The notes beneath the pieces were generated by a model that saw nothing but the letters and a program-made list of their open reading frames with translations, did no database searches and had not been told where the DNA came from. A stretch of DNA of 64,000 nucleotides. It comes from Xanthomonas translucens pv. cerealis. Its GTDB lineage: Bacteria; Pseudomonadota; Gammaproteobacteria; Xanthomonadales; Xanthomonadaceae. Location: the NCBI RefSeq assembly GCF_006838285.1, contig NZ_CP038228.1, positions 3,100,001 through 3,164,000 of the forward strand, written 5' to 3'. This document shows positions 1 to 64,000 of the stretch, piece after piece; the stretch's first letter is position 1; every line of letters starts with the position of its first letter. The position numbers and the translations under genes are program-made.

Positions 1-547
1 CCAGCAGGCCGACGCCCTGTTGGCTGACCGTGGCGTTCGCGTACAGCGAGGCCTGCAGGTCGGCCCAGCCGCTGAGCGCGGCGACCGCCTTGATCCGCGG
101 ATCGCGCGCGGCGGCGAGCAGGCTGGTGCCGGCGCCGTAGGAAATGCCGGACACGCCGATCGCCTTGGCATTGGCCGGCGTGTTGGCCAGCGCCCAGTCG
201 ATCACCGTGCTGATGTCCTCCACCGTCGCCGCCCCGGCGATGCCGATCTGCCCGGCCGAATCTCAAAACCCGCGCGAGGTGTAGCTGATCACGACGTAGC
301 CGTCGCTGGCCAGTTCGCGGGCGCGGCCCACGTATTCCAGATTGGGCACCGACCAGCTGGCCGACATCACCACCAGCGGGAACGGCCCGTGGCTTTGTCC
401 CTGGGGCACCAGCACCAGCGCCCCGAGCTTGGTGCCGTCCCAACTGGCGATGGTCTGGTACTGGTTGCTGAAACCGCCGGCGAAGGCAGCGGCGGAGAAC
501 AACAGCATCGCGCACAGGGCGATGCATCGGGACACGGCCGTACGCAT
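1..547 (-). pseudogene. alpha/beta hydrolase (CocE/S15-like), interrupted by an in-frame stop; 5' part only
   Basis: The reading frame opens at the ATG at 547 with a signal peptide (hydrophobic stretch, then AFAGG) and runs 94 codons to a TGA at 263-265. It then continues in the same frame to the window edge with clear hydrolase sequence, including the nucleophile elbow GISYGAG and a following AAARDPRIKAV segment. Before the stop the frame reads YTSRGF, after it DSAGQIGIAG. In X-Pro dipeptidyl-peptidase/CocE-type hydrolases this region is normally SRGFW followed by an acidic/glycine stretch, so a TGG Trp codon has probably become TGA. The protein would be an exported esterase or acylaminopeptidase-like enzyme. 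As written it is truncated before the catalytic serine. The 3' end lies outside the window, and a sequencing error cannot be excluded. Confidence 0.75.
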
Positions 548-707
548 GTACGGCCTCCCAGATGGCGCCGGACCGGAATGGCCCGGCTGCCAGAAACGGT
601 TACGGGTACGCCGACGTGGGGAGTCGGGCGCCGCAACCGTACCAGCAGGTACGGATACGTTCACACCGCAGTGCGGCACGGTATGGTGAGGCCGCGGCGC
701 GCCTTGG

Positions 708-741
708 CCCCTCTCCCGCCGTGAGAGGGGTTGGGGTGAGG
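708..741. repeat. dispersed intergenic repeat with 8-bp hairpin
   Basis: CCCCTCTC at 708-715 pairs with GAGAGGGG at 723-730, followed by TTGGGGTGAGGG. From general knowledge, this CCCTCACCCCAACCCCTCTC-type element is scattered in intergenic DNA of Xanthomonas and Xylella. It lies between thiL and the broken hydrolase gene and could act as a transcription stop for the rib operon. Confidence 0.55.
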
Positions 742-771
742 GTAAGGCGCGAAACGTCCAGCGGACTTCCC

Positions 772-1749
772 CTACCCGGCAAAAAAATGCTGGTAGCCGC
801 GTCGCGGCGGTTGCCAGGGCTGGCCGTGCGCGTCGCGTACGACGATGCCGCCGCCGGCGACGATGCGGCCGATCGGCGTCGCTGCCTCGCCGATCGCCTG
901 CAGCGCCTGCACGATGGCCGCACGCTGCGCCGGCGCGGCGGTGAAGCACAGTTCGTAGTCGTCGCCGCCACCCAACTGCCAGGCGTGCACTTGCGCGGCA
1001 CTCGCCTCCACCGGCGCGGCTGCCGCCGGCAGCGCGGCCAGCCACAGTTCGGCGCCGACACCGCTGCGCGCGCAGATGTGCTCCAGGTCGGCCAGCAGGC
1101 CGTCGGAGATGTCCACGCAGGCGTGCGCCAGCCCGCGCAAACACAACCCCGCCTGCACCCGCGGCGACGGCCGCAGCAGGCGCTGGCGCAGGTGCTCGTG
1201 GATCGGATCGGCGGCGGCATGGGCCACGTCCAGGCGCCCGGCCTGCCACAGCGCCAGCGCCGCGGCGGCCTCGCCCGGACGCCCGCTGACCCAGATCTCG
1301 TCGCCAGGCTGCGCGCCGTCGCGGCGCAGCGCGGTGCCGGGGGCCACGCTGCCGATCGCGGTCACCGACAGCGACAGCGGCCCACGCGTGGTGTCGCCAC
1401 CGGCCAGCACGATGGCGTGCGCATCGGCCAGCGCGAAGAAGCCGTCGGCGAAGGCCTCGATCCAGCCCGCATCGTCGTGCGGCAACGACAGCGACAGCGT
1501 GCACCAGCGCGGCTGCGCGCCCATCGCGGCGAGGTCGGACAGGTTCACCGCCAGGGTCTTCCAGCCTATGTCGGCAGCATCGGTCTCGGCCGGGAAATGC
1601 ACGCCGGCATTGAGCGTATCGGTGGTGATCGCCAGCTGCTCGCCCGGCGGCGGCTGCAGCAGCGCCGCATCGTCGCCGATGCCCAACGGCACGTCCGCGT
1701 GCGTCCCGATGCGGGCACGCAGGCGATCGATCAGATCGAATTCGGGCAT
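772..1749 (-). CDS. thiL: thiamine-monophosphate kinase
   Basis: 325 aa. It phosphorylates thiamine monophosphate to the cofactor thiamine diphosphate with ATP in the cytoplasm. The sequence shows the family hallmarks: GIGDDAALL near residue 23, TTDTLNAGVHF with the Asp/Thr that bind metal and substrate (about 42-52), AVNLSDLAAMGA (about 67-78), and the C-terminal GGDDYEL near residue 255. The length is usual for ThiL, and it starts with ATG at 1749. It is the last gene of the riboflavin-nusB run, 126 bp after nusB. That spacer contains 7-bp repeats and a perfect palindrome, so thiL may be only partly cotranscribed. The nusB-thiL neighbourhood is common in proteobacteria. Confidence 0.97.
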   Translation of the reverse strand: MPEFDLIDRLRARIGTHADVPLGIGDDAALLQPPPGEQLAITTDTLNAGVHFPAETDAADIGWKTLAVNLSDLAAMGAQPRWCTLSLSLPHDDAGWIEAFADGFFALADAHAIVLAGGDTTRGPLSLSVTAIGSVAPGTALRRDGAQPGDEIWVSGRPGEAAAALALWQAGRLDVAHAAADPIHEHLRQRLLRPSPRVQAGLCLRGLAHACVDISDGLLADLEHICARSGVGAELWLAALPAAAAPVEASAAQVHAWQLGGGDDYELCFTAAPAQRAAIVQALQAIGEAATPIGRIVAGGGIVVRDAHGQPWQPPRRGYQHFFAG

Positions 1750-1758
1750 TTGCAGGCC

Positions 1759-1786
1759 GGGAATGGGGAATCGGCAATCGGCAATG
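1759..1786. repeat. 7-bp tandem repeat, four units
   Basis: GGGAATG GGGAATC GGCAATC GGCAATG stand in exact 7-bp register between nusB and thiL, ending 10 bp upstream of the thiL start. It belongs to the same GGGA-type heptamer family as the repeats at 2852, 7322, 40377 and 52505. Confidence 0.75.
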
Positions 1787-1830
1787 GTAGGAGCGAGGGC
1801 AACCGCCGCGGCGTCACCGGCCGCAGGGCG

Positions 1831-1848
1831 CGTCCGCCGCGGCGGACG
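1831..1848. terminator. perfect 18-bp GC palindrome downstream of nusB
   Basis: CGTCCGCCG is followed directly by its reverse complement CGGCGGACG, with no loop. It lies 28 bp after the nusB stop codon on the minus strand. There is no U-run, so it is at best a weak or Rho-assisted stop, or simply a processing hairpin. Confidence 0.35.
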
Positions 1849-1875
1849 TCTTTAGCTTCTGCCATTCCCAGCCCT

Positions 1876-2343
1876 TCAGCTCCCCGGCTCCACCGTGCGC
1901 CACGCCAGCGCGGCGCGGTCGAGCACCCCGTTGACGTAGGTGTGGCCGTGTTCGGAGCCGAAGCGCTTGGCGGTCTCGATGGCTTCGTTGATCACCACGC
2001 GGTACGGCACGTCGTGGCGGTGCAGCAGTTCGTAGGCGGCCAGGCGCAGCACCGCGCGCTCGATCGCGTCCACTTCCTCGACGGTGCGGTCCAGGTAGCC
2101 GACCAGCGCCGCGTCCAGCTCGGCGCGGTGCTTGAGCACGCCTTCGACCAGGTTCTCGAAGTAGACCAGGTCGGCGATCTCGTGCGCCTGCTCATGCGCG
2201 AACTGCGCGATCACGTGCTGCGCGGTGCCACCGGCGATCTGCCAGGCGTAGATCGCCTGCAGCGCGCGCCGGCGCGCGCGCGAACGCAGCACCGGATCGA
2301 CGCCGTCGCGGCGGACATGCTTGTGGCCGGCGGGCTTGTTCAT
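1876..2343 (-). CDS. nusB: transcription antitermination protein NusB
   Basis: 155 aa. NusB binds BoxA RNA together with ribosomal protein S10 (NusE) and suppresses termination in rRNA operons. The all-helical sequence carries the family segments [13 protein letters not shown] (about 22-35), [24 protein letters not shown] (about 83-106), [31 protein letters not shown] (about 113-143). The start is the ATG at 2343, which overlaps the ribH stop as ATGA, giving translational coupling. A longer open frame upstream is only the antisense shadow of ribH. It belongs to the riboflavin operon, an arrangement (ribH-nusB) that is widespread in bacteria. Confidence 0.97.
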
Positions 2344-2807
2344 GGCAGCAGTTCCAGAAGATTGACCATTTCCAGCGCGCTCAACGCCGCTTCTTCGCCC
2401 TTGTTGCCATGGCTGCCGCCGGCGCGCGCTTCGGCGTCCTCGACCCGCTCCACCGCCAGCACGCCATTGAGCACCGGGATGCGGAAATCCAGCGACACCC
2501 GCAGCAGGCCCTGGGCGCAGCCATCGGCCACGTGTTCGTAGTGGCGCGTATCGCCGCGGATCACGCAGCCCAGCGCGATGATCGCCGCATGCCGGCCGGC
2601 GGCGGCCAGGCGCGCGGCGACCAGCGGCAGTTCCCACGCGCCGGGGACGCGGATCACGTCCACCGCGTCCTCGGCGATGCCGTTGCCGGACAGGCTCTCG
2701 CGCGCACCGGCGACCAGCACGTCGGTGATGCGCGCGTTCCAGCGACTGGCGATGATCGCGAAACGGGCCGCGGCAGGAGCGCGGAGGTCGCCTTCGTAGT
2801 GGGTCAT
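2340..2807 (-). CDS. ribH: 6,7-dimethyl-8-ribityllumazine synthase
   Basis: 155 aa, the usual length. It condenses 5-amino-6-ribitylamino-uracil with 3,4-dihydroxy-2-butanone 4-phosphate, the penultimate step of riboflavin synthesis. Visible motifs are [21 protein letters not shown] (about 15-35), the [10 protein letters not shown] substrate loop (about 55-64), [15 protein letters not shown] with the catalytic His region (about 80-94), and [10 protein letters not shown] (about 110-119). It lies 84 bp after ribBA and overlaps nusB by 4 bp. It is presumably under the FMN riboswitch upstream of ribE. Confidence 0.97.
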
Positions 2808-2851
2808 GGCGGTGGTGGGTTCAGGGGGTGGGAGAGTTTAGCAGTGCAGCC

Positions 2852-2977
2852 GGGACCGGGGACCCGGAAAAGCAAAAGCGCGCCGCGGACTTCATGCCGT
2901 TGGCTCTTGCCGTTCCCGGTCCCCGGTCCCCGGTCCCCGGTTCCGATCGGATCCAGAGTCCCGAGTCCCGAGTCCCG
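2852..2977. repeat. inverted arms of 7-bp repeats (GGGACCG / CCGGTCC) overlapping the ribBA 3' end
   Basis: The left arm GGGACCGGGGACCCGG is at 2852-2867. The right arm, about four CCCCGGT units, is at 2915-2943, followed by CCCGAGT units at 2955-2977. The arms are reverse complements separated by about 47 bp, so the element can fold into a long hairpin. The right arm lies inside ribBA and codes for its glycine/arginine/asparagine-rich C-terminal tail. The same arrangement recurs at 7322-7460. Confidence 0.7.
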
Positions 2978-4091
2978 GCTCCACATGCTCCACCACCTCC
3001 AGCCCGAACCCGGCCAGGCCGACCTGGCGGCGCGGCGTACCCAGCACGCGCAGCTTGCCCAGGCCCAGGTCGGCCAGGATCTGGCTGCCGGCGCCGTTGC
3101 GCCGCCACTGCCCCACGTCCTTGCTGTTGGCGATCAGGTCCGGCTGCTTACGCAGCCGCGCCAGCAGCGCCTGGCTGTCGCGCGGCGCCGACAGCACCAC
3201 CATGACCCCGCTGTCGGCCGCAGCGATCGCGCGCAGCGCGTCGCTGGCGGCCACGCCGAAATCCTCGCGGCGCCAGTGCAGCAGGTCGGCCAGCGGATTT
3301 TCCACCTGCACCCGCACCAGGGTCGGCGTGTCCGCGTCCAGGGTGCCGCGGACCAGGGCGAAATGCAGGTCTTGGGCAATGCGGTCGCGGTAGGTGACCA
3401 GGGTGAAATCGCCGAACTCGGTCTCGATGGGGCGCTCGTCGATGCGCTCGACGGTGTGCTCGGTGGCCAGGCGGTAGGCGATCAGGTCGGCGATCGAACC
3501 CATCTTCAGCCCGTGCAGGCGCGCGAATTCCTCCAGTTGCGGGCGCCGCGCCATGCTGCCGTCGGGATTGAGCACTTCCACCAGCACCCCGGCCGGCTCC
3601 AGCCCGGCCAGCAGCGGCAGGTCGCCGGCGGCCTCGGTGTGGCCGGCGCGGGTCAGCACGCCGCCGGGCTGGGCGATCAGCGGGAAGATGTGGCCGGGCT
3701 GGCTCAGGTCGTGCGGCTTGGCATCGGGTTTGACCGCGGTGCGCACGGTATGCGCGCGGTCGTAGGCGGAGATGCCGGTGGTCACGCCTTCGGCGGCCTC
3801 GATGCTGACGGTGAAGTTGGTGTGGAACTGCGCGGTGTTGTGCTGGACCATCGGCGCCAGCCCGAGCTGCGTGCAGCGCTCGCGGGTCAGCGACAGGCAC
3901 ACCAGGCCGCGCGCATGGGTGACCATGAAATTGATGTCCGAGGGCTTGACCAGCTCGGCGGCCATGATCAGGTCGCCCTCGTTCTCGCGGTCCTCGTCGT
4001 CGACGATGACCACCATGCGGCCGGCGCGGATTTCCTCCAGCAGCTCGGGGACGGGGGCGAAATTCAGGCTAGGGGCAGTGGATGGCGACAT
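2892..4091 (-). CDS. ribBA: 3,4-dihydroxy-2-butanone 4-phosphate synthase fused to a degenerate GTP cyclohydrolase II domain
   Basis: 399 aa. The N-terminal half (about 10-210) is a complete RibB with the acidic metal-binding loop DDEDRENEGDLIMAAE, the segment FMVTHARGLVC, and HTEAAGDLP with the catalytic His/Glu. It makes the four-carbon precursor from ribulose 5-phosphate. The C-terminal half has the RibA fold start (GDFTLVTYRDRIAQDLHFALVRG), but where RibA has the zinc-binding C-x10-C-x-C stretch this protein reads VRVQVENPLADLLHWRRE, with no cysteine. So it should lack GTP cyclohydrolase II activity, and a separate RibA must exist elsewhere. Such RibB-dead-RibA fusions are known in gammaproteobacteria. 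The last about 27 residues are repeat-encoded. It starts with ATG at 4091, 67 bp after ribE. Confidence 0.93.
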   Translation of the reverse strand: MSPSTAPSLNFAPVPELLEEIRAGRMVVIVDDEDRENEGDLIMAAELVKPSDINFMVTHARGLVCLSLTRERCTQLGLAPMVQHNTAQFHTNFTVSIEAAEGVTTGISAYDRAHTVRTAVKPDAKPHDLSQPGHIFPLIAQPGGVLTRAGHTEAAGDLPLLAGLEPAGVLVEVLNPDGSMARRPQLEEFARLHGLKMGSIADLIAYRLATEHTVERIDERPIETEFGDFTLVTYRDRIAQDLHFALVRGTLDADTPTLVRVQVENPLADLLHWRREDFGVAASDALRAIAAADSGVMVVLSAPRDSQALLARLRKQPDLIANSKDVGQWRRNGAGSQILADLGLGKLRVLGTPRRQVGLAGFGLEVVEHVEPGLGTRDSGSDRNRGPGTGDRERQEPTA

Positions 4092-4158
4092 GGCGGGACT
4101 CGCAGAAGGCGGAAGGCGCCGCGGGCAGCGGCGACGGCAGATGACGGGCGCTGCCAGG

Positions 4159-4758
4159 TCAGCCCTGCCGGCCGTGCAGCAGGCGTTCGACGTAGCGCGC
4201 GACCAGGTCGATCTCCAGGTTCACCGCCGCGCCGAGCGCGGTGTGCGCGAACGCGGTGTGCGCCACCGTGTGCGGGACCAGCGCCACCTCGAAGCCGGCG
4301 TCGTCCACTTCGTTGACGGTCAGGCTGACCCCGTCCACGCAGATCGAGCCTTTCTTGGCGATGTAGCGCAGCAACGCCGGCGGCGCGGCGAAGCGCCAGC
4401 GTTGCGCGCGCGCATCCGCGTGGACCGACAGCACGCTGCCGAGGCCATCGACATGGCCGCTGACCAGATGCCCGCCGAGCCGGTCGCTCGGGCGCATGGC
4501 CCGCTCCAGGTTCAGCGCCGCGCCTTCGGCAAGCGTGCCGAGCGTGGTCAGGGACAGGGTTTCGGTGGACGCATCGGCCTGGAACGACGCCGCGTCGAAG
4601 GCGACGACGGTCAGGCACACGCCGTTGACCGCGATGCTTTCGCCGAGCTGCACGTCGGCGAACGGCAGGCTACCGGTGGAGAAGGTGAAGCGGATATCGC
4701 CGCCCTGCGGCTGGCGCGCGGCCAGGCGGCCGACGCCTTCGATGATTCCGGTGAACAT
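4159..4758 (-). CDS. ribE: riboflavin synthase alpha chain
   Basis: 199 aa. It dismutates two molecules of 6,7-dimethyl-8-ribityllumazine to riboflavin plus the pyrimidine precursor. The two internally repeated lumazine-binding halves are visible. The first starts MFTGIIEGVGRL and contains ESIAVNGVCLTVV. The second starts near residue 93 with RLGGHLVSGHVDGLG and contains SICVDGVSLTVNEV. The start chosen is the ATG at 4758, because MFTGIIE is the invariant N-terminus. An upstream in-frame ATG at 4803 would add 15 unrelated residues. It is the first gene after the FMN riboswitch and heads ribE-ribBA-ribH-nusB-thiL. Confidence 0.97.
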   Translation of the reverse strand: MFTGIIEGVGRLAARQPQGGDIRFTFSTGSLPFADVQLGESIAVNGVCLTVVAFDAASFQADASTETLSLTTLGTLAEGAALNLERAMRPSDRLGGHLVSGHVDGLGSVLSVHADARAQRWRFAAPPALLRYIAKKGSICVDGVSLTVNEVDDAGFEVALVPHTVAHTAFAHTALGAAVNLEIDLVARYVERLLHGRQG

Positions 4759-4812
4759 AAACGTTTCTCGCAAGCAGGGTGAGCGAAAAACGCCACAAGG
4801 CAAACAGGCGCG

Positions 4813-4834
4813 CGCGCAGCCGCAAGGCTGCGCG
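4813..4834 (-). terminator. hairpin in the expression platform between the FMN riboswitch and ribE
   Basis: CGCGCAGCC pairs perfectly with GGCTGCGCG across a 4-nt loop. It lies just after the riboswitch and 55-76 bp before the ribE ATG. A short U-run (GTTTTTC) comes about 30 nt further on. It is a good candidate for the switching hairpin. Whether it controls transcription or access to the ribosome site cannot be decided from sequence. Confidence 0.5.
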
Positions 4835-4844
4835 AAAGCCGTCT

Positions 4845-5004
4845 TCTTTCATCCGGACTATACCGTCGGCTCCGGCATCGGACCGGATCTGCTGACCTTG
4901 CGTCCCCGAACAGCACCTGCGTGCCGGCCCGACCACCCAAGCGCTCGCGGGCTCGTGCGCGAACGCACTTACCGCCGGTGGGGAATCGCACCCCGCCCTG
5001 AAGA
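4845..5004 (-). ncRNA. FMN riboswitch (RFN element)
   Basis: On the minus strand the conserved RFN blocks appear in order. AGGGCGGGGTGCGATTCCCC is followed by ACCGGCGGTAA, then GAGCCCGCGAGCG, then GGTCAGCAGATCCGGT, GATGCCGGAGCCGACGGT and finally TAGTCCGGATGAAAGAAG. These match the six-helix FMN aptamer closely. It sits between ribD and ribE, so it senses FMN to control ribE-ribBA-ribH(-nusB-thiL). ribD is upstream and outside its control. Confidence 0.95.
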
Positions 5005-5035
5005 CGTTTGTGATTGCCGGCGAACCGGCGTGCGC

Positions 5036-5041
5036 ATTCTA
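5036..5041 (-). promoter_or_regulatory. probable -10 element of the riboswitch transcript
   Basis: TAGAAT (minus strand) lies about 32 nt before the first conserved riboswitch block, the expected distance for a promoter of the rib leader. I see no good -35 hexamer 16-18 nt upstream. Confidence 0.4.
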
Positions 5042-5156
5042 ACAGGGCGCGGCAGGGCGCCCGCCGCCGCCGGCGCCATCGCGGATGGGACATAGCATCG
5101 CGGCGAAGACGGCAACCTTGCGCGCGGCAGGGTGTGGGCGCAGCGCCGCGCCGCGG

Positions 5157-6290
5157 CTAGGCGGCGTCCGCCGCCAGCGGGCGCAGCAGCAGGCGCAGGT
5201 CGGCGCCGACTTGGCGCGTCTCCAGCAATTGCAGCGGCACGCGCTGCGCCATGCTGTCGATGCCCAGGCCGGCCAGCAGCGGGCGCGCGGCGTCGCCGAG
5301 CAGCAGCGGCGCCAGGTACAACAGCAGTTCGTCGACCAGGCCGGCGCGCAGCAGCGCGCCACTCAGGGTCGCGCCGGCCTCGACCTGCACCTCGTTGATG
5401 CCGCGCACGGCCAGCAGGCGCAGCACCGCGTCCAGGTCGAAGCGGCCCGCCTGCAAGGCGACTGCGGCGAACTCGACCCCAGGCAGCGATGGCGGCGCCA
5501 CGCCCGGCGCATGCAGGTACAGGGTCGGCGCTACGGCGTCGCGCACCTTGGCTTGCTGCAGCGTGCGCAGTTGCGCATCCAGCACCACGCGCAACGGCGG
5601 CACGACCTCGGCGGCGGCGTCCAGACGCACGCTCAGCGACGGATCGTCGGCCAGCACGGTGCCGGCGCCAGTCAGGATCGCCCCGGCGCGCGCGCGCCAC
5701 TGCTGCACGTCCTGGCGCGCGGCCGCACCAGTGATCCATTTCGATTCGCCGCTGGCCAGCGCGGTGCGCCCGTCCAGGCTGGCGCCGAGCTTGACCCGCA
5801 GCCACGGCCGGCCGCGTTCCACCCGCGCCAGGAAGCCGCGATTCAGCGCGCGCGCCTGCGCTTCCATCAGCCCGGAGCGAACCTCGATGCCGGCCTCGCG
5901 CAGCAGCGCGAAACCGCCGCCGTTGACCTGCGGAAACGGATCGGCCATCGCCGCCACCACCCGCGTCACCCCGGCTTCGATCAGCGCCAGCGCGCACGGT
6001 GGAGTGCGCCCGTAGTGCGCGCACGGTTCCAGGGTCACGTAAGCGGTGGCGCCGCGCGCGCGCGCGCCGGCCGCGCGCAGCGCGAACACCTCCGCATGCG
6101 GGCCGCCAGCGCGCTGGTGGAAGCCCTCACCTACCGCCTCGCCGTCGCGCACCAGCACGCAGCCGACCATCGGATTGGGGCGCGCGCTGTAGGCGCCGCG
6201 CTCGGCCAGGCGCAGCGCCTGCGCCATGTGCCGATGATCGTCGGCGGAGAAATCGCCCATGCGGTCAGCGCTCATGCCGTTCGCGCTCAT
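5157..6290 (-). CDS. ribD: bifunctional diaminohydroxyphosphoribosylaminopyrimidine deaminase / 5-amino-6-(5-phosphoribosylamino)uracil reductase
   Basis: 377 aa from the ATG at 6290. It performs the second and third steps of riboflavin synthesis. The N-terminal deaminase has the zinc motif HAE (in GGPHAEVFAL) and PCAHYGRTPPC. The C-terminal reductase begins around PWLRVKLGASLDGRTA and includes the NADPH-binding segment INEVQVEAGATLSGALL. Three in-frame ATGs (6290, 6275, 6260) stand in near-identical ATGAGCG contexts. The first overlaps the GNAT stop as ATGA and is chosen for coupling. MGDF at 6260 is the more usual N-terminus for length. The gene lies upstream of, and is not controlled by, the FMN riboswitch. 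Confidence 0.95.
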   Translation of the reverse strand: MSANGMSADRMGDFSADDHRHMAQALRLAERGAYSARPNPMVGCVLVRDGEAVGEGFHQRAGGPHAEVFALRAAGARARGATAYVTLEPCAHYGRTPPCALALIEAGVTRVVAAMADPFPQVNGGGFALLREAGIEVRSGLMEAQARALNRGFLARVERGRPWLRVKLGASLDGRTALASGESKWITGAAARQDVQQWRARAGAILTGAGTVLADDPSLSVRLDAAAEVVPPLRVVLDAQLRTLQQAKVRDAVAPTLYLHAPGVAPPSLPGVEFAAVALQAGRFDLDAVLRLLAVRGINEVQVEAGATLSGALLRAGLVDELLLYLAPLLLGDAARPLLAGLGIDSMAQRVPLQLLETRQVGADLRLLLRPLAADAA

Positions 6291-6778
6291 GCGCTCTGCG
6301 CTGGTGCCGCCAGCGCGCCGGCGTCGATGCGCATCACCGTCACCTGCAGCGGCCCCAGCGGCAGCTGCACATGCGGCTCCCAGCCCAGGCCTTCGTAGTA
6401 CGGCACCAGCCGCGGTTCGCAATACAGATACAGATACCCCACCTGCAGCCGGGCGGCGGCCTGCACACAATGCGCGACCAGGCGCGCGCCGACGCCGCCG
6501 CTGCGCGCCTGCGGGCGCACGTACAGCGTCGCCAGCCACGGCGAGAACTGGCGGATGCGCGCATCGTCGTTCTGCAGCAGGCTGACCGAACCGAGCCAGT
6601 CGTCGCCTTCCAGCGCGATCCAGCTGGTCGGGATGCGGCTGTCGCAGCGATGGCTGCGCAGGTCGGCCTCGGCCTCGACCACGTTCCACTTCGGCAGCAA
6701 CGCGCCAAAGGCTTGCAGGTGTTCGTGCGCCAACGCCGTAATGTGCTGCGGCGCTTCGGCCAGGCAGACGATGCGCAT
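6287..6778 (-). CDS. GNAT-family N-acetyltransferase
   Basis: 163 aa. The fold is recognisable from ATLYVRPQARSGGVGARLVAHC (about 83-104), which holds the acetyl-CoA pyrophosphate loop in the form R-x-x-G-V-G, followed by the beta-strand LYLYCEPRLVPYYEGLGWE (about 115-133) that ends the domain. The acceptor is unknown. It lies between nrdR (11 bp) and ribD (4-bp overlap), so it is cotranscribed and coupled to ribD. This suggests, without proof, a housekeeping role. The ATG at 6778 gives a full-length single-domain GNAT. Confidence 0.88.
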   Translation of the reverse strand: MRIVCLAEAPQHITALAHEHLQAFGALLPKWNVVEAEADLRSHRCDSRIPTSWIALEGDDWLGSVSLLQNDDARIRQFSPWLATLYVRPQARSGGVGARLVAHCVQAAARLQVGYLYLYCEPRLVPYYEGLGWEPHVQLPLGPLQVTVMRIDAGALAAPAQSA

Positions 6779-6789
6779 GACGCCCGCCT

Positions 6790-7320
6790 TCAGCGCTTGC
6801 CGGACTTGTCGCCCGGCTTGTCGGCGCGGACCAGTTCCAGCAGCGGCAACTGCTCGCTGCCCACCGGTAGCTCGCGTTCGAGCTTCTCGATCTCCTCGCG
6901 GAAATCGGCTACGTCCTGGAAACTGCGGTACACCGAGGCGAAGCGCACGTAGCCGACATGGTCGAGCTTGCGCAGCTCGGCCATCACGTATTCGCCGACC
7001 CGGATCGACGGCAATTCGCGCTCGCCGGACATGCGCAGCTGGTGCACCACCGCACGCACCGCCGCCTCGATCTGCTCCTCGGCCACCGGCCGCTTCTGCA
7101 GCGCGCGATCGAAGCTGGTGCGCAGCTTGCGCGCATCGAACGCCTCGCGCCCGCCGTCGCTCTTGATCACCGTCGGCAGCTTCAGCTCGATCGTCTCCAG
7201 CGTGCTGAAGCGCTCGCCGCAGGCCTCGCACTCGCGGCGGCGACGGATCGTCGCGCCGTCCTCGGACACCCGCGAATCGATCACGCGGGTGTCGGTGTGC
7301 TGGCAGAAGGGGCAGTGCAT
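6790..7320 (-). CDS. nrdR: transcriptional repressor NrdR
   Basis: 176 aa. NrdR senses ATP/dATP and represses ribonucleotide reductase genes by binding paired NrdR boxes. The N-terminal zinc ribbon is CPFC at residues 3-6 and CEAC at about 31-34, followed by [10 protein letters not shown]. The ATP-cone domain follows ([16 protein letters not shown] through [16 protein letters not shown]). The start is the ATG at 7320. An upstream in-frame ATG lies in the GGGACCG repeat and is rejected. It is 144 bp downstream of glyA, a pairing conserved in many proteobacteria. Confidence 0.97.
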
Positions 7321-7321
7321 C

Positions 7322-7460
7322 AGCGGGACCGGGGACCGGGGACCGGGGAGCCGATGCAACACCACAGCGCGGCGGCAAGGCGGCGATGCCGATGACCAGA
7401 CATGGCGTGGCCGCGGCCGGACATACCGCCCGGTCCCCGGTCCCCGGTCCCCGGTCCCGA
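7322..7460. repeat. inverted GGGACCG / CCGGTCC repeat arms flanking about 80 bp
   Basis: Three and a half GGGGACC units at about 7323-7349 face about four CCCCGGT units at 7430-7460, with about 80 bp between. The whole glyA-nrdR spacer is this element. The arms could pair into a hairpin of about 26 bp. Architecture matches the element at 2852-2977, so the pair may be one family of small mobile or replication-generated repeats. Confidence 0.7.
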
Positions 7461-7464
7461 TACC

Positions 7465-8718
7465 TCAGCCATACACCGGATACTTCCGGCACTGCGCAGT
7501 CACCGCCTCGCGTACGCGGGCGATCACCGCGGCGTCGGCCGGGGCGTCGAGCACGTCGGCGATCCAGTTGGCCAGGTCGATGCTGTCCTGCTCCAGGTAG
7601 CCGCGGGTGGTGATGGCCGGGGTGCCCAGGCGCAGGCCCGAGGTCACGAACGGCGAGCGCGGGTCGTTGGGCACCGCGTTCTTGTTGACGGTGATGTGGG
7701 CCTTGCCGAGCGCGGCTTCCGCGTCCTTGCCGGACACCTCCTTGCCGATCATGTCCACCAGCATCAGGTGGTTCTCGGTGCCGCCGGAGACGATCTTGTA
7801 GCCGCGCGCGATCAGCGTGTTGGCCATCGCCTGCGCGTTCTTCACCACCTGCTGCTGGTAGGTCTTGAACTCCGGCTCCAGCGCTTCCTTGAACGCCACC
7901 GCCTTGGCCGCGATCACGTGCATCAGCGGGCCGCCCTGGATGCCCGGGAACACGATCGACTGCAGCTTCTTGACCAGCTCCTCGCTCGCGCCCTTGGCCA
8001 GGATGATGCCGCCGCGCGGGCCGCGCAGGGTCTTGTGGGTGGTCGAGGTGACCACGTGCGCATGTTCCAGCGGACTCGGATACACGCCGGCGGCGACCAG
8101 CCCGGCCACGTGCGCCATGTCCACGAACAGCACCGCGCCGACCCGGTCGGCGATGGCGCGGAAGCGCGCCCAGTCGATCTTCTGCGAATACGCGGAGAAG
8201 CCGGCCACGACCATCTTCGGCGTGTGCTCCAGCGCCAGCCGCTCGACTTCGTCGTAATCGATCAGGCCCTGCGCGTCCACGCCGTACTGCACCGCGTTGA
8301 ACAGCTTGCCGGACACGTTGACCTTGGCGCCGTGGGTCAGGTGGCCGCCGTGGGCCAGCGACATGCCCAGGATGGTGTCGCCGGGCTGCAGCAGCGCCAG
8401 GTACACCGCCTGGTTGGCCTGCGAACCGGAATGCGGCTGTACGTTGGCATAGTCCGCACCGAACAGCTGCTTGACCCGGTCGATCGCCAGCTGCTCGGCG
8501 ATGTCGACGAATTCGCAACCGCCGTAGTAACGCTTGCCCGGGTAGCCCTCGGCGTACTTGTTGGTCAGCTGGCTGCCCTGGGCTTCCATCACCAGCGGGC
8601 TGCAGTAGTTCTCGCTGGCGATCAGTTCGACATGGTCTTCCTGGCGGCTGGCTTCGGCGGCGATGGCCTGGGCCAGTTCGGGATCGTAGGTTTCGATGCG
8701 GGCGGCACGCGGGAACAT
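7465..8718 (-). CDS. glyA: serine hydroxymethyltransferase
   Basis: 417 aa, the standard length. This PLP enzyme interconverts serine and glycine with tetrahydrofolate. Family segments visible are [21 protein letters not shown] (about 29-49), [11 protein letters not shown] (about 55-65), the catalytic-lysine region [21 protein letters not shown] (about 222-242), and [13 protein letters not shown] near residue 363. The start chosen is [12 protein letters not shown] at 8718. An ATG 12 codons upstream is less likely. It precedes nrdR on the same strand. Confidence 0.98.
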
Positions 8719-8821
8719 CGGGTCTCCGGGGGCATGGACACAAGGCGGGCGCATAGTTTAGAGCTTGTTGCACCCTTTGAGGCGAGATCCATTGGCCGGA
8801 GTCGGAAGGAGGGTCCACACC

Positions 8822-8884
8822 GGCAGGCCCGACAGGCCTGCCGCCAACGCAGGCGCAGCCGCAGGCCAGCGCCGCGGCTGCGCC
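8822..8884 (-). terminator. two consecutive hairpins after the TonB-dependent receptor gene
   Basis: Directly after the receptor stop codon, an 11-bp perfect stem pairs 8852-8862 with 8874-8884. A second, 8-bp stem pairs 8822-8829 with 8835-8842 (GGCAGGCC / GGCCTGCC). Neither has a strong U-tract, but their position between the receptor and glyA suggests transcript termination or 3'-end protection. Confidence 0.55.
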
Positions 8885-8889
8885 GTGCG

Positions 8890-11205
8890 TTACAGCGCGA
8901 GCGATCCGCCCAGGGTCACCATGAGCGTGCGGTCCTGGAGCGGCTGCCAGGCCGCCGCCGCGGCCGTGGTGTCCAGCGCCGTGGTCGCCGCGTACATCAG
9001 CGCCTTGCGGTTGCTCAGGTTGAACACGTTGACCTTCAGGTACGGCTTCTTCAGGCCGCCGAAGTCCTGGAAGTTGTAGCCGCCGTTAAGGTTAACGGTG
9101 GCGAAGCCACCCGCGTCCGAGCCGCCTTCGTTGAGGAATGTGCCCCATATCCTGCTCTGCGCGTTGACGCTCAGGCTGGCCCACAGCGCACGGCCGGTGA
9201 CGTTGAGCGCGACATAGCCGACGTTCTTCGGTGCATTGACCAGGGTCTTGCCATCGGTCGCGTAGAGCGTGCCGCCGAGCGCGACATCGCTCTTCATCTC
9301 GCTCTTGTTGTACGCGTAGGAGGCATACAGCGACCAGAGGTCGTCGACCTTGTAGCTCAACTCGGTGTTGACGCCACGCATCTGCACGCTGCCCAACTGG
9401 TAGTAGACCGGCGCGCGGGTTACCGGATCGGCGCCGCTGAATTGCTTGTGCGCGAAGTTGGTCGCATACAGATCCAGCACCGTGCTCAGCTTGTCGCCGT
9501 AGTAGCGCCAGCCCAGATCGGCGGTCAGCGACTGCTCGGGTTCGGCATCGCGGATCGACGGCCGCGTACCGATGGCATCGGCGTAGGCAGCGTTCCAGAA
9601 GTCGTACAGCGCCGAGGTGTTGATCGGTGCGCGGTAAGCCTTGCCGACGCCGAGGAAGAACTGGTTCTGCTCGTCGCGCTGGAACTTGAGGCCCACCGTC
9701 GGGGTAAACTTCTTGTAGGTACCGGCGCCGGAGGCGTACAGCGTGCTGTTGTCCGGCGTGGTCAGGTCGATGCCCCGGTCCGCGCCCGGCCAGGTCGCAT
9801 ACCAGCCCTTGCGGCGCACCCAGGTGTAGGCGCCGCCAACGGTCAGCGTCCACTGATCGTCGGGCGTCCAGGTATTGGTGGCGAAGACGCGGTAGGTGGG
9901 CGTGGTCGAGTAGAGGCGATAGGCGACCTGCGGGCTGCCGTTGGCGTTTTTGTAGTAGTAGCGGCTGTCATGGCCCCAGAGGTCGGCGGGGTTGCCCTGC
10001 GGGTCGGCCGGCAGGAAGACGTTGGCGCTCTGCTCGCGCGGGCGCTCGGCCAGCGCGCCGTACTCCAGACTGTCGTTCATGCCGAAGTCCTGCTTGAACT
10101 TGACATGGAGGCCCGGCCGGAAGGTGTCGAAGGTGTAGAACACATAGGTCTTGGCGTAGCCGTAGCCACCACCGCCGTAGCCGTAGACGAAGTACGGCAC
10201 GACCGACAGGTGCAGGCTGTCGCTCAGGGTGAACTCGCCGTCCAGGCTGGCGGTCCAGCTACGGAACGGGTTGACCCGCGTGCCGACCCAGTCGCTGGGA
10301 TCGGCCGATTTGTCGGCCGCGACATAGCCGAAGTCGTAGCCGTTGGCCGCGATCTGCGCCTTGGTCAGGTTGCGGTAGTTGTTCGTGACCTTGCGGTTGT
10401 ACTGCACCGAACCGGTGATCGCATCGCCCTCGTCCAGCGTCCACTCCGACTTGGCGTCGATCTTGGTCACCGTGGACTGGCCGTCGCCGCGCCACTGGTC
10501 GGCCTGATTGTTCGAATAGGAGACCCACGAACGCACCGGGCCGGTGTCGCCGGTGTTGTAGCGCAGGAAGGTGCGCGTGTAGCGGTTGCTGCCGAAGCTC
10601 TGGCTCAGGTCCAGGCCGGCCTCTGCGGTCGGGTCGACGGTCACCCAGGCGATGTTGCCGCCGGCTGCGCCGATCACCGGCGAGGTCACGCCGGGATAGC
10701 CCTGCTCGACGGTGATGTCGCCCATGTTCTCGGTGTCGCCGTACTCGGTGGCGTAGATCGTGTAGTCGCCCGAGTCGTTGATCGGCACGCCGTTGACGGT
10801 CACCCCGACCTCGTCGGCGGGGAAGCCGCGCACGGTGAAGTTGCCGTCGTTCAGGCCGCTCACGTCGTTGGTGGCCGAGAGCGCGCCGGGGATGCTGGAC
10901 AGCATCTGGATGAAGTTGGCGCCGGGCGCGGCCTTGAGGATGGCTTCGCGGCCGATGGTGGACACCGCTTTGGGCGCGTACTGCACCTGCATGTTGCCGC
11001 CGCCCAGCGACAGCGAGTTGCCCATCACGTTGACCGCGTCGAGCTGTCGCGCGCGCTCGGTGGCGTTGGAGTTGGTGGTGTTGGAGGTCGTGGCGACGCT
11101 GCTGCGCTGACCGGCGTCGGTGCCGCCGGCGTCCTGGGCGAAGCCGGCGCCGACGATCGCGTACAACGCGGTCGTCACGGCAAGGGAAAGGAAGGCTTTG
11201 TTCAT
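8890..11205 (-). CDS. TonB-dependent outer-membrane receptor
   Basis: 771 aa. It has an N-terminal signal peptide (MNKAFLSLAVTTALYAIVGAGFAQ) and a TonB-box-like LDAVNVMG near residue 45. The plug domain is about 60-180: DGNFTVRGFPADEVGVTVNG is the classic plug strand. A 22-strand barrel rich in aromatic turn residues follows. It moves a scarce ligand across the outer membrane using TonB-ExbBD energy. The plug's lack of siderophore-specific features and its isolation leave the substrate unknown. The start is the ATG at 11205, supported by the signal peptide. The longer upstream extension has no export signal. Two hairpins follow the stop. Confidence 0.9.
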   Translation of the reverse strand: MNKAFLSLAVTTALYAIVGAGFAQDAGGTDAGQRSSVATTSNTTNSNATERARQLDAVNVMGNSLSLGGGNMQVQYAPKAVSTIGREAILKAAPGANFIQMLSSIPGALSATNDVSGLNDGNFTVRGFPADEVGVTVNGVPINDSGDYTIYATEYGDTENMGDITVEQGYPGVTSPVIGAAGGNIAWVTVDPTAEAGLDLSQSFGSNRYTRTFLRYNTGDTGPVRSWVSYSNNQADQWRGDGQSTVTKIDAKSEWTLDEGDAITGSVQYNRKVTNNYRNLTKAQIAANGYDFGYVAADKSADPSDWVGTRVNPFRSWTASLDGEFTLSDSLHLSVVPYFVYGYGGGGYGYAKTYVFYTFDTFRPGLHVKFKQDFGMNDSLEYGALAERPREQSANVFLPADPQGNPADLWGHDSRYYYKNANGSPQVAYRLYSTTPTYRVFATNTWTPDDQWTLTVGGAYTWVRRKGWYATWPGADRGIDLTTPDNSTLYASGAGTYKKFTPTVGLKFQRDEQNQFFLGVGKAYRAPINTSALYDFWNAAYADAIGTRPSIRDAEPEQSLTADLGWRYYGDKLSTVLDLYATNFAHKQFSGADPVTRAPVYYQLGSVQMRGVNTELSYKVDDLWSLYASYAYNKSEMKSDVALGGTLYATDGKTLVNAPKNVGYVALNVTGRALWASLSVNAQSRIWGTFLNEGGSDAGGFATVNLNGGYNFQDFGGLKKPYLKVNVFNLSNRKALMYAATTALDTTAAAAAWQPLQDRTLMVTLGGSLAL

Positions 11206-11937
11206 GGGGGAGGTTACCTGTGTGGGGGGAGCTATCGAACCGATACATCGCCGCGCCAATCGCGCTCGGCCGGGGCGAGATGAGCAGGCGCACCCTCCGC
11301 ACCTCGGAACGTGGCACATCGATGGTGCGCACCACGGTCTGACGCCGTTCGCACAGGCCGGGCGCGTTTGGCGGGCTGCAGAACAGGATGTCGCCATCGC
11401 CGGTGCCGCAGTCGAGACAGGTGTCCAACGTCATTTGCTCGACTCGGTGATCAACGAAGGGGCCGGCCGCGCCGCCACGGCGAGTCCGTCGCACGGCGGA
11501 AAGCCGGTCTGGCGAAACGCCATCGGTCGCGCGCCCGACTCGCCAAGTGGCCTGCCACGTAACCGCTGCAGAGCAGCAGCATAGATTTCTCGCGCGGAAC
11601 TTACAGACTCGCAAGTCGTTGCAGGTCACGCTTCTGTCAGTTGGACGAATTTTCAGTACAGCGAGGCGCCGTTATGTGTCTCATGACAGACGCAGGATCC
11701 GTCACTGGAACAGCAGCACGAACGCCATGCCTTAGCGGTTGCCCGCTTCCAGCTCGCGCAACCACCAGGCCGGGGGAGCGGGCTCGTCCCCATCGGCGCA
11801 GATCAGATGGAACGACGCGATTCCCTTTCATATGGGTCTGAACATCTTGGCGCGCGACAGGCCGCTCCGCACCGTCTCAAAGGACACACCGCGTTCTGGG
11901 CCCGGCCCGGCGCAGGGTCGAGGGCGAACCAAAACGC
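11206..11937. other. gene-free stretch upstream of the TonB-dependent receptor
   Basis: About 730 bp with no convincing reading frame on either strand. It must contain the receptor promoter near 11206-11400 (minus strand), but I could not pick a sigma-70 pair with confidence. Composition is slightly less GC-rich around 11580-11720. Confidence 0.5.
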
Positions 11938-11963
11938 AGACGGCCTCCCGGAGGAGGCCGTCT
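11938..11963 (-). terminator. intrinsic terminator of the RcnB-like gene
   Basis: AGACGGCCTCC pairs perfectly with GGAGGCCGTCT around a 4-nt loop, 20 bp after the stop codon of the RcnB-like gene. On the minus strand the stem is followed by GCGTTTTGG, giving a short U-run. A good intrinsic terminator. Confidence 0.8.
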
Positions 11964-11982
11964 GGCGGTGCCGCGGCAGGGT

Positions 11983-12477
11983 TCAGCGGCCGCTGAGCAC
12001 CAGGTCAGCGATGATGCCGCTGGCGATGGTCACCATCAACAGATTGCCGGCATCGTCGCGTACCCACCGGTAGCCGTAGGGCGGGCGCCGGACCTGATAG
12101 CGGTCGTAATCGTAGACCACGTCGTTCGGCCCGTGGTAGCGCTGGCCGCGCGCCCAGCGCGGCGGGCCCGGGCGGTAGTAAACGACATCCGGCCCGCTGC
12201 GGTAGCCGTCGCGATAGCCGCGATCGTAGGCGCGACGGGCGTCGCGGCGGTCGCGGTCGCGGTCGCGCCAGTACCGCTCGCGATCGGCGTCGCGGTAGCC
12301 GCGGTCGTACCAGTCGCGGTCCGCGCGCGGGCCGGGACCCGGCGGCGGCGGGGGCGGCCCCGGCGGGCCCCAGCCCGGCCCGGGGCCTGGAGGACCCCAG
12401 GCGAATGCGGGCGGCGCCATGAAACCCAGCGCCAACGCGGACGAGAGGGCAAGGGTGGCAAAACGTTTAGCGTTCAT
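11983..12477 (-). CDS. RcnB-family periplasmic protein
   Basis: 164 aa. A signal peptide (to about residue 26, ending in PAFA) is followed by a Gly/Pro-rich low-complexity stretch (about 27-50). Next comes a highly charged Arg/Asp/Tyr segment with DRGYRDADRERYWRDRDRDR. The C-terminal RcnB-like domain reads GPNDVVYDYDRYQVRRPPYGYRWVRDD, then a short hydrophobic end (LLMVTIASGIIADLVL). RcnB of E. coli is a periplasmic protein tied to nickel/cobalt homeostasis, and CigR-type relatives are envelope proteins. The metal role is not evident here, as there is no His-rich stretch. It stands alone with its own terminator and starts with ATG at 12477. Confidence 0.82.
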   Translation of the reverse strand: MNAKRFATLALSSALALGFMAPPAFAWGPPGPGPGWGPPGPPPPPPGPGPRADRDWYDRGYRDADRERYWRDRDRDRRDARRAYDRGYRDGYRSGPDVVYYRPGPPRWARGQRYHGPNDVVYDYDRYQVRRPPYGYRWVRDDAGNLLMVTIASGIIADLVLSGR

Positions 12478-12870
12478 GGCAACTCCGTCACGTGATGTGG
12501 CGATTGCATTTAGGCCGCTAGCGTCTGAACCGCTTCCTGCTGGAATCGGTTACGTATTCAGCTTTCCGGATCGGGCTAAGAAGGCGTTCATCCACCGGCC
12601 GTTGCCTGCCTGCGCGTGCAGGTGCAACAGCGCCGCCCACGCCCGCAGCGGCGGCGGCCTGGCCGCGATGCACGCGGCGCTGGACAGCGAGTGGCTAGCG
12701 ATGCTGTTGCTGGTGATCTGCGCGTCGCTCTGTCTGCGGCGGCAACGCCGCGCGGGGGCACAGGCGCAGGCGGCAACCCGGGACCTGCCGCCTGCCGCCG
12801 AGTAGCGCGCCACCGCGCGGGCGGCATCCGGCGCAGCGCCGGCGCGGCAGATTGCCGGCGGCCGTCCGGC

Positions 12871-12876
12871 TATAAT
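12871..12876 (+). promoter_or_regulatory. -10 hexamer TATAAT upstream of ettA
   Basis: A perfect TATAAT stands 65 bp before the ettA start codon. The -35 region is poor: TTGCCG at 12852 would give a 13-bp spacer. The remainder of the 12478-12940 spacer shows no gene that I would support. Confidence 0.5.
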
Positions 12877-12940
12877 CCGGCATCCCTTTCGACGCCTTCC
12901 GGCCGCCGGCCGGCGGGCGCCCTGCGCCTTTGGAGCCCCC

Positions 12941-14602
<1,662 letters not shown>

Positions 14603-14632
14603 GCGAGCGCGGAACACGCGAATGTTCCTTGC

Positions 14633-14658
14633 CACGGCCCGCCTGACAGCGGGCCGTG
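14633..14658 (+). terminator. terminator-like hairpin after ettA
   Basis: CACGGCCCGC and GCGGGCCGTG form a perfect 10-bp stem with a 6-nt loop, 31 bp after the ettA stop. The following TGCATTTCGG is only weakly U-rich. Confidence 0.7.
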
Positions 14659-14713
14659 TGCATTTCGGATAGTGCTTCGGCTCGGATCCCCTCACCTCAG
14701 CCGCCTAGACGCC

Positions 14714-14734
14714 TGTGGGAGCCTCGCTCCCACA
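14714..14734. repeat. short REP-like hairpin (TGTGGGAGC type)
   Basis: TGTGGGAGC at 14714-14722 and GCTCCCACA at 14726-14734 form a 9-bp stem. It is a minimal copy of the GTGGGAGCG element seen in full at 42027-42096. It lies between the convergent ettA and def genes. Confidence 0.65.
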
Positions 14735-14762
14735 AAGGGCATCGCCTGGCATTGGACCCGGC

Positions 14763-15278
14763 CTACAGCTCGTAGGACAGCACGTCCTCGAAGCCGAACT
14801 TGCCGAAGTCGCGGATCCGCGACGGGTACAGCCGGCCAATTAGATGATCGTGCTCGTGCTGCACCACGCGCGCATGGAAGCCTTCGGCCTCGCACACCAC
14901 CGCGTTGCCGTCCGGGTCCAAGCCGCGGTATCGGATCTGCCGGTAGCGCGGAATCACCGCGCGCAGCCCGGGAATGGACAGGCAGCCTTCCCAGCCGTCC
15001 TCCAGTTCGTCCGACAGCGGCTCGATCTGCACGTTGGCCAGCGCAGTACGCGGCACCGGCGGCGCATCGGGATAGCGCGCATTGCTGTCGAAGCCGAACA
15101 CCATCAGCTGCAGGTCCACCGCGATCTGCGGCGCGGCCAGGCCGACGCCGCGTGCGGCGTCCATGGTCTCGAACATGTCGGCGACCAGCGCGTGCAGCTC
15201 CGCGCTGCCGAAAGTATCGACCGGCTGTGCGATGCGCAGCAGGCGCTGGTCGCCCATGCGGATGATGTCGCGGATCAT
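14763..15278 (-). CDS. def: peptide deformylase
   Basis: 171 aa. It removes the formyl group from the N-terminal methionine of new proteins. The three diagnostic motifs are intact: GVGLAAPQ (about 44-51), EGCLSIPG with the metal-binding Cys (about 96-103), and QHEHDHLIG with the HExxH metal site (about 139-147). The start is the ATG at 15278. It is not next to fmt or topA, so this is a stand-alone, possibly second, deformylase. It is transcribed divergently from the DUF4434 gene. Confidence 0.96.
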
Positions 15279-15665
15279 TCCCTGCTCCTGTGGCCGAATG
15301 CTGCGCCGATTATCCGCCGACTGGCGCGCGCTTGCAGCCTGGTCGCGTCAGCGCAACCTAGCGTGTTCCCGGCTGCCGATGGGGTTGCGGCCGAAGTCCC
15401 CCTACAGTGCACCCAGCCGGCCATTCGCAAGTCCTGTGCAGCAGCGGTTGCCGGTGGTGGTGTCGGCCGCCATGTGGCGGCACTTCCTGGCCGGTATGCT
15501 TGGCGCCTCATCGAGCGGGACTGAAGGCCGGCGCCGCGTACCACTGCGAAACCCATCTGCGGCGGCGCTTTTGCGGCGACCGGCGCCGCATCGCGCATGC
15601 GGCGCGACGCGATGTTTCGTGGCGATGCTGTAGAACAACGCCCTGGACTCCGCTGCGCGAAGGCA
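15279..15665. other. divergent promoter region between def and the DUF4434 gene
   Basis: 387 bp with no supported gene. It must carry promoters for both flanking genes. I could not identify convincing -35/-10 pairs or an operator. Confidence 0.5.
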
Positions 15666-16682
15666 ATGAACAACGATCGCCCTGGATCCTCTTTCTTCTC
15701 GCCCAGCCGGCGCGATCTGCTGCGCCTGGCCGTGCTGGCCCCCGCGGCGTTCGGACTGGGCATGCTGCCGGGCTGTTCCAAGCCGCCGCGTTTCGATGGC
15801 AGTTTCATCCAGCCGTGGCGCAGCCACCTGGACCTGGGCGCGCAGGACTGGCAACGGCATATGGCGCTCGCCCAGCGCATGGGCTGCCGGCAGATCGTGG
15901 TGCAGTGGGCCGGACTGTACGGCAGCGACAGCGATGCGGACTGGAATCTGCCGGACAGCACGCTGCAACTGATCTTCTCCACCGCGGCCGCCGCCGGCCT
16001 GCGGGTACGCATCGGCCTGCCCTACCACAGCGGTTGGTGGAAGGCGCTGCAGGCGCCGGAGCTGGCCACGCTGGATGCGTTCCTGGCGCTGACCCTGGAC
16101 AACGCCCGCGTCTATCTGCAGACCGCGCCATGGAGCAGGCAGGCCAACTTCGACGGCTGGTACCTGCCGTACGAACTGGAACAGTTCCACTGGGCGCAGG
16201 ACGAACGGCAGCAGCGCCTGTGCACATGGCTTGCCGCACTGTGCGCTGCGGCCAGCGCCGGCACGGAACAGGTCACCGCGATCTCCACCTATTTCAGCCG
16301 GCTGCAGACCAGCGGTTCGCTGCCGCAGCTGTGGCGCCGCATTCTCGATCAGGTGCCACTGCGGCCGATGGTGCAGGACGGCGTCGGCGTGGCCGGGCTG
16401 GACAACCTGGACGGAGTGAATCCGCTGCTGGCGTCGCTGCGCGCGCGCCAGGTCGCCTTCGACGTGGTGGTCGAACTGTTCGAGGAATTGGCCAGCCCGG
16501 CCGCCGACGGCAGCCACTTCCAGGCGCAGACCGCCGATGCCGCACGCATCCAGCAGCAGCTGGCGTGGGCGCAGCGCAGCGGCGCCGCCGGCATCTTCGC
16601 GTTCGCGCTGGATCCGTGGCTGTCGCAGGACTCGCCGCGCGCGCAGGCGTTGCGCCGGCAGTGGCACGCCGGGCGCCAATAG
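15666..16682 (+). CDS. DUF4434-family lipoprotein (predicted TIM-barrel, carbohydrate-related)
   Basis: 338 aa from the ATG at 15666. The N-terminus SRRDLLRLAVLAPAAFGLG is a twin-arginine-like export signal that ends in a lipobox (MLPGC), so the protein should be a lipid-anchored envelope protein. The body opens with FDGSFIQPWRSH and MGCRQIVVQWAGLYGSD, typical of the DUF4434 domain, which is structurally akin to glycoside-hydrolase TIM barrels. Acidic residues at strand ends (YLPYELEQFHWA; VVVELFEEL) could be catalytic, but this is inference. It lies tail-to-tail with the polysaccharide locus at 16.7-27.7 kb, which fits a role in glycan handling. Confidence 0.75.
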   Translation: MNNDRPGSSFFSPSRRDLLRLAVLAPAAFGLGMLPGCSKPPRFDGSFIQPWRSHLDLGAQDWQRHMALAQRMGCRQIVVQWAGLYGSDSDADWNLPDSTLQLIFSTAAAAGLRVRIGLPYHSGWWKALQAPELATLDAFLALTLDNARVYLQTAPWSRQANFDGWYLPYELEQFHWAQDERQQRLCTWLAALCAAASAGTEQVTAISTYFSRLQTSGSLPQLWRRILDQVPLRPMVQDGVGVAGLDNLDGVNPLLASLRARQVAFDVVVELFEELASPAADGSHFQAQTADAARIQQQLAWAQRSGAAGIFAFALDPWLSQDSPRAQALRRQWHAGRQ

Positions 16683-16700
16683 CCGCCCGGCGCGCGCCTG

Positions 16701-17820
16701 CTACAGGGCGCGGCCGATGATGTCGCGCAGGATCTCGCTGGTGCCGCCGAAGATGCGCAGCGCGCGCGTCGGCCCAGGCGCGGCCGATACCGTATTCGCT
16801 GCTGTAGCCGTACCCGCCGTGCAGTTGCAGCAGCGCCTCCAGCACCTGGCCCTGGATCTCGGTGGCGTTGAGCTTGGTCATCGCCGCGGTGGTCGCATGC
16901 AGCCGGTCCTGCATGTGCGCATCCAGGCACTGGTCGAGGACACTGCGCAGCATCGCCAGCCGCGATGCCGCATCGGCCAGCACGAAGCGGGTGTTCTGGT
17001 GGTCGATCACGTAGCGGCCGAACGCCTTGCGTTGACGCACGTAGGCCAGGGTTTCGTCCAGCATGCCTTCGGCCGAGGCCGCGGCGCGCAGCGCGATCGC
17101 CAGGCGTTCGGCGGCCAGTTGTTCGCCGAGGTAGTCGAAGCCGCGCTGTTCCTCGCCGAGCAGGCACCGCCACGTCCTGGAAGAACAGCTCGCTGGTGTC
17201 CTGTGCGTGCTGGCCGATCTTGGCCATCGGCGCGCCACGGGTGACGCCGGGCAGCGCGGTTTCGACGCAGAACAGGCTCAAGCCGCGCGCGCCCAGTTCC
17301 GGCGCCACGGTCGCCACCACCACCGCCACGTCGGCGTTGCTGCAGTTGCTGATCCAGGTCTTCTGGCCGCTGAGCAGGTAGTGCTCGCCGTGGCGCAGGG
17401 CGCGGGTGCGGATCGCCTTGAGGTCGCTGCCGGCGCCGGGCTCGGTCATCGCGATCGCGCCGATCGCCTCGCCGCGCGCCATCTTCGGCAACCAGGCGTC
17501 GCGCAGCGCATCGCTGCCGTACTGCATCATGTACGGCGCGACCATGTCCGAATGGATCGAGAAGCCGATACCGAGAAAATTGGCCCGCGCCAGTTCCTCG
17601 ATCACGCAGGCGGCATGCCCGGCGTCGCCGCCCAGGCCGTAGGGTTCGTGCAGCTGGCAATTGAGCAGGCCGGCCGCGCCGGCCGCACGCCACAGCACGC
17701 GCGGGGTGATGCCGTCGCGCTCCACTGTGCGTAGTGCGGGGCGATCTGGCTGTCGATGAAACGCCGCACCTGGGCGCGGAACAGCGTGTGGTCTTCGCGG
17801 AACACGGGGCGCTCGCGCAT
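16701..17820 (-). pseudogene. acyl-CoA dehydrogenase, disrupted by three frameshifts
   Basis: Acyl-CoA dehydrogenase sequence runs through three frames. It starts at 17820 (MRERPVFREDHTLFRAQVRRF). At about 17723 a G missing from TGGGAG shifts the frame before RDGITPRVLWRAAGAAGLL. At about 17163-17170 the frame shifts again between FFQDVAVPA and CLLGEEQRGFDYL, best explained by loss of about 11 nt. At about 16770, in a GCGCGCGC run, the frame shifts before LRIFGGTSEILRDIIGRAL and the TAG at 16701. FAD and substrate motifs (AMTEPGAGSDLKAIRTRA, LSGQKTWISN) are otherwise well kept. It lies 3 bp after the AlgF-like gene in the same operon. No functional protein is expected. One or two indels could be base-calling errors. 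Confidence 0.88.
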
Positions 17821-17823
17821 GGC

Positions 17824-18351
17824 TCAGCGGCCGACCGGATCGGTGCCGCTGAGCTGGCCCTGCAGCACCGGCGCATTGCCGCTGCCGCTCAGGAACAGGC
17901 TGTAGTGGTCGCCGGGCTGCAGCGCCAGCGGCGCGCTGTCCTTGCTGCCGCACGCGGCGACCAGGCGCGCCTTGACCGGGTTGATCGCACGCGCGCTGCT
18001 GGCGCCCGCGGCGACGGCCGGGTCCAGCACCAGCGTGGTGAAGCTGCCGGCGGCGATCTGCGCCTGCGCGCGGGCCGTGCCGGCCACGCGCACGGCGAAC
18101 GGCTTGCCGCCTTCGACGATGGCGTAGCGGGTGGCGCGGGTGGCCGGGCCGATGCACTGTGCGGCGCCGTTGCCGATGCCGACCTTGAGCGCGGCATTGC
18201 CCGGGTTGAGCACGCGCACGAACGCCGCGCCGGCCGGCGGGCGCGCGGCGTACAGCTGCGCGAGGCGGCCTTCCGCGGCGCTCTGTTGGGCGCTGGCGGC
18301 CAGTGGCGCGAGCGCGGTGGCGGCACGCATTGCGAGCATCAATTTCATCAT
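17824..18351 (-). CDS. AlgF-like periplasmic protein of a polysaccharide acylation module
   Basis: 175 aa. A signal peptide (about 1-22) is followed by LAQLYAARPPAGAAFVRVLNPGNAALKVGIG, the opening pattern of AlgF/WssG proteins. Those work with an MBOAT (AlgI) and SGNH proteins (AlgJ/AlgX) in O-acetylating alginate or cellulose in the periplasm. A beta-rich body with GSFTTLVLDPAVAAG and LQPGDHYSLFLSG supports this. It overlaps the upstream adenylating-enzyme remnant as ATGA. The gene looks intact although every other identified member of its module is broken, and no MBOAT gene is present, so it is probably an orphan. The AlgF assignment rests on the opening motif and context and is moderate. 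Confidence 0.62.
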   Translation of the reverse strand: MMKLMLAMRAATALAPLAASAQQSAAEGRLAQLYAARPPAGAAFVRVLNPGNAALKVGIGNGAAQCIGPATRATRYAIVEGGKPFAVRVAGTARAQAQIAAGSFTTLVLDPAVAAGASSARAINPVKARLVAACGSKDSAPLALQPGDHYSLFLSGSGNAPVLQGQLSGTDPVGR

Positions 18352-19027
18352 GGCGTTTCCCGGCTGCGGAGCGTGCGCGCCATGGCATAGCGCTGCTCCA
18401 GTCGTTTGCGATCGACCTTGTCGCTGTGGCCGGTGGGCAACGCGTCCACGGCGATCAGTTCGGAGGGAATCATGTACGCCGGCACGCGGCGGCCGAGTTG
18501 TTGCTTCCAGTCCTGCAGCGCGTCCGGCAGCGGCTGTACCGCACCAGCGCCCGCTGCCGCCAGTTCGACGAAGCCGATCATCCGCACCAGGCTGCCATCG
18601 GGCCGGCGCAGCACCACCGCGGCACCGGCGATCACACCATCCAGGGTGGACAGCGCCGCATCCACTTGCGCCAGTTCGATGCGGTCGCCGTTGAGCTTGA
18701 TCTGCTCGTCCCTGCGGTCGCGGAAACAGAGCCGGCCCTGCGCATCCATATCGCCCAGGTCGCCGCTGCGGTAGGCGCGTTTGCCGTGGTGCTCGAACAG
18801 CACGCTTTGATCTAGGCCGGGGCGGTCCAGATAGCCGCGCATCACGTGGTCGCCGGCCATGCAGATCTCGCCGGCGTCGAGGAACACCTCGGCATAGGGC
18901 TTGGCCACGCCGATCGGGAACGGGTTGGGTGCGGCCGCGCGCAGTGCGGCATCGATCTCCATCCAGATGGTGGAACAGGTCGCTTCGGTCGTGCCGTAGG
19001 AGTTCTCGACGCCGGCCGCGGCCAGTA
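18348..19027 (-). pseudogene. C-terminal remnant of a DltA-like amino-acid adenylating enzyme
   Basis: About 220 residues of an AMP-forming ligase remain, starting just before core motif A5. In order they show ENSYGTTEATCSTIW, GEICMAGDHVMRGYL, YRSGDLGDMDAQGRL (A7), DRRDEQIKLNGDRIEL (A8), PAYMIPSELIAVDALP and HSDKVDRKRL with the A10 lysine. The whole ATP-binding N-terminal two-thirds is gone. At about 19022-19032 the sequence joins directly to the 5' end of an AlgJ/AlgX-like gene, so one deletion removed everything between. The domain matches DltA/peptide-synthetase A domains and would have loaded an amino acid on a carrier protein. It is followed by the AlgF-like gene (4-bp overlap). Confidence 0.85.
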
Positions 19028-19278
19028 CCGGGCTTCGGCGATCAACGCGGTGTTGCGCTCGATCGCCGCGCCATCGACTTCGCTCAGGCTGCCCCAGGCA
19101 GGGAACAAGCAGCCGTCCTTGCCGACCAGCACGATCGAGGAATCCTGCGCGGCGGCGGCGCCTGGGCCAGCACCGGCGCGGCGGCAAAGGCGCACAGCAG
19201 GCCAAACCACAGCGCACGGGTATGCACGGGAACAATCGGGGCGACAGCATCGGTCATGGCAGTTGTTTCGGCAGGCAT
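19028..19278 (-). pseudogene. N-terminal remnant of an AlgJ/AlgX-like SGNH acyltransferase
   Basis: It begins at the ATG at 19278, which shares one base with the nfrA stop (TGATG), so it was translationally coupled. A signal peptide (WFGLLCAFAAAPVLAQA) is followed, after a 1-2 nt frameshift in a GCC run near 19150-19160, by DSSIVLVGKDGCLFPAWGSL and AAIERNTALIAEA. The VVGKDGWLF-type segment is the usual start of the mature AlgJ/AlgX/WssI domain. Then the frame breaks off into the adenylating-enzyme remnant. Catalytic SGNH blocks are all missing. The assignment is by short motif and context. Confidence 0.65.
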
Positions 19279-22100
19279 CAGTAGGAGAAGGTGGCGGTAG
19301 CGAACAGGCCCTTGGCGCGCTGGGTATCGCCACCGCCGAGCGCGAAGCGGTATTGCACGCTCAGATCCAGGTAGGACCGCGCCGCGTTGTAGCGGTCCTC
19401 ACGGAACCAGTAGCGCACGCCGACGCCGGGACCGGCGCCGAGCGACCAGCTGCGGTCGGTGTCGGACAAGGCGAACGCCTGCTCGCCGATCAGCGGGTAG
19501 TCGATGCCGCTGACCCGCGAGCGCTGGTCGAGCCAGTCCGCGGCCACCACCAGATACGGATTGAGCACCCAGCGGGTCTGCTCGGCACCGAAGCGGTAGC
19601 TGCGCCCGGCATGCAGTTCCGCGGCGGCGAAGCCTTGCGTGCGGCGCAGGCGGCCATCGGCGTCGCGCAGGGTTTCCACCGCCGCGCCGTTACTGTCCAG
19701 CCGATCCACGCTGAAGCGCGCGCGGTTGTCGTCCCAGCTGTAGCCGGCCTGCGCGTAGCCGCTCAGCGTCCACCACTGGGTCACGTCGGTGCGCACGCCG
19801 GTGCCGTGATAGAAGCCGTAGGTCAGGTACGACAGCCAGCCGCCGGCATGGCCGTCCAGGCGATAGCGCGCCAGCGTGTTGAGTTGCTGTGGCTGGTTGG
19901 AGTCGCGCTGGATGCGGCACTGGATCGCGGCCGCGTCCGGATAGACGCCGCCGCTGCGGATGCCGCTGCCGAGGAACTGGCGGCGCTCGATGCCGGCACT
20001 CAGGCCGGTGCGGCCGAACGCGTAGCGCACGCCGAACGCGCCGACGGTGGAGGGCCAGCCGGCGCTGGAACGCGAGCGGCTCAGGCGCTCGGCACGGGCG
20101 CGCGCGTCCTCTGTCGCTTCGCCGGTGCACGGGTCCACGGCGCGCACGGATTCGAACGTGCCGCCCGCGTCGTACAGCGTGTTGGCCGCGCGCGCATACG
20201 CTTCCAGCGTGCCATGGCGGTTGTTGAGCGCGGCGGGCCGCCAGAACGCCTCCAGGGTGCTGAACACCGAATCGCCGGGGGTGCTGATCGCCGTGCCGCC
20301 CAGGTTGCTCGCGGCCTGGCGCGCGCCGCGGTAGCCGGCCGCGGCGGTGATGCCCCACTCGCGCCCGAGGTTGGCGATCGAACTGCGCGTGGTGTAGCGC
20401 TGCGCCTGATCCAGCGGCAACGCGCTCTGGTCGGCGCGGTCGATCGCGCTGCGCAGCAGCGCCACCGCCTGGGGGTTGTCGCCGTTGGCGGCGCTGGCAT
20501 AGGCCTGGTCGAGCACCACGCTGGGCGGCGCCTTGCCGGTGGCCTCGGCCGCGCGGAAATCGTCGAGCGCCTGCGCCGGTTGCCCGGCGCGCTGCAGTAG
20601 GTAGCCGCGCTGCATGAGCAGCCCGGCATCGGCCGGGCGCTTACCCAAGGCACTGTCCAGGCGCTGCCGCGCCTGCGCGCGCTGCGCGCGGTCGCCGGCG
20701 GCCAGCGCGGTGGTGAGCAGGTTCTGTACGCTGCCGTTGTCCGGGTTCTCCTGCAGCGCGCGCTGCGCTTCGCGGATCGCCTCCTGGTCATCGCGCCGTC
20801 CGTAGGCCGCGTAGGCGCGCTGTGCGGCGCTGCCGCTGCCCTGCAGGTCGGCCGGGGTCAGTTCGCACTGGGTGCCGTAGGGCGTATCGCGGCATTGCTG
20901 GAACGGTGCCGGGTACGTCGCCAGGGTCAGCGACGGCGCCTGGCGCGCGCTGCGCAGCGCCTTCTCGCGCTGGGCGATGGCCTGGCCGAACTGCTCGCGC
21001 GCGGCCTCGTCCGCGCCGGCCAGCGGATCGGCCTGCAACGGCTGCAGCAGGCGCGCGCCACGCGCACGATCGCCTGCGGCGATCGCCGCATCCACCGCCA
21101 GCAGGCGCACGTTGCGTTGCTGCTGCGGATCCAGCCAGTCCTGGCGCAGGGCCGCGTCGAAATCGGCATTGGCCTGTTCGGTATGCAACTGGCGCTGGCG
21201 CAGATACGCGCGCATGACCAGCGCCACGGTGTCTTCGCTGTCGTTGTCCAGCGCCGCATCGGCGCTGGCCTCGGCGGCGGGCAGTCGTTCGTCCAGCAAC
21301 TGCGCGGTCATCAGCAACAGGCGATGCGAGGCCACGTCCGGCGCATACGCCACCGCTTGCCGGGCGTAGCCGGCGGCCGTGGCGAAGTCCTGCTCGATCA
21401 ACGCCTGGTAGCCCTGCTGCGCCGGCTTGACCGCCCGCTGGCGACCCAGCGCCACGCGCTTGGCCTGCAGGTCGGCGACATTCGGCGCGCCCAGCTGAAT
21501 CGCCGCGGCGGCGGCGGCCTCGGCCTGTTCGAACTGCTGCCGGGCCTCCAGCGCAGCCACCCACAGCACCGCCCAGGCGCCCTGCTGCGGCCGCTGACGG
21601 AAGGCCTGTTCGGCCTTGTCCGCGGCCTCGGCCATGCGGTCGTTGTTGTAGGCGTCGTAGGCCTGGGTAGCGAGCGCGAAGGCGCGCCGGTAGGCCTGCT
21701 CGGCGGCGCTCGGATGCGCGCTGGCGCGTGGCGCGGGGGCGCCGGCGGCGCGCGTGGCCGATGCCGCGTTCGCGCCGGCGGCAAGCCGCGGCAATGCCGG
21801 ATCCTGCAGGCCATCGGCGAGCGCACGTCGCGCCTGCGCGCGCGCGTCGTCGCCGCGGCCCAGCTTCTGCAGCGCGTAGATCTGCAACAGGCGCAGCCGC
21901 ACCACGTCCGGGCGCAGCCGCGCCGCTTCGGCGGCCTGGCGGCTGGCCTGCGGGTAATCGCCGCGGGCGTAGGACGCGTAGGCGTCCTCGGCGATGCGGT
22001 AGGCGGCGCCGGCCAACGGCAGTTGCTGTGCGTGCGCGGTGGCGCTGCCCAAGCCGAGCAGGCTCAGGGCGATCATGCTGGAAAGCAAGCGGGTACTCAT
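19278..22100 (-). CDS. nfrA: NfrA-like outer-membrane polysaccharide exporter with TPR-type repeats
   Basis: 940 aa. A signal peptide (about 1-26, ATAHAQ) is followed by a long alpha-helical, alanine-rich region of TPR-like repeats (about 30-560, with AEDAYASYARGDYPQASRQA and AQRAYAAYGRRDDQEAIREA). A C-terminal beta-barrel of about 350 residues ends GLFATATFSY. The C-terminal part (LDLSVQYRFALGGGDTQRAKGLF) matches the NfrA/N4-adsorption-A domain. In E. coli NfrA is the outer-membrane partner of NfrB and part of the N4 phage receptor. It starts with ATG at 22100, overlapping the nfrB stop by 4 bp. Its role here, inferred from the operon, is export and anchoring of the NfrB polymer. Confidence 0.86.
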   Translation of the reverse strand: MSTRLLSSMIALSLLGLGSATAHAQQLPLAGAAYRIAEDAYASYARGDYPQASRQAAEAARLRPDVVRLRLLQIYALQKLGRGDDARAQARRALADGLQDPALPRLAAGANAASATRAAGAPAPRASAHPSAAEQAYRRAFALATQAYDAYNNDRMAEAADKAEQAFRQRPQQGAWAVLWVAALEARQQFEQAEAAAAAAIQLGAPNVADLQAKRVALGRQRAVKPAQQGYQALIEQDFATAAGYARQAVAYAPDVASHRLLLMTAQLLDERLPAAEASADAALDNDSEDTVALVMRAYLRQRQLHTEQANADFDAALRQDWLDPQQQRNVRLLAVDAAIAAGDRARGARLLQPLQADPLAGADEAAREQFGQAIAQREKALRSARQAPSLTLATYPAPFQQCRDTPYGTQCELTPADLQGSGSAAQRAYAAYGRRDDQEAIREAQRALQENPDNGSVQNLLTTALAAGDRAQRAQARQRLDSALGKRPADAGLLMQRGYLLQRAGQPAQALDDFRAAEATGKAPPSVVLDQAYASAANGDNPQAVALLRSAIDRADQSALPLDQAQRYTTRSSIANLGREWGITAAAGYRGARQAASNLGGTAISTPGDSVFSTLEAFWRPAALNNRHGTLEAYARAANTLYDAGGTFESVRAVDPCTGEATEDARARAERLSRSRSSAGWPSTVGAFGVRYAFGRTGLSAGIERRQFLGSGIRSGGVYPDAAAIQCRIQRDSNQPQQLNTLARYRLDGHAGGWLSYLTYGFYHGTGVRTDVTQWWTLSGYAQAGYSWDDNRARFSVDRLDSNGAAVETLRDADGRLRRTQGFAAAELHAGRSYRFGAEQTRWVLNPYLVVAADWLDQRSRVSGIDYPLIGEQAFALSDTDRSWSLGAGPGVGVRYWFREDRYNAARSYLDLSVQYRFALGGGDTQRAKGLFATATFSY

Positions 22101-24241
22101 GTCGGCAACGCTCCGCCGATGCCGCCGTGGGGTTGATTGGCACGGCGATGCTGCTCGCGCACGGCGGCGCTGATCGCCGCCTGGGTGGCGACGCCTTTCT
22201 TCACTAAGTGATCGCCGATGCGGCCGTCGCGTTGCGGCCGGTATCCGTCCAGCACACGCTCGAACTGGTCGCGCGCGATCAGGCGCAGTTCCACCAGCAG
22301 ATCGCCCAGCAGCGGCACCGCGTCGACGCGGTAGCTTTCGCCGCTGATCAGGCGCAGGCCAGCGTTGATTTCGCTTTCGCGCGCGATCGCCTGCCTGAGC
22401 ACGCTCGCGTCCAGGTCGTGCAGCAGCCGCGCCTGCTCGTCTTCGGACAGCGCATTGGACACCGCGACCGCCACTTCGCCGGGCGTGTCCGACGGCAGCG
22501 GCAGCAGCCGCCATTGCACGCAGGCCTGCACCGACAACGGGAACTGTCCGGCCTGCAGATACGCCACGTCGATCGCCGCGCGCGGCAGGTCGCCCTGGAA
22601 GGCGATGGCTTCGGCCAGGGTTTCGTCGTCCAGCCAGCCCTGCGCCACCAGGATCCGGCCCAGCGGTTGCTGGCGTCCGCCCTCCTGCTGCCGCAGCGCC
22701 TGCGCCAGACGCTCGGGCTCGATCGCTTCCCAGGTGGTCAGCAGTTCGCCCAGGCGCCTGCGGGTATGCACCAGCTGCGCGGCGCTGGGGAAATCGTGCA
22801 TGGTCTTGTCCCACACCATGCGCTTGCCGAACAACAGGTGCAGCAGGTACAGCCGCCAGGCGCGTGCGGTGGCCATGAAATTGATCATGTTGCCGACCAC
22901 CATGCGCGGGATCGACATCAGCGCGTGTTCCCAGCCGTACAGACGGTTGACGAAGTAGAAGCGCTGCGCCACGCGCATGGCCAGCGCCGCGGTGGTCAGC
23001 AGCGCCACGTTCATCTGCCAGGTGCCGCTCTGGAAGATGGTCGGGAACTGGGTGGCCCACGTGCCGGCGACCTTGAGCAGCCAGAACAGCAGCAGCTGCA
23101 GGAAGATCAGATAGGCGAAGACGCTGACGAACGAGGTGACGATACCCTTGCGGTCGCGTGCGAGCAGGTACTTGGTCGCCAGCGAACCGCGCCAGCCCAG
23201 CGTTTCCCAACTCTGCAAGCCGATGCCCAGCACCCAGCGCGCCTTCTGACGGTACGAGGCGCGGAAGTTGTCGGGGAAGTATTCGCGCACGCACAGCGCC
23301 ATGTGCAGGGTGCGCTCGCGCACCGGGCCCCAGCCGAACCACGACGGGCGGCGCACGCGGAACTGCACCGGGAAGCGCGCGAAGATCGAGTGCATGCCCA
23401 TCGCCGCCAGGCGCGCGCCGACGTCGTAGTCCTCGGTCAGGCTGTCGGGGTTGAACGGCTGGTTGTCGCTGGCCTGGCTCAGCGCCAGCAGCGCCTTGCG
23501 CGAGAAGCAGGTGCCGACGCCGGCCGACGGCACCATGCCGGACACGCTTTCGCGCACCACCAGGTCCTTGGCGTGCCATTCGGCGAACTCGTCCATGTAC
23601 ACGCCGGCCACCAGCTCGTACCACTCGCGGTCCAGCGAGGTCACCGGCAACTGGATCATGTCCTTGCGCGGCAGCAGGTAATTGAAGAAGCGCAGCTCCA
23701 TCGGGTGCAGCACGTCTTCGCTGTCGTGCAGGACCACGCCGGCGAAGGTGATGTCGTTCTGCTTCTCGTACTCGAAGATCGCCAGCACCAACCAGTTCAG
23801 GCAGTCGGCTTTGCTGGTCGGGCCGTCGTGCGGCACCTCGATGCGGCGCATGCGCTTGTAGCGGCGGCGCATGCGTTCCACTTCGGCGATGGTCTGCGCG
23901 TCGTTGGGATAGGTGCCGACGAAGACCATGTAGTCGTGGTAATCGAGCACGTCGATCATGTTCTCGACCATCTGCCCGATCACGTCGAACTCGGCCCAGG
24001 CCGGCACCATGATCGCCAGGGTCTGTTCCGGGCGCTGCTGCAGGTCCTGCTGGGTCAACGGCCGGTATTCGCTGCGCTGCTTGACGATCGCGCTGCGCCA
24101 CAGTTCGCGCACCCAGTACCAGGCATCGATGAACAGGTCATCGAGGCTGGAGATCAGGATCACCACCGCGACCACCACGGCCGCCGTCTCCAGGAAGGCG
24201 TAGTAATTGGCCAGGTGGATGTTCCAGTACAGGCTGTCCAC
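22097..24241 (-). CDS. nfrB: NfrB-like family-2 glycosyltransferase with C-terminal MshEN-type domain
   Basis: 714 aa from a GTG start at 24241. An N-terminal membrane helix (about 18-32) is followed by a GT2 domain with DSED at 173-176, TED at 269-271 and QKARW at 332-336, the processive-synthase motifs. Several membrane helices follow (about 355-470). From about residue 525 a type-II-secretion-ATPase N-terminal/MshEN-like region begins (LGRILVAQGWLDDETLAEAI). Two tandem motifs, LLGDLLVELRLIARDQFERVL and RIGDHLVKKGVATQAAISAAV, lie at about 640-672. MshEN motifs bind c-di-GMP. E. coli NfrB, of the same layout, makes a glycan from WecB-derived ManNAc under c-di-GMP control. It is translationally coupled to nfrA. 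Confidence 0.9.
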   Translation of the reverse strand: MDSLYWNIHLANYYAFLETAAVVVAVVILISSLDDLFIDAWYWVRELWRSAIVKQRSEYRPLTQQDLQQRPEQTLAIMVPAWAEFDVIGQMVENMIDVLDYHDYMVFVGTYPNDAQTIAEVERMRRRYKRMRRIEVPHDGPTSKADCLNWLVLAIFEYEKQNDITFAGVVLHDSEDVLHPMELRFFNYLLPRKDMIQLPVTSLDREWYELVAGVYMDEFAEWHAKDLVVRESVSGMVPSAGVGTCFSRKALLALSQASDNQPFNPDSLTEDYDVGARLAAMGMHSIFARFPVQFRVRRPSWFGWGPVRERTLHMALCVREYFPDNFRASYRQKARWVLGIGLQSWETLGWRGSLATKYLLARDRKGIVTSFVSVFAYLIFLQLLLFWLLKVAGTWATQFPTIFQSGTWQMNVALLTTAALAMRVAQRFYFVNRLYGWEHALMSIPRMVVGNMINFMATARAWRLYLLHLLFGKRMVWDKTMHDFPSAAQLVHTRRRLGELLTTWEAIEPERLAQALRQQEGGRQQPLGRILVAQGWLDDETLAEAIAFQGDLPRAAIDVAYLQAGQFPLSVQACVQWRLLPLPSDTPGEVAVAVSNALSEDEQARLLHDLDASVLRQAIARESEINAGLRLISGESYRVDAVPLLGDLLVELRLIARDQFERVLDGYRPQRDGRIGDHLVKKGVATQAAISAAVREQHRRANQPHGGIGGALPT

Positions 24242-24247
24242 GAGCGA

Positions 24248-26467
24248 TCAGTTCCCGTTCTGCGCGGCGCGGCGGCGTCGACGGATCTGCACCACGCGCG
24301 CGGCCAGCAGCATGAACGCGATCACCGCCACCAGCACCACCAGCCACACCATGTGCTGCTGCCACAGCGACTGCGGGTTGCTGTGCTCGGCCATGCGCGC
24401 GCCGGTGGGGTCCTGGCCGTCGAAGTCCTGCACCACGCCGCTGGCATCCAGCAGCGCCAGGTTGCCGCGGATCAGCCGGAACGGTTCGGCGATCTGCGGT
24501 CCCTGCGTGCCCAGCTCGCGGTAGATCACCCCGGTGCTGGCGCCGCTGCCGACCACTTCGACCAGGGCAGCGCGGTCGAGTCCGGCCAGGTCCAGCAGCA
24601 CCTGCTTGCCCGGGCCGGACACCACCAGCTTGCCGTCGCGCACCGCCGCGCTCCGCGCCAGCCCCTGCGGCGCCAGCAAGAAGCTGAGGTAGGGACCGGT
24701 CGGCGCGATCGCGGTCTTGGCATCGCCGAGCTTGAGCGAGGCCTGCATCGGCGAGGCGCCGGTCGCGCCGGCGAGATGGATCACCTTGGTCAGCGACGTC
24801 GGCGCGTCCTGCAGCCAACTGCTGGGGACGAACACCTCGTGCGCGCCGGCCAGCTGCGAGGCGGCGCCGACGAAATCGGCCGCCAGGCTGCGATCGGCCA
24901 GGCGGATGTGGCTGCTGGGCAACACCGACACCGGGTAGCCGGTGGCCGGATCGTGACAGTACGGGCGCGCCGGCTGGCGCAGGAAACTGATCCGCACCTG
25001 GTTGCGCGCGGCCAGCGCGAAGCTCGGCACCGTGGCGACCAGCCGCTGCGGCTTGCCGTCGGCGTTTAGCACCTTGGCGCCCAGCAGGTAGTCGTTGAAG
25101 AAGATCGAGGCGACCGCGCCCTGCCCGGCCGGGTTCGGCGCCGCGCTGACGTCGACCACCACTTCGCTGGGCAGGCGCCCCTCGCTGGACAGCGCGCCCA
25201 GGTCGAAGTTCGCGGTGCGGTCGCCGCGCAAGACGATGTCCTGGGTCCCGGCCATGTCGCCGAGGCGGCCTAGCAGCACCACGTCCTTGTCGGCCTGCGG
25301 CAGCAGCGCCGTGCTCACCTGCAGCGCACGGCCAAGCGCATAGGCGCGCCATTGCTGGGTCAACAGACCGGCGACCTTGGCGCCGGCGCCGCTGGCGACC
25401 AGCAGGGTCGGATGCCCGCCGACCAGCGCCACCTGCACCGACGCAGTACCAGCCGGCTGCTCGAACCCTGCCATGTCGGCCTTGCGCCACGCGGCGAACG
25501 CGCTGGCCGCATCGGGCGCGGCGCTGGCGACCTGGGCGCCCAGCGCATCCAGCGCGGCGCGCACGCCGGCGCGCAACGGATCGCTCAGCACCGCCGCGTC
25601 GACCGCGAGCGGACCGCCATCGCGCAGCGACAGCAGCGCGCCGACTTCGGCCAGGCTGCCGATGCGGTGGCTGGCGCTACGATCGGACAAGGCCGCGTAG
25701 GCGGGGATGCCGGCCAGGCTGGCCGGAATCGCCAGCCCGCGCAGGTCCACGCTCGCGCCCACCGCCGGCAGCGCGACCACGTCCACGCGCTTGCCGCCGT
25801 TCTCCAGCGCCGTGCCCACGCGCCAGGCGGTGTCGTAGCTTTGCACGCTGCTGGTGCGGCCCTCCACCAGCAGCCGCACCGTGGCCGGCAACGCGCCCCA
25901 GGCCTTGGCCACGGTGTCGATCGCGCGGCCGTCGAAGCGGTAGCTGAAGCGCGACTCAGGGGACAGCCGCAGCACGTTGGCCGGCGCGCTCTGGTCGGCG
26001 CACCGGTATTCGGAGACCACCGACCACCAGCCCACGCCGAAGCGCACAAAGCCGTTGGGGCGGGCGAACCCATCGATGCCGATCAGCTGGCTGAGATCGC
26101 CCTGGGCATCGGTGATCGAACGCGCCGACACCGGGTCGCCGTCGATCGACAGCAGGCTGGAACTGCGCCCGGGATGCCCGCGCACGTAGCGCGCATCGAC
26201 CTGCAACTGCGCATCGCCAGTAGGCACGCCGGCCGGCACCGGCAGGTAGATCTCGCGCTGGCTTTCCTGGCCGCTGAGTACCAGCGGCTGCTTGAAACCG
26301 AGTTCGCGCAGGGTCATCGAGCGGGTGACCGTGGTGGTCCCGGCCCATTTGCCGAACTGGCCGGCAACGGAGTCGGCGGCAGTGGCAGGCGGCAGCGCGG
26401 TCGCCAGGACCAGGGCCAACGGCAGGACCTGGGGCAAACGTGCGGTAGGACGGCGGGTCTGGGTCAT
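24248..26467 (-). CDS. BcsB-like periplasmic polysaccharide synthase subunit
   Basis: 739 aa. The signal peptide ends near ATAADS. A large beta-rich periplasmic body contains jelly-roll segments typical of BcsB (MTLRELGFKQPLVLSGQESQ; GAVASIFFNDYLLGAKVLNADGK; LARPYCHDPATGYPVSVLPSSHI region). A single C-terminal membrane helix (about 708-728) and a basic tail follow. BcsB guides the nascent glucan from BcsA through the periplasm. Here the partner is NfrB instead, lying 6 bp downstream. It overlaps the wecB stop as ATGA. The BcsB name reflects the fold family only. No cellulose synthase catalytic subunit is present in the window. Confidence 0.8.
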   Translation of the reverse strand: MTQTRRPTARLPQVLPLALVLATALPPATAADSVAGQFGKWAGTTTVTRSMTLRELGFKQPLVLSGQESQREIYLPVPAGVPTGDAQLQVDARYVRGHPGRSSSLLSIDGDPVSARSITDAQGDLSQLIGIDGFARPNGFVRFGVGWWSVVSEYRCADQSAPANVLRLSPESRFSYRFDGRAIDTVAKAWGALPATVRLLVEGRTSSVQSYDTAWRVGTALENGGKRVDVVALPAVGASVDLRGLAIPASLAGIPAYAALSDRSASHRIGSLAEVGALLSLRDGGPLAVDAAVLSDPLRAGVRAALDALGAQVASAAPDAASAFAAWRKADMAGFEQPAGTASVQVALVGGHPTLLVASGAGAKVAGLLTQQWRAYALGRALQVSTALLPQADKDVVLLGRLGDMAGTQDIVLRGDRTANFDLGALSSEGRLPSEVVVDVSAAPNPAGQGAVASIFFNDYLLGAKVLNADGKPQRLVATVPSFALAARNQVRISFLRQPARPYCHDPATGYPVSVLPSSHIRLADRSLAADFVGAASQLAGAHEVFVPSSWLQDAPTSLTKVIHLAGATGASPMQASLKLGDAKTAIAPTGPYLSFLLAPQGLARSAAVRDGKLVVSGPGKQVLLDLAGLDRAALVEVVGSGASTGVIYRELGTQGPQIAEPFRLIRGNLALLDASGVVQDFDGQDPTGARMAEHSNPQSLWQQHMVWLVVLVAVIAFMLLAARVVQIRRRRRAAQNGN

Positions 26468-27648
26468 GGCATCGCTTCTGATAAAAGGGGGAGGTGGGAC
26501 ACCGCCGCGGCACGGCCGGGCACAAAACGGTCGAAGGACTGGCCACGCAGCGCGGCCACGATCCGCGCCGCGGCGCGGCCATCGCCGTAGGGGCTGGCGT
26601 GGGGCAGGAACCGCGCGGGCCGCGCCGGCAGGTCGCAGGCTGCGGCGACCGCAGCCACGATCCGCGCCGGATCGGTGCCGACCAGGGTCACCACCCCGGC
26701 CTGGACCGCTTCGGGGCGCTCGGTGACATCGCGCATCACCAGCACCGGCCGGCCCAGCGCCGGCGCTTCCTCCTGCACGCCGCCGGAATCGGTCAGCACC
26801 ACGTGCGCGCGCTGCATCAGCCGCACGAAGGCGAGGTAGTCCTGTGGCGCGATCAGGTGCACGTTGTCCAGCCCGCGCAACTGCGCGTGGACCGGGCCCT
26901 GCACGTTCGGATTCAGATGCACCGGATAGACGATCTGCAGATCCTGGCGCTGCGCCAGTTCGGCCAGCGCGCGGCAGATATTGGCGAAGCCGTCGCCGAA
27001 ACTTTCGCGGCGATGCCCGGTGACCAGCAGCAACTTGCGCTGCGCATCCAGAAACGGGAACTTCGCATCCACCGTCGCGCGCAGCGCGGCATCGCGCTCG
27101 AGCCGATCGACGGTCAGTTGCAGCGCATCGATCACCGTGTTGCCGGTGACGCTGATGCGGCCGCACAGCTGTTCGCGCTGCAGGTTGTCGCGCGCGCTGG
27201 CGGTGGGCGCGAACAGATGGTCGGCGACCATGTCGATCACCCGCCGGTTCATTTCTTCCGGCCACGGCTGCTGCAGATTGCCGGTGCGCAGGCCCGCTTC
27301 GACGTGGCCGACCGGAATGCGCCGATGGAACGCGGCCAGCGCGGCGGTCATCGCGGTGCTGGTATCGCCGTGCACCAGCACCCGGTCCGGCTGCACCTGC
27401 GCGTACAGGGCATCGAGTTTGGCGAGCAGCCGCGAACACAGGCCGTTGAGGGTCTGCTCGGCTACCATTACATTGAGATCGTGATCCGGCCTGATCGCGA
27501 ACAACGCCATCACCTGATCCAGCATCGCCCGATGCTGCCCAGTGATGCAGACTTGGGAGTCGATGCCAGGCGCAGCGTGCAGCGCGCGGACCAGCGGCCC
27601 CATCTTGATCGCTTCGGGGCGTGTACCAAAAACGCAAAGAACCTTCAC
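26464..27648 (-). CDS. wecB: UDP-N-acetylglucosamine 2-epimerase (non-hydrolysing)
   Basis: 394 aa. It interconverts UDP-GlcNAc and UDP-ManNAc. The motifs are FGTRPEAIKMGPL (residues 6-18), VHGDTSTAMTAALAAF, VGHVEAGLRTGN (about 115-126), the catalytic NRRVIDMVADHLFAPT, LVTGHRRESFG and LTDSGGVQEEAPALGRPVLVMR. I chose the GTG at 27648: it gives the standard WecB N-terminus (VKVLCVFGTRPEA) and has GGAG six bases upstream. An ATG at 27717 would add residues encoded by the promoter. It is the first gene of the nfr operon and supplies the presumed ManNAc donor. This makes it a dedicated copy rather than the enterobacterial-common-antigen one. Confidence 0.95.
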   Translation of the reverse strand: MKVLCVFGTRPEAIKMGPLVRALHAAPGIDSQVCITGQHRAMLDQVMALFAIRPDHDLNVMVAEQTLNGLCSRLLAKLDALYAQVQPDRVLVHGDTSTAMTAALAAFHRRIPVGHVEAGLRTGNLQQPWPEEMNRRVIDMVADHLFAPTASARDNLQREQLCGRISVTGNTVIDALQLTVDRLERDAALRATVDAKFPFLDAQRKLLLVTGHRRESFGDGFANICRALAELAQRQDLQIVYPVHLNPNVQGPVHAQLRGLDNVHLIAPQDYLAFVRLMQRAHVVLTDSGGVQEEAPALGRPVLVMRDVTERPEAVQAGVVTLVGTDPARIVAAVAAACDLPARPARFLPHASPYGDGRAAARIVAALRGQSFDRFVPGRAAAVSHLPLLSEAMP

Positions 27649-27675
27649 CAACCGCTCCAGTGATCGCAAATTAAT

Positions 27676-27691
27676 TGTGATAATCGTCACA
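27676..27691 (-). promoter_or_regulatory. perfect CRP/Clp operator TGTGA-N6-TCACA at the wecB-nfr promoter
   Basis: The 16-mer TGTGATAATCGTCACA is an exact match to the CRP consensus half-sites, also used by Xanthomonas Clp. It is immediately overlapped by a second palindrome, TCACATAATATGTGA, at 27687-27701. The minus-strand -10 candidate TATTAT lies at 27691-27696, with a weak -35 (TTTGTA, 27713-27718, 16-bp spacer). This puts the operator over the start site, about 28 bp before the wecB GTG, a repressor-like position. Confidence 0.75.
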
Positions 27692-27718
27692 TAATATGTG
27701 AGAACTGGTGTATACAAA

Positions 27719-28144
27719 TCGTGCAGGCGACAAGGCGATGCCCGGCGTCATGCCCCGCTTCGCCAACCGCACCTCGGCGTTTGGCCTAGGTCCGGCGCGG
27801 GTGAAAATTTGCATTTGTAGGGCAGATCGCCCGTCACGCGCGGGCGTCGCACAGCCGCCTGCGCCGCCAGACGCGCCGCTTTGCGTGGTCCTGCGGTTGC
27901 TCCGATCAGGTTGGATGGTGCAGTCGCCGAGATATCGGCGCTGCGTCTGGCGACGGCGGATGTCCGCCTGGCAGCATGCGGCCTTGCTTCGGGGGGGCCT
28001 AAGCGAGGCCGCTGCCTGGCGCTGGCGTCGGGGCCGCAGCCCCTGCTGCAGTGCCTGCGGGCGCTGGCCGCAAGTCCCCCCGCGGCAGGGGGGTCGGTCG
28101 CGACGCGGGAAGCGCCCTGCCCTACTCGCCCGCGTACGGCGACC
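27719..28144. other. gene-free stretch between wecB promoter and bcsC remnant
   Basis: About 425 bp with no supported frame on either strand. It includes a GC-rich inverted repeat near 28075-28095 (CCCCCCGCGGCAGGGGGG). It is probably the decayed continuation of the neighbouring bcsC remnant or its old 3' flank. Confidence 0.5.
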
Positions 28145-28560
28145 GAGGCCGGCGCCGGGCCGGTCGAGCACGAAGCGCACGTAGAGGTTGGTGCTGAACT
28201 GGGTGTAATCGCGGACGTTGTTGAAGATCAGCTGCCCGCCCAGGAACAGCTGCGGGGCCAGCTGCCACACGGCCGCGCCGGCGATGTTGAGGCCGGCGGT
28301 CAACGCGTGGCTATCGGTTTCCAGCGCGTGCACATACACGCTCAGGTCCAGCTAGCGGTGGGTCGTTGTCGGCGACGTTGTGGCCGACCAGGCGAGGGGC
28401 GCTCAGGTTGGCGAGCCGCCAAGCACGCCGTTGTCGAGCGTGGCCGACAGGCGCACGCCGTTGCTGGTCACCCCCGTCCCAGCCGAGCCCGGCGCGGCCG
28501 TCGTCGACGCCGGCGAAGGACCGCAGGCGGTTGCTGACCGCGCGCCGGAACGCCCGGCCC
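28145..28560 (-). pseudogene. bcsC: C-terminal fragment of a BcsC-like cellulose exporter, frameshifted
   Basis: Reading along the minus strand and changing frame, successive pieces of a BcsC C-terminal barrel appear: LRSFAGVDDGRAGLG (about 28500-28535), GVTSNGVRLSATLDNGVLGG (about 28410-28470), LSAPRLVGHNVADND (about 28360-28410), LSVYVHALETDSHALTAGLNIAGAA (about 28275-28350), then LAPQLFLGGQLIFNN and YTQFSTNLYVRFVLD (about 28160-28260). The usual FTYGHGGYFSPQ segment is missing between the last two, indicating an internal deletion. No start, no TPR region and no intact frame exist. It is evidence that a cellulose-type operon once stood here. Confidence 0.78.
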
Positions 28561-28747
28561 GAAAGGGTGGACAAAAGCTACCCAGCAAACACAGTGCCAA
28601 GATGGGAAAAAACCGTCATTAATGCGATAACTTTCTCATTCTTACGGCATGTGGTCGCCGACTGTTGCGCGACAGCACAGCCCTTCGCGCCTACGCAGGA
28701 CTGCCGCCATTTTCGTCGCAAGCGGCCAGGGCGTGGCAGCGCACGTC

Positions 28748-29932
28748 TCACTCTCGCGGATCGGCCGCCACCGCAAAGACGTGCCGCAGATAGGCAAGAT
28801 AGGCCGGGTCGTCGCACAGATTCTTGCCCGGCGAGTCGCTGAGCTTGGCCACCGGCTGGCCGTTGCAGCGGACCATCTTGATGACGATCTGCAGCGGCGC
28901 CGGCCCCAGATCGTTGGTGAGGTTGGTGCCGACGCCGAAGGCGAGCATGCAGCGGCCGTGGAAGTGCGCGTACAGCCGCATCACCTTGTCGATGTCCAGG
29001 CCGTCGCTGAACACCAGGACCTTGCCGCGCGGGTCCACCCGCTGCCGCTGCAGGTGCGCCAGCACGCGCTCGCCCCATGCGAAGGGATCGCCGGAATCGT
29101 GGCGCATGCCGTCGAACAGCTTGCAGAAATACAGGTCGAAGTCGCGCAGGAACGCGTCCAGGCCGACCACGTCGGACAGGGCGATGCCGAGGTCACCGCG
29201 GTATTCGCGCGCCCATGACTCCAGTGCCGCGGCCTGCGAATCACGCAGCCGCGGGCCCAGCGCCTGGAACGCCTGCAGGTATTCGTGGGCCATCGTGCCG
29301 AGCGGGGTCAGCCCGTAGCGATGCGCGAAATACACGTTACTGGTGCCGACGAACTGGGCGCCCAGGGTCTGCTGCAGCACCGGCAACAGCTCCCCGTGCC
29401 AAGCCCGCGAATAGCGGCGGCGGGTGCCGTAGTCGGCGATCGCGCAGCCGCCATAGCCGCTACTGTCGCGCAGCAACGCGATCTTGGCCTGCAGCCGGCG
29501 CAGGCCTTCGGCATGGTCGTCGCCGCCGGTGGTGCGGAACCAGACCTCGTTGACGATCGCCAGCAGCGGCACTTCGAACAGGATGGTGTGCAGCCACGGC
29601 CCGCGGATGCTGAGCTCGATCTCGCCCGGCACCGTGGCCGAGGCCTGCAGCTGCAGGTACTTGCGGTCCAGATGGAACAGCCCGAGGAAGTCGACGAAGT
29701 CCGGCTTGATGAAGCGCAGGCCGCGCAGGTAGTCCAGTTCCTCGGCGCGGAAGCGCAGCGCACACAGCGCGTCGATCTCGTCGGAGATCTGCCCGATGAA
29801 CTGCGCCAGGTCGATGCCGGGCGTGCGGCACTTGAAGCGGTATTCCACCTGCGCACCGGGATGCTGGTGCAGCACCGCCTGCATCATGGTGAACTTGTAG
29901 AGATCGGTGTCGAGCAGCGAATCGATGATCAT
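28748..29932 (-). CDS. pncB: nicotinate phosphoribosyltransferase
   Basis: 394 aa. It makes nicotinate mononucleotide from nicotinate and PRPP in NAD salvage. Characteristic segments are [17 protein letters not shown] at the N-terminus (about 5-21), [13 protein letters not shown] (about 121-133), [11 protein letters not shown] with the substrate-binding loop, [26 protein letters not shown] (about 194-219), and [17 protein letters not shown] (about 285-301). The length matches E. coli PncB. It stands alone, and the 172 bp downstream contain an AT-richer stretch (28610-28650) but no clear terminator. The other NAD-related gene in the window, pnuC, is at 40.4 kb. Confidence 0.97.
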
Positions 29933-29975
29933 CGCGCGATTATGCGCCCGCCGTATTGCCGGCTCCCGCCTTTAC

Positions 29976-30049
29976 CCTGCAGGAGCGGCTTCAGCCGCGA
30001 CAGACATCATCCGGCAAGACCAGGTCGCGGCTGAAGCCGCTCCTGCAGG
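29976..30049. repeat. REP-like element, 26-bp perfect inverted arms (CAGGAGCGGCTTCAGCCGCGAC)
   Basis: Arms at 29976-30001 and 30024-30049 are exact reverse complements, separated by 22 bp. The GCAGGAGCGGCTTCAGCCGCGAC core is, from general knowledge, a common intergenic repeat of Xanthomonas and Stenotrophomonas. It fills the spacer between the GH113-like gene and pncB and can terminate or stabilise either transcript. Confidence 0.8.
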
Positions 30050-30054
30050 AAGCG

Positions 30055-31032
30055 TCAGCGCGCCAGCACCGCCTGCGCGGGCTTGTGCTGCACGGTGAAA
30101 TCGCTGTCGTGCGCGCCGCCGGCGTCCGGGTCGGTGTACCAGCACCAGAGCGCGATGCCGGCGATGCGCTGCTCGCCGAGTACCCGGCGCCAATCCTGCA
30201 GCACGTGTGCCTGCAAGGCGGTATCCACCGCGGCGCTGCGTTGCTCGGGACTCTCCCAGGGCGCGGCCAGGCTGCCGCGCGCCGAGCGCAGCCCCAGTTC
30301 CGCCACCCACACCGGACGCCCGCGGCGCGTGCCCAGCGCCTGCGCCCGCGCCGCCGCCGCGCGCATCTGCGTCAAGCGCTGTGCCGGCACCGCCGACAAC
30401 GCCGGATACAGGCTGGTGCCGACGAAATCGAAGCGTTCCCAGTAATCGAACCGCTCGGCCTGCTCCAGGCCATCGGCCACATAGCCGAGCGGACCGCGGT
30501 AGACCTGGCGCACCGCCGCCACCAGCGCCGGCCACTGCGGCGCATCCTGCAGACCGCGCAATTCGGTGCCGACGATCAAGGCCTCGGCGCGCTCGTCGGC
30601 GGCGACCTGCGCCAGCTGCAGCAGCGCGCGCTGGTAGGCGCCGAACCAGGCCGCGCGATCGGCCGGCGCGGCGTCGCCAGCCCAATGTCCCGGAATCCAC
30701 AAATGCACCTTCAGCACCGGCTGCAGGCCGGCCGCGCGCATCTGCCGCAGGCCGGCACGCACCTGCTGCACGCTGCTGTCGCTGCCCAGCACCGGATCGT
30801 CGGACTGCGGCGTGGCCTGCCAGACGAAGGCGACCAGCAGCGCGCGCGCGGCACCGGCATCGGCCAACTGCTGCAGCGAACGCTGCGCCGCGTCGCTGCC
30901 CCACGGCGCCTGCGCCGACACCTTGACGTTAGCGCCCATCCACGGCGCTGCCGCGGGCGTGGCCGCGCCGCAGCCGCACACGCTCATCGCGAACAGCATG
31001 CCCAGCAGCCACCTCAAGGCAATCGACGCCAT
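30055..31032 (-). CDS. GH113-like lipoprotein glycosidase
   Basis: 325 aa. The signal peptide ends in a cysteine-rich lipobox-like stretch (VCGC, about 18-21). The mature part is a TIM barrel: MGANVKVSAQAPWGSD near the start, LKVHLWIPGHWAGD (about 107-120), ALIVGTELRG with Glu157, and VWVAELGLRS with Glu245. The two glutamates at strand ends 4 and 7 fit the acid/base and nucleophile of retaining clan GH-A enzymes such as GH113. A role in trimming or editing the polymer made by the operon is inferred from position. It starts at 31032, overlapping the membrane protein gene by 19 bp, and is the last gene of the operon. Confidence 0.72.
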   Translation of the reverse strand: MASIALRWLLGMLFAMSVCGCGAATPAAAPWMGANVKVSAQAPWGSDAAQRSLQQLADAGAARALLVAFVWQATPQSDDPVLGSDSSVQQVRAGLRQMRAAGLQPVLKVHLWIPGHWAGDAAPADRAAWFGAYQRALLQLAQVAADERAEALIVGTELRGLQDAPQWPALVAAVRQVYRGPLGYVADGLEQAERFDYWERFDFVGTSLYPALSAVPAQRLTQMRAAAARAQALGTRRGRPVWVAELGLRSARGSLAAPWESPEQRSAAVDTALQAHVLQDWRRVLGEQRIAGIALWCWYTDPDAGGAHDSDFTVQHKPAQAVLAR

Positions 31033-32528
31033 ACCCGGTAGGACCCTTGTCGGTAGACCAGACTGTAGCCCGGTAGACCGTGTCGCCACAGCTGCGGCAG
31101 GCGCCGGTTGACGCTGTCCAGCCCCCCGGCCTGGCTGGCCGGATCGGCCACCACCACCTGCGCCGGCATCTGCCGCGAGTCGTCCAGCGCGCGCTTGAAG
31201 CGCGGGTCGAACGGCAGGATCAGGCCCTGCGCATCGCCGCGCGCCACGATCACCGCGTAGCCGGCGCGATCGTCGAGCAGGGTCGGCAGCCGCGCCTCGG
31301 CCAGCCAGGCGCCCAGCCGCGCTTCGTCCGGATGCCGCGGCGCCACCGGCGCGTACAGCGCCGCAGCCCAATCGCGGGTGGTCGACGCGGCGGTCTGGGC
31401 GATGACCCAGCCGCTGGCGACGGCGCCGAGCAGCAGCAACGCCAACGCCGGCCAGCGCAGCGCACGGCGCAGGTCGCCCAGCAGCAACGCCGCCGGCACC
31501 ACCATCAGCGCCAGGAAATCCAGCGGCTGCGCGCTGAAGCGCGCCCATGCCGCCAGCGTGCCGGCACCGATCACGGTGACCGTCGCCACCAGCACGCAGC
31601 GCCAGGTGCTGCTGAGCCGGGTGCGCCGCACCAGCAACAGCAGCGGCGTGGTGACCAGACCGGCCAACGCCAGGTACAGCGGCGGCCACCACGGCCGCGC
31701 CATCGCCTGCTGCAGCCACGGCTGCAGCGCGGCCTGCGCGTAGCTGCCGCGGAACGCCGAATGCTGGTCGCGCACGAACAGCAACGCATCGCCGAAGAAC
31801 AGATAGTTCAGATACATCCAGGTCGCGACCGCGAACAGAAACGGCAGATAGCACACCAGGTAGAACGGCAGCGGCGCGCGCCGCAGCATGCCCTGCGGCG
31901 CGATCAGGCCCAACCACGGCGCCATCGCCATGGCCAGAAAGCAGGCGCGTTCGTCGACGAAGAACAGCAGGCACAGACACAGCGCCAGACGCAGGTAGGC
32001 GAAGGCTTCCGGATCGCCGCGGAGATGGCGCAGCGCGCGGCAGGTCAGATAGAACACCAGCAGGCCCAGACCCTGGTTATTGCCCGACAGCGTCGGCCAC
32101 AGGAAGAACGGCTGCAGCACCAGCGCCGCGCACAGGCCCCAGGCCCAGGCACGGCCCAGGCCCGCGGCGAGGTCGCGCCACAGCAGGGTTAGCAGCGCCG
32201 CGCCGGCAAGCACATCCACCAGGTACGGCAGCAACGGCGTGGACAAGCCCGGCACGCCGCCGATCAGCAGGCCCAGGTACAGCGAGGCCTGCGCGTACAG
32301 GAAGCCCAGGTATTCGGTGCGGAACCCGGCCGCGTCGCGCAACAGCAGCAGCTTGGCGTACTGCGCCATCGCGTCGTCGCTCATGTAGCCGTGCGCGAGC
32401 AAGCGCTGGCACAGCAGCGCCAGCAGTGCCGCGGTGACCACGAACACCGCCACGCCGCGTGGGCGCCGCGGCGTCTCAGTCGTCGAGTGCGGCGCGGCGC
32501 TCTTCGGCCATGTGCTTGCTGATGCCAT
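31014..32528 (-). CDS. multi-spanning membrane protein, possible GT-C-type glycosyltransferase or polymer-modifying enzyme
   Basis: 504 aa with about ten to twelve hydrophobic segments and one larger soluble C-terminal part (from about residue 385). After the first helix comes AHGYMSDDAMAQYAKLLLLRD; an acidic pair directly after helix 1 is typical of GT-C enzymes that use lipid-linked sugars. The C-terminal region (LILPFDPRFKRALDD; GLPGYSLVYRQGSYRVWRRLP) resembles the periplasmic end of such proteins. I do not recognise the family. The ATG at 32528 overlaps the glycosyltransferase gene by 53 bp. A GTG at 32453, with no overlap, would still keep helix 1. Confidence 0.7.
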   Translation of the reverse strand: MASASTWPKSAAPHSTTETPRRPRGVAVFVVTAALLALLCQRLLAHGYMSDDAMAQYAKLLLLRDAAGFRTEYLGFLYAQASLYLGLLIGGVPGLSTPLLPYLVDVLAGAALLTLLWRDLAAGLGRAWAWGLCAALVLQPFFLWPTLSGNNQGLGLLVFYLTCRALRHLRGDPEAFAYLRLALCLCLLFFVDERACFLAMAMAPWLGLIAPQGMLRRAPLPFYLVCYLPFLFAVATWMYLNYLFFGDALLFVRDQHSAFRGSYAQAALQPWLQQAMARPWWPPLYLALAGLVTTPLLLLVRRTRLSSTWRCVLVATVTVIGAGTLAAWARFSAQPLDFLALMVVPAALLLGDLRRALRWPALALLLLGAVASGWVIAQTAASTTRDWAAALYAPVAPRHPDEARLGAWLAEARLPTLLDDRAGYAVIVARGDAQGLILPFDPRFKRALDDSRQMPAQVVVADPASQAGGLDSVNRRLPQLWRHGLPGYSLVYRQGSYRVWRRLP

Positions 32529-34380
32529 GGGTGGTCTTTTCCCAGTAGAACGGATTGTGGATGAGCTGCCACAGGCCCTTGTAGGCAGCGACCGATTGCA
32601 GCAGCCAGTACAGCGGCACGGTCAGCGCGTACGGCGCCAGCCGGAAGTAGTCGCGCTTGAACGCGGCCAGCAAGGTCATATAGATCAGGAAGCCGTTGCC
32701 CAGCAGCAGGTTGAGCATGCTCAGGTACAGCAGCGCGGGCGGGAAGAACGGATTGAACACATGGGTGTCGGTCAGCGCCCAGATGCCGTAGATCAGCCAC
32801 ATCGGCGGGGCGATCAGCGCGGTGAAGAAAGTCCCGCCGACGAAGAACTGGAAGCCCCAGAAGCCGCGGAAGCCGACCGAGCGGTACAGCTGCACCGGAT
32901 CGCGCATGTGCACCAGCCAGGTCTGCATGTAGCCCTTGAGCCAGCGCGAACGCTGCCGGATCCAGTTGGGAATGCTGACGTTGGCTTCCTCGAACGTGGT
33001 CGAGTTGACCACGCTGACCCGGTAGCCCTGCTGGGTCAGGCGCACGCCCAGGTCGGCGTCCTCGGTGACGTTGTACGGGTCCCAGGCGCGCACCTTGCGC
33101 AGGATGTCCAGGCGGAAATGGTTGGAGGTGCCGCCCAGCGGGATCGGAATGCGCAGGGTTTCCAGCGCCGGCAGGTAGAAGTCGAACCACAGCGTGTATT
33201 CCAGCGTGAACATACGCGTGAGCCAGTTCTCGTCGGCGTTGTAGTAGTTCAACCGCGCCTGGATGCAGGCCACGTCGGCCGGCGACTTGCGGAACGCGGC
33301 GACCGCGCGCTTGAGTTGGTCCGGCTCCGGCTTGTCCTCGGCATCGTAGATGGTCAGCATCTGCCCGCGCGCGAACTGCAGCGCGTAGTTGCACGCCTTG
33401 GGCTTGGTCTTGGGCTGCGACGGCGGCACCCGGATGATCTCGAAGAACGCCTCCAGGCCCAGCGCCTTGGCCGCCTCGATGGTCTCGGTGTCGTCGGCCT
33501 CCAGCACCAGCTTCACGTCCAGCTTGGAGGTCGGGTAGTCGAGCCGGCGCAGCGCGTTGGCCAGGATCGGCAACACGTCCGGCTCCTTGTACATCGGCAC
33601 CAGCACCGTATACACGGGCAGGTCCTCGTCGCTGAGCGCGGCCACTTCCGCGTCGGTGACCTTGATCTCGATGCGACGCCGCGCGCCCAGCCAGGCCAGC
33701 GCGAACTTCAGCGCGAACGTGGCCACGAAGGCGATGCCGACCACGCTGTTGATCGCGATCAGGACGGGCACCGGCCAGATCAGCAGGGCCAGCAGCAACA
33801 ACAGCGCCACGGTGCACAGCGACACCACCTGCTTGCGGGTGACCACCTGCTTGGCCGAATGCTCCGGCGCGTGTTCGGCAAGCAGGTTCAGCGCATCGTG
33901 GGTGAGCTGCGCATCGGCCTGCTGCTGCAGGCCCCAGACGATGTCGAACTTGGAGGTGCCGACGAAGCGCACGTCGGCGCCATACGCGCTGCGCGCCCAG
34001 GCGAAGGTCTCCGGGCCGGGATCGGCCACCGCCAGCACCAGCCGGCCCTCTTCCATCCGCCATGGCAGCACCAGGCGCTGCGCGTAGTCGGCCAGCCGCT
34101 CCGGTTCGAACAGCGCCGGGTCGATCGGCTGCTGCAGCAGGTTGACGAAGTTCAGCCCGAAATGCGCCGACAGCACCGTGTAGAAGCGCAGCGCGGTGAC
34201 ACCGCGCTGCGCCAGCACCACGTCGCCCAGGCGCGAACGCCAGCGCGCCTGCAGCGCCAGTGCCTCCTGCAGCTGCGCCGCGTCGATGACGCCGGCTTCG
34301 ACCAGCGCGGTGCCGATCGGGGTCTGCCAGCCGCGCGGCTCGGGCATGCTGCCGAGCGGACCGATCGCCTCGCCAGGCAT
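32476..34380 (-). CDS. family-2 glycosyltransferase with N-terminal MshEN-type domain
   Basis: 634 aa from the ATG at 34380. Residues 20-75 carry two MshEN-type motifs: IGTALVEAGVIDAAQLQEAL, then RLGDVVLAQRGVTALRFYTV. Further T2SS-ATPase-N-like sequence runs to about 135. Two membrane helices (about 183-225) lead into a GT2 domain with EADD (294-297), DAED (346-349), TED (439-441) and QRSRW (476-480), the processive synthase set. Three or more membrane helices follow. It is thus an NfrB-like synthase with the sensor at the opposite end. It should make a polymer in response to c-di-GMP; the substrate is unknown. It lies 35 bp after the outer-membrane gene and overlaps the membrane protein gene. 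Confidence 0.85.
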   Translation of the reverse strand: MPGEAIGPLGSMPEPRGWQTPIGTALVEAGVIDAAQLQEALALQARWRSRLGDVVLAQRGVTALRFYTVLSAHFGLNFVNLLQQPIDPALFEPERLADYAQRLVLPWRMEEGRLVLAVADPGPETFAWARSAYGADVRFVGTSKFDIVWGLQQQADAQLTHDALNLLAEHAPEHSAKQVVTRKQVVSLCTVALLLLLALLIWPVPVLIAINSVVGIAFVATFALKFALAWLGARRRIEIKVTDAEVAALSDEDLPVYTVLVPMYKEPDVLPILANALRRLDYPTSKLDVKLVLEADDTETIEAAKALGLEAFFEIIRVPPSQPKTKPKACNYALQFARGQMLTIYDAEDKPEPDQLKRAVAAFRKSPADVACIQARLNYYNADENWLTRMFTLEYTLWFDFYLPALETLRIPIPLGGTSNHFRLDILRKVRAWDPYNVTEDADLGVRLTQQGYRVSVVNSTTFEEANVSIPNWIRQRSRWLKGYMQTWLVHMRDPVQLYRSVGFRGFWGFQFFVGGTFFTALIAPPMWLIYGIWALTDTHVFNPFFPPALLYLSMLNLLLGNGFLIYMTLLAAFKRDYFRLAPYALTVPLYWLLQSVAAYKGLWQLIHNPFYWEKTTHGISKHMAEERRAALDD

Positions 34381-34415
34381 GCCGAGCGCGGCGGGAGGAT
34401 TCAGCGCCGCCACCG

Positions 34416-35390
34416 TCAGAACCGCCACCAGGCGGCGACGAACGGGCCGCCGGCGCCGCCGGTGTTGCGCCCGGCCACCGGCTGCTGATAGCCGAGCTGC
34501 AATTGGGTGCCGCCGGGCAGCGTATGCAGCAGCGAGGCCTGCAGCTTGGTCAGGTCGTAGTTGTTGCCGCGGATCGGGGTGCTGTCGCCGGGCGCGTAGA
34601 CCGGGTTGGGGCCGTTGCCGTTGCCCAGGCTCTGGATCACGTTGAGTTCGCCGATCAGCATCCAGCGCGGCGCCAGCGCCAGGCCGCTGCTGATGTCCAC
34701 GCGCGCCTCGTCGGCGGAATCGCCGCCGCGCAGGCGCACCGCCGCGCCGAGATCCACATAGCCGTCGAGGTTGCCGGCACGATAACCGCGGCCGAGGCTG
34801 TAGCGCAGTTCGGCGCCGTAGTCGCCCTGCCCCAGCGCCGGATGGTCGCGGTTGTCGGCATCCTGGCGGCTGTAGCCGGGAATCAGCGCCAGCACCTGCA
34901 GCGCGCCCTGCCACGGGCCGTCGCGGCCGTCCGGGTCCAGGCGGTAGCGCAGGCCGATTTCCTGGTCGGCCCAGCCGGTGGTGTGCTGATTGCCGTAGTG
35001 TCTGTCGTTGCGATAGCCGACCTTGCTGAAATAGACGTTGCCAACCAGGGTCAGGTCCGCGCTCAGCGCGTACTCGGCGTACAGGTTCAGTTGGTCCTGG
35101 CGGCTGCGCCCGGCATCGGGGAAATTCTGGTCCTGGCCGTGGCTGTTGTAGACCGCGCCACCGTCGCTATGGCTGGCCTTGAGGATCACCAGCGCGGCGC
35201 CTTCGTCCTGCACCCAGGCACCGGCGCAACAGGGTCCGGCGGCCAAGGCGGCCAGGCCCAGCGCCAATCGCGACAGCGTGCGTGCGCGACGGCCGGGGCG
35301 GTGCCGCGCGCCACCGCTGTTGGCTATGGAAGCGGGTGCCGCGCATACGTGCAACCACGAGCGCGCGCGCTCGGCGTAGGACTGGTTCAT
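34416..35390 (-). CDS. outer-membrane beta-barrel protein of the second polysaccharide operon
   Basis: 324 aa. An unusually long N-terminus (about 38 residues, charged) precedes the hydrophobic export segment LSRLALGLAALAAGPCCAGA. An all-beta body with alternating aromatic residues follows (QLNLYAEYALSADLTLVGNVYFSKVGY; EIGLRYRLDP), ending in ...PFVAAWWRF with a terminal Phe, the usual signature of BAM-assembled barrels. About 12 strands fit. It resembles transporter-type barrels of the phenol-degradation MetA family only loosely. As first gene of the operon it is the presumed exit pore. AGGA lies about 10 bp before the ATG at 35390. A later non-ATG start near the signal peptide is possible. 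Confidence 0.72.
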   Translation of the reverse strand: MNQSYAERARSWLHVCAAPASIANSGGARHRPGRRARTLSRLALGLAALAAGPCCAGAWVQDEGAALVILKASHSDGGAVYNSHGQDQNFPDAGRSRQDQLNLYAEYALSADLTLVGNVYFSKVGYRNDRHYGNQHTTGWADQEIGLRYRLDPDGRDGPWQGALQVLALIPGYSRQDADNRDHPALGQGDYGAELRYSLGRGYRAGNLDGYVDLGAAVRLRGGDSADEARVDISSGLALAPRWMLIGELNVIQSLGNGNGPNPVYAPGDSTPIRGNNYDLTKLQASLLHTLPGGTQLQLGYQQPVAGRNTGGAGGPFVAAWWRF

Positions 35391-35480
35391 CGCAGTTGTT
35401 TCCTGGAGGGGGGCCCCTGAAACAGGGAGCAGGAAACGATTCCGTCGCGGAATCGCGACAGGAACGTAGCACTTTTTCAG

Positions 35481-35496
35481 GGTGATTCACATCACA
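35481..35496 (-). promoter_or_regulatory. near-consensus CRP/Clp site upstream of the second polysaccharide operon
   Basis: On the minus strand TGTGATGTGAATCACC matches TGTGA-N6-TCACA at 9 of 10 half-site positions. Its centre is about 98 bp before the first ATG of the operon. A minus-strand -10-like TACGTT is at 35463-35468. A 7-bp inverted repeat (GATTCCG/CGGAATC) lies in the leader at 35438-35454. The position fits an activator site better than the one at 27676. Confidence 0.6.
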
Positions 35497-35560
35497 CGAT
35501 AACTGAATGCCCATCACGCATGCAGCGTGTCGTAGCGCACGCACCAGCCTGGTGCACGGT

Positions 35561-36406
35561 TCAGCCAGGGCGGCGCCAGCACAAGCGGGCGAAGGTCACC
35601 CAGGCATGCAGCCAGATTACCGCCCACACCGCCGCACGTACCGGCGCAGGGCGTGCAGGCGCCTCGAACTTGCGGAAATAGCGCCACAGCCCGCGATGCT
35701 TGTGCCATTCCACGAACCAGGGCCGCTTGCGGCTGGAGACGCCGCGCACGTGCAGCACGCGCAGGCGGTTGCACACCGCCACCGTGGCCCCGGCCTGGCG
35801 CGCGCGGCGGCACAGGTCCAGGTCCTCGGCATGCAGGCGGTAGCCGGCGTCCCAGCCGCCGATGCGCTCGAACAGCGCCCGCGGCAGCAACATCAGCGCA
35901 CCGGAGATCGCGTCCACGCGCTGCAGCGGCTGCGCCGGATCGGCCGCCAGCGCCAGCCGCGAACCGGCCAGCGGGTGCCGCAGCATCGCGGCGAAGTCCG
36001 GATCGCGGCGGCGCACCGCGGCGTCGGCGCGGCCGTGCTCGTCGATCTGCTCCACGCCGAGCAAGGCATCGCCGAGCGCGGCGACCTGCGCGCGCAGTAG
36101 CGCCAGCGTGTCGGCCTCCACCATCAGGTCCGGATTGACGAACGCCAGCCACGCCGCATCGCTGGCCGCCGCGCCCTGGTTGCAGGCGCTGGCGAAACCG
36201 GGATTGTCGGGGTTGGCGATGAAGCGCACGCGCCGGTCCTCCAGCGCGTGGCGCTGCACGATCGCCAGGGTGTTGTCGCGCGAGGCGTTGTCGACCACGC
36301 GGATCTGCGCGACCTCCGCCGCCGTGCGCAGCCGCTGCAGGCAGGCGTCGATGGTGCTGCCGCTCTCGTAGGTCACCACCACCACGGCCATCTGCTGTTC
36401 GCTCAT
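35561..36406 (-). CDS. family-2 glycosyltransferase (rhamnosyltransferase-like)
   Basis: 281 aa. The GT-A fold begins MAVVVVTYESGSTIDACLQRL, then IRVVDNASRDNTL, FIANPDNPGFASACNQGA with the nucleotide-binding Asp, LAFVNPDLMVEADTL (the D-x-D region NPD), and AISGALMLLPRALFERIGGWDAGYRLHAEDLDLCRRAR with the ED base motif. This is the WsaF/RfbF-like rhamnosyltransferase group, non-processive. A C-terminal amphipathic or membrane-proximal segment (VRAAVWAVIWLHAWVTFARL) ends it. The start is the ATG at 36406. It is separated from the operon downstream by 170 bp and appears to be its own unit, divergent from the APH-like kinase. Confidence 0.87.
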   Translation of the reverse strand: MSEQQMAVVVVTYESGSTIDACLQRLRTAAEVAQIRVVDNASRDNTLAIVQRHALEDRRVRFIANPDNPGFASACNQGAAASDAAWLAFVNPDLMVEADTLALLRAQVAALGDALLGVEQIDEHGRADAAVRRRDPDFAAMLRHPLAGSRLALAADPAQPLQRVDAISGALMLLPRALFERIGGWDAGYRLHAEDLDLCRRARQAGATVAVCNRLRVLHVRGVSSRKRPWFVEWHKHRGLWRYFRKFEAPARPAPVRAAVWAVIWLHAWVTFARLCWRRPG

Positions 36407-36775
36407 GCGCCGATTATCCGGGCAAAGTGGCGCGTGCAGAAGGTGCGGCGCCTGGCTGGCGTCCGCGCACGGCGCGCCTGCGGCGTGGGCGCCGCGCCGA
36501 CGCGGTAGAATCCGCGGTTCCATGCATTGCGCGGTGTAGATGACGGCTAACGCCCACTACGGCGCGCTGCCGCCAGGATCGCGACGCATCGGCCGCCCAG
36601 CTCGCTGGCGGCCGTGCCTGCCGATGGCCCGGCAGCGTCGCCGCGTTTCGACCGATGTCGCCATCGGCCGCAGCCGCGAGCTTCTGCGTTCCTGGTCTAG
36701 ACCAAAACCCGAAAAGCGCGACGCAGCGGGCCATTGCGACGCCAGGCGCGCGTCCCCGCCTGCGCGAGCGGCCCG
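36407..36775. other. divergent spacer between glycosyltransferase and kinase genes
   Basis: 369 bp. A plus-strand TAGAAT at 36504-36509 is a plausible -10. No TPP, B12 or other riboswitch core was recognised, although the downstream genes look like vitamin uptake. Small open frames here have no support. Confidence 0.45.
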
Positions 36776-37924
36776 ATGAGCGCACATCAGATGCATGGCA
36801 TGAGCCTGGCCCCAGCCGCGGCGGACTGGCCGCCGCTGGGTGACGACGAGGTGGACGCCCTGCTGCGGCACATGGCCCTGCCCGACGCGGTCCGCGCCTT
36901 GCGCTGGCACAGCCCGCGTCCGTTCTCCGCCGCGGCCGAGGTCGACAGTGCGGCCGGCACCCTGTTCGTCAAGCGCCATCACCGCAGGCTGCGCGATGCG
37001 CGCACGCTGGGCGAGGAACATCGCTTCATCGAGCATCTGCGCGCACGCGGCGTGCCGGTCCCGGAACTGCTGCGCACGCCCGACGGCGCCAGCGCGGTGG
37101 AACTCGGCGACTGGACCTACGAAGTGCAGCGCGCCGCCACCGGAGAAGACCTGTACCGCGACACGGCCTCGTGGCTGCCGTTCGCCGGCACCGGGCACGC
37201 GCAGGCCGCCGGGCGCTCGCTCGCCCTGCTGCACCGCGCCGCCGCCGGCTATTCGGCGCCGCCACGCAGCACCGCACTGCTGGTCGCCAACCTGCACCTG
37301 TTCGGCCACGCCGATCCGCTGCAGGCCGTGCAGCAAGACCTGCACGGCCGGCCAGCACTGGCCGCGTGGCTGCAGCGGCGCGACTGGCGCGGCGACCTGC
37401 GCCGGCATCTGCTGCCGTGGCACGCGCGCGCCTGGCCGCTGCTGCGCTCGCCAGCGCCGCCGCTGTGGACGCATGGCGACTGGCACGCCTCCAACCTGCT
37501 GTGGCGCGGCCACGGCGCGGCGAGCGAGGTCAGCGCGGTGTTCGATTTCGGCCTGGCCGACCGCACCTTCGCTTTATTCGATCTGGCCACCGCGATCGAA
37601 CGCAACCTGGTGCCGTGGCTGCAACTGGACGTCGGCGGCTGCGCGCCCGCCGAACTCGATCAACTCGACGCGCTGCTGCACGGCTACGCGCAGGTACTGC
37701 CGTTGGACGCGGCGCAGCTGCGCCTGCTGGCCGCCCTGCTGCCGATCGCGCATGCCGACTTCGCGCTCAGCGAGATCGATTATTTCGCCGGCATCACCGG
37801 CTCCGAGGCCAATGCCGATATCGCCTATCACCGCTACCTGCTCGGCCATGCCGACTGGTTCGGCGGCGACGAGGGCCAGCGCCTGCTGCGGCAGCTGCAG
37901 CGGCACACGGACGCAGCGCAATGA
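36776..37924 (+). CDS. APH-family phosphotransferase (small-molecule kinase)
   Basis: 382 aa from the ATG at 36776. The protein-kinase-like fold is visible. GTLFVKRHHRRLRDARTLGEEH carries the ATP-binding Lys. The Brenner motif THGDWHASNLLW with catalytic Asp lies near residue 233, and VFDFGLADRTFALFDLATAIERN holds the metal-binding Asp. The substrate is unknown; relatives phosphorylate choline, thiamine, homoserine or aminoglycosides. It lies 125 bp upstream of a TonB-dependent receptor and then PnuC on the same strand. PnuC-type carriers rely on a cytosolic kinase to trap their substrate, so this is a good candidate for that kinase. This is inference from context. Confidence 0.8.
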   Translation: MSAHQMHGMSLAPAAADWPPLGDDEVDALLRHMALPDAVRALRWHSPRPFSAAAEVDSAAGTLFVKRHHRRLRDARTLGEEHRFIEHLRARGVPVPELLRTPDGASAVELGDWTYEVQRAATGEDLYRDTASWLPFAGTGHAQAAGRSLALLHRAAAGYSAPPRSTALLVANLHLFGHADPLQAVQQDLHGRPALAAWLQRRDWRGDLRRHLLPWHARAWPLLRSPAPPLWTHGDWHASNLLWRGHGAASEVSAVFDFGLADRTFALFDLATAIERNLVPWLQLDVGGCAPAELDQLDALLHGYAQVLPLDAAQLRLLAALLPIAHADFALSEIDYFAGITGSEANADIAYHRYLLGHADWFGGDEGQRLLRQLQRHTDAAQ

Positions 37925-38049
37925 GCGCAGCCCGTTCGTCGCCGCGCGCGCCCATTGCGCGTGCATGCCGCGCCGCGCTGCCGGCAGCGCGTCTGCCCTC
38001 GCATCCGCATCGGCCTTTCCCATTCCGACTCCCGCTTGGAGGTTCCCCC

Positions 38050-40212
38050 ATGTCCCATGCCTTCCCCGCACTCGCGCCGCTCACCCTGGCGTTGGCACTG
38101 GCCGCCACCGCCGCACCGGCACGCGCTAGCGATGCGGACACGCAGACGCCGGTCGAGCTGGACGCGGTCAACGTGCAGGGCGAGCAGCCACGCCACCGCT
38201 CCACGCTGGGCGGCTACGGCGACGCCGCGCTGCTGGACACCCCCGCCTCGATCGGAGTGATCGACCGCGCGCAGCTGGACGACCGCCAGGTGCGCGTGCT
38301 CAGCGAAGTGCTGCGCGCCGACGCCGCGGTCGGCGACAGCTACGCGCCGATCGGCTACTACGAGAACTTCGTGGTGCGCGGCTATTCGCTCAACGCCGCC
38401 AACAGCTACCGGATCAACGGCCTGACCGTCACCGGCGAGCAGAACGTGGCGCTGGAAAACAAGCAGCAGGTGCAGCTGCTCAAGGGCCTGTCCGGGCTGC
38501 AGTCCGGGCTCACCGAGCCGGCCGGCGTGATCGACTACATCACCAAGCGCCCGCAGCAGGTGCGCACGCTGGTCCTGGGCACCGACGACGACGGCGGCCG
38601 CTACGCCGCGGTGGACCTGGGCAACTGGTTCGGCCGCGACCGCCAGTTCGGCCTGCGCGTCAACGCCGCGCACGAGGACATCCGCAGCTACGTCGCGCAT
38701 GCCGACGGCCACCGCAACTTCCTGTCGCTGGCCGCGGACTGGAACATCGATGCGCAATCGACGCTGCAGCTCGACGTGGAAGACCAGGACCGGCAGCAAC
38801 GTTCGGTGCCCGGCTATCAACTGCTCGGCGGCGAGCGCGTGCCCGGCGACGTATCGGTGCACCGGCTGCTGGCCTACCAGCCCTGGTCCAAGCCGGTCGG
38901 CATCGACTCGCTCAACGCGCAACTGCGCTATCAATACCGCTTCAACGACGCCTGGCGCGCGCAATTGGCGGCCGCGCACAGTCGCGCGGTGATCGACGAC
39001 TATTCCAGCTTCGCCTGGGGCTGCTACGGCGCGGCCAGCTGCGCCAACGATGCGATCCCCAACCACTTCAGCCGCGAAGGCGACTACGACCTCTACGACT
39101 ACCGCAGCCCGGACGACACGCGCCGCAACGACCAGGTGCAGGCGACCGTGTCCGGCAGCTTCGCCACCGGCGCGCTGCAGCACCAGCTCAACATCGGCGT
39201 GGACTACCTGCAGCGCACCATCGATCGGCACGGCGCGATCAACGCATTGATCGGCAGCGGCAACATCGCCGCCGATCCGCCGCTGCTGGCCCAGGCCGAC
39301 GCCGAACTCGACCCCAAGCGCCGGCGCCTGGACAGCACCCAGCAATCGCTGCTGGTCAGCGACCGCATCGGCATCGGCGAGGCCTGGCAGCTGCTGCTGG
39401 GCGCGCGCCAGGTGCGCTACGACGAGCGCGCCTGGGACCGCGACGGCGCGCTGACCCGCCACACCCGCCGCTCGCAACTGCTGCCGCAGGCGGCGCTGCT
39501 GTTCAAGCCGCAGGACACGCTGTCGCTGTACGCCAGTTTCGCCAAGGGCCTGGCGCCGGGCGGCACCGCGTCGTGGTTCGCCAGCAACGCCGATGCGATC
39601 CTCGCCCCGACCAGCGCCTACCAGACGGAAGCCGGCCTGAAATACGAGCGCGACGGCCTGGCGCTTGGCGCGGCCGTGTTCGACATGCGCCAGGCCTATC
39701 AGTACGCGCAGCCGCAGGCCGACGGCAGCTTCCTGTACCTGCAGCAGGGCCGCCTGCACAACCGCGGCATCGAACTGTCGGCCGACGGCACGGTCGGCGC
39801 GCGGCTGCACGTACAGGCCAGCGTCGCCGGCCTCCGCGCGCGCGCCGAGGACACCGGCACGCCGGCCTACGAAGGCCACCAGGCACTGAACGTGCCCAGG
39901 CTGCGCGCCAGCGCCCAGGCCAGCTGGGACGTGCCGGGCGCGAGTGGCCTGGCGCTGCTGGGCGGCGCGCAGTACAGCGGTGCCAAGTACGCCGACCGCA
40001 GCGGCCGCGTCGCCGTCGGTGGCTACACCGTCTACAACGTGGGCGCGCGCTACGCGACGCGGCTGGGTACGCTGCCGACCACGCTGCGGCTGAGCGTGGA
40101 CAACCTGACCGACAAACGCTACTGGCGCGACGTCGGCGAGTACCTGGGCGACGACTATCTGTTCCCGGGCGCGCCGCGCACCGCGCGGCTGGCGCTGCAG
40201 TTCGATTTCTGA
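38050..40212 (+). CDS. TonB-dependent receptor next to PnuC
   Basis: 720 aa. A signal peptide (LALAATAAPARA) is followed by a TonB box VELDAVNVQGEQ (about 34-45). The plug contains ALLDTPASIGVIDRAQLDDRQ, YYENFVVRGYSL and GLTEPAGVIDYITKRP, the pattern of ferrisiderophore-type receptors. The barrel ends in TARLALQFDF with a terminal Phe. GGAGG stands 8 bp before the ATG. Although the plug resembles siderophore receptors, its place between a kinase and pnuC suggests that it imports a vitamin or nucleoside. No Fur box was recognised upstream. Confidence 0.9.
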   Translation: MSHAFPALAPLTLALALAATAAPARASDADTQTPVELDAVNVQGEQPRHRSTLGGYGDAALLDTPASIGVIDRAQLDDRQVRVLSEVLRADAAVGDSYAPIGYYENFVVRGYSLNAANSYRINGLTVTGEQNVALENKQQVQLLKGLSGLQSGLTEPAGVIDYITKRPQQVRTLVLGTDDDGGRYAAVDLGNWFGRDRQFGLRVNAAHEDIRSYVAHADGHRNFLSLAADWNIDAQSTLQLDVEDQDRQQRSVPGYQLLGGERVPGDVSVHRLLAYQPWSKPVGIDSLNAQLRYQYRFNDAWRAQLAAAHSRAVIDDYSSFAWGCYGAASCANDAIPNHFSREGDYDLYDYRSPDDTRRNDQVQATVSGSFATGALQHQLNIGVDYLQRTIDRHGAINALIGSGNIAADPPLLAQADAELDPKRRRLDSTQQSLLVSDRIGIGEAWQLLLGARQVRYDERAWDRDGALTRHTRRSQLLPQAALLFKPQDTLSLYASFAKGLAPGGTASWFASNADAILAPTSAYQTEAGLKYERDGLALGAAVFDMRQAYQYAQPQADGSFLYLQQGRLHNRGIELSADGTVGARLHVQASVAGLRARAEDTGTPAYEGHQALNVPRLRASAQASWDVPGASGLALLGGAQYSGAKYADRSGRVAVGGYTVYNVGARYATRLGTLPTTLRLSVDNLTDKRYWRDVGEYLGDDYLFPGAPRTARLALQFDF

Positions 40213-40252
40213 CCCGGGACGCTGTCGCGGGGCAAATTTCTGTCAAGCGATT

Positions 40253-40296
40253 TGAAAAAAGTGCTGATTTTTTTTGAAAAAGTGGCTTTTTTTTGC
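40253..40296. other. homopolymeric A/T tracts after the receptor gene
   Basis: Three runs, AAAAAA, TTTTTTTT and TTTTTTTT, separated by short GC islands, lie just before the long hairpin at 40311. In a region above 65 percent G+C they stand out. On the plus strand they could provide the U-tract of a terminator for the receptor gene, or a curved-DNA element ahead of pnuC. Confidence 0.6.
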
Positions 40297-40310
40297 GGCT
40301 TCAGCCCAAC

Positions 40311-40354
40311 CGCTTTTCTGTGGGAGGGGCTTGAGCCCCTCCCACAGAAAAGCG
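40311..40354. repeat. 44-bp near-perfect palindrome (GTGGGAGGGGCTTGAGCCCCTCCCAC)
   Basis: The arms 40311-40331 and 40334-40354 are exact 21-bp reverse complements around a 2-bp centre, starting CGCTTTTCTGTGGGAGGGGC. It is a GGGAGGGGC variant of the REP-like hairpins at 42027. It lies between the receptor and pnuC, so it would attenuate read-through into pnuC unless pnuC has its own promoter. Confidence 0.8.
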
Positions 40355-40376
40355 CAGAAACTGCGGACTTGCGAAA

Positions 40377-40408
40377 GTCCCGAGTCCCGAGTCCCCGGTC
40401 CCGACTCC
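40377..40408. repeat. 7-bp repeats CCCGAGT / CCCCGGT
   Basis: GTCCCGA GTCCCGA GTCCCCG GTCCCGA CTCC in 7-bp register, ending 29 bp before the pnuC start. It is a single-arm member of the heptamer family. Confidence 0.7.
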
Positions 40409-40437
40409 ACACCATCCAACCACCGAGCCCCACCCCC

Positions 40438-41010
40438 ATGTCCCCCCTCGAACTCCTCGCCGTGCTGGTCAATGTGCTCGGCGTCTGGCTGACCGCGCGC
40501 CGGGTGCGTTGGTGCTGGCCGGTCAACGTGGTCGCGGTGCTGCTGTACGCGTGGCTGTTTTACCAATGGAAGCTGTACTCGGACATGCTGCTGCAAGGCG
40601 TCTACGTGTTTCTGCAGGGCTACGGCTGGTGGCGCTGGAGCCAGGGCCGGCTCGACCACGGCAAGGTGCAGGTCGGTCCGCTGCCGCGGCGCGAGGGCGT
40701 GCTATCGCTGCTGGCCGGCGCCGTCGTCGCGCTGTCGCTGGGCTGGCTGATGCACCGCCACACCGATGCCGCGCTGCCGTGGCTGGACGCGGCGCTGTCC
40801 GCCTTCAGCCTGGTCGCCAGCGTCTGGGCGGCGCGCAAACGCATCGCCAACTGGGGCCTGTGGATCGTGCTGGACTGCATTTATGTCGGCGTCTTCGTCT
40901 ACAAGGGGCTGTATCCCACCGCGGCGCTGTACGCCGGCTTCGTGGTGCTGGCGATCTACGGCCTGCGCCTGTGGCAAGCGCAGCAGCGCGGCACAGCCGC
41001 GGCGCCATGA
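40438..41010 (+). CDS. pnuC: PnuC-type vitamin/nucleoside transporter
   Basis: 190 aa with about seven membrane helices. The family signature is visible: YAWLFYQWKLYSDMLLQGVYVFLQGYGWWRWSQG (about 35-68), then KRIANWGLWIVLDCIYVGVFVYKGLY (about 134-159). PnuC proteins take up nicotinamide riboside, and relatives (PnuT, PnuX) take up thiamine or riboflavin, by facilitated diffusion. Sequence reading alone does not fix the substrate. The start is MSPLELLAVLVN at 40438; the open frame upstream runs through repeats. It is the last gene of the kinase-receptor-PnuC run, separated from the receptor by repeats. Confidence 0.92.
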   Translation: MSPLELLAVLVNVLGVWLTARRVRWCWPVNVVAVLLYAWLFYQWKLYSDMLLQGVYVFLQGYGWWRWSQGRLDHGKVQVGPLPRREGVLSLLAGAVVALSLGWLMHRHTDAALPWLDAALSAFSLVASVWAARKRIANWGLWIVLDCIYVGVFVYKGLYPTAALYAGFVVLAIYGLRLWQAQQRGTAAAP

Positions 41011-41147
41011 ACCTACAGCGACGTGCGCCACGGATAAGGCGGCGTGCGTCATTGCGGCGACAGCCCAGCGCAGCCGCTGCCGGCACCGCAGCGCGTGCAC
41101 GTCCGGCACGGGCACGCTAGCCTCTGCCGCACTGCGACGGAGACCCC

Positions 41148-41885
41148 ATGCCCACACCAATCAATCCCGCCGCCGGCTTCGGCCAGCGCATCGTCGATGC
41201 ACTGCTGACGCGCATCGCCGGCGGCGAGTGGGCGGCGGACCAGCGCCTGCCGGTGGAGCGCGAACTGGCTGCGCTGTTCGGCTGCACTCGTATCACCTTG
41301 CGCGAGGCGCTGCAACAACTGGAATCGGAAGGCTACATCTACCGCGAGAACCGGCGCGGCTGGTTCGTCAGCGCAGCGCGCGTTCGCCACGATCCCTCCA
41401 GCATCGCCGGCTTCATGCAGTACGTCGCCGCGCAAGGCGGTACGCCGCGTACCGAACTGCTCGGTGCGCGTCGCCAGCCGGCCGGCACGACGCTGGCGCG
41501 GCACCTGGAACTGGACGATGCCGAGGCCGAGGTGTTCGTGCTGCAGCGCCGGCGCTGGATCGGCCGCCGCGCGGTGCTGCTGGAGACCAATGCGATTCTC
41601 GCCGCGTGGGCGCCGACCCTGCTCGATCACGACCTGGCCGGCTCGCTCAGCACCGTGCTGGAACAACAGCTCGGGCTACGCCAGGCGCGCAGCCGGCTGT
41701 CGATGTATCCGGCCACGCTGGTCGCCGAGCAGGCCGCGCTGCTGCAGTCCACCGCCGGCACGCCGTGCTTCCGGCTGCAGCGGGTCAGCTACGCGGCCGA
41801 CGGCCGCGCGGTGGAATTGGATATCGAGTCCTGGCGCCACGACGTGCTGGAAGTGACGGTGGAGGTGCAAGCGCCGCCGGAGTAA
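41148..41885 (+). CDS. GntR-family regulator, HutC/UTRA type
   Basis: 245 aa. The N-terminal winged helix is about residues 10-75: IVDALLTRIAGGEWAADQRLPVERELAALFGCTRITLREALQQLESEGYIYRENRRGWFV is an almost canonical GntR domain. The UTRA-type effector domain follows (about 90-240), with FVLQRRRWIGRRAVLLETNAI and CFRLQRVSYAADGRAVELDIESWRHD. UTRA domains bind small sugars, amino acids or phosphonates. The target is unknown. It lies 137 bp after pnuC on the same strand, so it could control that uptake system. No obvious inverted repeat operator was found. Confidence 0.88.
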   Translation: MPTPINPAAGFGQRIVDALLTRIAGGEWAADQRLPVERELAALFGCTRITLREALQQLESEGYIYRENRRGWFVSAARVRHDPSSIAGFMQYVAAQGGTPRTELLGARRQPAGTTLARHLELDDAEAEVFVLQRRRWIGRRAVLLETNAILAAWAPTLLDHDLAGSLSTVLEQQLGLRQARSRLSMYPATLVAEQAALLQSTAGTPCFRLQRVSYAADGRAVELDIESWRHDVLEVTVEVQAPPE

Positions 41886-42026
41886 GGCCGGCGCGCGTCC
41901 GGCGGTGGCGGGCGGCTCCGGCCACGTCCGCCCGGCCCGGCCCGGCAATGGCATCGCGAATGGGCCGACCAAGGCCGCGCACGGCGGATGTGCCAAAGCC
42001 AACGACCATTACCGACTTCTTGAAAC

Positions 42027-42096
42027 TTGTGGGAGCGATTTCAGTGGCGACAGGCTTTACCGGTAGAGCCCGTCGCCACTGAAGTCGCTCCCACAA
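42027..42096. repeat. REP-like element, 25-bp inverted arms (TTGTGGGAGCGATTTCAGT)
   Basis: Arms 42027-42051 and 42072-42096 are reverse complements with one G/A difference; the loop is 20 bp. GTGGGAGCGACTTCAGTCGCGAC-type elements are abundant in Xanthomonas intergenic DNA. It sits between convergent gntR and the glycosyltransferase gene, a place where it could serve as a bidirectional terminator. Confidence 0.85.
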
Positions 42097-42159
42097 CATT
42101 CCGCCGATCGACAACACTCCGCCGATTGGCCGATTGCAAATGCCCGCGTCGAAAGCGCG

Positions 42160-42993
42160 TTAGGCGTCGAACAGCGCGCGCTGCGGGTCCGGCGGCGGCA
42201 GCTCGGCGTACAGGCGTTGCAGCTGCTCGCGGCGCGCGCGCAGCGGATCGTGCATCAGGAAGCCGGCCAGCCGCGCATGCCAGGCCGGCCAGCGCGTGGC
42301 CAGCGCGTCCATGTCGCCGTCGGCGGCGCAGCCCTCGCCGCTGCACCCCACATAGGCGGTTTCGCACAGCACGTTGCGCCAGCCGAGTCCGGCCATGCGC
42401 AGCGATAGGTCGATCAGGGCCGCGTACCAGGAACCGTAACTGCTCGCGTCCAGGCCGCCGGCGCGCTGCCGCGCCGCGCCGCGCAGGGCCACCGCATGGC
42501 ACACCGCCGACGGCAGTTCCGGATGCTCCGGCGGCAGCGCCGCGCAGGCGCGTGCCAGGCGCTCGCCATCGTCGGGCAGCGGATTGATCTCGCCCAGCCG
42601 CGGCCAGGCGCAGGCTTCGCCCGCATTGCTCCACGGCGTGGCGCTGGCGATGGCTGCATCGCGCGCCAGGCATGCGCTCAGTTGCTGCAGCCAGCCGGGC
42701 AGCGGCTGCGCGTCCGCGGCCAGCACCACCACATCGGCGGCGGCGCAGGCGCGCAGCATTTCATCCAGGTGCGCGACCTCGCCGAGCATGCGCGGGCGCC
42801 GGGTGTAGTCGGCCTGCAGGCGGGTATGCGCAAGCCACGCCTCGATCACCCGGATGCCGCGCGGTCCCGCCTGCGCGTCGTCGGCCAGCCACACGCGGGT
42901 GCCGGCCGGGGTATGTGCCTCCAGCGCGCCCAGGCATGCGTCCAGCGCGACGTCGTCGACGCCGACCGGCAGCAGCACGATGGGCAGGGTCAC
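42160..42993 (-). CDS. family-2-like glycosyltransferase downstream of xpsD
   Basis: 277 aa. The GT-A-like start is PIVLLPVGVDDVALDACLGALEAHTP, then VWLADDAQAGPRGIRVIEAWLAH with a nucleotide-binding Asp pair. VVVLAADAQPLPGWLQQLSACL takes the place of the D-x-D strand. The later part (AVCHAVALRGAARQRAGGLDASSYGSWYAALIDLSLRMAGLGWRNVLCETAYVGC) matches the second half of GT2 enzymes. It is 6 bp from the xpsD stop, so it is cotranscribed with the type II secretion operon. Its acceptor is unknown. Glycosylation of a secreted or envelope component is a guess only. Confidence 0.78.
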   Translation of the reverse strand: MTLPIVLLPVGVDDVALDACLGALEAHTPAGTRVWLADDAQAGPRGIRVIEAWLAHTRLQADYTRRPRMLGEVAHLDEMLRACAAADVVVLAADAQPLPGWLQQLSACLARDAAIASATPWSNAGEACAWPRLGEINPLPDDGERLARACAALPPEHPELPSAVCHAVALRGAARQRAGGLDASSYGSWYAALIDLSLRMAGLGWRNVLCETAYVGCSGEGCAADGDMDALATRWPAWHARLAGFLMHDPLRARREQLQRLYAELPPPDPQRALFDA

Positions 42994-42999
42994 CTGCGC

Positions 43000-45309
43000 T
43001 TACTTCTTGCCCGCTGCCGGCAGCGGCTGCATCGCCTTGAACTTCTGCCCGTACTCGTCGGTGAGATTGCGCGCTTCCTGCGGGTTGCGCACGATCGACG
43101 GGGTGATCAACACGATCACTTCCTGGCGTGCCTGGTCCTTGCTCTTCTGGCCGAACAGCGCGCCCACCACTGGCAGCTTGCTCAGGAACGGCACGCCGTC
43201 GCTGCCATCGGTGGTGCTGTCGTTGATCAGGCCCGCCAACATGATGGTATCGCCACTCTGCACGGCGGCCTCGGTCTTGACCCGGCGCGTATTGATCGGA
43301 ACGTTGCAGGCGGCGCTGGTGGCATTACTTGCACCGCAATTTGCGGAGGCGGCAGCCGGGGAACTGACTTCCTGCACGATGTCCAGAAACACCATGCCGT
43401 CCTTGGTCACCCGCGGACGCACCTTCAGGATCACGCCGGTATCCAGGTACTGCACCTGGGAATAGCTCGTGTCCACACCGATGCCGGTGTTGATGGAAGT
43501 CGAGTTGATCGGGATACGCGTGCCCACGTTGAGGGTGGCCTCGGCGTTGTTGCGCACGAACACCGAGGGCGTCTGCAGCAGCTTGACGTTGGTGATCTGG
43601 TCCAGCGCGTTGATCACCGCCGCGGCGTTCTTGCCGAGGAAAGTCCAGCCGAGACCCCCATTGGTGACCTTGCCAGCGATGTCACCCCAGATGCTGCGTC
43701 CCGCGGCGCTGGGCAGACCGGCGCCGGCGCCGAGTCCGGTGCTGTTGGCCACGTTTCCGTCGGCGGAGGCATTGACCGAATTCTCGAAGAACCAGTTCAC
43801 GCCGTACTGCAATTTGCCGGTCAGGCTGACCTCGGCCACCTGCGCCTCGATGTGCACCTGCATCGGCATCACGTCGAGCTTCTCGACCACGTCGCGGATC
43901 GAGCGCCACGACTGCGGCGTGGAGCGCACCAGCAAGGTGTTGGTTTCTTCCACCGCCGACACGCCGACCTTGTCGCCCTGCACGTCCAGGGTCACGCTGC
44001 CGTTGCCGGAGGTGTGCGGCGACAGCTGCAGGTTGCCGCTGCCCAACCCGCCGCCACTGCCGGACGAGGAACCGCCGCTGCTAGAGGACAGGCTGTCGCT
44101 GCTGCCATTGAGGCCGCCACTGCCACCCAGGCCGCCATCGCTGCTGCCGTTGAGGCCACCGTTGAAGCCGCCGTTGAGGCCAACGCCGCCCATCTGGCTG
44201 AGTTGCGTGCCCGGCATCAGCGAGGCGTTGGAGTCGCCGTGATTGCCGCCGGCGCCGAACACTTCGGCCAGGCGGTCGGCCAGGTCCTTGGCCTTGATGT
44301 ATTTCAGCTCGTAGGAGAACAGCCGGCTGCCGCCGCCGGCGCTGTCGATGCGGTCCAGCCAATCGTGGATCTGGTCCAGATAGCGCGCCTGCGGGGTGAT
44401 CACCAGCACCGCGTTGGCGTTCTCCAGCGGCATGAAGCGGAACATGCCGGCGCTGGGCGTCTTGCTGTTGTCGCCGAACACCTTCTCCAGGTCGGCGGCG
44501 ACCTGCTCGGCCTTGCCCGACTGGATCGGGAACACGCCCACCGACATACCCGACAGCCAGTCCACGTCGAAGATCTGCACGGTGCGCAGGTAGTTCTCCA
44601 GTTCCGCACGGGTGCCGCCGAGGGTGATGACGTTGCGCGCGCCGTCGATGCCGACGATCGCGTTCGGCCGCGCGTACGGCTCCAGCACCTTCTTCATCTC
44701 GCTGGCGGAGATGAATTTCAGCGGCACCACCCGCACCTCGAAGCCGCGCGCACTGGCCGGCGAGGCGGTGCTCGGCGCCACGGTGCCGGCCAGGGCCTGG
44801 TCGGCGGGCACGATGTTGTAGCGGCCGCCGCTGTAGACCATGCGCGCGTTGTTCCAGCCCAGCACCATCTCCAGCAGGTTCAGCGCCTGCGCCGGCGACA
44901 CCGGCTTGGGCGTGGCCAGGGTCACCGTGCCCTGCACGCCCGGCGCGATCACGTAGTTCTGCCCGAGCATGTCGCCGAGGATCGCCTTGACCACCGCGTG
45001 CACCGACTCGCCTTCGAAGTTGAAGGTGGCGCTGCCGCTGCTGGCGTTGGCCAGCGACGGCGCTGGCGCGGCGGCGGCACTGGAATTGATCATGGTGCCG
45101 CTGCCGCGGCGGATCACCGGGGCCACGCGGTCCGGAATGTCGTTGGGATCGGCTGCGCCGGCCGGCCCGCCGGCGGTGCCGCTGGTGCTGCCGGCGGCGC
45201 CGACCTTGGGATCGATCGCGGCGCCGCGGCGGACGTCCGGCGAAGGCGTGGTGGCGCAGCCGGCCACCAGGCCGATCGCGAGGAACAGGGAAAACAAGCG
45301 CGGCGTCAT
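43000..45309 (-). CDS. xpsD: type II secretion secretin XpsD (GspD)
   Basis: 769 aa. It forms the multimeric outer-membrane gate of the Xps system. A lipoprotein signal ends LVAGC, so Cys18 is lipidated, a known feature of XpsD. N0-N3 domains follow: FNFEGESVHAVVKAILGDMLGQNYV, then RVVPLKFISASEMKKVLEPYA and LKYIKAKDLADRLAEVFG. A long Gly/Ser/Asn-rich insertion (about 365-420) interrupts N2-N3. The secretin domain is about 530-745, with VEAQVAEVSLTGKLQYGVNWFF, NVKLLQTPSVFVRNNAEA and LKVRPRVTKDGMVFLDIVQEVSS. It starts with ATG at 45309, 11 bp after xpsN, the last core xps gene. Confidence 0.97.
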   Translation of the reverse strand: MTPRLFSLFLAIGLVAGCATTPSPDVRRGAAIDPKVGAAGSTSGTAGGPAGAADPNDIPDRVAPVIRRGSGTMINSSAAAAPAPSLANASSGSATFNFEGESVHAVVKAILGDMLGQNYVIAPGVQGTVTLATPKPVSPAQALNLLEMVLGWNNARMVYSGGRYNIVPADQALAGTVAPSTASPASARGFEVRVVPLKFISASEMKKVLEPYARPNAIVGIDGARNVITLGGTRAELENYLRTVQIFDVDWLSGMSVGVFPIQSGKAEQVAADLEKVFGDNSKTPSAGMFRFMPLENANAVLVITPQARYLDQIHDWLDRIDSAGGGSRLFSYELKYIKAKDLADRLAEVFGAGGNHGDSNASLMPGTQLSQMGGVGLNGGFNGGLNGSSDGGLGGSGGLNGSSDSLSSSSGGSSSGSGGGLGSGNLQLSPHTSGNGSVTLDVQGDKVGVSAVEETNTLLVRSTPQSWRSIRDVVEKLDVMPMQVHIEAQVAEVSLTGKLQYGVNWFFENSVNASADGNVANSTGLGAGAGLPSAAGRSIWGDIAGKVTNGGLGWTFLGKNAAAVINALDQITNVKLLQTPSVFVRNNAEATLNVGTRIPINSTSINTGIGVDTSYSQVQYLDTGVILKVRPRVTKDGMVFLDIVQEVSSPAAASANCGASNATSAACNVPINTRRVKTEAAVQSGDTIMLAGLINDSTTDGSDGVPFLSKLPVVGALFGQKSKDQARQEVIVLITPSIVRNPQEARNLTDEYGQKFKAMQPLPAAGKK

Positions 45310-45320
45310 GCGATCACTCT

Positions 45321-46103
45321 TCAAGGGTTCTGGCCGGGGTTGGTGCCGTTCTGGCGCTGCTGCTGCAACTGCCGGCGGCGGGCTTCGATACGTTCACGGA
45401 TGGCTTGCAACTGTTGCGTCGACGGCGCCGGCGCGGCCGCCGGTGCGCTCGGCGCCGGGGTCGGCGGCGTCCCGTTGGCGCCCGCCTGCGGCGTGGCGGC
45501 GACGGGAGTGGCCGGGGCGTTGAGCGCAGGCGCAGCAGGTGACGATTGCGCCGCCGGCAACGGCGGCATGCCCGGCGGGCGGGCGCCCTGGCCGAGCGCG
45601 GTCGGCGGTTGCCCGCCCTTGCCGTCGAACACCTGCAGCTCCAGGGTCTGGGTACCGCTGCCGCCGCTGACCACCGCACGCCGCGGCTGCAGCGACAGCA
45701 AGCGCCAGCCCTTGACCGGGTCGTGGCCTTCCTGCAGGCGCAGCGATTCGCCCTGCTCGGTGGTCAGCGTGGCCATCTTGAAGCTGTCGGTGAGCAGCAC
45801 CCCGGTCAGGCGCACGCTGGGCGCGCCGGCCTGGCCGTTGTCGGCGCTGAGAAAGAACGGATGCGGCAGGCGGTCCTCGGCGAACACCGGACGCGCGGCG
45901 ATCTCGGCATAGCGCGAATAATCGCCGAGGCGCTCGGCGGACGCGGCCGGCAAGCTCGGCAGGCGCTGGGTCATGCCCGGATCGTCGGGCAGCGGCACGA
46001 TGCGCTGGCCGAGCCCGGCCAGGCCCAGCGCCCAGATCAGCAGCCCCCAAAGCGCCAGCGTCGCCAGCCATACGGTGCGCAGCCCGATCGCTTCAATTCG
46101 CAT
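45321..46103 (-). CDS. xpsN: type II secretion protein XpsN (GspC-like)
   Basis: 260 aa. One N-terminal membrane helix (about 10-30) is followed by a periplasmic homology region (YAEIAARPVFAEDRLPHPFF through VRLTGVLLTDSFKMATLTTEQGESLRLQEG). A Pro/Ala-rich linker and a Gln/Arg-rich tail close the protein. In Xanthomonas XpsN takes the place of GspC, linking the inner-membrane platform to the secretin XpsD. The start is the ATG at 46103, inside the xpsM 3' end (11-bp overlap). Confidence 0.9.
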   Translation of the reverse strand: MRIEAIGLRTVWLATLALWGLLIWALGLAGLGQRIVPLPDDPGMTQRLPSLPAASAERLGDYSRYAEIAARPVFAEDRLPHPFFLSADNGQAGAPSVRLTGVLLTDSFKMATLTTEQGESLRLQEGHDPVKGWRLLSLQPRRAVVSGGSGTQTLELQVFDGKGGQPPTALGQGARPPGMPPLPAAQSSPAAPALNAPATPVAATPQAGANGTPPTPAPSAPAAAPAPSTQQLQAIRERIEARRRQLQQQRQNGTNPGQNP

Positions 46104-46869
46104 GCGCGCCCTCCACTTGCTGCGGCGGCTGCGCGGCGGCATCGGGCATGGCCGGTGGGGCCTGGGTGGCGGCGGGGTCGCTCGGGCCGGACCCGGCAGG
46201 CGTGCCGGCGTCCATCGCCGGCGCGCCCCCCGGCGCCGGCATGCCTGGGGCCATGCCGGCGGCCGCAGGCGACGCCGGCATCGCGTTCGGGCGCAGATAA
46301 CCGGCCAGTTCAAAGGCCACGTCCAGGCCGTTGCCGCTCTCGCCCGGCGACAGTTGGTAGCGCTGCGCCATCACGTTGAGGTTGTCCACGAACAGCGCCG
46401 GGCTGCCGCTTTCCAGCGCGTGCAGCACCGCGGCCAGTTCCGGTGTGCCGCAGCGCAGCCGCACCTGCACCGCGACGCGGGTGAAGCGGTCGCGACGGTT
46501 GTCGGCGGCCAGCGGCGAGCGGTTGCTGATCGCGCAGCTGCGGTTGCCGGGGCTGGCGGTGGCCACCGCGCTTTCCAGGCGCTGCACCAGCCCGGCCGAG
46601 GCCAGCTCGGCCGAGGTCTCGCGCAGGAAGCCCGGGCGCGTGGCCAGCTCGCGTTGCGCCTGCTGCAGCCGTTGCGCCACCTGCGGCGCCTGCTGCAACT
46701 GCATGCGCACGCGCAGTTCGCGCTGGCGCAATTCCTGGATCTGCGCCTCGACCTCGCGCATCGGCACGGTCCACCACGGATGCACCAGCAGCAGATAGGC
46801 CAACGCCAGCGCCGCCAGCAGCAGGCCCAGCGCCAGCCAGCGGTCGCGCTTATCGACCTGCACCGGCAT
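46093..46869 (-). CDS. xpsM: type II secretion protein XpsM (GspM)
   Basis: 258 aa. A short cytoplasmic N-terminus ([11 protein letters not shown]) and one membrane helix (about 11-30) come first. A coiled-coil REVEAQIQELRQRELRVRMQLQQ (about 38-60) and a ferredoxin-like periplasmic domain with LHALESGSPALFVDNLNVMAQR follow. A Pro/Gly/Met-rich tail ends it. XpsM pairs with XpsL and XpsN in the inner-membrane platform. It overlaps xpsL by 20 bp and xpsN by 11 bp. Confidence 0.93.
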   Translation of the reverse strand: MPVQVDKRDRWLALGLLLAALALAYLLLVHPWWTVPMREVEAQIQELRQRELRVRMQLQQAPQVAQRLQQAQRELATRPGFLRETSAELASAGLVQRLESAVATASPGNRSCAISNRSPLAADNRRDRFTRVAVQVRLRCGTPELAAVLHALESGSPALFVDNLNVMAQRYQLSPGESGNGLDVAFELAGYLRPNAMPASPAAAGMAPGMPAPGGAPAMDAGTPAGSGPSDPAATQAPPAMPDAAAQPPQQVEGAHAN

Positions 46870-47974
46870 TGGCGGCCTCCTTGCGCTTGGTCCCGGCCAG
46901 TTCGGCGGTCAGGGTGAAACGGTCGCGGTGGCTGCCCGGATCGGCCTGCAGCACGCCGGTCAGCGACGGCGTGTGCCACAGCGGCGAGCCCTCCAGCCGC
47001 CCGACCAGCGAGGACGCCTCGCTGCTGAGGCCGATCAACTGCAACTGGTCGCCTTCGACCGAGAATTTTTCCAGGTAGGTACCCTCGGGCAGGCGCTTGC
47101 TCAGTTCGTTCCAGATTTCCAGCGCGGTCGGGCGCTCGGCGCGCAGTTGGTCGAAAAACGCCGCGCCTTCGACCAGATCGACCAGTTGCTGGCGCTGCGC
47201 GGCCACGCCGCGTGCGCGCTGAGCGCCGCTGTCCACTTGCGTGCGCAACTGCTCGAGCGCGTCGCGGCGGTTGTCCAGCAGCTGCCAGCCGGCGGCAAAC
47301 AGCGCCAGCAGCGCGGTGGCAGCGAGGATCGCGTTCCAGCGCCGCATCGGATCGACGCGGCGATGGCGCTGCTCCGGCGGCAGCAGATTCACGCCCAACG
47401 GCGTGCCGTCGGCCGCGGCGACATCGACCCCGGCCAGGGTCGGGCGCAGCGGACCGGCGCTGGCGTGCAGTTCGTCCAGCACGCGGCGCGGCGCGACCAC
47501 CAGTTCGGCGTCCAGTTGCGCATCGTCGCGGCGCGCGCCGGGGCGCACGTCGTAGACCACCTGGTCGGCCTGGAACGGCGTTTGCCGGTCGATCTCGAAC
47601 CTGACCACGTCGCGCAAATGCTCGGCGGCCGCGGCAGGCAGGCGCAGCGTGCGCTGCAGCGCGGCGGGCGCCGGCAGCAGCCACACGCGCGGCAAGGCGG
47701 CCAGGCGCGGGCCGAGCACGGCCTCCAGGTCGCTCGGCAGCAACGGCCACGGCAACGCCAGCGGCGTGCCCAGTTCGGCATCGACCTGGCGCGCGACCAC
47801 TAGCTGTTCGCCCTCGCGCCACAGCAGCAGCCGCGCCTGCGACCAGCCCAGCTGCAGTTGCCAGCGCGGCGGCAGCCACGCCATCAGCGAACGCTGCCAC
47901 CAGGCCAGCAAGCCGCCGGCACCGGGCGCCATGCGCACGCCGAGCTTGTTCATCGTGTCACGCCACGCAGTCAT
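46850..47974 (-). CDS. xpsL: type II secretion protein XpsL (GspL)
   Basis: 374 aa from the ATG at 47974, which overlaps the xpsK stop. The cytoplasmic actin-like domain (about 40-215, with [25 protein letters not shown] and [15 protein letters not shown]) resembles the PilM/GspL group that binds the XpsE ATPase. A membrane helix follows ([19 protein letters not shown], about 222-240), then a coiled coil and a periplasmic PilN-like domain ending in [13 protein letters not shown]. It connects XpsE to XpsM. Confidence 0.93.
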
Positions 47975-48831
47975 CGAACGGCCGATCCTTCTTCCCATCG
48001 CAGCACAGTGTAGGCGCTGCCCGGTAGTGCCGACGAGCCTGGGCGCACCACGGCGCGCAGCACCGCCTCGCGTCCGGCCGCCAGTCGCGCGCGGCTTTCG
48101 ATGCTGTAGGTGCCGCCACCGCCGCCCATCCCCGCGGTCTGCACCGGGTCGTTGCGCTCGCGTAGCGCCAACACCTGCTGCGCATCCAGGCCGAGTGCGG
48201 TCAGCACCGGCGCCGGCGCGAACTCCGGCGACGGGCGCGAGATACCGCTGTACAAGGTCAGGTTCGGCAGCAGCTTGACGTACAGATCCGCATCCATGCC
48301 CAGCACCAGTTGCAGTTCGGCCAAGCTCTCGAATGGCGCGTCCTTGGCGCCGTAGGGCAGCCCGGCGGCGGCGTAGTCCGGGTCCTCGGCGCCGCCGTTG
48401 GGCTGGCTGAGGTTGTCAGGGTCGCGCCAGTCCACGATCGCCGCGGCGATGCGGTCGGCGTGCTGCGGATCGCCACCGACCGCGCGCACCAGCGCCGCCA
48501 GCAACGGCGGGTCGGCCAGGTTCAGATCGAGCTTGCCGCTCTCGTCGGTGACCCGCAGGTCGATGGTGGCGTCTTCGTACTGCCAGCGGTAGCGGCGCCC
48601 GTCGGCGCGCCAGCCCGGCTGCGTCGGCGTGCCGGCGAGCCGGGTCAGCGCGTACTCCAGCCCGGCGCGGGCGCGCTCCTGCGCCGCCGCGCCGTCGCCC
48701 AGCACCTTACCCTGCAGGCCCTCGGTGCGAGCGGTCAGCGCGAACGCCCCGATCAACGCGGTCAGCAGTGCGATCAGCCACAGCACCAGCACCAGCGCCG
48801 CGCCGCGCGCCTGCCCGGGTGCCGCGCTCAT
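47971..48831 (-). CDS. xpsK: type II secretion minor pseudopilin XpsK (GspK)
   Basis: 286 aa. The N-terminus [30 protein letters not shown] is a prepilin signal. GspK characteristically lacks the Glu at +5, and none is seen here. The large body has [26 protein letters not shown] and [21 protein letters not shown], the calcium-binding GspK segments, and [14 protein letters not shown]. XpsK caps the pseudopilus tip with XpsI and XpsJ. It starts with ATG at 48831 (ATGA overlap with xpsJ). Confidence 0.94.
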
Positions 48832-49478
48832 TGCCGCGCCTCCGCGCTGCCGGCCTGGCGCAACGCCACCACCAGCGGCGGCCACACCATGCCGTCGTCG
48901 CTGCTCAGCTCGATCGACACCAGCAGCGGCAACTGGTCGGTGTGCTCCCAGCGTTCCTGCCAGGGGCCGATGCTGCCGCGCTCAGGATCGATACCGCGAT
49001 AGCGGAAGCGCACCTGGCGCAGGCCCTCGGCCAGCGGCTCGGGCGGGCGCGGCTTGGCGTCGGCGATCTGCTTGCCGGCCTGCACCTGCACCAGCGCGAT
49101 CGCCAGGCGCTGCCGGCCAGCGTCGCCGCTGACGCTGAGGTCGTGCACATAGGGACCGCCGCGGCCCAGGTAGTCGGGAAGATCGGCGACGAACTGCATG
49201 CGTTGCGGCTCGCCGACGAAGCGCACCGGCTGCAGGGTGCGGCTGTCGATGTCCAGCGCCAGCGCTTGCGCGCCGCTCAGGCGCCGGCGCAGGAAGCCCT
49301 CGACCGCGCGCATGCGCTCGCTGCGCCCAGCGATGGTCTCGCCGCGGCCGCTGATCGCGGTGGCCGAGCGCAGCGTGGCGAAGGCCAGGGTCAGCCCGCC
49401 GACCAGCAGCACCGTGGCCAGCAGCACTTCGATCAGGGTGAAGCCGTGTGCGGCGGCACGGCCCGGCGCGCGGCTCAC
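48828..49478 (-). CDS. xpsJ: type II secretion minor pseudopilin XpsJ (GspJ)
   Basis: 216 aa from a GTG at 49478, which overlaps the xpsI stop as GTGA. The prepilin motif is [23 protein letters not shown] with Glu at +5. The body includes [15 protein letters not shown] and [14 protein letters not shown], typical of GspJ. It forms the tip complex with XpsI and XpsK. A start further upstream would only translate the xpsI antisense-like extension and is rejected. Confidence 0.94.
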
Positions 49479-49891
49479 TGCGGCATCCCGTTGGCCGGCG
49501 CGCTGACCAGCCGCAGCGTCTTCCACTGCAGCGCCTGTGTCGGTGCATCGCCCCAGCGCACCTGCAGGTTCAGCTGCAGCAGCGTCGGCGCGCCTGGCGT
49601 CATGGTCGTCTCCGGTGGCCGCCGCGCATCGACGTACGGCGCCACGTCCAGGGTCCAGCGGTAATGGCCCTGCTCGAAGCTGCCCTGTGCGCGGCCGGGC
49701 TGCAGCGGCTGCTCCACGCCCTGCGCGGCCAGCAACGATTGCGCGTACAGCGTGGCGCGGCTGAGCTGGTCGGCGCGCTGGACCTGGCGCGCAGCGCCGG
49801 ACAGCGAGCCGAGCAGCAAGGTCAGCGCCAGCGCCAGCAGCGCGAACGCCACGATCACCTCGATCAGCGTGTAGCCGCGCTGCGCCTTCAT
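49475..49891 (-). CDS. xpsI: type II secretion minor pseudopilin XpsI (GspI)
   Basis: 138 aa. The prepilin signal is MKAQRG|YTLIEVIVAFALLALALTLLLGSLSGA, with a six-residue leader and Glu at +5. The short beta-rich body is typical for GspI. The ATG at 49891 overlaps the xpsH stop by 4 bp. It nucleates the pseudopilus tip with XpsJ and XpsK. Confidence 0.94.
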   Translation of the reverse strand: MKAQRGYTLIEVIVAFALLALALTLLLGSLSGAARQVQRADQLSRATLYAQSLLAAQGVEQPLQPGRAQGSFEQGHYRWTLDVAPYVDARRPPETTMTPGAPTLLQLNLQVRWGDAPTQALQWKTLRLVSAPANGMPQ

Positions 49892-50406
49892 GGCATGCCC
49901 TGCTGCAGCGGCCGCCCGACCTTGACCTCGCCGGTCAGCCAGGCCACGTCGATGCGCCAGCTGGCCTTGCGCGTCAGCAACTCGATGCGCCCGCCTGTAG
50001 CCGCGCCGTCCTCGAAGAACTGGATCGCGCCTTCGTCCTGGCGCCGCTGCGCCTCGCGCGCGCCGCTGAAGCGGATCGCCAGCGACGCCGGGATTTCGCC
50101 ATGGCGACCGTTGGGCGCCTGCCAGCGGTGCGCCTGCGGATCGATCAGGAAGCGTTGCGGCTGGCCGCTGGCGATCGCCTGCGCGCGCGTGTAGCGCAGC
50201 TGCGCGGCGATCTCCTTGGCCGACGAGCGCAGGCGCATGCCGTCGATGCCGCCGGTCAGCACCGACGCCGCCAGTACTGCGGCGATCGCAATCAGCCCCA
50301 CCACCAGCAACATCTCCAGCAGCGACACCCCGCGCATTCGCGCAGGCGCCGGCGGTACGCACGCGTGCGCACCGCGCTGGAGAACGCCGGCAGAAGTGTG
50401 ACTCAC
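49888..50406 (-). CDS. xpsH: type II secretion pseudopilin XpsH (GspH)
   Basis: 172 aa from the ATG at 50406. The prepilin motif RMRG|VSLLEMLLVVGLIAIAAVLAASVL has Glu at +5, but the leader is long (about 26 residues, with GVLQRGAHACVPPAP). Starting at the inner ATG at 50337 would leave a 3-residue leader, shorter than usual, so the long form is kept. The body has LRYTRAQAIASGQPQRFLIDP, the conserved GspH helix-to-sheet region. Confidence 0.92.
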   Translation of the reverse strand: MSHTSAGVLQRGAHACVPPAPARMRGVSLLEMLLVVGLIAIAAVLAASVLTGGIDGMRLRSSAKEIAAQLRYTRAQAIASGQPQRFLIDPQAHRWQAPNGRHGEIPASLAIRFSGAREAQRRQDEGAIQFFEDGAATGGRIELLTRKASWRIDVAWLTGEVKVGRPLQQGMP

Positions 50407-50416
50407 GATGCCGCGA

Positions 50417-50851
50417 TCACTCGTACTTGATGTCGGCGTCGTAACTGGTGCCGCCGGGCTGGCCGTCCTTGCCTAGGCTGATCAGATCGAACGGCTTGCC
50501 GTCGCCGGGCACCTTGTACTCGATCGGATGGCCCCACGGATCGTTCAGTTCGGTGGCCTTGGCATACGGACCGAGCCAGCCGCTGACGCCACCTGGCGCG
50601 GCGACCAGATCGTCGAGCTTGGACGGCAGCTTGCCGGTGTCCAGCTGGTAGTTGTCGATCTTGCCGGCCATGGTCTGGATCTGCGACTTGGCCAGGTTGG
50701 CCTTGCCGCGATCGGCGCCGCCGAGCACGCGGCTGCCGACCAGGGTCAGCACTGCGCCGATCAGCACGATGACGATGATGATTTCCAGCAGGCTCATGCC
50801 CGACTGGCGTGCGGCGGAGGGGGAACGGGTCAGGGAGCGGATATTGCGCAT
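50417..50851 (-). CDS. xpsG: type II secretion major pseudopilin XpsG (GspG)
   Basis: 144 aa. A leader MRNIRSLTRSPSAARQSG precedes |MSLLEIIIVIVLIGAVLTLVGSRVL, with Glu at +5. GspG markers are NYQLDTGKLPSKLDDLV and LNDPWGHPIEYKVPGDGKPFDLISLGKDGQPGG, holding the calcium-binding C-terminal loop. It builds the pseudopilus fibre. It follows a 436-bp non-coding gap after xpsF and lies 10 bp before xpsH. Confidence 0.96.
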   Translation of the reverse strand: MRNIRSLTRSPSAARQSGMSLLEIIIVIVLIGAVLTLVGSRVLGGADRGKANLAKSQIQTMAGKIDNYQLDTGKLPSKLDDLVAAPGGVSGWLGPYAKATELNDPWGHPIEYKVPGDGKPFDLISLGKDGQPGGTSYDADIKYE

Positions 50852-51287
50852 TGCATCGGATCCTTGCGGTGGAAAGCCTATGTAGCCGAACGCGGTGACA
50901 AGCGACGCCGCCGCGTGCGGGTCGTGCAGCTACGCTTCATGCGCGGCGACGGCGGCGGCACTGCCGCGATCGACGCATCTCGCACTTCGCGCATGACGCG
51001 GCGCACACATGCTGCGGGCATGGGTTGCACCCAGTGCTTCGACCATTCGCGGCGCCACAGGTTCACGCCGCCATCCCTGGCGCGGCATCGCGGGCGCCAG
51101 AATCGCCGGCCCGGCCATCCGTGGCCGGGCGTTCGGCGCCACATGCGCCATGGCGCAGCGCGCGGATGCTGCAGGCATACCCGCTGCCGTCCATGGCGCG
51201 ACATGGCCGAGCCCTGACAGACCTGCCCGGCCATCCATGGCCGGGCGTTCGGCCATGCGCGAACCAGTGGTTCGCAAACGCATGGCC
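50852..51287. repeat. 436-bp non-coding insert between xpsF and xpsG with two 28-bp hairpin repeats
   Basis: Two copies of CCCGGCCATCC-N-TGGCCGGGCGTTCGGC, at 51110-51137 and 51226-51253, differ at one base. Each folds as an 8-bp stem with a 4-nt loop. GCCATGGCGC-like words recur between them. No frame here looks like a protein. In an operon where the other genes overlap or nearly touch, this gap stands out. It may carry a separate promoter for xpsG or act as an attenuator. Confidence 0.65.
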
Positions 51288-52502
51288 TCACCCAATCGCA
51301 TTGGTGAGGTCGTACAGGGGGACGAGAACGGAGATGATCACCAGCCCGACCACCGAGGCCAGGACCAGGGTGATCAGCGGCACCAGCGCGGCGAGCAGGC
51401 GGTCGATCGCCTGCGCGGTTTCCTGCTCGAAGGTGTCGGCGGTCTTCAGCAGCATCGTGTCCAGTGCGCCGGATTCCTCGCCGACCTGGATCATCTGCAA
51501 CGCCAGCCGCGGAAAGCGCTTGCCCTTGGACAGCGACGCCGACAGGCCATGGCCGTTCTTGACGTCGTCGGCGGCGGCGCCGACGTCGGCGGTCAGCGCC
51601 AGGTTCGACAGCACGTTGCGCGAGATGCCGAGCGCGGACAGCAGCGGCACGCCGTTGCGCAGCAAGGTGCCCAGGGTGCGGGTCAGGCGCGCGGTTTCCA
51701 GCCGCGCGATCAGCACGCCGATGAAGCGCCGCTTGAGCAGCCAGGCGTCGAAGCTGGCGCGAAACGCAGGATCGCGGCGCTTGCGGTCGATCGCCAGCAG
51801 CGCCAGCCCGGGCACCACCAGCAGCGCGATCCACCAATCGCGCACGAACAGGCCCACGCCCAGCACCGCCTGGGTGAACCACGGCAACTGCACGTCCAGG
51901 CTCTCGTACATCAGCGCGAATTGCGGCACCACATAGCCGAGCAGGAACAGCAGCGCGCAGCCGACCACGCTGACCAGGATCGCCGGATAGATCAGCGCGT
52001 TGATCACCCGTCCCTTCAGTTCGCGGCTGCGCTCCAGGTATTCGGCCAGGCGTTGCAGCGTATCGTGCAGGCTGCCGCCGGCCTCGCCGGCGCGGACCAT
52101 GTTGATGTACAGGCGCGAGAACAGGCCGTGCTGGCGCTCCAGTGCAGCGGACAGCGGCGCGCCGCCGCGCACCGCGTCGCGGATGTCGCCGACGGTGCGC
52201 TTGGAACGCTCGTCCTCGGGCAGTTCGAGCAGGATGGTCAGCGCGCGGTCCAGCGGCTGGCCGGCACCGAGCAGGGTCGCCAGTTGCTGGGTGAACTGCA
52301 CAAGCGCTGCGCCGTCGAACGGCTTGGGCCGGAACAGGCCGCGCAGCGAGGTGCCGCCGCCCTGCGCCGCGAGCTTGGCCTCCATCGGCATATGCCCCTG
52401 CTCCTGCAGGCGCAGCGCCACCTCGGCGTCGCTGGCAGCCTCCATCTGGCCTTCCAGGATCTCGCCGTGCGGGTTGAGCGCTTTGTAGCGGTACAGGGGC
52501 AT
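51288..52502 (-). CDS. xpsF: type II secretion inner-membrane platform protein XpsF (GspF)
   Basis: 404 aa, standard for GspF. Two GspF domains are visible: FTQQLATLLGAGQPLDRALTILLE through INMVRAGEAGGSLHDTLQRLAEYLERSR (about 70-190), and ETARLTRTLGTLLRNGVPLLSALGIS through LQMIQVGEESGALDTMLLKTADTFEQE (about 272-370). Three membrane helices are at about 170, 220 and 375-400. The start is MPLYRYKALNPHGE at 52502; this N-terminus is conserved. The base immediately upstream is a 7-bp repeat array rather than a ribosome-binding site. Confidence 0.96.
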   Translation of the reverse strand: MPLYRYKALNPHGEILEGQMEAASDAEVALRLQEQGHMPMEAKLAAQGGGTSLRGLFRPKPFDGAALVQFTQQLATLLGAGQPLDRALTILLELPEDERSKRTVGDIRDAVRGGAPLSAALERQHGLFSRLYINMVRAGEAGGSLHDTLQRLAEYLERSRELKGRVINALIYPAILVSVVGCALLFLLGYVVPQFALMYESLDVQLPWFTQAVLGVGLFVRDWWIALLVVPGLALLAIDRKRRDPAFRASFDAWLLKRRFIGVLIARLETARLTRTLGTLLRNGVPLLSALGISRNVLSNLALTADVGAAADDVKNGHGLSASLSKGKRFPRLALQMIQVGEESGALDTMLLKTADTFEQETAQAIDRLLAALVPLITLVLASVVGLVIISVLVPLYDLTNAIG

Positions 52503-52504
52503 TA

Positions 52505-52538
52505 GACGCGGGACGCGGGACGCGGGACGCGGGACGCG
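52505..52538. repeat. GACGCGG tandem 7-bp repeat at the xpsF translation start
   Basis: Four full units plus a partial one, in exact 7-bp register, ending 2 bp before the xpsF ATG on the minus strand. The array occupies the place of the Shine-Dalgarno sequence. It belongs to the GGGA-type heptamer family of the window. Confidence 0.8.
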
Positions 52539-52617
52539 CAAAGCAGGCCGCGCGCACTGCACGCGCGCCGGCGTGCCGCGGCGCTGACGCGCACAGACGC
52601 GCTGCGTAGCGTGCGCA

Positions 52618-54348
52618 TCAGGTTTCCTCCGTCACGCGCAGCACTTCCTCGATCGTGGTCTGGCCACTGAGCGCCTTGCCGATGCCGTCTTCGTACATCG
52701 TGCGCATGCCGGCCTCGCGCGCCAGTTGTTCGATCTCACCCATGCCGGCGTGGCGCATCACCGCGCGGCGCAGCGCGTCGTTCATCACCAAAAATTCCAT
52801 GATCGTGGTGCGGCCCAGGTAGCCGGTCGGCGCGATCGCCGAGGGCCGCGGGCGGAACAGGCAGATCTCGCCCTCGGGCTGCAGCCGGCGCAGTTCGAAC
52901 TTCTCGATCTCCTCCGGCGAGGCCGGATAGCGCTCGGCGTGGGTCGGCTCCAGCCGCCGCACCAGGCGCTGCGCCAGGATGCCGTTGATGGTGGAGGTCA
53001 GCAGATAATCCTCCACGCCCATGTCGAGCAGGCGGGTGATGCCGCCGGCGGCATTGTTGGTGTGCAGCGTGGACAGCACCAGGTGGCCGGTCAGCGCCGA
53101 CTGGATCGCGATGCGCGCGGTTTCCAGGTCGCGCATTTCGCCGATCATGATGATGTCCGGGTCCTGGCGCACGATGCTGCGCAGCGCGTGCGAGAAATCC
53201 AGCCCGATCTGCGGCTTGGCCTGGATCTGGTTGATGCCCTCGATCTGGTATTCGACCGGATCCTCGACGGTGATGATCTTGACGTCGGCGGTGTTGAGCT
53301 GGCTCAGCGCGGTGTACAGCGTGGTGGTCTTGCCCGAGCCGGTGGGGCCGGTGACCAGCAGGATGCCGTGCGGCTGCTCCAGCACCTTGCGGAACTGCGG
53401 CAGGAACGCGTCGGTGAAACCGAGCCGGTGGAAGTCGAACACCACCGTCTCGCGGTCGAGCAGGCGCATCACCACGCTCTCGCCGTGCGCGGTGGGCACG
53501 GTGCTCACGCGCAGGTCCAGTTCCTTGCCCTGCACGCGCAGCATGATGCGCCCGTCCTGCGGCAGGCGGCGCTCGGCGATGTTGAGCTTGGCCATGATCT
53601 TGACCCGGCTGATCACCGCCGCGGTGAGGTTGACCGGCGGGCTTTCGCCGTCGATCAGCACCCCATCGACGCGGTAGCGCACCTTCAGCCGGTTCTCAAA
53701 CGGCTCGATGTGGATGTCCGAGGCGCGCAGTTCCACTGCGCGCTGGATCACCAGGTTCACCAGCCGGATCACCGGCGCTTCCGAGGCCAGGTCGCGCAGG
53801 TGCTCGATGTCGTCGGCGGCGGCGCTGTCGCCATCGGCAGTTTCCACGATCGCGCCCATCGCGCTGCGGCCCTGGCCGAACCAGCGCTCGATCAGGTCGT
53901 CGATCTCCGCGCGCAGGCCGACCCGCAGCAGCACCCGCAAACCGGTAGCCAGACGCACCGCGTCGGCGGCATAGGCCTCGTGCGGATCGGACATCCACAG
54001 TTCCAGCGCGCCATCGCGCTCGCCCAGCGGACACACGTGGAATTGCTTGAGGAAACGCAGCGACAGCGGCTGCGCCTCGGGCAGATGCTCCGGCGCGGTG
54101 GCCGGCAATTGCTTGGCGTCGAGCAGCGGCAGGCCCAGCACTTCGGCGCTGACCTCGGCATGGTCGCGCTCGGAGACCAGCCCCAGGCGCGCCAGCAGCG
54201 ACAGCAGGCCGCCGCCGGATTCGCGCTGCAACTGGCGCGCGCGCAGCAGGTCGCCCTCCTTGAGCCGTCCCTTGGCCAGCAACGCATCGACGATGCGCGC
54301 CTCGGGCGTATCGACAGCGGCAGCAATGTCTTTCACAAGCGCGTTCAC
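52618..54348 (-). CDS. xpsE: type II secretion ATPase XpsE (GspE)
   Basis: 576 aa from a GTG start at 54348, with GGAGG 5 bp upstream. The N-terminal MshEN-like domain (about 20-150) is followed by the ATPase core: Walker A GPTGSGKTT (334-342), Asp box VEDPVEY (361-367), Walker B DPDIIMIGEMRD (396-407) and His box TGHLVLSTLHTN (420-431). The tetracysteine zinc motif of most GspE proteins is absent: that stretch reads RRLEPTHAERYPASPEEIEKF and GEICLFRPRPSA, with one cysteine only. It powers pseudopilus assembly via XpsL and XpsF. It is the first gene of the xps operon. Confidence 0.97.
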   Translation of the reverse strand: MNALVKDIAAAVDTPEARIVDALLAKGRLKEGDLLRARQLQRESGGGLLSLLARLGLVSERDHAEVSAEVLGLPLLDAKQLPATAPEHLPEAQPLSLRFLKQFHVCPLGERDGALELWMSDPHEAYAADAVRLATGLRVLLRVGLRAEIDDLIERWFGQGRSAMGAIVETADGDSAAADDIEHLRDLASEAPVIRLVNLVIQRAVELRASDIHIEPFENRLKVRYRVDGVLIDGESPPVNLTAAVISRVKIMAKLNIAERRLPQDGRIMLRVQGKELDLRVSTVPTAHGESVVMRLLDRETVVFDFHRLGFTDAFLPQFRKVLEQPHGILLVTGPTGSGKTTTLYTALSQLNTADVKIITVEDPVEYQIEGINQIQAKPQIGLDFSHALRSIVRQDPDIIMIGEMRDLETARIAIQSALTGHLVLSTLHTNNAAGGITRLLDMGVEDYLLTSTINGILAQRLVRRLEPTHAERYPASPEEIEKFELRRLQPEGEICLFRPRPSAIAPTGYLGRTTIMEFLVMNDALRRAVMRHAGMGEIEQLAREAGMRTMYEDGIGKALSGQTTIEEVLRVTEET

Positions 54349-54687
54349 ACAATCCCTCCCAAGCGTGCGGCGACTTTACCAGTTCGGCACCACCTGCCGC
54401 CTGCCCGCGCCGCAGCAGGCGGCGCGACTGTCTACGGCGGCCCTGGCGGCGCTGGGCGCGTCATCGGCATGACACACGCCGCGCGCAGCATCGCGCGTTG
54501 CGGCGCCGTGTGCATGGCGAGCTGCGCTGCAAGAGCGTAACCGACAGCGGCGCATGCCGGCCGCCGTGCCGACAGCGGTACCGCCCGGTGTGCGCGCGGC
54601 TTTTCCATTGCCACAACGCAGGAAACCCGGCCGAAGCCGGGTTTCCTGGGTTCCTAAGGCGCCGTATCCCGCACCGTCATCGCAGGC
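54349..54687. other. spacer between protease gene and xps operon
   Basis: 339 bp. It holds the protease terminator (54620-54647) and must contain the xps promoter, but no clear sigma-70 pair or CRP-like site was found. No gene is supported. Confidence 0.5.
54620..54647 (-). terminator. strong terminator hairpin of the S8 protease gene
   Basis: AGGAAACCCGGC and GCCGGGTTTCCT form a perfect 12-bp stem; on the transcribed strand the loop is TTCG, the extra-stable tetraloop. It lies 40 bp after the protease stop codon. Confidence 0.8.
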
Positions 54688-56580
54688 TTACTGGCGCGCG
54701 ACCAGGCTGACCCCGCTGTAGCTCGACGTGGCGACCAGCTTGACGTAGTAGGTGCCGGCCTTCGGCGCGGTGAAGCGCACCGTCTCGTTGTTGCCCGGGC
54801 GGGCCGACTTGGCGTCGTAGTTGGTGGTACTGGGCTCCTTGTCGAAGCTCACGTACAGCGACACGTTGCCGCTGCCGCCGTAGGTGAGGAAGCTCAGCAC
54901 CGCGCCAGCCTCGGCCTCGAAGCTGTACAGCACCTCGTTGCCCGTCGCGCCGGTCAGGCCGGCCACCGCCACCTTATTGGTCAGCGCGGTCGCCGGCGGC
55001 GTGCACTGTTCGGTCTGCGGGTCGCACGGCACTTCCAGCGCCTTGGCCAGCGCGGCCTTGGCATCGACGATGCCGGTGCCGATCGGGGTGCTGGTCGGGA
55101 TCGACACCGGGAACGGACGCGCGGTCTGCTTGAGCAGGGTTTCCAGCGCGGCCGGGGTCAGCGGCGCGTTGCCGGCGGCGATCACCGCGCTCTGCACCAG
55201 GGCCGCCACCGCCGCCACGTGCGGCGAGGCCATCGAGGTGCCGCCCAGGCCCGTGTATTTGTAGGTACCCGAGGTCGGCGTGGTCGCGCCGCTATAGCCG
55301 TTCTGCCAGACGTAGCCGCCCGGGTTGCCGTCCACGCTGCCGCCGCCGCCCGGGCCGGACAGGTCCACCGCCGCGCCATAGTTGGAGTAGTAGGCGATGC
55401 CGCCGGTGATGCGCGTCGCGCCGACCGCGATCACGTTGGCGCAGCTGGCCGGATTGAAGTTGGCGGCATTGCTGGCGCTGTTACCGGCCGCCACCACCAC
55501 GGTGGTGCCGCGCGCGACCGCACCGTCGATCGCATCCTGGAACAGCATGTTGCAGGTACCGCCGCCGCCCAGGCTCATGTTGATGACCTCGGCCGGATTG
55601 GCGTTGGCCGGCACGTCGGCGACGGTGCCGCCGGAGGCCCAGGTGATCGCGTCGGCGATGTCGGAGGTGTAGCCGCCGCACTTGCCGAGCACGCGCACCG
55701 GCAGCAGCGTGGCGTTAGGCGCAACGCCGGCCATGCCGATGCCGTTGCTGGTGGCCTCGGCGATGGTGCCGGCGACATGGCTGCCGTGCCAGGAACTGGC
55801 GTCGGCCAGCGATCCCGCGTAGCATTCGTCGTCGTTCTCGACCCAGTCGCCGTAGTCCAGCGCGCCGGGCACGCGCGCATCGGTCGGACGCCGCGATTTC
55901 TTCGCATCGGAGATGAAGTCGTAGCCCTGCAGCAGGTTCACCGCCACGTCCGGATGGTTCGGCAGGATGCCGGTATCCAGCACCGCGACGACCACGCCGT
56001 CACCCTTGGAAATATCCCACGCGGCCGGCGCATTGATGCCGCCGGTGGCGCTGTTCAAGTGCCACTGGTACTGCGCGTACAGCGGGTCGTTGGGCACCAG
56101 GCTCGGCTGCTCCAGCCCTGCCTTGGGCAGTTCGGTGCGCTGCAGCGTGACGTCCACCAGCGCGTACTTGACCGCCGGGTCGGCGGCGATTTCCGCCACC
56201 ACCTTGTCCACGTCGGCCTTGCTCAGCTTGCCCGACAGGCGCATCAGGTCGGCGCCCACGCCCAGGGTGCGCACGTATTCGGCGCGCACGCTGGCGGCCG
56301 CGGCGCGCGAGATGCCGCTGTTGCCGCCGCCCAGACTGGACCGGGTCAGCGCCGACTGCACCGCCGACAGCTTGGCGCTGCGGTCGCTGGCCGCGGCGGT
56401 ACCGGCCTTGTAGCGCACCACGATGCGGCTGGAAGTTTGCGCGTCGACCGGTGCGGCCTTGGCCGGCGGCTTGACCGGCAGCGACGCGGCACCGGCCGCG
56501 AATGCGTTCGAGGCCCCCAGCGACATCATCAACATGGCGGCGGCGATGGCATTGATACGAAGATTTTGCTTGTCGATCAC
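54688..56580 (-). CDS. secreted subtilisin-like serine protease (S8) with C-terminal PPC domain
   Basis: 630 aa from a GTG at 56580 with AGAGGA 7 bp upstream. A signal peptide (to about 28, NAFA) and an inhibitor-type propeptide (about 50-155) precede the catalytic domain. Its triad is Asp202 (VAVLDTGI), His265 (SWHGSHVAGT) and Ser449 (GLGGTSMASPH), with oxyanion Asn367 (AAGNS). A bacterial pre-peptidase C-terminal beta domain (about 530-630, ending GVSLVARQ) follows. This layout matches the major extracellular proteases of Xanthomonas, which leave the cell by type II secretion. The gene lies next to xpsE, so substrate and secreton are neighbours. Its role in nutrition or virulence is inferred. 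Confidence 0.95.
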   Translation of the reverse strand: MIDKQNLRINAIAAAMLMMSLGASNAFAAGAASLPVKPPAKAAPVDAQTSSRIVVRYKAGTAAASDRSAKLSAVQSALTRSSLGGGNSGISRAAAASVRAEYVRTLGVGADLMRLSGKLSKADVDKVVAEIAADPAVKYALVDVTLQRTELPKAGLEQPSLVPNDPLYAQYQWHLNSATGGINAPAAWDISKGDGVVVAVLDTGILPNHPDVAVNLLQGYDFISDAKKSRRPTDARVPGALDYGDWVENDDECYAGSLADASSWHGSHVAGTIAEATSNGIGMAGVAPNATLLPVRVLGKCGGYTSDIADAITWASGGTVADVPANANPAEVINMSLGGGGTCNMLFQDAIDGAVARGTTVVVAAGNSASNAANFNPASCANVIAVGATRITGGIAYYSNYGAAVDLSGPGGGGSVDGNPGGYVWQNGYSGATTPTSGTYKYTGLGGTSMASPHVAAVAALVQSAVIAAGNAPLTPAALETLLKQTARPFPVSIPTSTPIGTGIVDAKAALAKALEVPCDPQTEQCTPPATALTNKVAVAGLTGATGNEVLYSFEAEAGAVLSFLTYGGSGNVSLYVSFDKEPSTTNYDAKSARPGNNETVRFTAPKAGTYYVKLVATSSYSGVSLVARQ

Positions 56581-56738
56581 GTTGACGTCCTCTTCAAAGT
56601 TCGTGGATCAGGCGACAGTTGCGGCCGTAAAAACTCCTTTTTCCCGAATCCGTTGGCCGGCCCAGCCAAGGTCCTTCGGTCTGCCCCCTCAGGCCATTGC
56701 GTGGGCGGACGGCGGCACGCGCCGCCATCCGCGATGGC

Positions 56739-59700
56739 TCACCAGCCGAAGCCGGCACCGATGCCGACCGAGCTGTCGTCGCCACTGAACGCGCCGCCGA
56801 TGGTCAGCGTGGCGCGCTCGCTGAAGGCGCGCTGGTAGCCCACCGACAGCGCCGACTCGCCGTTCTGGAAACCGACGCCGGCACCGACGCGGTTCTGGGT
56901 GCGGATACCCGCGGCGCTGGTGGCCATGTTGAGCATCGCCGCGCTCATCGCCGCCTGCCGGTCGATGCGGCGGTCCTGGTCGCGCAAGCGCGCGGCGACG
57001 TCGCCGCGCAGCACGTCGAAGCTGTCGGCCATGGTGTTGAAGCGCGAATCGGCATACGACTTGGCGGTGGCCACGCCGCTGTCGAGTTGGCCCTTGTTGA
57101 CCGCGTCGGTGGCCTGGGTGCCGGCGGCGACGTTGGCGACCTGGCGTTCGTTGCCGGCGCTGCCCACCGACACCGTGTTGGCGCGGTCGGCGAGCGACCC
57201 CTGGCCCAGCGCGACCGCCCCCTGCGCCGTAGCGCTGGCGCCCTGACCGAGCGCGGTGCCCGAGGCGGCGGTGACGCTGGCACCCTCGCCCATCGCCACC
57301 GCATTGGTCGCCACCGCGGCGATGTGGCTGTTGGCGCCCACCGCGGTGCTGCCATCGGCGTCGACCTTGGCGTTGCTGCCGATCGCGGTGTCGTTGGGGC
57401 CGTGCGCATAGGCGCTGCCGCCGATCGCGGTACCGGTGACGTCGTTGGCGCGCGCCGCCGTGCCGACCGCGGTGGCGCCGCCGGCATCGGCCACGGCCGT
57501 CTGGCCGACCTGCGCGGTGGAGGCGGCGCCGGACCCGGTCGCCGATTCGGACACCGCCTGCGCGCTGGCCACGGTCGACTCCGGCTCGGCCACCGACGCC
57601 ACGCTGGCGACACGCGCACTGCGCGCCACGCTGGCGCTGCCGCCGCTGCGCGCATCCAGTGCGCTGACCTTGCCGTCCAGCGCCGCCAGCGCATCGCCGA
57701 CGTTGCTGTAGCTGGCGCCCTGGATCACGTAGGTCGGGGCCACGAACAGGCCTTGCGCGCCGAGGCCGGCACCGCCGCCCAGGAACGTGGCCATGTTGCT
57801 CAGCGACTGGTACAGCTGGCTACCGTTGATCGCCTCGGTGCTGCCGGCGGCGACGCTGCCCGCGCTCAAGTTGACGATGCGCCGGGTGGCCGGGCCGTCG
57901 CGGCCGTTGCCGCTGCCGCTGCCCAGCGATACCGTGTCGGCCTCGTAGACGCGCGAGCCGGCGCCGAGCGCGACCGCATTGTCGGCCGAGACGCCGGCAT
58001 TGGCGCCGATCGCCACGCCGTTGCTGCCGCTGTTGCGCACGAAGCTCTTGTAGCCAAGCGCCACGCCGTTCTCGCCGATCGCATCGGTCTGCAGGCCGAT
58101 CGCGGTGCTGCGCGCGCCGCTGGCATAACTGCTGGCACCGGACGCGGTCGCGCCGGCGCCGCTGGCCACGCTGGCCACGCCCAGCGCGGTGCTGCGCAGG
58201 CCACTGGCGGCGGTCCCGGCCCCGGCCGCGGTGCTGTCCACGCCGCTGGCGCTGGCCACGCCGCTGCCCGAGCTCTGGAAGCCGGCGCTGGTTTCGCCGG
58301 CCGCCGCCGCCACCGCGTCGAGCTGCGCCTTGTTTACCGCATCGGTAGCGCCCAGCGCCGCGCCGAGGTTGGTGATGCGGCGCGTGCCTGGAGCGCTGAC
58401 GCCGTTGCCGCCCCCCACCGACACCACGTTGGCTTCGCTGGCGCGCGAACCGGCGCCGAGCGCGACGCTGTTGCTGCCGCTGGCCCAGGCGTTGCTGCCG
58501 AGTGCGGTGGCGTTGATGCCGCTGTAGGCGTAGGCATCCTGGCCGATCGCGGTGCCGCCCTGCGCGGTGGCCCAGGCAGAAGCGCCGAGCGCGGTCGCAT
58601 CCTCGCCGCTGGCGCGGGCGCTGTAGCCCAGCGCCGACGCGTACGCGCCGGAGGCGGTACTGCCCCAGCCCAACGCCGAGGCGTTGTCGCCCGCCGCCGC
58701 CGCGCCGTAGCCGAACGCGCTGGCGCGGCCGCCGCTGGCGCTGCTGAACGCACCGACCGCGGTGCTGTAGTCGGTGGTGGCCTCGGCCTTGTAGCCGTTG
58801 GCGGTGGACTGCAGGCCGGCGGCCGTGGCGCCGGCGCCGCTGGCGCTGCTGAACGCCGCGGCGGCCTGCGCGCCCGCGCCGAGCGCGGTGGCGCCGACGT
58901 CGCTGGCGGTGGTAGTGCCGTCGAGCAGCACGTTGCCATCGGCATCGGTGTAGTACAGCGCGCCGCCGATCGCGGTGCTGGACGCGCCGGTGGCAGTGGC
59001 GTTGTAGCCGGACGCGGTGGCGTACTGCGCGCCGGCCAGCGCGCCGCTGCCGAACGCCGAGGCGCCGCTGCCGAAGGCGTTGGACGCCTCGCCGGCGGCG
59101 GTGGCGTAGTTGCCCTGGACATAGCTGCCGACGTCGTCGGCAGGCGCTGCGCCGCCGCCGGCCTTGAACTGCTTGCCGGTGGCATCTGCGGACTGCTTGA
59201 CCGCGTCCAGCTGGGCGACGTTGACCGCATCGGTGGCCTGGCTGCCGGCGGCGACGTTGGCGATCTGCCGTTCGCTGCCGACATCGCCGACCGACACCGT
59301 GTTGGCGCGACGCGCGACCGAGTTGGAACCCAGTGCCACGCTGTCGGCGGCGAGCGCGCTGCTGTAGTCACCGATCGCGCTGCTGTTGGCGCCGCTGGCC
59401 CAGGACTCGGCGCCGAGCGCCGTGGCGAAGGCGCCGGGCGCATAGGCGAAATAGCCCAGCGCGGTGCTTTCCAGGCCGGAGGCCTCGCTGAGGCTGCCGC
59501 TGGCGAGGCTGAAGTCGCCCGAAGCGATCGCACCGGCGCCGAATGCCGCCGCGCTCTCGCCGCTGGCCTGGGTCTGCACGAACAGGCCCAGGCCCGGGAT
59601 CAGGTCGGCCGGACCGCCAACGGCAACGCTGCCGGCGCCGGTCGCCACGCTCTGCGTACCGACCGCGGTGGCGTAGTCACCGCTGGCATTGGATACCGCG

Positions 59701-62111
59701 CCGAAGGCGGAGGCCTGTGCGCCGCTGGCATGAGCGCCCACGCCCACCGCCGAAGCGGCGAAGCCGGCGGCATCGGCGCTGGCACCCAGCGCGGTGCCGC
59801 CGACACCGGCGCTGGTCGCACCGGTCTCCAGCGCTACTCCGCCGGTGGTGATCAGCGGGTCGCCGTTCTCGTCCACCGCCACCCCGCCCACCGCCACGGC
59901 CGCCGGGCCGGTGGCCTGCGCATTGCTGCCGAACGCGGCGCTGTTCTGCCCTGCCGCGACCGCGCCGCTGCCCACCGCGGTGGCGCCGCTGCGCAACGCA
60001 GCGGCACCGCCGCCGAGCGCGGTGCTGCCGTTGCCGATGGCATTGGCCGCCTCGCCCGCGGCCAGCGCGTCGTCGCCTTCCACATAGGCGCCGGCATCGC
60101 TGCTGCCGGCGCTGGCCTGCAGGTACTTGCCCGCCGCCTGCAGCTGCGCGACGTTGACCGCATCGGTGGCCTCGGTGCCGGCGGCGACGCTGGTGATCTG
60201 CCGGGTCAGGCCGTTGGCCACATCGCCGACCGCAATGCTGTTGTCGCGGTCTGCGTAGGAATACGCGCCAAGCGCGACCGCGCTGGACGCGGAACGGTCC
60301 TGCGCATCCGCGAGCCAACTGCTGACCCGCGCGCCGTAGCCGATCGCGGTCGCGTCGATGCCGTTGGCCGCGCTGTTGGCACCGATCGCGGTGCCGCTTT
60401 CATGGAACATCGAGGTCACCGAGCCGGCGCCGAGTGCCACGCTGTTGGCTGTCCACGCGGTGGACGCCTGGCCGATCGCCATCGCGCCCTCGCCCGCGGA
60501 CAGCGCATAGGCGCCGAGCGAGACGGTGTGCGGCGCGAACGAACCGGCGCTGTGGCCGATCGCCACCGAGTCGACGGCGTTGCTCTCCATGTTCGGGAAC
60601 ACGTTGGCGTTGTAGCCCAGCGCGATCGCGTAGTTGCCCTGGCTCTGCGCGCCGGCGCCCAGGGCGACGCCGCCGACGCCGGTCGCAGCGGCGATGCCGA
60701 CGCTGTTGCCGGCGCTTTCGGCGGCCGTGCTGACGCCACCGATGGCGACGCTGTCGATGCCGCTGGCCAGGGCATTCATGCCCATCGCCACGGTGCTGGT
60801 CGCGGTCGCGTGTGCGCCGATGCCGGTGGCGGTGGCGTAATCGCCCGCGGCGCGCGAGCCGTAGCCCACCGCCGTGCCCAGCGCGCCGGACGCTTCCGAC
60901 AGGCCGCCGACCGCGGTGGCGCCGTCCTGGGAGGTCTGCGCGTGGTAGCCCAGCGCAGTGCTCTGCACGCCGCTCGCGGAGCTGCCGCTGCCGACTGCGG
61001 TGCTCAGCGCGCCCAGCGCCTGCGCGCCCCCGCCGACCGCCGTGGCCGCGGTGCCCAGCGCCTGGGTGGTCTGCTCGCGGCTGCCGATGATGAAGCCGTC
61101 CTCGTCGTACTCGTAGACCGTGGCGACGCCGCCGAGCGCGGTCGCCGAGGCGCCGTCGGCGGTGGCGTTGGCGCCGAACGCGCTGGCGTTCTGGCCGTTG
61201 GCCAGCGCGCCGCTGCCGATCGCCGACGCCGCGGTGCCGCCGGCGAAGCTGCTCGAGCCGAGCGCGGTGGCGTAGTCGCCGTCGGCTAGCGCAGTGGAAC
61301 CGGCGGCGGTGGCCTCTTCGCCCTGCGCCAGCGCACTGCCCGCGCCGTTGGCGGAGAACAGGCGCGCGGTGGTGTCGGCGACGTTGGCGACCGCATCGAG
61401 CTGGGCCAGGTTGACCGCATCGGTGGCTTCGCTGGCCGAAGCGACGTTGGTGATCTGGCGCTCGGCGCCGGCCTTGCCGACCGACACGCTGTTGTCGCGA
61501 TCGGCGAGCGCATCGGCGCCCAGCGCAACGCTGTTCTCGCCCTGCGCCACGGCGGCATTGCCGAGCGCGGTGCTGTTGTAGCCGGTCGCCATGGCGAAGC
61601 CGCCGACGGCGGTCGCGAAGTCGGCATCGGCCGTGGCACCCAGGCCGAGCGCCGCGGTGGCGGTGCCGTTGGCGATGCTCTCGGCACCGAGCGCGGTCGC
61701 GCCGATGCCGCTGGCAGTGCTGTAGTAGCCGAAGGCGGTGGATTCCAGGCCGTTCGCCTCGCTGAGCGCGCCGCTGGCCACGCTGCCGTCACCGCTGGCG
61801 TTGCTGGCCGCGCCGGTAGCGGTGCTCAGTTCGCCGCTGGCGTTGCTTTCGGCACCGACCGCGGTGGCGTAGTCGCCGCTGGCGCTGGCGCCGTCGCCGA
61901 TCTGCAGCGCCTGCGCTTGCGCGCTGGAGGGCAGCATGGATCCGCCGGCACCCAGCGTCATGGCGATCGCAGCCGACAAGGCCAGGCCCTGCACGCGCCC
62001 GGCCCTGCCTTCGCGAACCAGCTGACCGCGGGAATCGCCGCTGGCCAGTTCCGAGGCCACGGTCCACATTGCCAACGCTTTGTTCCAGACCTTGCGATAA
62101 ATCCGATTCAT
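56739..62111 (-). CDS. xadA: giant trimeric autotransporter adhesin (XadA/YadA-like)
   Basis: 1790 aa. An extended signal peptide region (MNRIYRKVWNKALAMWTVASE, then a hydrophobic stretch ending AQAQA near 68) is followed by hundreds of residues of YadA-head repeats of the SxAxGxxAxA type. At least six neck motifs of the form DAVNVAQLDAV separate head blocks (the first near residue 225, the last near 1660). A coiled-coil stalk (SRFNTMADSFDVLRGDVAARLRDQDRR) and the C-terminal YadA anchor (RVGAGVGFQNGESALSVGYQRAF ... GIGAGFGW) end it. It mediates surface attachment and biofilm in plant pathogens. GAGGAG lies 9 bp before the ATG at 62111. The internal repeats make assembly errors likely. Confidence 0.95.
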   Translation of the reverse strand: MNRIYRKVWNKALAMWTVASELASGDSRGQLVREGRAGRVQGLALSAAIAMTLGAGGSMLPSSAQAQALQIGDGASASGDYATAVGAESNASGELSTATGAASNASGDGSVASGALSEANGLESTAFGYYSTASGIGATALGAESIANGTATAALGLGATADADFATAVGGFAMATGYNSTALGNAAVAQGENSVALGADALADRDNSVSVGKAGAERQITNVASASEATDAVNLAQLDAVANVADTTARLFSANGAGSALAQGEEATAAGSTALADGDYATALGSSSFAGGTAASAIGSGALANGQNASAFGANATADGASATALGGVATVYEYDEDGFIIGSREQTTQALGTAATAVGGGAQALGALSTAVGSGSSASGVQSTALGYHAQTSQDGATAVGGLSEASGALGTAVGYGSRAAGDYATATGIGAHATATSTVAMGMNALASGIDSVAIGGVSTAAESAGNSVGIAAATGVGGVALGAGAQSQGNYAIALGYNANVFPNMESNAVDSVAIGHSAGSFAPHTVSLGAYALSAGEGAMAIGQASTAWTANSVALGAGSVTSMFHESGTAIGANSAANGIDATAIGYGARVSSWLADAQDRSASSAVALGAYSYADRDNSIAVGDVANGLTRQITSVAAGTEATDAVNVAQLQAAGKYLQASAGSSDAGAYVEGDDALAAGEAANAIGNGSTALGGGAAALRSGATAVGSGAVAAGQNSAAFGSNAQATGPAAVAVGGVAVDENGDPLITTGGVALETGATSAGVGGTALGASADAAGFAASAVGVGAHASGAQASAFGAVSNASGDYATAVGTQSVATGAGSVAVGGPADLIPGLGLFVQTQASGESAAAFGAGAIASGDFSLASGSLSEASGLESTALGYFAYAPGAFATALGAESWASGANSSAIGDYSSALAADSVALGSNSVARRANTVSVGDVGSERQIANVAAGSQATDAVNVAQLDAVKQSADATGKQFKAGGGAAPADDVGSYVQGNYATAAGEASNAFGSGASAFGSGALAGAQYATASGYNATATGASSTAIGGALYYTDADGNVLLDGTTTASDVGATALGAGAQAAAAFSSASGAGATAAGLQSTANGYKAEATTDYSTAVGAFSSASGGRASAFGYGAAAAGDNASALGWGSTASGAYASALGYSARASGEDATALGASAWATAQGGTAIGQDAYAYSGINATALGSNAWASGSNSVALGAGSRASEANVVSVGGGNGVSAPGTRRITNLGAALGATDAVNKAQLDAVAAAAGETSAGFQSSGSGVASASGVDSTAAGAGTAASGLRSTALGVASVASGAGATASGASSYASGARSTAIGLQTDAIGENGVALGYKSFVRNSGSNGVAIGANAGVSADNAVALGAGSRVYEADTVSLGSGSGNGRDGPATRRIVNLSAGSVAAGSTEAINGSQLYQSLSNMATFLGGGAGLGAQGLFVAPTYVIQGASYSNVGDALAALDGKVSALDARSGGSASVARSARVASVASVAEPESTVASAQAVSESATGSGAASTAQVGQTAVADAGGATAVGTAARANDVTGTAIGGSAYAHGPNDTAIGSNAKVDADGSTAVGANSHIAAVATNAVAMGEGASVTAASGTALGQGASATAQGAVALGQGSLADRANTVSVGSAGNERQVANVAAGTQATDAVNKGQLDSGVATAKSYADSRFNTMADSFDVLRGDVAARLRDQDRRIDRQAAMSAAMLNMATSAAGIRTQNRVGAGVGFQNGESALSVGYQRAFSERATLTIGGAFSGDDSSVGIGAGFGW

Positions 62112-63293
62112 CGACTACTGCTCCTCAAATTAGGCTGGTTTTTGGTCGAAAAGCCACCCTCGCCCGGCATTCCAGCCGGCCGACCCCCTGTCGGTATTTG
62201 CGCCGCATCCCTGACCCGGAGCGCGAGAGGCGGGTGCCTGTCGCTGCGCGCCTGCCTTGATGAACCAAAGCAAAATGCGGAACTGTCTGGAGTGTTAACC
62301 CCGCATCTTGATTACGTCAAGTTTTTGACTAAAACAGCACGAAGAGTGATAAAAGTCTCGAATTTATATAAAGATTGTTAATGTTTAGATAAATTTCAAT
62401 AAAAACAAGACATTCCGCCAAATTCTCGGCACGGCACTTGCGATGCGTTGACATCCGGTGGAGGCGATATTCGCTGCTGCGCCAAGGGTTTGACATGTAC
62501 CGACGCGACAGCGGCGAAGCGGCAAATGCACGCTCATCGCTCATCCGCATGCGGCCGTGTACAAGACCGACTGCGCAAACCCGAGCTGGTTGGGCGCAAA
62601 AAGAGCACATGGAGACGAACGATCGGCCTGCTGTCGGCGACGGCAGATGTGCCCACCCGGTAGCCCCGGAGCCTTGAAGCGGCGGTGACCTCGGCCATCC
62701 TCCGTGGAGCGCCGGGCGCCTGAGCCGATACACGGCCTGATTCAACCAAGGCCTGGCGGCGCTGGCGTGGCGACCTGGAGCTCATCGACCGTGATCCCCT
62801 CACCCGGATCGGGCTTGTTGCAACGGTGGCGCGCCTAGAGACACCGGTGAACCTGCACGCTCAAGCGTGAGATGGCAACACGAGCGGGCGCCTTGAGTTA
62901 CGCCGACGCGTGGCGCCTCGACGGCGCGGGCCGGGCAAGCGCGAGGATGCCGCCGATGCCGAATCCCCGGTGGGTCGAACCCCTGAGCCGCAGCGCTCGG
63001 GGCGAAGAAGATCGCCGTTTTGGCAACCCCCGATTTCCGGCACATCGATGGTGTGCTGCGTCGCCGTCATTGCATCGGGGCTGCGCATGCGGCCCTCCGC
63101 ATACCCGCGGCAGGCAGGGGCGACGTAGTTTGCCGCAGCCTGCGCCAGGCCCCTCCGCGCAAGCAATGGGGACTCCGAATCAGGTTCCAGGCGCAACGCC
63201 ACACGTATCAGGTGGCAGGCAATAACGCCGAGGATGCAGGTCGAAGCCGCCGGGCGGGTCACCGCCTTCGTCGAGATCGACACGCCGTACCGA
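62112..63293. other. 1.2-kb gene-free region between adhesin and barrel genes
   Basis: Apart from the AT-rich xadA promoter region (62290-62415), I see no supported gene, RNA or repeat. Several small open frames on both strands lack codon logic, motifs or ribosome sites. It may be eroded coding DNA. Confidence 0.5.
62293..62320 (-). promoter_or_regulatory. candidate xadA promoter in an AT-rich leader
   Basis: On the minus strand TTGACG (62315-62320) and TTAACA (62293-62298) are 16 bp apart, within a markedly AT-rich stretch (62290-62415) that includes ATTTATATAAAG and AATAAAAACAAG. The transcript would have a leader of about 170 nt before the adhesin start. Confidence 0.4.
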
Positions 63294-64000
63294 CTAAAAG
63301 TAGAACCCCACGTTCAGATTGAAACGCGAATGCCACCTGGACCGGTCACCGTCGTCGATGGCAATGCCGTCGCCACCTGCGAACCACATGTTCTTGCCGG
63401 CGATCCAGTCCAGATAGGTCAGCATCGCGCCTCTTTTCACGCTGCAGCCAGTTACGTTCTGCATTGATTCGCGCACGCCAAGACGATCGTGGGACGGCAC
63501 CGTCATGCTGAAATTGTTGTAGCAGGTCACGTCGTCCAGCCAGCGCCCCTTGCCGAACGAATACGCGATGTTGGCGGTGGGCACGTCGGCTTCGGCAGCG
63601 ATCTCGAAGGGCGCCAGAAACGCCGACATGGCAATGCGATCGCCAGGCACATCGTAGCGATAGCGCGCCCATTGCAACTGGCCGGTCCAGCTGCCGCCGC
63701 TCCACTGCGCATGCACGGCCGCGCCGCGATGCCCGTGGAGGCTGCGGTCCTGGACATTCAATACGTGTCCGGAAAAGGTTGAAGCGCCCAGCAGGAGGGT
63801 GCCACGGCGAATGTCGTAGCGATGTTCGTAGCGGGCATTCCAACGATGGTATTCGCGATAGGGAGACAGCGCGGTGTCGGCGACATCGAACGAGTAGCGG
63901 TCCGTGCGCGCTCCATCGCCGTATTCGTCGCCCGAGAACCAGCCGACATGCACGGTATCCTTGCCGATGCTGCGCGCGAATACGACGCCCGGATCGTAAT
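63294..64000 (-). CDS. outer-membrane porin-like barrel, 3' part
   Basis: The last 235 codons are inside the window, in a frame that stays open to the edge (...YDPGVVFARSIGKDTVHVGWFSGDEYGDG). The sequence alternates hydrophobic and polar residues with many Tyr/Trp/Phe at turns (HRWNARYEHRYDIRRGTLLLG; WSGGSWTGQLQWARYRYDV) and ends RSRWHSRFNLNVGFYF with a terminal Phe, the signal of an outer-membrane barrel. Two cysteines (DVTCYNN, NVTGCSV) could form a disulphide. It resembles phosphate- or carbohydrate-type porins, but the family cannot be named from this part. The true start lies beyond the edge; the GTG at 63953 is internal. Confidence 0.8.
   Translation of the reverse strand, partial: YDPGVVFARSIGKDTVHVGWFSGDEYGDGARTDRYSFDVADTALSPYREYHRWNARYEHRYDIRRGTLLLGASTFSGHVLNVQDRSLHGHRGAAVHAQWSGGSWTGQLQWARYRYDVPGDRIAMSAFLAPFEIAAEADVPTANIAYSFGKGRWLDDVTCYNNFSMTVPSHDRLGVRESMQNVTGCSVKRGAMLTYLDWIAGKNMWFAGGDGIAIDDGDRSRWHSRFNLNVGFYF

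Follow-up and report, generated by a model that had tools for sequence, protein, structure and literature searches.

The xag operon of Xanthomonas was reportedly first described by Tao et al. in 2010. In its published form the operon has four genes, xagABCD, and an rpfG mutant, whose biofilm is raised, is described as forming less of it once xagA or xagB is deleted (PMC3609779). According to Lu et al. (PMC3528676), Clp represses xagA of X. campestris, whose Clp site reads TGTGA-N6-TCGAT, and c-di-GMP relieves this repression. The same article reports that mutating clp is not enough by itself to bring about aggregation, so that a further c-di-GMP-influenced step is needed, and Roelofs et al. 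predicted a post-translational receptor for xagABC (PMC4624772). Lu et al. also implicate the beta-1,4-mannanase ManA in biofilm dispersal, describe xag as needed for biofilm, and raise together, as open questions, the identities of the Xag polymer and of the substrate of ManA (PMC3528676); these questions are likewise stated as open in a further article (PMC8042644). X. albilineans is reported to lack xagABC (PMC3542200), and in X. fuscans 4834-R xagA is reported to be a pseudogene (PMC3826837).

Two other systems share parts of this design. The sfz/sfb cluster of twisted-stalk iron oxidisers (Mariprofundus, Ferriphaselus; PMC4643136, PMC8250860) contains homologues of xagB, xagC and xagD in the same order, and these are present in M. 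ferrooxydans PV-1 itself (L048), but a BcsB-like gene lies upstream of xagB in place of the XagA barrel in seven of the eight loci tested. The sfz authors read the N-terminus of Sfz2 as EpsE-like and sought c-di-GMP input in other motifs, and they describe sfz clusters that have a gene for phosphomannose isomerase as a neighbour (PMC8250860). The NfrB/NfrA (NGR) system of Escherichia coli likewise combines an outer-membrane barrel with a GT2 synthase that carries an MshEN domain, and E. coli NfrB is described as shown to bind c-di-GMP (PMC8669469). Unlike in xag, however, the MshEN domain of NfrB is C-terminal, NfrA has TPR repeats, and the ManNAc precursor comes from WecB.

The window that we analysed is a stretch of 64,000 nt, bases 3,100,001-3,164,000 of a 4.62-Mb single-contig genome. 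On its minus strand, four closely spaced or overlapping genes lie where an earlier note had placed them: xagA (34416..35390), xagB (32476..34380, with a start at ATG 34380 or alternatively at GTG 34413), xagC (31014..32528) and xagD (30055..31032). The 3′ end of xagB overlaps xagC by 53 nt, and xagC overlaps xagD by 19 nt. A scan of 35380-35600 for sigma-70 promoters and terminators gave no match. Directly 3′ of xagD is a 26-nt perfect inverted repeat (29976-30001 and 30024-30049, with a 22-nt loop), possibly a dispersed repeat or a terminator.

We consider this cluster to be xagABCD from a group-1 Xanthomonas that is a near relative of X. bonasiae, an operon making and exporting a biofilm polysaccharide under c-di-GMP control, and we assign this reading as a whole a probability of about 0.72. 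The identification is based on gene order, on XagB homologues that carry that name, on the Clp-type box 5′ of xagA and on the literature. The earlier note had seen an undescribed-looking device in which a synthase, an exit pore, a membrane protein and a hydrolase serve a c-di-GMP-controlled glycan. Its parts list stands, as does probable c-di-GMP control, but the cluster matches a named exopolysaccharide locus and is not undescribed.

The gene order and the XagB homology are those of xagABCD in X. campestris, X. citri and X. oryzae pv. oryzicola. A scan of genome contigs returned 368 stretches, and among the best 80 loci kept, the order A-B-C-D occurs in 39 (38 tight, one loose), including 30 of 30 Xanthomonas loci; this recurrence indicates that the cluster is not a chance neighbourhood. 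The other layouts among these 80, counted from plus-strand genes only, are B-C-D (nine), B-C-D with a distant downstream barrel relative (two), B-C (three), A-B (five), A-B-D (one) and B alone (21). Two loci (L063 and L064) also carry a barrel relative on the opposite strand, and in another (L026) the contig end cuts xagA. The loose locus, from X. phaseoli pv. phaseoli ATCC 49119 (L010), has about 1.2 kb between xagA and xagB and a short xagC (398 residues), and its xag operon appears interrupted.

In a protein search that scored 7998 candidates, two of the best 120 bear the JGI name "glycosyltransferase XagB" (P0106, 71% identical, and P0118, 68%). A precomputed Pfam MshEN match is present in 116 of these 120 relatives, and P0118 is among the four without one. 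Two other relatives, P0088 (1105 residues, 59% identical) and P0102 (926 residues, 61%, Beggiatoa alba), are possibly synthases fused to further domains. The GT2 proteins of the window and of Xanthomonas bonasiae FX4 share 98% identity, and XagB is present in 15 of 20 genomes of the window's genus. In a tree of 81 XagB sequences, the window groups with four other group-1 Xanthomonas rows, and a supported set joins group-1 and group-2 Xanthomonas, Pseudomonas and Pseudoxanthomonas.

For XagA and XagC, no Pfam family scored above its cut-off and no NCBIfam match was found at E 0.001. In line with the barrel and the membrane protein of the earlier note, structure prediction gives an outer-membrane beta-barrel of 12 predicted strands, a putative exit pore, for XagA, and a mostly helical, polytopic membrane protein for XagC. 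We read the fold matches of XagA solely as a predicted 12-strand channel and do not transfer the substrates of COG4313 or FapF to it. Distant XagA-like barrels (27% identical) were observed at 13389-14255 of L034 and 7480-8367 of L039, downstream of BcsB-type or related xagB-C-D clusters; a BcsB-like protein and a barrel may therefore occur together in some clusters.

The proposal that XagC modifies the glycan can be sharpened to a predicted GT-C fold, although its activity is uncertain. The predicted structure matches the fold of ArnT, a GT-C enzyme, strongly across its whole length, at about 10% identity. An acidic residue in the first outer loop is generally required for the activity of GT-C enzymes. 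The XagC family lacks conserved acids there: D51 and D52 are not conserved across 36 rows, and the stretch that holds them is missing in nine of nine group-2 Xanthomonas rows examined. These losses would fit a non-enzymatic XagC that has the GT-C shape but serves XagB as a scaffold or channel partner, and we give this alternative slightly less than an even chance. The strong ArnT match argues against it, as do an aspartate that is invariant in all 36 rows (D192) and the retention of D51-D52 in five of five group-1 Xanthomonas rows. As a separate observation, XagC of group-2 Xanthomonas (L004-L026, L030, L038, L072) is unusually diverged. The window XagC is 39-45% identical to it over 346-434 aligned residues, versus 46-48% to XagC of Pseudomonas, whereas the window XagB is 74-76% identical to group-2 proteins versus 68-72% to those of Pseudomonas.

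XagB is an MshEN-GT2 polysaccharide synthase. Its catalytic stretch, from D346 to W480, lies at 32941..33345 on the minus strand (residues are counted from ATG 34380). Of the GT2 motifs named in the earlier note, TED and QxxRW (here QRSRW) are present in 81 of 81 aligned rows, but the supposed D-x-D is actually D-x-E-D (D346-A-E348-D349), with D346 and E348 likewise in 81 of 81. The N-terminal MshEN domain that had been proposed scores above the curated cut-offs of two profile libraries (Pfam PF05157, 41.4 bits versus 23.1; NCBIfam NF053729, 43.2 bits versus 38). The motifs expected at residues 20-75 are found as two 24-residue units at 21-44 and 50-73 (34162..34320, minus strand), and their 29-residue spacing matches the published value.

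Loss of the c-di-GMP contacts had been named as a possible objection to this domain. The 12 contact positions of XagB read P, I, G, L, L, Q / R, L, G, F, L, H; eight are identical to the expected residues, and ten are kept when any of LIVMF is permitted at the leucine positions. The two losses are Arg9 to Pro and Gln61 to His, and the position of Gly47 holds Arg. Compared by eye with the relaxed pattern of Wang et al. (PMC5013675), motif I fits and motif II deviates at three positions. Among the 54 XagB proteins of the five xag-type groups, all keep 10-11 of the 12 contacts, and G11, G40, Q32 and R38 are present in every one, but only 3-9 contacts remain in 27 alphaproteobacterial relatives, a set that includes one locus with xagC (L055) and one with xagA and xagD (L080).

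The domain could instead be a relic that has lost c-di-GMP binding, in an operon that is still xagABCD and is controlled only at transcription, via Clp. Consistent with this are the changes R9P, Q61H and G47R, the three deviations of motif II, the description of MshE R9A as defective in c-di-GMP binding (PMC4624772), and the contact losses in the alphaproteobacterial relatives, which indicate that the domain can decay within the XagB family. XpsE of Xanthomonas is, moreover, a described case of lost MshEN binding; however, XpsE is without G11 and G40, and XagB retains both. Against a relic stand the contacts kept throughout the 54 xag-type rows, the relaxed pattern of Wang et al., which permits Pro at position 9, and their isothermal titration results, in which changes of Arg9, Asp12 or Gln32 are described as costing at most about fivefold and those of hydrophobic contacts more than tenfold (PMC5013675). 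We therefore regard the relic as unlikely and the binding of c-di-GMP by the MshEN domain of XagB as likely, judging from the conserved residues. In the open-licence PMC literature we found no article that joins XagB with MshEN.

A variant system for cellulose, PNAG or Nfr (NGR) is a very improbable alternative. XagB resembles the profiles of CelA, PgaC and NfrB weakly, and its scores of 47, 35 and 32 bits fall far under their curated cut-offs of 699, 422 and 1170; the MshEN domain is N-terminal in XagB and C-terminal in NfrB; and in profile scans none of the four proteins matched PilZ, BcsB or PgaA. The four also agree with the earlier statement that none of them is a bcs, pga, alg or pel component.

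The fourth protein, XagD, is lipoprotein-like and was correctly singled out for its GH113-like glutamates. It matches PF22612 at 102.2 bits versus a cut-off of 27, its signal stretch and cysteine were judged by eye, and all 23 aligned rows keep E157 and E245. We take these two residues to be the GH113 catalytic pair. All seven PDB matches of XagD up to E 0.1 are beta-1,4-mannanases; a profile of the XagD family finds the same seven at E 2.5e-35 or better, with two galactanases next at about 2e-4. XagD aligns over most of the domain of the GH113 endo-beta-1,4-mannanases (4cd6, 3civ, 7dv7, 5ylh), and the mannanase chains place a glutamate opposite E157 in three of the four alignments shown (7dvz has Ala) and opposite E245 in all four. 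XagD differs from these enzymes in that the match amounts to only 51 bits and in that it is anchored and encoded with a synthase.

The site upstream of xagA resembles the Clp site of X. campestris xagA. A Clp/CRP-type box, TGTGATGTGAATCACC, lies 5′ of xagA on the minus strand (35496-35481) and fits nine of ten consensus positions; Clp binding to it is predicted. The genome encodes a Clp homologue that matches 3iwz at E 4e-127 (425.9 bits). We take 3iwz to be the CLP of X. campestris. The xagA box of the window and the box published for X. campestris are not identical in sequence. In group-2 Xanthomonas, TGTGA-N6-TCG stands directly 5′ of the xagA frame in 16 of 26 loci and is absent from ten; in four group-1 loci it was not found in the stretch first scanned, and L041 has CGTGATTTGAATCACA at the position aligned to the window's xagA box. 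A site scoring at least 8 of 10 lies upstream in 13 of the 15 genomes of the genus that hold xagB. In seven of the 15, the best site upstream of xagA is a different, weaker sequence with a first half of TGGGA or TGCGA, drawn from about 760-820 nt, in which a score of 8 is not rare.

A second Clp/CRP-type box, at 27676..27691, matches ten of ten consensus positions and lies outside xag, 5′ of wecB-bcsB′-nfrB-nfrA. This adjoining operon (19278-27691, minus strand) encodes WecB, a BcsB-like protein that scores under the Pfam cut-off, NfrB with a C-terminal MshEN domain, and NfrA; it is of the nfr/NGR type and resembles the system described in Achromobacter xylosoxidans (PMC8669472). Operons of this kind are found in eight of 20 genomes of the genus, and in all eight the box of the nfr operon scores 8-10 of 10. 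Random 180-nt stretches of this sequence reach 8 in 21 of 2000 draws, some of which contain the two sites. The exact pattern TGTGA-N6-TCACM occurs at five places genome-wide, two of them the window's boxes, but the pattern was chosen after both had been seen, and its rarity is therefore descriptive and not a test. The other three places are in an atpA-like ORF, in a response-regulator-like ORF (both named by eye) and between ORFs. With one mismatch allowed, 80 and 93 matches are found on the two strands, versus 34 and 38 for the reversed control. Because boxes of this type stand 5′ of both xagA and the neighbouring nfr operon, both MshEN synthase operons of the strain are probably under Clp. 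We found no article joining NfrB with Xanthomonas in the open-licence PMC literature. Elsewhere in the window (52618-54348, minus strand), a T2SS ATPase GspE (TIGR02533, 689 versus 630 bits) has its own Pfam MshEN match.

These features suggest how the xag operon may work. At the inner membrane, XagB, with its GT2 motifs, would polymerise a nucleotide sugar and push the chain out, and c-di-GMP bound at the N-terminal MshEN domain would switch it on. The chain would leave through the predicted barrel XagA; XagC might decorate it from a polyprenyl-phosphate sugar or serve as a structural subunit, and the membrane-anchored hydrolase XagD would trim it, as hydrolases do in other synthase operons. 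In this scheme c-di-GMP would act twice, by removing the repressor Clp from the xagA promoter and by activating the synthase, and the XagB sensor is thus a candidate for the further c-di-GMP step.

A joint reading of this operon and its relatives, which we offer tentatively as less likely than not, is that c-di-GMP gates a synthase whose product, the Xag polymer, may be a glycan of the beta-1,4-mannan type. At the cell this glycan would be trimmed by XagD, and outside it would be digested by secreted ManA. c-di-GMP would act on synthesis and digestion alike, by way of Clp (xag up, manA down) and by activating XagB directly, and Sfz2, the twisted-stalk synthase of iron oxidisers, would be gated by an N-terminal receptor of the same kind. 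The beta-mannan part draws on operon membership and a distant family match; the phosphomannose isomerase gene beside sfz points in the same direction but is not specific.

The xag operon is a known but under-explained system, of which the window cluster is a well-formed member. What is new here is the reading of the XagB sensor, the GT-C fold predicted for XagC, the pointer to mannanases from XagD and a Clp-type box that xag has in common with the neighbouring nfr operon. The MshEN domain of XagB would be the kind of post-translational receptor predicted for xagABC, and an XagB-type MshEN would give the sfz twisted-stalk synthases direct c-di-GMP input. The Clp-type boxes suggest that the two MshEN synthase operons are switched together in this strain. 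The GH113 identity of XagD offers a concrete candidate linkage for the Xag polymer, and a beta-mannan-like polymer, if true, would be one answer to the questions of both the ManA substrate and the Xag polymer.
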